The notes under the pieces are model-generated. The model was given only the letters and a program-made list of their open reading frames with translations, did not search any database and had not been told where the DNA came from. Shown here one piece after another: positions 1 through 25,969 of a stretch of 25,969 nucleotides of DNA. The first letter of the stretch is position 1. Each line of letters starts with the position of its first letter. This stretch comes from an uncultured Eubacteriales bacterium. GTDB taxonomy: Bacteria > Bacillota_A > Clostridia > Lachnospirales > Cellulosilyticaceae. The stretch lies in NCBI GenBank assembly GCA_900556665.1, contig USPX01000011.1, forward strand, positions 1 through 25,969. Reading direction: 5' to 3'. The position numbers and the translations under genes were made by a program.

Positions 1-275
1 ATGGCAACTTGTCTAACAAGTTCTTGTCCTATTGCCACATGTAATGGATGATTTTGATAACCCTCTAATGCTTCTTTACTTGTAAATGTTGAATAAAGTA
101 CTACATCATAGGCTGCTTCACTTGTATTGTAATTCTTACCTACTTCAATCTCTACAAGTCCTTCAATTTTTCCTTTTAGACCTTCTAACTTCGTTTTCAT
201 CTTTGCAATAATTTCTTCTTTATTCCCATGCACCTCATGTTCCTTTACTTGCCACATTACAATATGTTTAATCAT
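1..275 (-). CDS. Dabb (stress-responsive A/B barrel) domain protein, partial
   Basis: The reading frame starts at an ATG (273-275) preceded by AAAGGAG and runs off the window edge after about 91 codons, so the C-terminus is missing. The N-terminus (MIKHIVMWQVKE) and the internal segment YDVVLYSTFTSKEALEGYQNHPLH match the Dabb family of small dimeric ferredoxin-fold proteins. These occur in stress-responsive proteins and some cyclases or monooxygenase-like enzymes, so the biochemical role is unknown. It lies 39 nt downstream of the last pseudokinase gene with no terminator between, so it could be the last gene of that operon. The family call is fairly sure; operon membership is inferred. Confidence 0.75.
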   Translation of the reverse strand, partial: MIKHIVMWQVKEHEVHGNKEEIIAKMKTKLEGLKGKIEGLVEIEVGKNYNTSEAAYDVVLYSTFTSKEALEGYQNHPLHVAIGQELVRQVA

Positions 276-314
276 TTTATACACTCCTTTATTCATTAGT
301 TTCTACTATTTCAT

Positions 315-1622
315 TTAAACTGCATTCAAGCTGAAGGTCAATTTCTTTTCCCCCCAACCGCATGCTTGTAAACTCATTTCACCTTCATACTTACGTACAT
401 TTTTTACAATAGTACCAAGTCCATAAGGGTCTTTAGCAGCTGCACGTCTTATTAAATGTTCTGGATTACCCTTTTGCACTTTTTGACATTCTTCCTCTGG
501 TGTTGAATAATACACCTTAAACATAATATAACCTTTGTACCATACACCCTCTATACTAATACTCTTTTCTCTATCTTCTTTAATATGTTCGCATTGCTCT
601 AGTACATACTCTAAGGTATTGTCTAAAAGCATACAAAGCTCTACTGTTCCCATACCAATTTTTTCAGGTAAGCTAATATTAACCTTCATTTGAATGTTAT
701 TCCTACACGCTCTATCATATTTTTCATTGATTAATAAATCTAACATTGAGTTACCTGTAATAATATATGGATTGCCTTTTTCTTGTCTTGCCTCTATCTT
801 TCTAATAATACCTTTTAACTCTTCTAGTCTTTTATAATCCATATTCTTTAATAGCTGACTAATACTTTCAGTCGTCTCTTCCTCAAACCTCTCTTGAACA
901 CGTTTTATTTTATTAATTTGAACATATGTAGCTAAATGCTTCTTAAAGAATATCTTTTGAAGATTTCCTACTTCTTTTTCATAAGATAAAATCATATGAT
1001 GTTTGCTTATAAATATAGATCTTAAACTAACTATAAGTATTATATAAAGTACTAATAGTGCACTAAAAGATTGTGTTACCATCTGTCTATCTGCTAATTG
1101 CTGTATACTATGCATAACTATAAAATATCCAATTCCTATACCACTCATCAGGTACAGTTGTTTTGAGGAAAAACTATCATGTTCTCCCTTTTGGTAGATT
1201 GGTAAATCTCTAAACCATTGATTAAGTATTACATTTATCACAGTACTAAGTGCCCATGTTGCTAACCAAAATTGATATGCATAAATCTGATATAGATTTT
1301 GTACCAAAAAGCCATTCCATAAGTTACATGTATACATTACGTCTGCAATCAGTACATTACACCATATCTTCTGTGGGATACTTCCATCAAAAAACACATA
1401 GATAACAGTTCCTACTATGAGTGTTGAGAAAATAGGGAATACCCTTGAGTTATTATAAAGTAGGTAAATCCCTAAGAGTCCTCCTACCATAAGACTATAT
1501 TCTATTTTTTTTATTTCTGATAAGCTTTTTCTATTCAAGAATAAGCTACTACATGCAATGCAATTTGTTGCAACTAGTAAAAATAATATTAGTTTAATTA
1601 CTACTTGCTGTACACTCCACAT
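315..1622 (-). CDS. AgrC/ComD-like membrane histidine pseudokinase, paralog A
   Basis: This 435-residue protein has about six hydrophobic segments in residues 1-205, a linker helix, and a GHKL-like C-terminal domain. It shares the TGNSMLDLLINEKY motif (289-302) and the GVWYKGYI strand with the three genes upstream and aligns with the intact kinase at 6484-7833. The phosphoacceptor box RHDMKNH is absent; the aligned region (about 243-260) is acidic and has no His. The N-box reads DNTLEYV (334-340), with Tyr where the kinase has the Mg-binding Asn. A YGLG glycine box (400-403) remains. The ATG has a GGGGGGAG site and lies inside the end of paralog B (29-nt overlap), suggesting translational coupling. 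A catalytic kinase is unlikely; a ligand-binding or heterodimer partner role is inferred. Confidence 0.8.
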   Translation of the reverse strand: MWSVQQVVIKLILFLLVATNCIACSSLFLNRKSLSEIKKIEYSLMVGGLLGIYLLYNNSRVFPIFSTLIVGTVIYVFFDGSIPQKIWCNVLIADVMYTCNLWNGFLVQNLYQIYAYQFWLATWALSTVINVILNQWFRDLPIYQKGEHDSFSSKQLYLMSGIGIGYFIVMHSIQQLADRQMVTQSFSALLVLYIILIVSLRSIFISKHHMILSYEKEVGNLQKIFFKKHLATYVQINKIKRVQERFEEETTESISQLLKNMDYKRLEELKGIIRKIEARQEKGNPYIITGNSMLDLLINEKYDRACRNNIQMKVNISLPEKIGMGTVELCMLLDNTLEYVLEQCEHIKEDREKSISIEGVWYKGYIMFKVYYSTPEEECQKVQKGNPEHLIRRAAAKDPYGLGTIVKNVRKYEGEMSLQACGWGEKKLTFSLNAV

Positions 1623-2919
1623 CTGACTCCCCCCTTATACTTAGATTTAACTCTATTTTTTCTACCGCTTCCTCTTGTATAACCTCTATACTTCCTTGAT
1701 ACTTCTTCAAGCAGGCTTCAACTAGTAGTAATTCATTTGGTGTCTTTTCATAAGCAATGGCTTCCTCTCTTACTTCCTCTGCTAATGCATATGTTATTTC
1801 AAATACTAAGCACTTTTTAAACCATATCCCTTTGACTTCTATTTGCTTATTATTCCCCTTTAAACATGCCTTCATAACATAGTCCATTGTGTAATCTAAT
1901 ATAATATATAAATCTACATTATTAATATACAACGTATTCGGGATACTCACATTACTCTTAAGTGTAATATCTAATGCCTTAGCTCTTATTTCTTTTTCAT
2001 ATAAAATCATATCTACAATTTCATTACCTGTCATAACCTTTTTTGTACTATACGGAAAGTGCTCTTTGACATCTTGTATATATGCCTCTATCTCTTTGTT
2101 TTCTATAGTTTTAGAAGCACTTAGTAGTGCTCTCATTTCCTCTTCAATCTGAGTTCTCACTTCTTCCCCCATCTGATGTACTTCTTCCAAATGATTATAG
2201 CTTGAAATCTGTTTCTTAAACATCTTCTCCGACAGGCTTTTCTGTGTTAACTCGTAGTTCTTCTTTAATTTCAGCTGTTGATACTTAATAAATAATATCA
2301 CCATAAATATGGTAAGGTATAAACATAAGAAAATTACCCTTGAACTAATAACTACTTTTTCTTTATTAAGATAACTTCTACATAAAAATTGGAATATTGA
2401 AGTATATATAATACTCATTAAACTTAATCCTATACAACTAGCCCATGATAGATCATCATAATGCCCTTCTTTTCTTTGATACATGATTTCTTTTTTTAGA
2501 TAACAACTTACACACACGGCTACAAATAAAGTACCTATATATATCAAGAAATCTCCAGTTATAAAATTATTTATTTCATAGCCTATACGTAGATATATTC
2601 TATTTATCAAGATTCTTACAACAGTTTGCCCTGCATCAGAAATGGCATAAGTTAAAAAGAATGTGCATATACGTATTTTAAGCTTGCCTTCATGAAACAA
2701 GTTATTAAGTATAAGTGCTGGTAAAATAATATACCAGGTATTACTACTCATTCCCTGTATATATATTAAATCGGCACATACAAGTATTAAAATTCCCGCA
2801 TAAATTATAGTTCTTTTCCAGTTAAATTTAGCTATAGGCATAAATAAGTTTGTAATAACACTTAATTCTACTGTATATAAAGCACATAGCACTAATGTGC
2901 AGCATATAAACTTTAACAT
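1594..2919 (-). CDS. AgrC/ComD-like membrane histidine pseudokinase, paralog B (most degenerate)
   Basis: This 441-residue protein has hydrophobic segments across residues 1-212 and a degenerate GHKL-like domain. The family motif is kept as TGNEIVDMILYEKE (297-310), and the strand GIWFKKCLVFE replaces GVWYKGYI. There is no RHDxxNH box. The N-box reads LDYTMDYV, so both Asn positions of the intact kinase are Tyr (343 and 347). The glycine box is also gone: NELLLVEACLKKYQG stands where the kinase has GFGLGNIKQSVEKYDG. ATP binding therefore looks lost, although the frame is intact and the hydrophobic core is kept. The ATG follows GAGGTGAGAGG. It sits 12 nt after paralog C and overlaps paralog A, so it is an inner gene of the operon. 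Confidence 0.78.
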   Translation of the reverse strand: MLKFICCTLVLCALYTVELSVITNLFMPIAKFNWKRTIIYAGILILVCADLIYIQGMSSNTWYIILPALILNNLFHEGKLKIRICTFFLTYAISDAGQTVVRILINRIYLRIGYEINNFITGDFLIYIGTLFVAVCVSCYLKKEIMYQRKEGHYDDLSWASCIGLSLMSIIYTSIFQFLCRSYLNKEKVVISSRVIFLCLYLTIFMVILFIKYQQLKLKKNYELTQKSLSEKMFKKQISSYNHLEEVHQMGEEVRTQIEEEMRALLSASKTIENKEIEAYIQDVKEHFPYSTKKVMTGNEIVDMILYEKEIRAKALDITLKSNVSIPNTLYINNVDLYIILDYTMDYVMKACLKGNNKQIEVKGIWFKKCLVFEITYALAEEVREEAIAYEKTPNELLLVEACLKKYQGSIEVIQEEAVEKIELNLSIRGESDVECTASSN

Positions 2920-2931
2920 CCTCTCACCTCA

Positions 2932-4251
2932 TTAATTATTTACTGTATTAAAACAAATTTCTAATTTATGCCATTTACCTTCTGTATAAAACGCCAAGTT
3001 ACCTTCATACTTTTGCAGTACTTTATAAGCAGCGCCTAAACCATATGCATCATTTTCAATAGCAGTCTTCGTTTCTACTGTATTATTTAATGCTTCTATT
3101 TCCATATTTCCTGATTTACTAAACCAAATCTTAAATATAATATATCCTTTATACCAAACTCCTCTAATTTTAATTTTTCTCCCTTTGCCCAAAGTAATTT
3201 TTTCACAGGCTTCTAGAGCATAATCCATACTATTCCCTATTATTAAACATAGGTCTTCAACGCTTATGCCTAGCGCCTCTGGTAAACTTATATTTATACT
3301 TATAAGAATATGTTTCTCACACGCCACTTTATATTTTTCATTCATGATTGCATCGACAATGGTATTACCTGTTAAAATATTATTTTCTTCAATGATAAGT
3401 TGTTCTTGTAATGCTTCTACATATGGTTGCACACACTGAATTTGTTCTTCTTCTACAAGCCCCATTAACTTTGCAACCTCACTACCAACTACCTTCTTTT
3501 CTAATTCTCCAGTTCTTTCTAAACGTACTAAACGTTTATATGATTCTAACTGCTGATTAGAAAAACTATGTACTAATTCTGCTTCCTTTTCTTCATACTG
3601 TCTAACAATCATCTTATGACTCTTTATATAAAAGGCAAGACTACCTAATATAGCTATATACATTATTAATAGAGGTTTGAAATCTCCTCCTTCAGCTTTA
3701 ATGCCTTGTGTATAAGCTTTAATGCCTATATTAGCTGTCAATATAATTGCGATACCTACAAGGCTAAAAAACATGTTTTGATACCAAGATAATTTCTTAT
3801 ATATGGTTTTGTCTCTATAATATAAAACTGTACTTTTGAATAGCTTCGTAATGATCATACAAATAACTAATGTCCATATAGCTGGTACTGTAAGATTTCT
3901 TATTACTTTGACCCCCAATATATTACCTATATAATCAAATATTACCCACCAAAAGGTAAAGTTAATGTAATAAATAGCCTGTGTTAGCCAAAACTCCCAT
4001 AACTTATTCTTAAATAACATATGTATAAATATGAAGTTAAGCACTAGGAATAAATACAATCCTTCTTTTATTATCTTTGCATAAGCAATATATAATCCTA
4101 TGATAATCACTGAGATAGCTATATGTCCTACTACATTTTTTACACTTAGCTTTACTTTTCTTGAAAATATACTTATCAGCATAATATTTCCTATAAAAGC
4201 TAAGAGCCACATAATTACTTTATCTATTCCAAAGACTACACTCTCCACCAT
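2932..4251 (-). CDS. AgrC/ComD-like membrane histidine pseudokinase, paralog C (least degenerate)
   Basis: This 439-residue protein has about six membrane segments (residues 10-210) followed by the family's GHKL-like domain. TGNTIVDAIMNEKYKVA (294-310) is almost the same as in the true kinase. The N-box is GNSMDYALEAC: the first Asn (340) and the Asp (343) remain, but the Mg-binding Asn is Tyr344. The glycine box AYGLG (402-406) is retained. No His-Asp-x-x-Asn-His box is present in the dimerisation helix (about 235-275). This copy therefore keeps the most nucleotide-site character while lacking the phosphoacceptor. The start has an AAGGTGAG site upstream. It lies 40 nt downstream of paralog D and 12 nt upstream of paralog B. 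Confidence 0.8.
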   Translation of the reverse strand: MVESVVFGIDKVIMWLLAFIGNIMLISIFSRKVKLSVKNVVGHIAISVIIIGLYIAYAKIIKEGLYLFLVLNFIFIHMLFKNKLWEFWLTQAIYYINFTFWWVIFDYIGNILGVKVIRNLTVPAIWTLVICMIITKLFKSTVLYYRDKTIYKKLSWYQNMFFSLVGIAIILTANIGIKAYTQGIKAEGGDFKPLLIMYIAILGSLAFYIKSHKMIVRQYEEKEAELVHSFSNQQLESYKRLVRLERTGELEKKVVGSEVAKLMGLVEEEQIQCVQPYVEALQEQLIIEENNILTGNTIVDAIMNEKYKVACEKHILISINISLPEALGISVEDLCLIIGNSMDYALEACEKITLGKGRKIKIRGVWYKGYIIFKIWFSKSGNMEIEALNNTVETKTAIENDAYGLGAAYKVLQKYEGNLAFYTEGKWHKLEICFNTVNN

Positions 4252-4291
4252 ATACTCACCTTTTCACCTCTATTTTTATCAATATTCCACT

Positions 4292-5605
4292 CTATCTAAC
4301 TGCATTAAAACTTAATTCTAACTTACTTCTATTAGACTCTATTGTTTCACTAAGTTGTCCTTCATATTTCTCTACATATCTTTGGATAATTTGTATTTCC
4401 GTCTTTTTATCCTCTACTATTTCTTCTGCATGGTTATACCATAACTTTAAAATAATATATCCCTTGTACCAGACACCCTCTACAAGTATAGACTTATCCC
4501 CTATTACCTGCTCACATTGTCTTATAGCATAGTCTAGGGCTTGTCCTACAATAATGCTAATTTCTGTACTGTTTAATGCAATATGATCTGGAATACTAAT
4601 CTTATTAGCAAGTTTAATGCCCTTTTCTTTTGTTATAATATACTTTTCTCTTAGTAAGGCATCTAACACTCTATGTCCTGTTAACAAAAATTCTTGATTC
4701 ATAGGTTCTACTGCACTAGCCAGCTGCGCTGCATTTCTCTGCATTTCTTCAAAACCAGCTTCATGAGCTAACTGTGCTAACCCACTAATTTGATGATGTA
4801 AGAGTTCTTTACTCTTTTGATTAGATAAATCTTGTTTCTCTAGTTGTTGTGCTGTTGTTACATGCTTCTTGGTAAAACTTTGAATTAATAGTTCTTCTTT
4901 ATTGGTATATGTCCTATGTATCTCCCCATAAGATTGCACCATCATGACACTTCCTAATATAAGGGTTGCATAAATGCATATGAATAACCAAACGTTTCCT
5001 TGAGCTAAATCTCCTAATGCACCATCTATAGCATTCATACCTTCATTTGACAAGCTCCCAACACCTGTTGCTATAATTAAAATTACTATTTTCTTTATAG
5101 GAGGAATATTTCTGTAACACGCCTTATCTTTATAATAAAAAGGTGTTCTCTTTATTAACATTGCGGTAATTATTACACTTATTACTTCCGGAATACATAC
5201 TAGCTCATTATCTAGTATCTCTTCTATAATTCCCAGGCCACCTACTTTAAATAAAATCATACTTAATACTAGTTCTATAACTCCTACAGTCACTACGAGT
5301 ATCATATATGCTATCCATACACTCCACACCTTGTAAAATATTGTACCTTTGTACAAAAATAATACAAATAAAATTCCCCAAAGCCCATACAGCGATACTT
5401 CTATGTCTTCTATACTGCTACCCTCAAAATAAATAAACAAAGAACACAGGGCACCAATACCACCATATAATAGTATTCTCTCTAAACTAATCTTACTTCT
5501 CTCTAGAAAAATCCTTACAAACATGCCTAGGCAAAATGTAATCTCTAAACTAAGCACTATTATCTTGAAAACCTCTATTATACTCCTCCACATACCTAGC
5601 ACCAT
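4292..5605 (-). CDS. AgrC/ComD-like membrane histidine pseudokinase, paralog D (first of the array)
   Basis: This 437-residue protein has membrane segments in residues 8-225 and the GHKL-like domain with TGHRVLDALLREKY (309-322) and GVWYKGYIILK. The N-box reads VGQALDYAIRQC, so the first Asn is Gln355 and the Mg-binding Asn is Tyr359. The glycine box is missing (IQIIQRYVEKYEG). A nearby HHQ (270-272) does not align with the catalytic His of RHDMKNH. It is the promoter-proximal member of the four-gene array, with a candidate promoter at 5643-5671. The start is uncertain: the first ATG (5605) has GGAG only 1-2 nt away, and an ATG at 5593 is an alternative. Function is unknown; a non-catalytic sensor or partner is inferred. 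Confidence 0.77.
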   Translation of the reverse strand: MVLGMWRSIIEVFKIIVLSLEITFCLGMFVRIFLERSKISLERILLYGGIGALCSLFIYFEGSSIEDIEVSLYGLWGILFVLFLYKGTIFYKVWSVWIAYMILVVTVGVIELVLSMILFKVGGLGIIEEILDNELVCIPEVISVIITAMLIKRTPFYYKDKACYRNIPPIKKIVILIIATGVGSLSNEGMNAIDGALGDLAQGNVWLFICIYATLILGSVMMVQSYGEIHRTYTNKEELLIQSFTKKHVTTAQQLEKQDLSNQKSKELLHHQISGLAQLAHEAGFEEMQRNAAQLASAVEPMNQEFLLTGHRVLDALLREKYIITKEKGIKLANKISIPDHIALNSTEISIIVGQALDYAIRQCEQVIGDKSILVEGVWYKGYIILKLWYNHAEEIVEDKKTEIQIIQRYVEKYEGQLSETIESNRSKLELSFNAVR

Positions 5606-5642
5606 TCTCCATTCTGTGTATGTTATATTGCTATGTAATTTT

Positions 5643-5671
5643 AGTATATTAAATTTTGATTACACTTTGAA
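5643..5671 (-). promoter_or_regulatory. Candidate promoter of the pseudokinase array
   Basis: On the minus strand a TATACT -10 box (5643-5648) and a weak TTCAAA -35 box (5666-5671) are 17 bp apart. They lie about 40 nt upstream of the first pseudokinase start. No clear LytTR direct repeat was found upstream. This is by-eye evidence only. Confidence 0.4.
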
Positions 5672-5704
5672 TAGAAAATTATGCACTTTTATGACAATTA
5701 AATA

Positions 5705-5747
5705 AGGATTATTTGCATATTTATACCAATTAACTGCAAATAATCCT
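5705..5747 (-). terminator. Hairpin downstream of the 84-residue protein gene
   Basis: A perfect 13-bp inverted repeat, AGGATTATTTGCA (5705-5717) and TGCAAATAATCCT (5735-5747), has a 17-nt loop. The following minus-strand sequence is only loosely T-rich, so it may be a weak terminator or a processing site just upstream of the pseudokinase promoter. Confidence 0.5.
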
Positions 5748-5799
5748 CTAACTCATTGCCCTATTTTTGTGGTTAGTTACTTATTAACTACACATTTTA

Positions 5800-6054
5800 T
5801 TAACTACTATAAAACTGTTGGTGATTATATCCTTTCATATTTTCCGTATAATCATCTAATACAGCTTTATACTTTGTATAGCTCTTTTCCGAAAGCTTCC
5901 CCTCCTTATAACTCTCTTCTACCAAAGCAATTGCATCCTTTCTAGATTGAATCGCTAAATCCTTATAATTATTTTCTAAGTACAGTTTTAGATCATTTAT
6001 TAATACTTCAATTTGTTGCTCTACTGGATTTTTAATCTTATGCTTAAAAAACAT
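5800..6054 (-). CDS. Small helical protein of unknown function (84 aa)
   Basis: I do not recognise a family. The protein is highly charged, has no signal peptide or membrane segment, and appears almost entirely helical (for example residues 9-34, 37-53 and 56-73). The ATG follows AAGGTGGTGG. It lies between a small secreted-peptide gene and the pseudokinase array on the same strand. A terminator-like hairpin precedes it and a weaker hairpin follows, so it may be expressed by readthrough or as its own unit. Immunity proteins of peptide bacteriocins are often small helical bundles encoded next to the peptide, so that role is possible; only position and size support it. Confidence 0.6.
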   Translation of the reverse strand: MFFKHKIKNPVEQQIEVLINDLKLYLENNYKDLAIQSRKDAIALVEESYKEGKLSEKSYTKYKAVLDDYTENMKGYNHQQFYSS

Positions 6055-6117
6055 ATTCCACCACCTTAAGCTTATATCATAATTTCTTTATTTCTATTAT
6101 AATAAATCTCAAACACA

Positions 6118-6147
6118 AAAAATGAGCTAATTACTTAGCTCATTTTT
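6118..6147 (-). terminator. Intrinsic terminator after the peptide gene
   Basis: A perfect 13-bp stem pairs 6118-6130 (AAAAATGAGCTAA) with 6135-6147 across a 4-nt loop. The A and T runs at its two sides make it look usable in both directions. On the minus strand it ends the short peptide transcript about 20 nt after the stop codon. Confidence 0.8.
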
Positions 6148-6166
6148 AATATGTACATTTTTATAA

Positions 6167-6328
6167 TTAGATGATAAATGATTTTTTATTTGTTGTTCTT
6201 GATGCTAAAAAAGCTTTGCCACCTACAACTTTTTCTTGTAATTCTTTTTTAGTTAACTCCTCAAATTCTATTTTTAAATCATTTACATTTACTTTTTCAC
6301 TTGATTTGAATAATAATTTTTTTAACAT
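6167..6328 (-). CDS. Small cationic peptide precursor with double-glycine-like leader
   Basis: This 53-codon frame encodes a charged leader containing LTKKELQEKVVGG (residues 25-37), followed by a 16-residue cationic tail, KAFLASRTTNKKSFII. The leader resembles the LS-x-x-EL-x-x-I-x-GG pattern of peptides exported by C39-peptidase ABC transporters, although the EL pair sits one residue further from GG than usual. I chose the ATG at 6326-6328 because AGGGGG lies 9 nt upstream; an in-frame ATG at 6335-6337 directly abuts that site. It lies just downstream of the histidine kinase, has its own promoter and ends at a terminator. A ComC-like signal or a bacteriocin-like peptide is inferred. It has no Cys, and no AgrB-like or exporter gene is in the window. 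Confidence 0.72.
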   Translation of the reverse strand: MLKKLLFKSSEKVNVNDLKIEFEELTKKELQEKVVGGKAFLASRTTNKKSFII

Positions 6329-6366
6329 ATTGTTCATCCCCCTTAGATAACTATTTGATTAACTAT

Positions 6367-6394
6367 ATTGTACAATAAAATTATATTTTTTCAA
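6367..6394 (-). promoter_or_regulatory. Promoter of the peptide gene
   Basis: On the minus strand TTGAAA (6389-6394) and TACAAT (6367-6372) are separated by 16 bp, a good sigma-A type promoter. It lies about 40 nt upstream of the peptide start. The -10 box overlaps the palindrome TTGTACAA (6368-6375). Confidence 0.6.
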
Positions 6395-6406
6395 TTTTAT
6401 TCGTTA

Positions 6407-6439
6407 AATATGTCTTCGTCTTTGTCTAAAATGTCAGTT
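6407..6439 (-). promoter_or_regulatory. Candidate LytTR regulator operator (direct repeats)
   Basis: Two ATGTC half-sites (plus-strand 6410-6414 and 6431-6435; GACAT on the coding strand) are exactly 21 bp apart. The proximal one begins about 35-40 bp upstream of the -10 box. LytTR regulators such as AgrA and ComE bind roughly 9-bp direct repeats about two helical turns apart in this position. A LytTR regulator is encoded in the same locus, so autoregulation is plausible. The repeats are short and imperfect outside the core. Confidence 0.45.
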
Positions 6440-6483
6440 TTCCTTACATGAGTTGTAGTATAAAATAATGAATTTGTGACGAC

Positions 6484-7833
6484 CTATGCTTGAAGTGTTT
6501 TTACTGACTTAGTATTAATCTCCACTTGTAATTTAAATTGGAAATTATTACAACTTGTAGTAACTGTACCATCATACTTTTCAACACTTTGTTTAATGTT
6601 ACCAAGACCAAAACCGTGATTTTTCTTATCTTTCTTAATAGTTAATACCTTGTTTTTAACCTTTGAGACATTTTCTTCTTTCATAGTATTGGTAATGTCG
6701 TATAAGAAATAGCCTGCTGTATAAGTACATTTAATACTAATCTTTCTTTGAGCAGGATTTTCTATACGCTCACAGGCTTCTATAGCATTATCAATACTAT
6801 TAGATAATATAATACATAGGTCTATAAATTCCATATCAATATTGCCATCTACTCCTACCTTAATATCCATATTAATTTGTTTTTCATTAGCAACTGCATG
6901 CTTTTCATTAAAAATGGCATCGACAATGGTATTTCCTGTTGTAACAAGGACAACTTTGTTTTCTACATTATTCTTTATATTACTAATATACTTTTGTAGT
7001 TCTTCCAACTTATTCTCTTTTAATAAGCCTTCCATCCCTATAAGATGATTTTTCATATCATGTCGAATGCCTCTAATCTCCTTATTACCTTCTTCCATTT
7101 TTTCATAATATTTTACTTTATCCTTAAATTGTGTTTCTATAAGCTCATTAACTTTTGTATAATAATTTCTACCAAAATTTTTATCTATGCCTAACACCAA
7201 TACCATGAATGATAAAGTGCTTAAGGTTATCCATAACGACAAGTAAAACTGCCCTAAACCATTGAATTCTGGAGTTTCACACACTCTATACCCAATACTA
7301 GGTTGTATATCTATACATAAAGCTAATATGCACAAAAGCACACCTTCAGTCTTTGAATAAATAATACTTTCACATTCAGTAGGACTATAAAGATCAAACC
7401 TTTTAACTATGCTTGTACTTGCCCATACCATTAAAAATACTATTACACTACCTGCAAAGTAATAGATAAACCAGTTAGACCACACACTATCATATAACCA
7501 ATCCACTATTGGAGCTATATTAAATTCTAACGTTGCATTCATTGCTACTACTATTACAACTTTCCATATCTTAGTTAATATCTGTTTTTCTTTAAATAGA
7601 AAACATATATTAACAACAACAAGATAAGTTAGTGCATTAAATATTTCCCAGTCATTAAATAGCACTGCTTGTATTACAAATACTAAAATAGCACAAGTAA
7701 TCCATTGTATAATCCTTTTTGGTGTAAGCTTTGCTTTTGTAGAAATTAAGCGCATCATTAAATACTCTGTTCCAGTTATTAAAGCCATTAACATAAATGC
7801 TATAAGGTAGTGCACCAGAATACTATTCACCAC
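6484..7833 (-). CDS. AgrC/ComD-type sensor histidine kinase
   Basis: This 449-residue protein has six or seven membrane segments in residues 1-215 and an intact catalytic half. The phosphoacceptor box RHDMKNH (257-263) has His258. The N-box is NSIDNA (345-350) and the glycine box is GFGLG (407-411). It probably senses an extracellular peptide and phosphorylates the regulator encoded just upstream; the two genes overlap by 11 nt, a strong sign of coupling. The start is GTG (7831-7833) after AAGGAGGG, with a second GTG next to it. The short peptide gene downstream is a candidate ligand (inferred). This is the only kinase in the locus with a complete active site, and it is the reference for judging the four paralogs. 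Confidence 0.9.
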   Translation of the reverse strand: MVNSILVHYLIAFMLMALITGTEYLMMRLISTKAKLTPKRIIQWITCAILVFVIQAVLFNDWEIFNALTYLVVVNICFLFKEKQILTKIWKVVIVVAMNATLEFNIAPIVDWLYDSVWSNWFIYYFAGSVIVFLMVWASTSIVKRFDLYSPTECESIIYSKTEGVLLCILALCIDIQPSIGYRVCETPEFNGLGQFYLSLWITLSTLSFMVLVLGIDKNFGRNYYTKVNELIETQFKDKVKYYEKMEEGNKEIRGIRHDMKNHLIGMEGLLKENKLEELQKYISNIKNNVENKVVLVTTGNTIVDAIFNEKHAVANEKQINMDIKVGVDGNIDMEFIDLCIILSNSIDNAIEACERIENPAQRKISIKCTYTAGYFLYDITNTMKEENVSKVKNKVLTIKKDKKNHGFGLGNIKQSVEKYDGTVTTSCNNFQFKLQVEINTKSVKTLQA

Positions 7834-8542
7834 GTTCCCTCCTTAGGAAGGCGCTAAATTTTTCTTTAAATGATTTAAGTTTTAGTCTACTAATGTATAC
7901 AACATCTCCATTTTGCATAGTAACTGTACTTTGATCGTGTTCCCTGATATATACCATATTAATAAGATATGATTTATGAATTCTAAAGAAGTTACGATCC
8001 GTCAGTTGCTTTTCCAATTCATTAATCTTATTGTCTACGATGTATGGTTTTTTCATCGTATTGACCTTAATTTTTCTGTCTTGTGTTTCGAAATATACTA
8101 TATCAATAAGTGGTATTTGAATAAATTTTTGTCCCTGATTAAGTACTAAAAATTGACTTTCTCTCTCCTCTTTTCTCTTTAATGCAAGATCTAATGTTTG
8201 TTCAAGTTCATCTTTTTGTATTGGTTTTAATAAGTATCTAAGTGTGTTCACCTCAAATGCCTTATATGCTTCTTCTTGATGACTCGTTGTAAATATAATA
8301 TCACTTGTATGTGTTTTTTCACGTATCTCTTTTGCTGTCTCTATACCGCTCATGCCGTCTTGTATTGCCACATCTAAGCAAAAAATATCATATTGATCAA
8401 GTGGTACTTTTAATAAATCTTCTCCTCTTAAAAAATCATCTATGGAATACTCTATTTTGCGTTCCTCGAAGTACCCTTTTAGCAGTCTTATCAAGTGGTC
8501 TCTAAATATTTTTTCATCCTCACATATAGCTATTCTAATCAT
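7823..8542 (-). CDS. LytTR-family response regulator (AgrA/ComE-like)
   Basis: This 239-residue protein has an N-terminal receiver domain with acidic residues at 8-10 (CEDE), phosphoacceptor Asp57 (CLDVAI) and Lys108 in LLKPIQ. A LytTR DNA-binding domain spans about residues 133-235, with typical segments IVYFETQDRKI and FFRIHKSYLIN. It should activate genes carrying paired direct repeats; the closest candidate is upstream of the peptide gene (6407-6439). The ATG has AGGGGG 7 nt upstream. It is the first gene of the regulator-kinase pair. Family and partner are clear; the target genes are inferred. Confidence 0.92.
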   Translation of the reverse strand: MIRIAICEDEKIFRDHLIRLLKGYFEERKIEYSIDDFLRGEDLLKVPLDQYDIFCLDVAIQDGMSGIETAKEIREKTHTSDIIFTTSHQEEAYKAFEVNTLRYLLKPIQKDELEQTLDLALKRKEERESQFLVLNQGQKFIQIPLIDIVYFETQDRKIKVNTMKKPYIVDNKINELEKQLTDRNFFRIHKSYLINMVYIREHDQSTVTMQNGDVVYISRLKLKSFKEKFSAFLRRERGE

Positions 8543-8616
8543 TCTATGCCCCCTAATTTCAATGATTTATTTCGTAGCTTATATATCAGTACTCTCTGCT
8601 ATAATGCTATAACTCC

Positions 8617-8645
8617 ATTCTATCATAATTTTATAATCTTTTCAT
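8617..8645 (-). promoter_or_regulatory. Weak candidate promoter of the regulator-kinase pair
   Basis: On the minus strand ATGAAA (8640-8645) and TAGAAT (8617-8622) are 17 bp apart, giving a leader of about 70 nt before the regulator gene. The match is weak and the surrounding 290-nt gap is very AT-rich, so other starts are possible. Apart from this and the GH9 terminator I see nothing else in 8543-8834. Confidence 0.3.
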
Positions 8646-8763
8646 ACATTTTATTATTTTTAGAATAAAATATTGTATATTTTTATAGTCACATACACTA
8701 ATTTTTAGTAACTTTTACATTACTTTATTCTATTACATATTTCTAGATACTTTATTCCTATAT

Positions 8764-8800
8764 AATAAAAAGCCCAGCAAATTTTATTATTTGCCAGGCT
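8764..8800 (-). terminator. Terminator of the GH9 cellulase gene
   Basis: AGCCCAGCAAA (8771-8781) pairs with TTTGCCAGGCT (8790-8800). In the minus-strand RNA the two central positions form G-U pairs, and a U-rich tract follows. It separates the cellulase unit from the regulator-kinase unit. Confidence 0.75.
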
Positions 8801-8834
8801 CTCTATTTACTTTATAAAAAATCAAATTCTTAAA

Positions 8835-11297
8835 TTATTTAACAGTTACTGTTCCAATATTAGACCAGTCACTATTACAGATACGAAGGTCTGCTGTTAC
8901 TGTTCCATTTCCTGCATCAATTGTTTGAGTGCTTGTGAATGTGATTACTAATTCATATTCATTATTGCCAAGTGATTTAATAGTTGCTTTTGTATTACTT
9001 GTAAGTGCTACATACCAAGGTGCTGATGTAAATTGGCCACCTACGTTATCAATGTATACTACTGGTGAAGTTAAGTCAGTAGCTTTGAATTTCTTTGTAA
9101 CAGAAATTGTATTAAGAGCTGTTTCTTTATCAGCTGTAACTACTGCTTTAACACCAATTTGATTACCATTTACTGTAAATGCAACATTTGCACCTTCTGT
9201 TGGTGTTGGATCTACTGGATCTACTGGGTCTACTGGGTCTACTGGATCTACTGGATCTACTGGATCTACTGGATCTACTGGATCTACTGGGTCTACTGGA
9301 TCTACTGGATCTATTGGATCTATTACAATATCACCAGGTTCACTACCAAATACTAATTTATCTGCATCATATACTGCCATATTTGTAGCTTTTACCATAC
9401 TATTTGAACTACTGTTTGCTAAACCTTGTAATGAATAGCTCTTTGTGTAATCCCATTTGCATGGTGCAGCAATTCTAAGTTGTACTTCATTTCTACATTC
9501 AGATTGTCCACCTGGGTAGATTTTAGCACCTGTTAAATCTACATCTACATAGTAAATGTTTTTAGATGCATCATATGGTAATACTTTTGATACTTTTGTT
9601 CCAGTATATTGTTTGTAACTAGCTGAAACTGTCATATCATTTGCTGTATAACCATTATTAATAACATCTGTTAAATCTAAGAATACTCTATATTTTAATT
9701 GATCTGTTACTCTTGCTGGCCATGCTGTATGGTTACGAAGCATGAATTTGAATTCAACGAAGTTGATTTTATTTGTATTATCTTGAGCATTGATACCTGC
9801 TTCAAGGAAGATTTCTTCGCCTACTTCTTCAATTGCATTTAAGTTTTCAATAGGTGTTCCACCATATTCTTTATACATTTTAGCCATAAGACCTACAAAA
9901 CCTGCATTGTAGTCACAAGCTACTTCGTTTGCTACATAGTCTGTAATAACGTCTTTGTAACCATCACTACTATTTGGTCCACCTACTAATGCACCTACTA
10001 ATGTGTGGCGATGTTGTTGTGGTGCACCACTAAGGTTATTTTCCCATCCACCATGTGCTGTTCTATGGTGTGGTCTTGTTGGTGCATTTTCACCAAATCC
10101 ACATACAAAGCTACGTCCTGTGCTTCCTAACATATAATCAGCTTGTGTTTTAGCAAATGCTCTGTATTCATCTGCTTTCTTAGCACTACATCCATCCCAA
10201 TCAGCATAAACAGAAGCCATGAAACCTGCTGTTGCTGCATATCTAAGTGGCCCCCACTCTGTAAGCCATGCAAGTCCTTTTGGTGTACGTGTAATATGTT
10301 CACCATCTTTATCTGTTGCCCAGTAATCTAAATGGTTTTCAATATTTTCTCTGTATTCATCTTTACCTGTGATTTGTGCTAAAAGAAGAGATGCGCCTAA
10401 ATGTACATCATCCCAGTTGTGGCCCCAAGTATATGCTTTTTCTGTGCCACCTTGTTTTTCTGTACCAAAGTAAGTTGTAGCTTTTTCTGCTTTTGCTAAA
10501 TATGTTTTATCTCCTGTTGCTTTATATAACCAAGCACCAGCCCATGCAAGTTCATCTTGGTATCCACTCCATGATTTATAGAATGAACCAGCAATTGTAT
10601 CATAATATGTATCGCCACCCATAGCTTCTGCAAGAGCATATAATTGTTTAGCATGTGTTAAACATTTTTCTGCATAAGCTGGATCACTATCTTTGAATGC
10701 AATAGCACAAGCTGCAAGAGAAGCTGCTGTTTCACCTGCTACTGCTGATCCTGGTTGAGCTACGTTTACTTTATAAGATGGTCTAGCCATTTGCATAATT
10801 TCTGATGCACCCCAGAAAGCATGGTCAGCATTACCATCACCTACTTGGAAATAGTATGTATCTGGATCTGGATTACATTTAATAAAGTAATCATTTGCCC
10901 ATTTGATTTGCTCTAAGATAAATTTATCTTCACCACTCTTTTCATAGATATCTTTATCTTCTAAGTAAGACCAAGCAAGCATTGTAGATGTATATGACAT
11001 TGGTAAGTTAAATTTAACGTTATCACCAGCATCATACCAACCACCTGTTAAATCAAGACCATTATCTGCTCCATCATTTAAAGCAGAGTCACCACGCCAG
11101 TTGTTACGGATTGTTTCTGGTAATTTACCAGATTCTTGTAATTCATAAAACATAATACCTTTTTGTAATGCTTCGGCATAATTAAAATTAGTTGGAGCTG
11201 CCATTAAATTTGCAGCTGGCATTGTTGCAATAGTAGATGCTACCATTGCTACTGAAACCATACTAGACCATAATTTTTTATTTTTATTTTTATTCAT
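8835..11297 (-). CDS. Secreted GH9 endoglucanase with CBM3c and a C-terminal unassigned module
   Basis: This 820-residue enzyme has a signal peptide (about 1-34) and a GH9 catalytic domain (about 37-480). DAGD is at 89-92 (Asp92 as the likely base), RPHHRTAHGG at 408-417, and NEVACDYNAGF holds Glu458 as the likely acid. A CBM3c module follows (about 490-655), a layout typical of processive endoglucanases. A linker of eleven DPV repeats (663-695) leads to a module at about 702-820 that is nearly duplicated in the GH48 enzyme next door. There is no dockerin or S-layer repeat. It should cut cellulose outside the cell with the GH48 enzyme. The ATG has AAGGAAGGG upstream. The linker DNA is an 11-fold 9-bp repeat prone to length change. 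Confidence 0.95.
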   Translation of the reverse strand: MNKNKNKKLWSSMVSVAMVASTIATMPAANLMAAPTNFNYAEALQKGIMFYELQESGKLPETIRNNWRGDSALNDGADNGLDLTGGWYDAGDNVKFNLPMSYTSTMLAWSYLEDKDIYEKSGEDKFILEQIKWANDYFIKCNPDPDTYYFQVGDGNADHAFWGASEIMQMARPSYKVNVAQPGSAVAGETAASLAACAIAFKDSDPAYAEKCLTHAKQLYALAEAMGGDTYYDTIAGSFYKSWSGYQDELAWAGAWLYKATGDKTYLAKAEKATTYFGTEKQGGTEKAYTWGHNWDDVHLGASLLLAQITGKDEYRENIENHLDYWATDKDGEHITRTPKGLAWLTEWGPLRYAATAGFMASVYADWDGCSAKKADEYRAFAKTQADYMLGSTGRSFVCGFGENAPTRPHHRTAHGGWENNLSGAPQQHRHTLVGALVGGPNSSDGYKDVITDYVANEVACDYNAGFVGLMAKMYKEYGGTPIENLNAIEEVGEEIFLEAGINAQDNTNKINFVEFKFMLRNHTAWPARVTDQLKYRVFLDLTDVINNGYTANDMTVSASYKQYTGTKVSKVLPYDASKNIYYVDVDLTGAKIYPGGQSECRNEVQLRIAAPCKWDYTKSYSLQGLANSSSNSMVKATNMAVYDADKLVFGSEPGDIVIDPIDPVDPVDPVDPVDPVDPVDPVDPVDPVDPVDPVDPTPTEGANVAFTVNGNQIGVKAVVTADKETALNTISVTKKFKATDLTSPVVYIDNVGGQFTSAPWYVALTSNTKATIKSLGNNEYELVITFTSTQTIDAGNGTVTADLRICNSDWSNIGTVTVK
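9213..9311 (-). repeat. Eleven tandem 9-bp units encoding a (Asp-Pro-Val)n linker
   Basis: Plus-strand units of TCTACTGGA or TCTACTGGG repeat with a 9-bp period across 99 bp. The period keeps the reading frame, so gain or loss of units would change linker length without disrupting the enzyme. Long reading frames on the plus strand here are by-products of the repeat. Confidence 0.9.
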
Positions 11298-11313
11298 AGC
11301 ATTAACCCTTCCT

Positions 11314-11342
11314 TTATAAAATACTAGACTTATAAAATACTA
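11314..11342 (-). repeat. Direct repeat in the GH9 leader
   Basis: The 13-mer TTATAAAATACTA occurs at 11314-11326 and 11330-11342, 16 bp apart, immediately upstream of the GH9 ribosome site. Its role is unknown; it could be a binding site, part of the promoter, or a chance feature of AT-rich DNA. Confidence 0.5.
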
Positions 11343-11371
11343 AACTCTATCTATTAACACCCTATTTTTCT

Positions 11372-11411
11372 AGAAAAGTCCGGCAAACTCATTGCTTCGC
11401 CGGACTTTTCT
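11372..11411 (-). terminator. Strong terminator between GH48 and GH9 genes
   Basis: A perfect 13-bp stem, AGAAAAGTCCGGC (11372-11384) with 11399-11411, encloses a 14-nt loop and has T-rich flanks. It should end or attenuate the GH48 transcript. The GH9 gene then needs its own start within about 75 nt, or depends on readthrough or processing, which could set the ratio of the two enzymes. Confidence 0.85.
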
Positions 11412-11440
11412 GGTTTATTATATGAGCTTTATAGCCCTAA

Positions 11441-14131
11441 TTATTTTACTGTACCAACATTAGACCAGTCACTGTTGCAAATACGGATATCTGCTGTTAC
11501 TGTTCCATTTCCATTATCGATTGTTTGGCTACTTGTGAATGTGATTACTAATTCATATTGGTTGTTACCAAGTGAATTAACTACTGCTTTTGTATCACTT
11601 GTAAGAGCCATGTACCAAGGAGCTGTATTGAATTGAGCACCAACATTATCAATGTATACTACTGGTGATTTTAAGTTAGTAGCTGTGAATGTCTTTTTAA
11701 CTGTAACTTTATTAAGAGCTGTTGCTTTATCAGCTGTAACTACTGCTTTAACACTGATTTGGCCACCTTGACCTGTTAATGTTACATTTCCAAATTCTTC
11801 AACTGGTGGTACAGTTGAATCTACAACTGAAACTGTTGCATCTCCAAATCCTTTCTTACCTTTATCAGATACTGCTACTACTTTAACTTCGAATTTTTTG
11901 TTTGCATCTGCATTTGTTACGTTGAATGTGTATACACCTTCGCTTACTTTTGTTACTGTTTTACCAGCAACTGTAACATCAACGCTATCTACAGTACCTT
12001 CTTCGATTGATGTAGCTACATTAACTGTTACTGTTTGAGCACCATCTTTAACATCTACTTCTTTATCAGCTGTTACTGTTACTACTGGAATTGGATCTTC
12101 ATCACCAATACCGAATAAGAAGTCCATTGTTCCTAAAGCAACAGCGAAGTCACATTGTGCCCACCATCTATGGTATTGCATATCGAAGTGGAATTCTCCT
12201 GTCTTCTTATATTCTTCATAAGCAGCTTGAAGTCTTGGGAAGTCTTTATCTTCTTTGTATTTAGAACGGATATCAAGGAATGTAACACCTGGTTTGATTT
12301 CATCTCCATTAGCCATCTTACCTGTGAATCCTTGTGGAATATACACTTCTTGTTCGAAGATACGAAGGAAGTCTTGACGGTCTTCTGAAGATACGATACC
12401 TTTATCATCTTGGTAGTTATCCCAGATACAGTCTAATAAGTTTTTAGCTGTTGTATAATATGTATTCCAATCTTGTTCTGGACTATATTTCTTAGTAGCT
12501 GCTGCATAGTAAAGAAGTGCATTAGATAATGAACCAGCTACACCAAGGTCTTGACCATATGTATCAACTTTTACGTGAAGACCTGTATTTTCTTTGAATT
12601 TACCATCCCATTTTTGTCCAGCTTGTGTTTCATTTGTCCATGTTTCTGGTTGACCTTCCCAAATTAAGTTACTTGGAATTTCAAATGTAGTACCATTTAC
12701 ATGTACTTCTGATGCAGCCCAAGCAGCCCATTTGTCAAGTAATGGTTTAACTCTTGTATCACCTGATAAGTAGTAGTACTCAGCCATACGTTGCATTGAC
12801 CAAGCTTGCATACCGAACCATCTGTTACTTGATGGGTCATGATATACTGGGTCTTCATCATAAATTGTACCGTAGAATGTTGCAGCACCTGCTGGATATT
12901 TTTGATATGATCCACCGTAAGAGTTAGCAGAACCACCAGCGATACCACCTTCAGCAGATTGTAACCATTGATAGAATTGGATTTGTCTTTCTAAGCTAGC
13001 AGCCCAGTCTTTTTTAGCATTTGCAGCTTTTGGTTGAATATCGTTATCTGTTGATAAGATATAAGCAGCCATTGGAGATTGGTAACCAAAGTGGTTATAA
13101 CTTGAACCGATTCTCCAACCCCAAGAACCATCAAGAGCACCACCCCAAGAATAGTACCAAGATAATAAGTAACCACAAGAATCATATCCGTTACCAGGAG
13201 TTCTACCTTGTGCACCTTGTTTCATGAAGTATTTATCGAACATTGAATATCTTAAATAGTCACCCATTTTAGCAGCTTTTGCTGTGTATTTAGAAAGGTC
13301 CTTGCCATATGGTTTAGCCCATTCTTTAGCCCAGTACATAGCTTGTACGGTACGAGCATCAGCATCTGGTGCATCTGTATATCTCCATTGTTTTGAGTAG
13401 TTAGCATCAATTGTGAATAATGGAAGGAATCCATTTGTACCGCCCCATTTGAATGCTTCCCAAGATGGATGTGTAACTGTTTCAAATGTTGATTCTTGTT
13501 CTCCACGTTGGAATGTGTTGATGTAAGATGGTGTAGATTTTCCATCTCCTCTTTGACCATATCCATACCAGTTATCACAGTCGATTAACCAGTGCATACC
13601 ATACATTGTTTTTGTACCATAAGCATTTGCTAATTCATTTTTGATAGGGTCTTTACCAACTGGTTCTCCAAAGTGTAATTTACTTGGATAGTAGTCTGGT
13701 AATGGATGTTCTGGTGCATATGTAGCATCTTCAACTTGGTTTGTTGGTTGATCTTTTTCTGTTGGAATGAAGTAGTCTTCGATAACTCTCCATGATTCGT
13801 CGATACCAGAGAAATCTCCTGTTAATCTACCTCTCATAGCCTCTAACCATACATAGTAACTAGCAGCTTCACTAGTTGATTCATGTCCTTGGTCAGGAGC
13901 TTCACAGTTCATTGTTTCAATTGAGTGGTAAGGAATACCATCTGGGCTGAAGAAATCAGATGTTCCTCTACCTTGAGAATCTTTTTGACCAACGATTTTG
14001 TCGTAAAATTGTAAGAAACGATCTCCGTAATCAATATCTTGATTTGTTGCTGCAAGTGTTGTAAGAGGTGCTAAGCATTGTGCGCCTACAAGTACGCTTG
14101 TTATGAAACCATAAAGTTTTTTGTTTTTCAT
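11441..14131 (-). CDS. Secreted GH48 cellobiohydrolase with Ig-like domain and C-terminal unassigned module
   Basis: This 896-residue enzyme has a signal peptide (about 1-28) and a full-length GH48 catalytic domain (about 30-680). The motif [15 protein letters not shown] holds Glu77 and Glu88; Glu88 is in the place of the accepted general acid of clostridial GH48 enzymes. An Ig-like or X2-like domain follows (about 683-779), then a module at about 780-896 that is very similar to the end of the GH9 protein. There is no dockerin or CBM3, so it probably acts as a free or surface-bound enzyme. GH48 enzymes degrade cellulose processively from reducing ends and work with GH9-CBM3c enzymes. The ATG has AGGAGGAG upstream. 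Expression probably starts from the promoter at 14293-14320. Confidence 0.95.
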
Positions 14132-14213
14132 TTATTTACTCCTCCTAAAATTTAAAAGTGGATTGTTTCTCTAAACTTATGCTGCTATCCTTAACCTTCC
14201 TATTTTCATTAGT

Positions 14214-14227
14214 AGTTGTCACCAACT
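14214..14227 (-). other. Tetraloop hairpin in the GH48 leader
   Basis: AGTTG and CAACT form a 5-bp stem with a GUGA (GNRA-type) loop in the minus-strand RNA. It lies about 85 nt upstream of the GH48 start, in a leader of about 155 nt. This hints at a structured leader, but I recognise no known riboswitch. Confidence 0.35.
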
Positions 14228-14292
14228 CTTTTAATGACCCCTTAACTAGGACTAGACATGTTGCTTAAAGTTTTAACCCCTTGTATGAATTC

Positions 14293-14320
14293 ATTATATA
14301 TTTTTGAATAAATAATTCAA
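14293..14320 (-). promoter_or_regulatory. Promoter of the GH48 gene with overlapping palindrome
   Basis: On the minus strand TTGAAT (14315-14320) and a perfect TATAAT (14293-14298) are 16 bp apart. The palindrome TTGAAT-5-ATTCAA (14304-14320) covers the -35 box and part of the spacer, a good place for a repressor. The leader to the ATG at 14131 is about 155 nt. It also carries two AAGGGGT copies (plus-strand 14237-14243 and 14276-14282) and the hairpin at 14214-14227. The rest of 14132-14403 shows no gene I can support. Confidence 0.6.
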
Positions 14321-14403
14321 TATATTCAGACCGACATGTATAGTTTTGTTACGCTTGGTGTTTTTTGGAGTTTAATTAATGGAAATTTTTGTGTCGAAGG
14401 TTA

Positions 14404-14438
14404 TAAAAAAAGAGACATCGCTTAAATGCGATGTCTCT
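14404..14438 (-). terminator. Terminator of the transketolase gene
   Basis: AGAGACATCGC (14411-14421) pairs with GCGATGTCTCT (14428-14438) across a 6-nt loop. A run of A on the plus strand (14404-14410) gives the U tract in the minus-strand RNA. It lies about 40 nt past the transketolase stop codon. Confidence 0.9.
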
Positions 14439-14475
14439 CTTTATACTTTATTAAACCTCTCTAAAGGCTTGATAA

Positions 14476-16455
14476 TTAAAGGATTCCTTTAGCTACTTTT
14501 ACTACGTTATCTACTGTGAAACCGTATTTTTCGAAGATAACTCCAGCTGGAGCTGATTCACCAAAGTGATCAATTGCAATAACTTCACCTTCGAATCCTG
14601 TATATTTATGCCATCCAAATGAAGATGCAGCTTCAATAGCTACTCTCTTAGTTTTATTTGATGGTAATACACTTTCTTTGTATTCTTTAGATTGTTCTTC
14701 AAATACATCCATAGAAACCATACTTACTGCAGTAGCTTTGATACCTTCTTTAGCAAGTTCTTCTGTCGCTTTTACAGCAAGTTGTACTTCTGAACCTGAA
14801 CCCATTAAGATGATATCTGCATCTTTTGGTTCTACACCTGCTACAACATATGCACCTTTTTTAGCGTCAGCGCCTGTGTTTGCAAGGTATGGAAGGTCTT
14901 GTCTTGAAAGAACGATTGCAACTGGTTCTGTTTTGCTATTTAAAGCATATTCCCAAGCTGCTACTGTTTCTTTAGCATCTGCTGGTCTGAATGTTACCAT
15001 GTTTGGTATACTACGAAGCATAGCAAGTTGTTCGATTGGTTGATGTGTTGGTCCATCTTCCCCTACACCGATACTATCATGTGTAAGCACATAAGTTACA
15101 GGTAATTTCATAAGTGCTGCAAGACGCATTGGATTTTTCATATAATCACTGAATACGAAGAATGTAGAGCAGAATGTTTTAAGTCCACCATGAACTGCAA
15201 TACCATTCGCAACAGCTCCCATTGCGTGTTCGCGAATACCAAAGTGAAGATTTTGACCTGAGTAGTCATCACTACTGAAGTCACCTTTTCCGTTCATATA
15301 AGTTTTTGTAGATGGTGCAAGGTCAGCTGAACCACCAATGATGTTAGGTACACGATTTGCCATTTCATTGATTACTTCAAATGAAGCGTTACGTGTTGCT
15401 TTTTTAGCAGTAGTATCAGAGTATTTTTCGTAAAGGTCTGATAAATCTACTTCTTCTTCGCCAAACCATTGTTTCCACTCTGCAGCAAGTTCTGGATAAG
15501 CTTTTGCATAGTTTTCGAATAATTCATTCCATGCAGCTTCTTTAGCTTCACCAGCTTTTACGATTTCTGCAAGGTGTGCACGTACATCTTCTGCTACGAA
15601 GAATTCATCTTTTTCACAACCTAAGAATTCTTTCATTTCAACGATGTTGTCTACTCCAAGAGGTTCACCATGCGCTGATGCTTTCCCTTGTTTTTTAGGA
15701 CAACCATAACCGATTTGTGTTTTAACTTCGATAAAGCTTGGTTTGTCTAAGTTAGCTTTTGCTGCTTTAATAGCTTTTGCAATAGCTTCTATATCATTTC
15801 CATCTTCTACTAAGAATGTTTCAAAACCTTGTGCTTCGAAGCGTGCTCTTACATTTTCTCTAAATGCAATATCTGTGCTTCCTTCGATTGTAATATTATT
15901 TGAATCGTAAAGAACGATTAATTTACCAAGTTTAAGTGTTCCAGCTATTGCTGCTGCTTCATATGAAATACCTTCCATTAAGCATCCATCACCAACTAAA
16001 GCATAGCTATAGTGATCTACTACATTATAACCATCTCTATTGAATTTAGCTGCTAAATGTTTTTCTGCCATAGCCATACCTACAGCTGTTGCAATACCTT
16101 GTCCTAATGGCCCTGTTGTTGTTTCTACTCCTACAGTATGTCCAAACTCTGGATGTCCTGGTGTTAAACTTCCTTCTTGACGGAATCCTTGAAGGTCCTC
16201 AATTGTTAATCCATATTCAAATAAATGAAGTAATGTATAAAGAAGTGCTGAACCATGTCCTGCTGAGAGTACGAATCTATCTCTATTTTCCCATTTAGGA
16301 TTTTTAGGATTGTGATTCATTTCTTCTGCCCATAATGTATAAGCCATAGGCGCTGATCCAAGTGGAAGCCCTGGATGTCCTGAATTTGCTTTTTGAATTG
16401 CCTCTGCTGCAAGCACCCTAATAGTGTTAATAGTTTTTTGTGATACTGCGTTCAT
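14476..16455 (-). CDS. tkt: Transketolase
   Basis: This 659-residue full-length enzyme transfers two-carbon ketol units between sugar phosphates in the non-oxidative pentose phosphate pathway, using thiamine diphosphate and a divalent metal. The N-terminal region has the substrate and cofactor histidines (SGHPG at about 25-29, AGHGSAL at 65-71, HPEFGH at 101-106). The TPP motif GDGCLMEG starts at 155 and continues to YDSNN (about 183-187). The pyrimidine-domain signature GIREHAMG follows near residue 405. The ATG follows AAGGAGG. It is transcribed alone between its own leader and a strong terminator. Pentose handling from plant polysaccharides fits the lifestyle. Confidence 0.97.
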   Translation of the reverse strand: MNAVSQKTINTIRVLAAEAIQKANSGHPGLPLGSAPMAYTLWAEEMNHNPKNPKWENRDRFVLSAGHGSALLYTLLHLFEYGLTIEDLQGFRQEGSLTPGHPEFGHTVGVETTTGPLGQGIATAVGMAMAEKHLAAKFNRDGYNVVDHYSYALVGDGCLMEGISYEAAAIAGTLKLGKLIVLYDSNNITIEGSTDIAFRENVRARFEAQGFETFLVEDGNDIEAIAKAIKAAKANLDKPSFIEVKTQIGYGCPKKQGKASAHGEPLGVDNIVEMKEFLGCEKDEFFVAEDVRAHLAEIVKAGEAKEAAWNELFENYAKAYPELAAEWKQWFGEEEVDLSDLYEKYSDTTAKKATRNASFEVINEMANRVPNIIGGSADLAPSTKTYMNGKGDFSSDDYSGQNLHFGIREHAMGAVANGIAVHGGLKTFCSTFFVFSDYMKNPMRLAALMKLPVTYVLTHDSIGVGEDGPTHQPIEQLAMLRSIPNMVTFRPADAKETVAAWEYALNSKTEPVAIVLSRQDLPYLANTGADAKKGAYVVAGVEPKDADIILMGSGSEVQLAVKATEELAKEGIKATAVSMVSMDVFEEQSKEYKESVLPSNKTKRVAIEAASSFGWHKYTGFEGEVIAIDHFGESAPAGVIFEKYGFTVDNVVKVAKGIL

Positions 16456-16505
16456 TTTTTTCCTCCTTAAAGATAAAAGGTTTTCTTAGGTTCTCATTCA
16501 TCCTT

Positions 16506-16511
16506 ATTATA
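16506..16511 (-). promoter_or_regulatory. Candidate -10 box of transketolase
   Basis: A perfect TATAAT on the minus strand lies about 50 nt upstream of the transketolase ATG. No good -35 box is visible at 16-18 bp, so only the -10 is called. Confidence 0.35.
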
Positions 16512-16614
16512 CTGTGTTTTTTAACTATTGTATATCCTTTGATTGCTTTATTTTGCATATACTTTATTTTATTTTATTTATGATGTATGATTAAATTCAA
16601 GGACGGTGATTTTT

Positions 16615-17655
16615 ATGTCTTATATCTATCCTAATCTAAAAGGGGACCGTACCACTTATAAAGTTTATTTTGTTTATAAAAAGAAGAAACTATATCTAGG
16701 TTTATTTGATTCTAATGAAGCTGCTACTAAGGCGCTTCAAGATGCCCATGAGATTATGTGTGCTTCTTTTGGTACTTTAGACTTTCCCCATTCTCTTATA
16801 GACTTTAAAAAGATTATTAGCCTTTGTAATTTTAGAGATCATAAAATGTATATTAAGAATCCTATTTATTTAATGGACTCTTACTTCCATTATTATTTGT
16901 CTAAAGATATCATTTTAACATTTGATATGAAGGATTTGTTATTCTTCTCTACTTATAAAATAAATAAACGTGGTAATTATTTATATACATATGATAGTAT
17001 CTCCCAACAAAGTCTTTTAAATCGCTTTGGAATATTAAATCATAGTACTGCTGGTAAAGATTATGTCTTTAAAAACGGGAATCCTTACGATTTTAGAAGA
17101 GATAATATCGAAGTCATCAATACTTATAAAGGGGTTTGTAAAAAAATTATAGATGACCAAACATTTTATACTGCAACAATATATACTACTCAGCCTTTAA
17201 TCTTAGGCCATTATCCTTCGGAAATTACAGCTGCTATTGCTTATAACAAGGCTGCCGACTTCCTTATGGCCCAATCAGACGTACAACGGGAATACATACT
17301 TAATACAATTCCATTTATTACAAAGGCTGAGTACGATGCCATTTATGCGAGTATTAAGCTTTCTCCAAGACTTAAAACACCTAGTGCAACTCGTAAACGT
17401 GCCATTGCTGGCAATACATATCGTGGCGTTAGCCAGACCAAAAGTGGCTTTAGGGCAAATATTGGTTATAATAGAAAACAAATTCACTTAGGTATCTACC
17501 CTACTGAAAAACGTGCGGCTCAAGCATATAATTTTGCTTCCTTCTATCTTTTTGGCCAAAATGGCCACATCAATGATGTAACACCTCTTGTACATAATAG
17601 TGATGCTGCTAAGGTTGCTAGTCACCTTGAAAAACATAATCTTACTAAAAAATAG
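16615..17655 (+). CDS. Triple AP2-like repeat protein with degenerate HNH core
   Basis: I start this 346-residue protein at the ATG (16615-16617), which has AAGGA 11 nt upstream; an in-frame GTG at 16606 lies too close to that site. Three segments look like AP2 DNA-binding repeats: about residues 9-50 (YKVYFVYKKKKLYLGLF), 170-218 (YKGVCKK to AYNKAADF) and 268-315 (YRGVSQTKSGFRANI to AAQAYNFASF). Between the first and second, DYVFKNGNPYDFRRDNIEVI (about 149-168) resembles the DHIDGN-x-x-DNR-x-NL core of HNH homing endonucleases, but the metal-binding His is Val. It therefore looks like a homing-endonuclease derivative that lost nuclease activity. Its DNA target is unknown. It stands alone and ends at a strong shared terminator. 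Confidence 0.75.
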   Translation: MSYIYPNLKGDRTTYKVYFVYKKKKLYLGLFDSNEAATKALQDAHEIMCASFGTLDFPHSLIDFKKIISLCNFRDHKMYIKNPIYLMDSYFHYYLSKDIILTFDMKDLLFFSTYKINKRGNYLYTYDSISQQSLLNRFGILNHSTAGKDYVFKNGNPYDFRRDNIEVINTYKGVCKKIIDDQTFYTATIYTTQPLILGHYPSEITAAIAYNKAADFLMAQSDVQREYILNTIPFITKAEYDAIYASIKLSPRLKTPSATRKRAIAGNTYRGVSQTKSGFRANIGYNRKQIHLGIYPTEKRAAQAYNFASFYLFGQNGHINDVTPLVHNSDAAKVASHLEKHNLTKK

Positions 17656-17660
17656 AGTCT

Positions 17661-17707
17661 AAAAAGGAGCTAACTTGAAATTATTTTTCTCAAGTTAGCT
17701 CCTTTTT
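17661..17707. terminator. Bidirectional terminator
   Basis: A perfect 18-bp stem (17661-17678 with 17690-17707) has an 11-nt loop, five A on one side and T on the other. It serves two convergent genes; the stop codon of the minus-strand gene begins at its edge. Confidence 0.9.
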
Positions 17708-18723
17708 TATTTCTCTATACTATTTCTTGTAATGCAAAGGTTTGTTAAACCTAAGTTATACATATGATATGGTTTATTTTTATCCATTGGTTTATCAGTT
17801 TCTTTAATATGTCCATGTGCATATGTTTCTAGAGTTGGTGCTATAATTGGCATATCCATCATAAGGTGCATATACTGTTCATAAATAGAAACATCATGTG
17901 CTTCTAAAGTAAGCAGTGCTGCCATATCTATTTCTGGAGTAATCTCAACAAACTCTAGACTCTTATTGGCTTTAATACCATATTTAAGAGTATATACACC
18001 AGCTCCTTCTATTTCTTTCAAAACTTTACGATTAAGGCGTGCTATCTTCTGAATCATTGTCTTTGTTAAATCATCTGCTACTTTTACGCTACACACCTTT
18101 TTAGCTTCATATGATCCTTCTAATGGATCATAAATTTGTAACTTACCTGCTTCATCTATAATAACAAGGCTCATAATATTCTTTACATATTCTGGAATAA
18201 TTTGAACGGCAAAGCTATCAATCTGATCATCCATATCTAATATAAAGTCTGCCATATCTTCATGACTTTCTACACGTTTTAATTCGCTACGGCTACCATA
18301 TTGCTTAATGAAATTAAATGGTAAGTTAATGTTTTCAATTTTTTCAAATGCCATTTCTTTATTATCTTGATAATAAGTTGTAGCCGTTGGAATCTCTAAT
18401 ACTTCTAGAAGCTCTAGAATTCCTTTTGGATTACTTAGTTCATCCATTGCTGCTTTAGATGGATAAGTCTTGCAATGTAATTTACATTCTAATGGAAAGT
18501 CTAACTTTGAATTAAATACGATTGCATCTACTCTTAAACTAAGCTTTTCTATATTTTCATTATTAATTGTTGCTAAAATGTGTTCTGTTGCAATTTGTGC
18601 ACCAACGCAGTCTACTTTTGGGTCTAATAAGGTTGTTGCAATACCTGCTTTTGCTGCTTCTATACATAACATTAAGGCAGATACACCACCACCTACTATG
18701 CCAATTCTTTTTACAAAACTCAT
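17707..18723 (-). CDS. Orphan PurK-like ATP-grasp protein
   Basis: The first 60 residues (RIGIVGGGVSALMLCIEAAK, then TTLLDPKVDCVGAQIATEHI) closely follow the N-terminal fold of PurK, where LDP and DCPA-Q-AD-H are typical. The later ATP-grasp part is much more diverged, for example ALLTLEAHDVSIYEQYMHLMMD near 265-290, which recalls the PurK segment around SQFEQHLRA. PurK makes N5-carboxyaminoimidazole ribonucleotide in purine synthesis, but there are no pur genes here, and the usual substrate-binding and ATP motifs are hard to find. The protein has 338 residues, slightly short for PurK. The ATG has AGAGGAG upstream. It follows a membrane protein gene by 19 nt, so the two are probably co-transcribed. 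The true substrate is unknown. Confidence 0.65.
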   Translation of the reverse strand: MSFVKRIGIVGGGVSALMLCIEAAKAGIATTLLDPKVDCVGAQIATEHILATINNENIEKLSLRVDAIVFNSKLDFPLECKLHCKTYPSKAAMDELSNPKGILELLEVLEIPTATTYYQDNKEMAFEKIENINLPFNFIKQYGSRSELKRVESHEDMADFILDMDDQIDSFAVQIIPEYVKNIMSLVIIDEAGKLQIYDPLEGSYEAKKVCSVKVADDLTKTMIQKIARLNRKVLKEIEGAGVYTLKYGIKANKSLEFVEITPEIDMAALLTLEAHDVSIYEQYMHLMMDMPIIAPTLETYAHGHIKETDKPMDKNKPYHMYNLGLTNLCITRNSIEK

Positions 18724-18742
18724 GTCTCTTCTCCTCTTAAAA

Positions 18743-19417
18743 CTATTTACTTTCTAATAAGTATCTCATCATTTCTACTGTTTTATCAATATCTTTTGCA
18801 GTAGTTGTGATACCTAATACGATTTCTTCACCTAATTCACTACTTGGTATATTGTCAATCTTTGATACTTTGATTCCAAATACATGCTGATCACCTTTAG
18901 TAATATTAAAGTTTTCATCTTTATTATAACCTGCGATTACAAGTTGGTCTTTATATTCTTCTAAAAGAGTTTTACACTCTGGTATTTCATCTAATGGCCT
19001 AAACATATCTTGTCCTGTTTCCCTTAAATAATTATCAAATGTTTGTGGTGGAAGGCCTAAAATATCTAATTCTTTAGTTGTAATTTGAAGTGCAATCTTT
19101 TGTGCTGTAGCAAGCTCCATTTCTGTAGACCTTGTCCAATCTATTGCTGAAATCATAAGCCCTGCATCGAAGTTTTCCTTAAAACTTGTAGTTACTTCAT
19201 CTAATGCCTTTTGATCTTCAGTATAAATCTTACCGGCTAAAGTAATATCTACTGTATTAACTTCTCTTGGTGCAAGCATTGCCGTGATTAATTGTATCAA
19301 AAATACACCTGCTATAAGACAAAATAAGGCAGGCTTTCGATAATATTCCCATAGGTGTTCTAACTTCTCTTTAAATCCCATTTCACTAAATGATTTTCCA
19401 TACTTCTCCACTGCCAT
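18743..19417 (-). CDS. Single-pass membrane protein of unknown function
   Basis: I do not recognise this 224-residue protein. It has a charged cytoplasmic start (about 1-28), one membrane helix (about 30-48, PALFCLIAGVFLIQLITAML) and an extracytoplasmic domain of about 170 residues rich in acidic residues. The external part includes ALQITTKELDILGLPPQTFDNYL and could be a compact sensor or a binding fold. The ATG follows AGGAGG closely. It is the first gene of a likely two-gene operon with the PurK-like protein. Its upstream region is shared with the divergent rhomboid-like gene (264 nt, AT-rich, no clear sites). Confidence 0.6.
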   Translation of the reverse strand: MAVEKYGKSFSEMGFKEKLEHLWEYYRKPALFCLIAGVFLIQLITAMLAPREVNTVDITLAGKIYTEDQKALDEVTTSFKENFDAGLMISAIDWTRSTEMELATAQKIALQITTKELDILGLPPQTFDNYLRETGQDMFRPLDEIPECKTLLEEYKDQLVIAGYNKDENFNITKGDQHVFGIKVSKIDNIPSSELGEEIVLGITTTAKDIDKTVEMMRYLLESK

Positions 19418-19681
19418 TTCCTCCTCTATTCTCCTGCCCCTTTGAATAAACTATTGCCTATGCTATACTAAAGTATGATTATCCAATATTTCTTTATATT
19501 GTATACTTGATGCTGTTATATACTAATTAACAGTATATGTTTATGTATTATAGGTTTATAGTTCATTATATATTTCTACAAAGATTACAATATATTCAGC
19601 AAGATTATCAATTTTATTATAAACTATGATATATTATAAATCAAAAGTATATGATTGATATGAATTTATAAGGAGGTACTT

Positions 19682-20494
19682 ATGGACTTTTTAGACAAGT
19701 TATCACGTAAATATGGTAAGTATGCTATTCGTGACTTAATGAAGTATATCATCATTGGAAATGGTGTTATCTTTCTCTTAGAAATGATTACACGAATTAG
19801 CATTTCAAGCTTGCTTTCATTTAATTTAGCAGCAGTTTTACACGGGCAAATTTGGAGACTTGTTACTTTCGTATTTATTCCAGATAGTCACAGTATTATT
19901 TTCTTATTCTTTATGTTGTACTTATATTATTCAATAGGTGCAGCTTTAGAGGATGCTTGGGGAACTTTTAAGTTTAATGTTTATTATTTCTCTGGTGCCC
20001 TCTTTACAGTAATTGGTTCAAGTATTGTTTCACTTATTACAGGGTATAACATTTCTGCTTCAGCATACTATATTAACTTATCATTATTTTTAGCTTATGC
20101 AACTTTATTCCCAAATGTAGAGTTTTTAATGTTTTATATTTTACCTGTTAAAGTGAAGTACTTAGCCCTTTTAGATGTAGCACTTTTAGCTTATCAATTT
20201 ATTATGCCAGGCTTAGGTCAAAAGATTTTAATTGTTGTTTCTTTACTTAACTTCTTAATCTTCTTTGGTAAATCTATTAAAGGAGCTAAGCCAACAGCTA
20301 CACAAAAAAACTTTAGGAAACAAAAACGTGAACTTCAAAAAGGTGACCCTATTCGTGTAGCTTTCCACAAATGTACAGTATGCGGCAAAACAGAACTTAC
20401 TGACCCAGACATGGAATTCAGATACTGCTCAAGCTGCAACGGCAACTACGAATACTGCATGGACCACCTCAAAAATCACGAACACAAAAAATAG
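19682..20494 (+). CDS. Rhomboid-like membrane protein with C-terminal zinc ribbon
   Basis: This 270-residue protein has about six membrane helices in residues 22-198, and its segments follow the rhomboid order: WRLVTFVFIP (58-66), ALEDAWGTFKFNVYYFSG (88-105), SASAYY (125-130, where proteases have GASGAI) and LFPNVEFLMFYILPVKVKYLALL (142-164). Ser127 is in the nucleophile position, but the flanking glycines are changed, and the last helix has no catalytic His. It is therefore probably a pseudoprotease. The tail carries C231-x2-C234, C249-x2-C252, C259 and several His, a likely zinc ribbon facing the cytoplasm. The ATG follows AAGGAGG. The last 40 or so codons prefer C-ending codons, unlike the rest of the gene. 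Chaperone or quality-control roles known for inactive rhomboids are possible. Confidence 0.72.
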   Translation: MDFLDKLSRKYGKYAIRDLMKYIIIGNGVIFLLEMITRISISSLLSFNLAAVLHGQIWRLVTFVFIPDSHSIIFLFFMLYLYYSIGAALEDAWGTFKFNVYYFSGALFTVIGSSIVSLITGYNISASAYYINLSLFLAYATLFPNVEFLMFYILPVKVKYLALLDVALLAYQFIMPGLGQKILIVVSLLNFLIFFGKSIKGAKPTATQKNFRKQKRELQKGDPIRVAFHKCTVCGKTELTDPDMEFRYCSSCNGNYEYCMDHLKNHEHKK

Positions 20495-20522
20495 GTGACA
20501 CAATAAATGAACCTTAATCAAT

Positions 20523-20543
20523 ACCACCAGTTGAACTGGTGGT
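20523..20543 (-). repeat. Right-end hairpin of the IS200-type element
   Basis: ACCACCAGTT (20523-20532) and AACTGGTGGT (20534-20543) form a perfect palindrome around one base. It resembles the left-end hairpin and is the likely recognition structure for the transposase. Confidence 0.75.
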
Positions 20544-20550
20544 TTGCACA

Positions 20551-20684
20551 GCCCTAGAAGGGCACATTACTGGCAGCATCTTAAAAGATGCACCGATTGG
20601 TCCGCCAATCGCATTACTTTCACAGGCAGCCACTAAAGTGGCTGTCTTTTTTGCCTCTTAATTCTTGCGACCCGTAAACGGGTC
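20551..20684. other. Chain of five short hairpins (possible structured RNA or DNA)
   Basis: Perfect small stems follow each other: GCCCT/AGGGC (20551-20563), GCATCT/AGATGC (20576-20591), CGATTGG/CCAATCG (20594-20611), CAGCCAC/GTGGCTG (20627-20644) and GACCCG/CGGGTC (20669-20684, inside the 3' end of tnpA). Loops are 3-4 nt, and three of them are TAAA on the plus strand. This exceeds what transposition ends need. It may be a structured 3' region of the tnpA transcript, a relic of a guide-like RNA from a former tnpB-bearing element, or an independent RNA ending at the T-run at 20647-20652. Confidence 0.55.
20627..20652 (+). terminator. Plus-strand terminator downstream of the rhomboid-like gene
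   Basis: The CAGCCAC/GTGGCTG stem (20627-20644) with a TAAA loop is followed by a run of six T (20647-20652). It would end plus-strand transcripts entering the insertion sequence and shield tnpA from antisense reading. Confidence 0.7.
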
Positions 20685-21119
20685 CATATATTCTTTAAGC
20701 GAGATTTGATCTGATATAAGATCTTCATTTACTTGATTTCTGATATAGTCTTCTATGATTTTTTGATTTCTTCCTACAGTATCTACATAGTATCCTCTAC
20801 ACCAAAAATGCCTATTACCATACTTATATTTTAAATTTGCATGTCTCTCAAAAATTAATAGTGTACTTTTTCCTTTTAGATATCCCATAAAACTCGCAAC
20901 ACTCATACTTGGTGGAATACATACTAGCATGTGTATATGATCTTTACATGCATGAGCTTCAATTATTTCTACACCTTTTTGCTCACATAACTGACGTAAA
21001 ATCTGTCCTATATCTGCTTTTAATTTCCCATATATTTCTTGTCTTCTATACTTAGGTGCAAACACAATATGGTATTTGCATCTCCATTTAGAATGTGATA
21101 AACTTTGAATGTCATTCAT
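20658..21119 (-). CDS. tnpA: IS200/IS605-family Y1 transposase TnpA
   Basis: This 153-residue enzyme is the right size for the family. It cuts and rejoins single-stranded DNA as a dimer. The HUH motif is H61-I62-H63 in KDHIHMLV, and the catalytic Tyr is probably Y125 in DYIRNQ, with Q129 completing the metal site. Typical segments CKYHIVFAPKYRR (14-26) and FWCRGYYVDTVG (105-116) are present. I start at the ATG at 21117-21119 because AAAGGAGG lies 8 nt upstream; the longer frame to 21176 lacks a site. The ribosome site is buried in a 15-bp stem, a known way to keep IS200 transposition low. The gene looks intact. Confidence 0.95.
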   Translation of the reverse strand: MNDIQSLSHSKWRCKYHIVFAPKYRRQEIYGKLKADIGQILRQLCEQKGVEIIEAHACKDHIHMLVCIPPSMSVASFMGYLKGKSTLLIFERHANLKYKYGNRHFWCRGYYVDTVGRNQKIIEDYIRNQVNEDLISDQISLKEYMDPFTGRKN

Positions 21120-21124
21120 TTGAC

Positions 21125-21185
21125 AAACCTCCTTTGTTATTTGATACGGTTGGCGAACCATTATCATTCTTAACAAAGGAGGTTT
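21125..21185 (-). promoter_or_regulatory. Ribosome-site-hiding stem in the tnpA leader
   Basis: AAACCTCCTTTGTTA (21125-21139) and its exact complement at 21171-21185 form a 15-bp stem that contains the AAAGGAGG site of tnpA. The loop holds a small GGTT/AACC hairpin. In enterobacterial IS200 a similar leader stem blocks translation, so the same control is likely here. Confidence 0.75.
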
Positions 21186-21215
21186 TATTTTTTCATACTA
21201 AAAGTATTTTATTCT

Positions 21216-21232
21216 CACCAGCAGAGCTGGTG
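21216..21232 (-). repeat. Left-end hairpin of the IS200-type element
   Basis: CACCAGC (21216-21222) and GCTGGTG (21226-21232) form a 7-bp stem with a 3-nt loop. It resembles the right-end hairpin and lies about 100 nt upstream of tnpA. Confidence 0.7.
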
Positions 21233-21256
21233 GTTTTTATAACTAAAGTATACAAC

Positions 21257-21290
21257 AAAAGAGTTACCACTGACTTCTTCGTGGTAACTC
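21257..21290 (-). terminator. Terminator of rex
   Basis: GAGTTACCAC (21261-21270) pairs with GTGGTAACTC (21281-21290) across 10 nt. On the minus strand the stem is followed by TTTTGTTG. It starts only a few bases past the rex stop codon. Confidence 0.8.
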
Positions 21291-21295
21291 CTATA

Positions 21296-21952
21296 TTAAA
21301 GTTGTTTAGGCGTACGCCCGTGTTCTGCCTCATTAATTTTATAAGCTAATGTCATTAAATTATGCGATAAGTGTACATTTTCAACTTGTACAGTTTCAGG
21401 CAGGAATAAATCCACTGGTGAGAAATTCCATAAGCCCTTAATTCCCCATTGTGCCAGATTCTCTGCTGTCTCTTTTACTCGTGCTTTTGGCATTGTTAGA
21501 ATAGCAATCTCCACACCATTTTCTTTTACGAACTCTTCCATCTTATCGATGTCTTGTACCTCAACGCCATGTATACTCATACCAATAAGCCTTGGGTTAA
21601 CATCAAAAAGACCAACCAATTTAAATCCATGTTTACTAAACGAATTGGAATTAGCAATTGCTTGTCCTAAATTACCTACTCCAACAATAATCATTTTATA
21701 ACTTTGATGAAGTCCAAGAATTTTTCCAATTTCTGTGTGAAGATACTCTACATTATACCCATATCCTTGTTGCCCGAAGCCTCCGAAATTGTTAAGGTCT
21801 TGACGAATTTGTGAGGCTGTTACATTCATTTTTTCACTTAACTCTCTAGAAGAGATTTTGGTCACACCTTTTTGTAATAACTCGCCTAAATAACGATAAT
21901 ATCGAGGAAGACGTCTTACTACTGCCATCGAAATCTTTCTTTCTCCCGTCAT
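21296..21952 (-). CDS. rex: Redox-sensing transcriptional repressor Rex
   Basis: This 218-residue protein has an N-terminal winged helix (about 10-80; SSRELSEKMNVTASQIRQDL is the recognition region, followed by GFGQQGYGYNV). A Rossmann fold with VGVGNLGQA (about 90-98) binds NADH or NAD. Rex represses fermentation and electron-transfer genes when NADH is low and releases DNA when NADH rises. The ATG has GAGGAG upstream, and the gene has its own promoter at 21990-22018. I found no convincing Rex operator in the window. In a cellulose-fermenting anaerobe it would link catabolic flux to fermentation genes elsewhere. Confidence 0.96.
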   Translation of the reverse strand: MTGERKISMAVVRRLPRYYRYLGELLQKGVTKISSRELSEKMNVTASQIRQDLNNFGGFGQQGYGYNVEYLHTEIGKILGLHQSYKMIIVGVGNLGQAIANSNSFSKHGFKLVGLFDVNPRLIGMSIHGVEVQDIDKMEEFVKENGVEIAILTMPKARVKETAENLAQWGIKGLWNFSPVDLFLPETVQVENVHLSHNLMTLAYKINEAEHGRTPKQL

Positions 21953-21989
21953 GTTTTCAACTCCTCACTACGCTTTTATTATTGATTTC

Positions 21990-22018
21990 AGTATACATTT
22001 ATGTTTTTTTTTTGTCAA
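21990..22018 (-). promoter_or_regulatory. Promoter of rex
   Basis: On the minus strand a perfect TTGACA (22013-22018) and TATACT (21990-21995) are 17 bp apart, about 40 nt upstream of the rex ATG. The spacer is dominated by an A run, which may help promoter bending. Confidence 0.7.
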
Positions 22019-22097
22019 TGTAGTTTCTTGGCCTCTTTTCTTTCATTTTGCGTTTTTTTTTGCTAAAATTAGATAAGATTTACTAAGGAGGCTAAAA

Positions 22098-24035
22098 ATG
22101 ATTATCTCATGCAGTAATATACAAAAAACATTTATTGATCAAGCTGTATTAAAAAATGTTAGTTTTCATATAGAAGATCACGAAAAGGTCGCTTTAATAG
22201 GCAATAATGGTGCTGGTAAGACAACACTTCTTAAAATTCTTACAAAAGAAATGGAAAGTGATAGTGGGAGTATTTCTTGTAGTAAAGACTGTTCTATTGG
22301 CTATTTAAAACAACATATGGATTTAGATTCAGATCGTACGGTTTACGAAGAGCTTCTCCATGTATTTGATGAGGTTATTGCCCTTGAAGAAAAGCTTCAT
22401 GAAATGGAAGCTGAAATTGCAAGAACTTCTTCTTTAGATTTAATCGGTGCTTATGATGCCCTTCGTATAGAATTCGAAAATAAAAAAGGTTATGAATACA
22501 AAAGTCTTGTAAAAGGTGTTTTAAAAGGACTCGGTTTTGATGAATCAGTTTATGAAAAACCTATTTCAATTTTATCTGGGGGACAAAAAAACCGTGTTGC
22601 CCTTGGTAAGCTTTTACTTCAAGAACCTACACTTTTACTTCTCGATGAGCCAACTAACCACTTAGATATTGAAGCCATTGAATGGCTTGAAGGTTTCCTT
22701 CGTAGTTATAAAGGCGCTGTTATTATCATTTCCCATGACCGTTACTTCTTAGATAAGATTGTAACTAAAGTCATTCACTTAGAATTTGGTCAAGCTTTCG
22801 TTTACAACGGTAACTATAGTGATTATGTGATCAAGAGTGAAAAAGAATATGAAATTGCAATGAAACACTTTGAAAAACAACAAAGAGAAATCGCGCAGCA
22901 ACAAGCTGTCATTGCTAAACTTAAGCAGTTTAATCGTGAAAAATCTCTTAAACGTGCAAGAAGCCGTGAGAAAGCCCTTGAAAAAATAGAAGTCATGGAC
23001 GCACCTATGATTGATAATAAACCTATGCAACTTGTCCTTACACCTCGTATTCCAAGTGGAAATGATGTATTGGATGTGAAAGATGTTAGTAAATCTTTCG
23101 AAGATGCCCCTTTATTTAATAGTATGAATATGTCTATCAAAAAAGGAGATAAAGTTGCTTTAGTTGGTCCTAACGGTGTAGGAAAAACCACATTATTCCG
23201 TATTATCTTAGAGAAAATTCCTGCTACTTCTGGAACAGTAAAACTTGGCTCTAATGTTATGATTGGCTATTATGACCAAGAGCATTCTACATTAGACACT
23301 AGTAATACGATTATGGAAGAAATTCAAACTTCTTTCCCTGAGCTTAAAAATGGAGAAATTCGTAATATGCTTGCGGCTTTCTTATTTACAAATGATGATG
23401 TCTTTAAACCAATCTCAGCATTAAGTGGTGGCGAACGAGGCCGTGTGGCACTTGCTAAAATTATGCTTTCTAAAGCTAACTTCTTAATCCTAGACGAACC
23501 AACTAACCACTTAGATATTTTATCTAAAGAAATTTTAGAAAGTGCTATCTCAAATTATGAAGGGACAGTATTATACGTTTCCCATGACCGTTACTTCATT
23601 AATCAAACAGCTACTAAAGTAGTTGAAATGACTCAAGTTGGCACAAAAGAATATCTTGGTGACTATGATTACTATATCGAAAAGAAAAAGGAACTCGTAA
23701 ACACACCAGTTGCTGCGGCTCCTTCTAAAAACATGGCGAAGACACCTCTTCCTGCTGTGCAAACAGCTCCTGCTACTACATCTAATAAAGATGACTGGCA
23801 AAAGCAAAAAGAGGAACAAACAAGAATTCGTCGTATCCAAAATCAAATTGCAAAAGTAGAAACAGCTATTCAAGAATCTGAAGCTGAAATGGAAAGCATT
23901 GATGCAGATCTTTGTCTTGAAGAAGTTTATACAAATGCGGAGAAAAGCAAAGAACTCCTTCAAAGAAAAGGAGAACTTGAAGAAAAAGTTGCTAATCTTT
24001 ATGAAGAATGGGAAAGTCTTAGCGAACAATTATAA
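22098..24035 (+). CDS. ABC-F family ATPase (translation factor type)
   Basis: This 645-residue protein has two ATPase domains and no membrane segments. The first has GNNGAGKTT (35-43), LSGGQKNR (about 159) and LLLLDEPTNHLD. The second has GPNGVGKTT (about 356), LSGGERGR (about 442) and ILDEPTNHLD. The linker (about 230-320) is rich in charged residues, as in the P-site tRNA-contacting motif of ABC-F proteins. The tail after residue 560 is a coiled coil, as in Uup- or YdiF-type members. ABC-F proteins bind the ribosomal E site and help stalled translation; some give resistance to ribosome antibiotics. The exact subgroup cannot be set by eye. The ATG follows AAGGAGG, and the gene is divergent from rex. 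Confidence 0.93.
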   Translation: MIISCSNIQKTFIDQAVLKNVSFHIEDHEKVALIGNNGAGKTTLLKILTKEMESDSGSISCSKDCSIGYLKQHMDLDSDRTVYEELLHVFDEVIALEEKLHEMEAEIARTSSLDLIGAYDALRIEFENKKGYEYKSLVKGVLKGLGFDESVYEKPISILSGGQKNRVALGKLLLQEPTLLLLDEPTNHLDIEAIEWLEGFLRSYKGAVIIISHDRYFLDKIVTKVIHLEFGQAFVYNGNYSDYVIKSEKEYEIAMKHFEKQQREIAQQQAVIAKLKQFNREKSLKRARSREKALEKIEVMDAPMIDNKPMQLVLTPRIPSGNDVLDVKDVSKSFEDAPLFNSMNMSIKKGDKVALVGPNGVGKTTLFRIILEKIPATSGTVKLGSNVMIGYYDQEHSTLDTSNTIMEEIQTSFPELKNGEIRNMLAAFLFTNDDVFKPISALSGGERGRVALAKIMLSKANFLILDEPTNHLDILSKEILESAISNYEGTVLYVSHDRYFINQTATKVVEMTQVGTKEYLGDYDYYIEKKKELVNTPVAAAPSKNMAKTPLPAVQTAPATTSNKDDWQKQKEEQTRIRRIQNQIAKVETAIQESEAEMESIDADLCLEEVYTNAEKSKELLQRKGELEEKVANLYEEWESLSEQL

Positions 24036-24070
24036 AAAAATAGGCTATCAACATTGATAGCCTATTTTTT
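24035..24070. terminator. Bidirectional terminator between convergent genes
   Basis: A 17-bp stem (24035-24051 with 24054-24070) is flanked by runs of A and T. It overlaps the stop codon of the ABC-F gene and serves the convergent flavoprotein gene as well. Confidence 0.9.
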
Positions 24071-24093
24071 TAACGTTTACTCTATAAAAGCTT

Positions 24094-24717
24094 TTATCTA
24101 ATAAAACTTGTTTTATTATTAAATTCATTTTGAGGAAGTTCAATGCCATTTTGTTTACCAGCTTCAATACATTTAAGAAGCCATGCCATATTTCTACCTA
24201 AGTTACGCATAATTTGTAAACCTTCTAAGTCTTGCATAACCTCTTCTGGTTTACCCCCATGAACCATATTCCAATAACTTGAAGACACAAGTGGCATTTG
24301 TGCAAAAGTAAAGTACTTATTAATGACTTCTAATGTAGCAGTTGTTCCTGCTCTTCTTGCACTTGCAATAGCTGCTGCTGGTTTGTGTACAAAATTATTT
24401 TTGCCTGCATAAAAGGCTCTATCTAAAACACTAAGTAAGTTACCATTAGGTGAAGCATAGTAAACTGGTGATCCTACAACGAAACCATCTGCTTCTTTGG
24501 CTTTTGCAATCAGTTCATTAACAATGCCATCATTAAAGACACATTGTCCTTTCCCACTACATCCACCGCAAGCTACACAACCCCCTACAGGTTTAGCACC
24601 AATATGGAAGATTTCTGTTTCAACGCCACTTTCATTTAAAGTTTTAGCAACCTCACTTAATGCTGTAAAAGTACATCCGGTTTTATGAGGGCTTCCATTA
24701 ATAAGTAATACTTTCAT
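24094..24717 (-). CDS. Flavodoxin-fold NAD(P)H-dependent FMN reductase, iron-sulfur-flavoprotein-like
   Basis: This 207-residue protein begins with the FMN phosphate loop INGSPHKTGCT, followed by the cysteine cluster CVACGGCSGKGQC (about 47-59), whose spacing resembles the cluster-binding motif of iron-sulfur flavoproteins. GSPVYYASPNGNLLSVLDR (about 82-100) contacts the flavin. Such proteins pass electrons between ferredoxin or NAD(P)H and other acceptors, sometimes in oxygen or quinone detoxification. I start at the ATG at 24715-24717, with GGGAG 8 nt upstream; a GTG three codons earlier overlaps that site. It appears to be a single-gene unit between two terminators. Cluster binding is inferred. 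Confidence 0.85.
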   Translation of the reverse strand: MKVLLINGSPHKTGCTFTALSEVAKTLNESGVETEIFHIGAKPVGGCVACGGCSGKGQCVFNDGIVNELIAKAKEADGFVVGSPVYYASPNGNLLSVLDRAFYAGKNNFVHKPAAAIASARRAGTTATLEVINKYFTFAQMPLVSSSYWNMVHGGKPEEVMQDLEGLQIMRNLGRNMAWLLKCIEAGKQNGIELPQNEFNNKTSFIR

Positions 24718-24850
24718 TTTTTTCACTCCCTAAATATAAGTTAAGTATTAAACATGTTATTTTTTATATAACGCACTTAATATTTATATGACAATACATA
24801 GTTATTTTAACACAAACAATTTATTCTAAAAAGTGTCATAAATATAATAT

Positions 24851-24886
24851 AAAAAGGTAGCTTGTTTAATGACAAACTACCTTTTT
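24851..24886 (-). terminator. Terminator of the YdcF-family gene
   Basis: AAAAAGGTAG (24851-24860) pairs with CTACCTTTTT (24877-24886), extended by four more pairs after one mismatch. It begins right after the stop codon of the YdcF-family gene. Confidence 0.8.
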
Positions 24887-24887
24887 A

Positions 24888-25607
24888 CTACATTATAGCT
24901 TCTACTACTACTGCAAAAAATTCTCTTAAATAATAGGTAGGAATTAAATATGGTAATGTTCTAGCACCTATGCCACTTACCTTTTTCCCTAAATCTCCTG
25001 CTATCATTTTACTTCTTAGAACATGAAAACGATTGGTTACTACTATCACAGTAGCCTCTTCTTTTTGCCCATCTATTATTTCAAATGAGTTTTTAATATT
25101 TTCAGTTGTATCCTTAGATTGATCCTCTAAATACAGGCGTTCTTTTTCAATACCTTGTGCTACAAGATATCTTTGCATGGCTTCTGCTTCTGAAATATTT
25201 TCACCAGGACCTTGTCCTCCAGATAATATAGCTTTAGTATCTGGATTTTCATTTAAATAAGCACACGCTTTATCTAAACGTGCCTTTAAAGATAGTGAAA
25301 TCTGTTCCCCTCTTACTCTTGCACCTAATACAATAATGTAATCTCCATTTTCAGGCACATTAATACCCAATCCATTAACTACTATTAATCCTTCAACTAT
25401 AATAAATAAACTAATTGCTATAATAAATAAACCTTTAAACCATTTTCTTTTAAAGAAAAAGTGGCAAATCTTTTTAAATGAAAATAAAAAGCTTAGCCCA
25501 ATAATTATCACCCATACAACTTCCATTCCTGCGCCACCATCTACAATAATGATATTCGCTAAATTTAAAAGGCCAAATATCATTAAGATACGAAATAACC
25601 AAACCAT
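24888..25607 (-). CDS. YdcF/SanA-family (DUF218) membrane protein
   Basis: This 239-residue protein has about three membrane helices in the first 80 residues, then a DUF218 domain. Characteristic segments are YIIVLGARVRGEQISLSLKARL (about 89-110), AILSGGQGPGENISEAEAMQRYL (about 125-147), EDQSKDTTENIKNS (about 160-173) and VVTNRFHVLRS (about 188-198). Family members are linked to envelope stress, vancomycin tolerance and possibly peptidoglycan or SAM-related chemistry, but the reaction is not settled. I start at the ATG at 25605-25607, preceded by GGAGGAG; an upstream in-frame ATG (25617-25619) would place that site inside codons 1-3. It is divergent from splB. Confidence 0.85.
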   Translation of the reverse strand: MVWLFRILMIFGLLNLANIIIVDGGAGMEVVWVIIIGLSFLFSFKKICHFFFKRKWFKGLFIIAISLFIIVEGLIVVNGLGINVPENGDYIIVLGARVRGEQISLSLKARLDKACAYLNENPDTKAILSGGQGPGENISEAEAMQRYLVAQGIEKERLYLEDQSKDTTENIKNSFEIIDGQKEEATVIVVTNRFHVLRSKMIAGDLGKKVSGIGARTLPYLIPTYYLREFFAVVVEAIM

Positions 25608-25657
25608 ATTCTCCTCCATAATACAAATCTTATTTTCATATTTTAAACAATATTTTA

Positions 25658-25686
25658 ATTTTAAATTCCACTATGTAAATAGTCAA
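25658..25686 (-). promoter_or_regulatory. Promoter of the YdcF-family gene
   Basis: On the minus strand TTGACT (25681-25686) and TAAAAT (25658-25663) are 17 bp apart, about 50 nt upstream of the ATG. Confidence 0.5.
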
Positions 25687-25757
25687 CTTAATTTCGTATT
25701 TTTTACATACACTGTGCACACTAATCATATATTGCCTTATAAATTTGGAGGTAACTT

Positions 25758-25969
25758 ATGTTTATTCCACAACGTGTTATTTTTGAAAAAGGTGCTCTTG
25801 ATTATCCTTTAGGCAAAAATCTTTATCATCTTTTTAAAGAACAAGGTAAAGTAGATGTCATAGAAGCTGCAGCTAATCGTATTAAAAGTCATATTCCAGG
25901 TGAAAATTTACATGAACAATATCGCCATGGCAAACAAACTTTAGTTGTTGGTGTTAAAAAAAGCCTTAA
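25758..25969 (+). CDS. splB: Spore photoproduct lyase, N-terminal part
   Basis: Seventy codons are visible before the window ends. The start, FIPQRVIFEKGALDYPLGK, is the typical opening of spore photoproduct lyase, a radical SAM enzyme that reverses the thymine dimer formed by UV in spore DNA. The radical SAM cysteine motif would lie further on and is not seen. The ATG has GGAGG 7 nt upstream. The gene implies that the organism forms endospores. I saw no clear sigma-G promoter in the short divergent region. Confidence 0.88.
   Translation, partial: MFIPQRVIFEKGALDYPLGKNLYHLFKEQGKVDVIEAAANRIKSHIPGENLHEQYRHGKQTLVVGVKKSL

Follow-up and report, generated by a model that had tools for sequence, protein, structure and literature searches.

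What do four tandem receptor-like genes do beside a peptide-sensing type of histidine kinase, when the proteins that they encode lack its catalytic histidine? We address this question in a window, by which we mean the whole analysed stretch of 25,969 nucleotides from an uncultured Eubacteriales bacterium. The four genes, here called PK1 to PK4, and the kinase with which they are compared are as follows.

4292..5605, minus strand: PK1, 437 aa; multi-pass membrane half, long helix and GHKL-like pseudo-domain
2932..4251, minus strand: PK2, 439 aa; architecture as in PK1; retains a YGLG G2-like motif
1594..2919, minus strand: PK3, 441 aa; no Pfam GHKL match; N-box Asn replaced by Tyr
315..1622, minus strand: PK4, 435 aa; 29-nt overlap with PK3; N-box Asn replaced by Tyr
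6484..7833, minus strand: canonical AgrC/ComD-class histidine kinase, with RHDMKNH and SIDNAIEAC

An intact array without the catalytic residues

In the ORF list, PK1 to PK4 are four complete same-strand frames that run from 5605 to 315 in the window and, from their coordinates, are spaced in that order by 40 nt, 12 nt and then the 29-nt overlap, which bears out the first-pass annotation of four intact genes of 435–441 residues in close or overlapping order. The start of PK1 is ambiguous, lying at 5605 or at 5593, the latter matched by the first ATG of the Cellulosilyticum ruminicola copy, and downstream of the array a Dabb-domain gene is the sole other neighbour seen. Structure prediction, one of the checks suggested at the outset, gives an AgrC-like picture for PK2: the AlphaFold2 model of PK2 (pLDDT 76) has six helices and one more that is continuous with a long helix, followed by an alpha/beta GHKL-like domain, with AgrC ranking first among PDB folds and the model of the kinase showing a similar architecture. 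As modelled, PK2 has the build of the AgrC/ComD class (HPK10), that is, a multi-pass membrane half, a long helix and a GHKL-like domain. Against Pfam HATPase_c_5 (cut-off 22 bits), PK2 alone scores above the cut-off at 40.6, with PK1 at 21.7, PK4 at 21.3 and PK3 without a match; at E ≤ 0.01 the same family matches 29 of the 32 members of sequence set A5. A profile search of PDB sequences returned none at E ≤ 1.

RHDMKNH occurs only in the kinase among the five proteins aligned (PK1–PK4 and the kinase), and in the wider alignment, made by sequence, the H-box column holds His in 0/25 pseudokinases, so that the reported absence of the RHDxxNH box of the neighbouring kinase is confirmed and the conserved aligned His that would have spoken against it did not appear. 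Furthermore, the N-box Asn is Tyr in all 25 and the G1 Asn is present in none, whereas His and both Asn are kept in 17 of 17 comparison kinases; AgrC of S. aureus (PDB 6e95, 6e52 and 4bxi), which has none of these losses, is a working kinase. The catalytic loss is wider than that of the phospho-accepting His, taking in the N-box and G1 Asn, and the counts support the view of these proteins as pseudokinases and not kinases; in PK1 the alignment also indicates a shortened ATP-lid region. Two stretches noted earlier, TG(N/H) and G(V/I)W(Y/F)K, are both found in all four proteins, but the second is a mark of the pseudokinase family and no GHKL consensus, with Trp in 23/25 pseudokinases against Q, P, Y and I as the four commonest letters of the same stretch in 17 kinases. 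The tree and the residue counts exclude P0022 (100% identical to P0004), P0033 (partial, 295 aa; likewise with Tyr), L009 (a 155-aa fragment), L016 (502 aa) and L015, which duplicate the kinases of L025 and L024, respectively, and the C. ruminicola entries L002-L005, L010, L012-L014 and L020-L023; this species is represented by P0015 for PK1 and by L001_HK for the kinase.

Origin, relatives and selection

In the tree the pseudokinases group in a single supported clade, which divides into four subclades. PK1 has at least seven further homologues (P0015-P0021), PK3 at least two (P0023, P0024) and PK4 at least nine (P0025-P0033); among the matches listed, homologues in other assemblies are approximately full length at 41–58% identity, most come from metagenomes, and those from organisms with genus names are all Cellulosilyticum. 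The PK2 profile finds six matches at 1e-20 in 96 relatives, one being C. ruminicola and the other five kinases with His and Asn, and a GVWYKGY-like DNA pattern matches 1 of 392 genomes of the order, again C. ruminicola. No pseudokinase was found at E 1e-20 in genome G002, though the peptide circuit and the cellulase pair described below are present there. As to linkage of the four genes elsewhere, none of the at least seven further PK1 matches has an apparent source assembly in common with PK2 or PK4.

The dN/dS comparison that had been proposed gives mostly purifying values, 0.143 for PK1 and 0.185 for PK2 between the window and C. ruminicola, a single species pair, and 0.10–0.22 for the PK3 and PK4 remnants too; since dS is 0.9–1.2, these values are approximate. 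The counterpart of PK3 and PK4 in C. ruminicola JCM 14822 is a fused gene disrupted by deletion, frameshifting and internal stops, with only a remnant of PK3 and a C-terminal remnant of PK4 left. PK2 of the same strain has two frameshifts that compensate each other, lie close to T-runs and may stem from sequencing error. The first-pass claim of selected divergence and not decay is thus upheld by the purifying selection on PK1 and PK2 but weakened by the broken PK3/PK4 and frameshifted PK2 of this relative, frameshifts in relatives being what that annotation had itself named as contrary evidence. The membrane halves of PK1 and PK2 are more conserved than that of the kinase, which diverges fast, as does the peptide. 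Derived from kinases, without the catalytic His and kept by selection (PK1 and PK2, in the one species pair), the proteins fit pseudo-histidine kinases, and we are highly confident that they are a selected pseudokinase family. Key kinase parts are lost and the genes seem for the most part to be kept by selection; the proteins are therefore probably regulators, not enzymes.

A peptide circuit beside the array

Between and beyond the array and the kinase lie the following features.

7823..8542, minus strand: LytTR response regulator; 97.5% identity to its C. ruminicola counterpart
6426..6456, minus strand: direct repeat ACAACTCAT-13-ACATTTTAG, period 22; candidate operator of the peptide gene
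6167..6328, minus strand: double-glycine-leader (GG) peptide gene for 53 aa, with VVGG at the end of the leader and KAFLASRTTNKKSFII as the predicted mature peptide
6118..6147, minus strand: intrinsic terminator-like stem, 13 pairs with a T tail, 3' of the peptide gene
5800..6054, minus strand: 84-aa ORF, strongly conserved (dN/dS 0.07)

The LytTR regulator and the multi-pass kinase, the presumed receptor of the peptide, are adjacent in the window. In four loci the double-glycine leader was assigned from its motif and position, GG peptides standing at the equivalent place in three other genomes (L001, L024 and L025); the window peptide matches ComC at E 0.047, below the Pfam cut-off, and has no match in NCBIfam. 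A C39-peptidase ABC exporter is adjacent in L024 and L025 and lies elsewhere in the C. ruminicola genome, and none was found among the window ORFs. The first-pass annotation of the pseudokinases names no peptide gene or exporter. Period-22 repeats precede the peptide gene in 4/4 loci and are equalled by 0 of 200 mononucleotide shuffles of each, which makes the repeat of the window a candidate operator for the response regulator; the operator matrix was trained on three of the four loci, L025 being left out of training. ComCDE and Blp systems consist of a secreted peptide, a multi-pass kinase and a LytTR regulator, as in the window. The GG peptide gene, the repeat and the counterparts with a C39 exporter therefore point to a ComCDE/Blp-like circuit beside GH48 and GH9 cellulases.

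The terminator-like stem comes from a scan whose overall yield of 2 such sites compares with 1.9 expected from shuffles, and a promoter scan of positions 200–8900 was discarded because it gave 36 sites against 54 in shuffles. The 84-aa ORF, found in 4 of 11 genomes searched and about 1 Mb from the circuit in G002, is probably a bystander outside the system.

Cellulases and operator searches

8835..11297, minus strand: GH9-CBM3 cellulase; no operator-like repeat upstream
11441..14131, minus strand: GH48 cellulase; no operator-like repeat upstream

The host is a relative of rumen fibre degraders. Direct control of the cellulases by the peptide circuit is unsupported: no operator-like repeat stands out before GH48 or GH9 of the window, GH9 of L001 or either gene of L024 (best scores 4.9–9.8, with 39–145 of 200 shuffles as good). 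None was found upstream of the pseudokinase operon, so that the scan lends no support to its co-regulation with the circuit. Genome-wide, the exact operator pattern and its reversed-pattern control gave 10 and 5 sites in G001, 6 and 1 in G002, and 16 and 4 in G018. Eight of the nine sites of G001 other than the peptide promoter were inspected, five within long open frames and three intergenic, one of the latter lying 94 bp upstream of a long ORF resembling an RNA-polymerase subunit. Four of the five other sites of G002 were inspected, two of them inside frames and a third with a 154-aa ORF 42 bp downstream; site L053 lies 455 bp upstream of a secreted protein with CBM3-like letters and is the only hint toward cellulose genes among the inspected sites. 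Three of the 16 sites of G018 were inspected, and each is followed by a GG peptide, at 103 and 315 bp in two cases and at 1.16 kb in the third. In C. ruminicola strain H1, according to PMC5733062, the counterparts of the two cellulases are among the most transcribed genes, and linked cellulase and LytTR genes respond to substrate.

How the pseudokinases may act

Sequence comparison establishes the architecture, the loss of the H-box His and the N-box and G1 Asn, the common origin, the purifying selection on PK1 and PK2 and the circuit setting. The reading that we put forward, tentatively, is that PK1–PK4 arose via duplication of a peptide-sensing-type kinase, that the residues for autophosphorylation and of the nucleotide site were lost once, in their common ancestor, and that the proteins were subsequently retained as a family of non-catalytic membrane receptors that would modulate the GG-peptide/HPK10/LytTR circuit. 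The most likely route, a possibility that we hold to be somewhat more doubtful, would be contact with the active kinase in mixed dimers or higher oligomers, with the GHKL-like domain, presumed nucleotide-free, as the contact module; such contact would set the threshold of the kinase in response to non-pheromone inputs. In the dimerisation helix, mean identity is 0.17–0.21 between pseudokinases and peptide-linked kinases and 0.16–0.24 among pseudokinases, which are thus no nearer to the kinases than to each other, so that a mixed dimer is not favoured by sequence and helix identity is uninformative as a sign of the dimer partner. The circuit without pseudokinases in G002 and the broken PK3/PK4 of C. 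ruminicola indicate that the circuit can do without some of these proteins.

Other explanations have to be weighed. First of all, the pseudokinases could form a hetero-oligomeric receptor complex among themselves whose output, separate from the peptide circuit, would reach a partner beyond the locus, such as one in cellulase control. They are probably a separate transcription unit, with terminator-like stems before them in the window and in C. ruminicola and no operator found; PK2 and PK4 appear to be kept together, in apparent common source assemblies; and the conserved membrane halves of PK1 and PK2 and the substrate response in strain H1 (PMC5733062) point the same way. The Dabb-domain gene is, however, the only other gene seen beside the array downstream, and G002 has the same cellulase pair with no pseudokinases found; this explanation is fairly unlikely. 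Second, the proteins could be decoys or immunity-like factors that bind GG peptides, whether self-made or foreign, and dampen their action, as would suit genes downstream of the peptide gene and the multi-helix membrane half kept in the PK2 model. Such a decoy would find a strongly conserved cytosolic pseudo-domain superfluous, and the membrane halves of PK1 and PK2 diverge less fast than the peptide and the membrane half of the kinase, which makes this improbable. Third, they could bind the response regulator in its phosphorylated state and serve it as sensor, sink or scaffold in the manner of DivL of Caulobacter, likewise a histidine-kinase fold without the phospho-accepting His and with a regulator role. 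DivL, however, is a single PAS protein for which PMC4211667 reports that the N, G1 and G2 boxes are retained, whereas the pseudokinases are tandem membrane proteins that have lost N and G1, and their helix region is only 15–21% identical to that of the window kinase; we consider this quite improbable. A Spo0B-like phosphotransfer role for PK1 is suggested by a His three residues past the aligned H-box column in 7/8 PK1 sequences, but it lacks a following acidic residue, is Tyr in the homologue P0021, and the 24-column stretch holds no His at all in 4/5 PK2 and 8/9 PK4 sequences; such a role is very improbable. Finally, that the array is a decaying relic, as the C. ruminicola assembly might suggest, is highly implausible in view of four intact genes in the window, the dN/dS values (0.14–0.19 in PK1/PK2, low even in the remnants) and the nearly full-length homologues in other assemblies.

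Known systems and perspectives

RetS and GacS of Pseudomonas aeruginosa have membrane halves that differ from those of the pseudokinases. The pair is a case of one sensor controlling another via hetero-oligomers, with a single protein in place of an array; it is named in PMC9491836. That paper describes a ChrS pseudokinase variant of Corynebacterium glutamicum which, though dead as a kinase, exerts its effect by way of a paralogous one; heterodimers of native ChrS and HrrS were observed, and truncated ChrS made no significant two-hybrid contact. That variant is a laboratory-evolved frameshift, whereas the present pseudokinases are natural. The GSP-BlpHR-BlpS gallocin circuit of Streptococcus gallolyticus, as given in PMC8545106, likewise has a secreted peptide, a multi-pass kinase and a LytTR regulator, together with a conserved operator of about 30 bp and a fourth component, which is a LytTR-only repressor there and the pseudokinase array here; unlike it, the window locus abuts cellulases.

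Pseudo-histidine kinases are already known, and those of the window differ as a tandem family with N and G1 lost. To our knowledge, few bacterial examples have been studied, and these are mostly single proteins. Among the literature matches listed, which cover few subscription papers, we recognised none on pseudokinases in peptide quorum sensing and none on peptide signalling in Cellulosilyticum; nothing found combines Cellulosilyticum, quorum sensing and histidine kinase, and the genus is absent from the text of PMC13289728. With the same reserve as for the reading as a whole, we suggest that PK1–PK4 are natural, amplified receptors in which the kinase core may have been fully turned into a signalling module, the putative fourth component of a peptide circuit beside cellulases. 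A multi-copy family without the main catalytic marks would offer a clean system for studying GHKL function minus the nucleotide, and the influence of dead receptors on a live circuit. More broadly, a peptide signal beside cellulases raises the testable question of whether cell-cell signalling is coupled to fibre degradation.

Loss of catalytic residues in the pseudokinases

The four AgrC/ComD-like genes PK1-PK4 share a strand with a canonical kinase, a regulator, a double-glycine (GG) leader peptide and two cellulases, arranged as follows.

14131-11441, minus strand: GH48, first in gene order
11297-8835, minus strand: GH9-CBM3
8542-7823, minus strand: LytTR response regulator
7833-6484, minus strand: canonical AgrC/ComD-class kinase
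6328-6167, minus strand: GG-leader peptide gene
6054-5800, minus strand: 84-aa ORF
5605-315, minus strand: PK1-PK4, four pseudokinase genes
cut by the window edge, minus strand: Dabb-domain gene, after PK4 in order

Once 25 PKs and 17 kinases are aligned together, the phospho-accepting His, which the first-pass annotation had found missing from the four proteins, is present in 17/17 kinases and 0/25 PKs; in PK1 a His stands three residues further on in 7/8 sequences, with Tyr in the eighth. That observation was thus real, and the loss is wider than claimed, since His, N-box Asn and G1 Asn are gone in 25/25. The N-box position carries Tyr in all 25 PKs and Asn in all 17 kinases, and the G1 Asn, retained in 17/17 kinases, is replaced by Tyr, Phe or Cys. 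In the kinase family both Asn residues serve the nucleotide/magnesium site. The lid region is shortened in PK1 and its homologues, which also share with PK3 the absence of a GLG-type G2 motif; PK2 and PK4 keep YG(L/M)G. HATPase_c_5 (Pfam) matches 29/32 members of a pooled alignment of PKs and kinases (E<=0.01). Earlier read as part of the GHKL core, G(V/I)W(Y/F)K is instead a signature of the PK family (Trp in 23/25, preceding Gly in 25/25). Judged by sequence, PK1-PK4 lack the catalytic hallmarks of a histidine kinase and are thus pseudo-histidine kinases of HPK10 (AgrC/ComD class) descent.

Origin, selection and decay

Maximum likelihood applied to the cytosolic half (225 columns, 42 rows, the same 25 PKs and 17 kinases) sets all PKs on one side of a branch (100/99), with PK1, PK2, PK3 and PK4 each a starred clade. 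A second branch (99/98) groups the PKs with the kinases linked to a peptide gene in the window, C. ruminicola, G002 and G018, and splits them from the remaining 13. Several joins, some of them inside the PK group, drew a programme warning about long branches meeting there. Most simply read, a duplicated kinase of the type found at this locus lost catalysis once and was amplified afterwards.

Protein searches found at least seven further PK1, four further PK2 and, with the PK3+PK4 profile, at least 13 matches (nine PK4, two PK3, P0022, which is the same as PK4, and P0034, a normal kinase); among the PK matches, P0015 is from C. ruminicola and P0033 from an uncultured Cellulosilyticum. From shared longest-contig values we infer that PK2 and PK4, once with PK3, are linked in four assemblies; no PK1 match shares these values. 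In G002 the PK2 profile picked up only its kinase at 1e-20 and no PK.

The annotation had also proposed selected divergence rather than decay, which holds in part. Nei-Gojobori dN/dS for one species pair, the window and C. ruminicola, is 0.143 for PK1 (membrane half 0.22, GHKL 0.08), 0.185 for the in-frame pieces of PK2 (0.22 in its shifted middle) and 0.247 for the kinase (membrane half 0.38, rest 0.14), values that are rough because dS is 0.9-1.2. The regulator gives 0.024, the 84-aa ORF 0.068 and the Dabb gene 0.057; GH9 (0.30) and GH48 (0.43) were measured at lower dS. Within each PK subfamily the GHKL part is best conserved. The C. ruminicola assembly has an intact PK1, but its PK2 reads with two compensating frameshifts near T-runs, and a frameshifted PK3 front is fused to the tail of PK4 in a reading frame that contains a stop. 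Sequencing error may account for the PK2 shifts, but less easily for the PK3/PK4 deletion. The PK3/PK4 remnants still show dN/dS of 0.10-0.22 against the window, which suggests recent decay.

The peptide circuit and its candidate operators

Cellulase pair and circuit lie side by side in three genomes (window, C. ruminicola JCM 14822 and G002), and the window and C. ruminicola regulators are 97.5% identical, which suggests that the window comes from a Cellulosilyticum. The G002 order is GH48-GH9-regulator-kinase-peptide, followed at the PK position by a C39 exporter, whose 705.8 bits exceed the cut-off of 523.85 for the peptide cleavage/export ABC family, and an HlyD-like gene. In C. ruminicola a C39-type exporter and HlyD-like partner are on a different contig from the circuit; two ORFs adjoining this pair (L038 5049-5548) resemble, by eye, bacteriocin-type GG peptides. 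The 84-aa protein has homologues in 4/11 genomes searched (C. ruminicola 85%, G009 65%, G007 61%, G002 59%); the G002 homologue lies some 1 Mb away from the circuit.

The window peptide is a 53-aa ORF with a leader ending ...ELTKKELQEKVVGG and predicted mature KAFLASRTTNKKSFII. Equivalent positions hold ...EDLQQKVIGG/ARAKFYRKERAAVKKIAGW in C. ruminicola, ...KREKQKISGG/ALAYCSAVMREFISIFIP in G002 and a ...KKEQLYNISGG leader in G018; by eye, the leaders are similar and the cores dissimilar. ComC similarity is weak and below cut-off for G002 (E 8e-4), only E 0.047 for the window and absent for the C. ruminicola peptide.

An ACAnnTYA-type direct repeat lies 5' of each peptide gene.

Window 6456-6426: direct repeat, period 22, upstream of peptide gene
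L001 (C. ruminicola locus) 7793: direct repeat, period 22, upstream of peptide gene
L024 (G002 locus) 9677: direct repeat, period 22, upstream of peptide gene

A matrix built from these three sites picks the G018 peptide promoter (score 14.8; 0/200 mononucleotide shuffles as good) and a G018 bacteriocin region (13.2; 5/200). Genome-wide, exact pattern matches against control number 16/4 in G018 and 6/1 in G002, with a smaller excess in C. ruminicola (10/5). GG peptides lie downstream of three G018 pattern sites (3/16 inspected), and GG-peptide/bacteriocin-like genes stand behind 22-bp-period repeats at L025 (the G018 locus) 8867-9922 and other G018 sites. The G018 repeats may mark a peptide-controlled regulon of several operons. 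The layout of the repeats before the peptide genes resembles the ~30-bp operator described for the gallocin circuit (PMC8545106).

Direct control of the cellulases by the circuit is unsupported, since no operator was found ahead of GH48 or GH9 where scanned. The only hint toward cellulose genes, which could be chance, is a G002 pattern match (L053, G002:C1:3107670-3107699) 455 bp upstream of the gene for a CBM3-like secreted protein. Linkage points to Crum_2623, from a C. ruminicola H1 transcription paper (PMC5733062), as the L001 regulator; neither 'histidine kinase' nor 'quorum' occurs in the main text of that paper.

The C-termini of GH9 (about 8835-9160) and GH48 (about 11441-11760) share a similar module of ~100 residues (NVGxQFxxAPWY...ICNSDWSN), with no Pfam model above cut-off and seen by eye in the C. 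ruminicola pair too; in GH9 an Asp-Pro-Val repeat run (about 9160-9390) separates it from CBM3. Elsewhere, the protein at 16606-17655 has YRGV...GxYPTEKRAAxAYN-like stretches that resemble AP2-type DNA-binding domains, and 20658-21176 is, by resemblance, likely an IS200-type transposase.

Role of the pseudokinases

The kinase and the peptide seem to diverge in step: the kinase membrane half is 46% identical between the window and C. ruminicola, against 65% for the PK1 membrane half, 65.5% for the first 142 residues of PK2 and 97.5% for the regulator. PK1 and PK2 follow this change less and thus, on this one species pair, probably do not read the circuit peptide. The matrix finds no operator before the PK operon (best score 7.2, 70/200 shuffles as good), and a terminator-like stem (6147-6118) lies ahead of it. 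Another stem, with a long loop, precedes PK1 (about 5747-5705) and has a counterpart in C. ruminicola (L001 about 8518-8557) that differs by a compensating A-T to G-C change. The PK operon is hence probably a transcription unit of its own. PK1-PK4 most likely work as regulatory receptors, with the neighbouring kinase as the first candidate for their partner.
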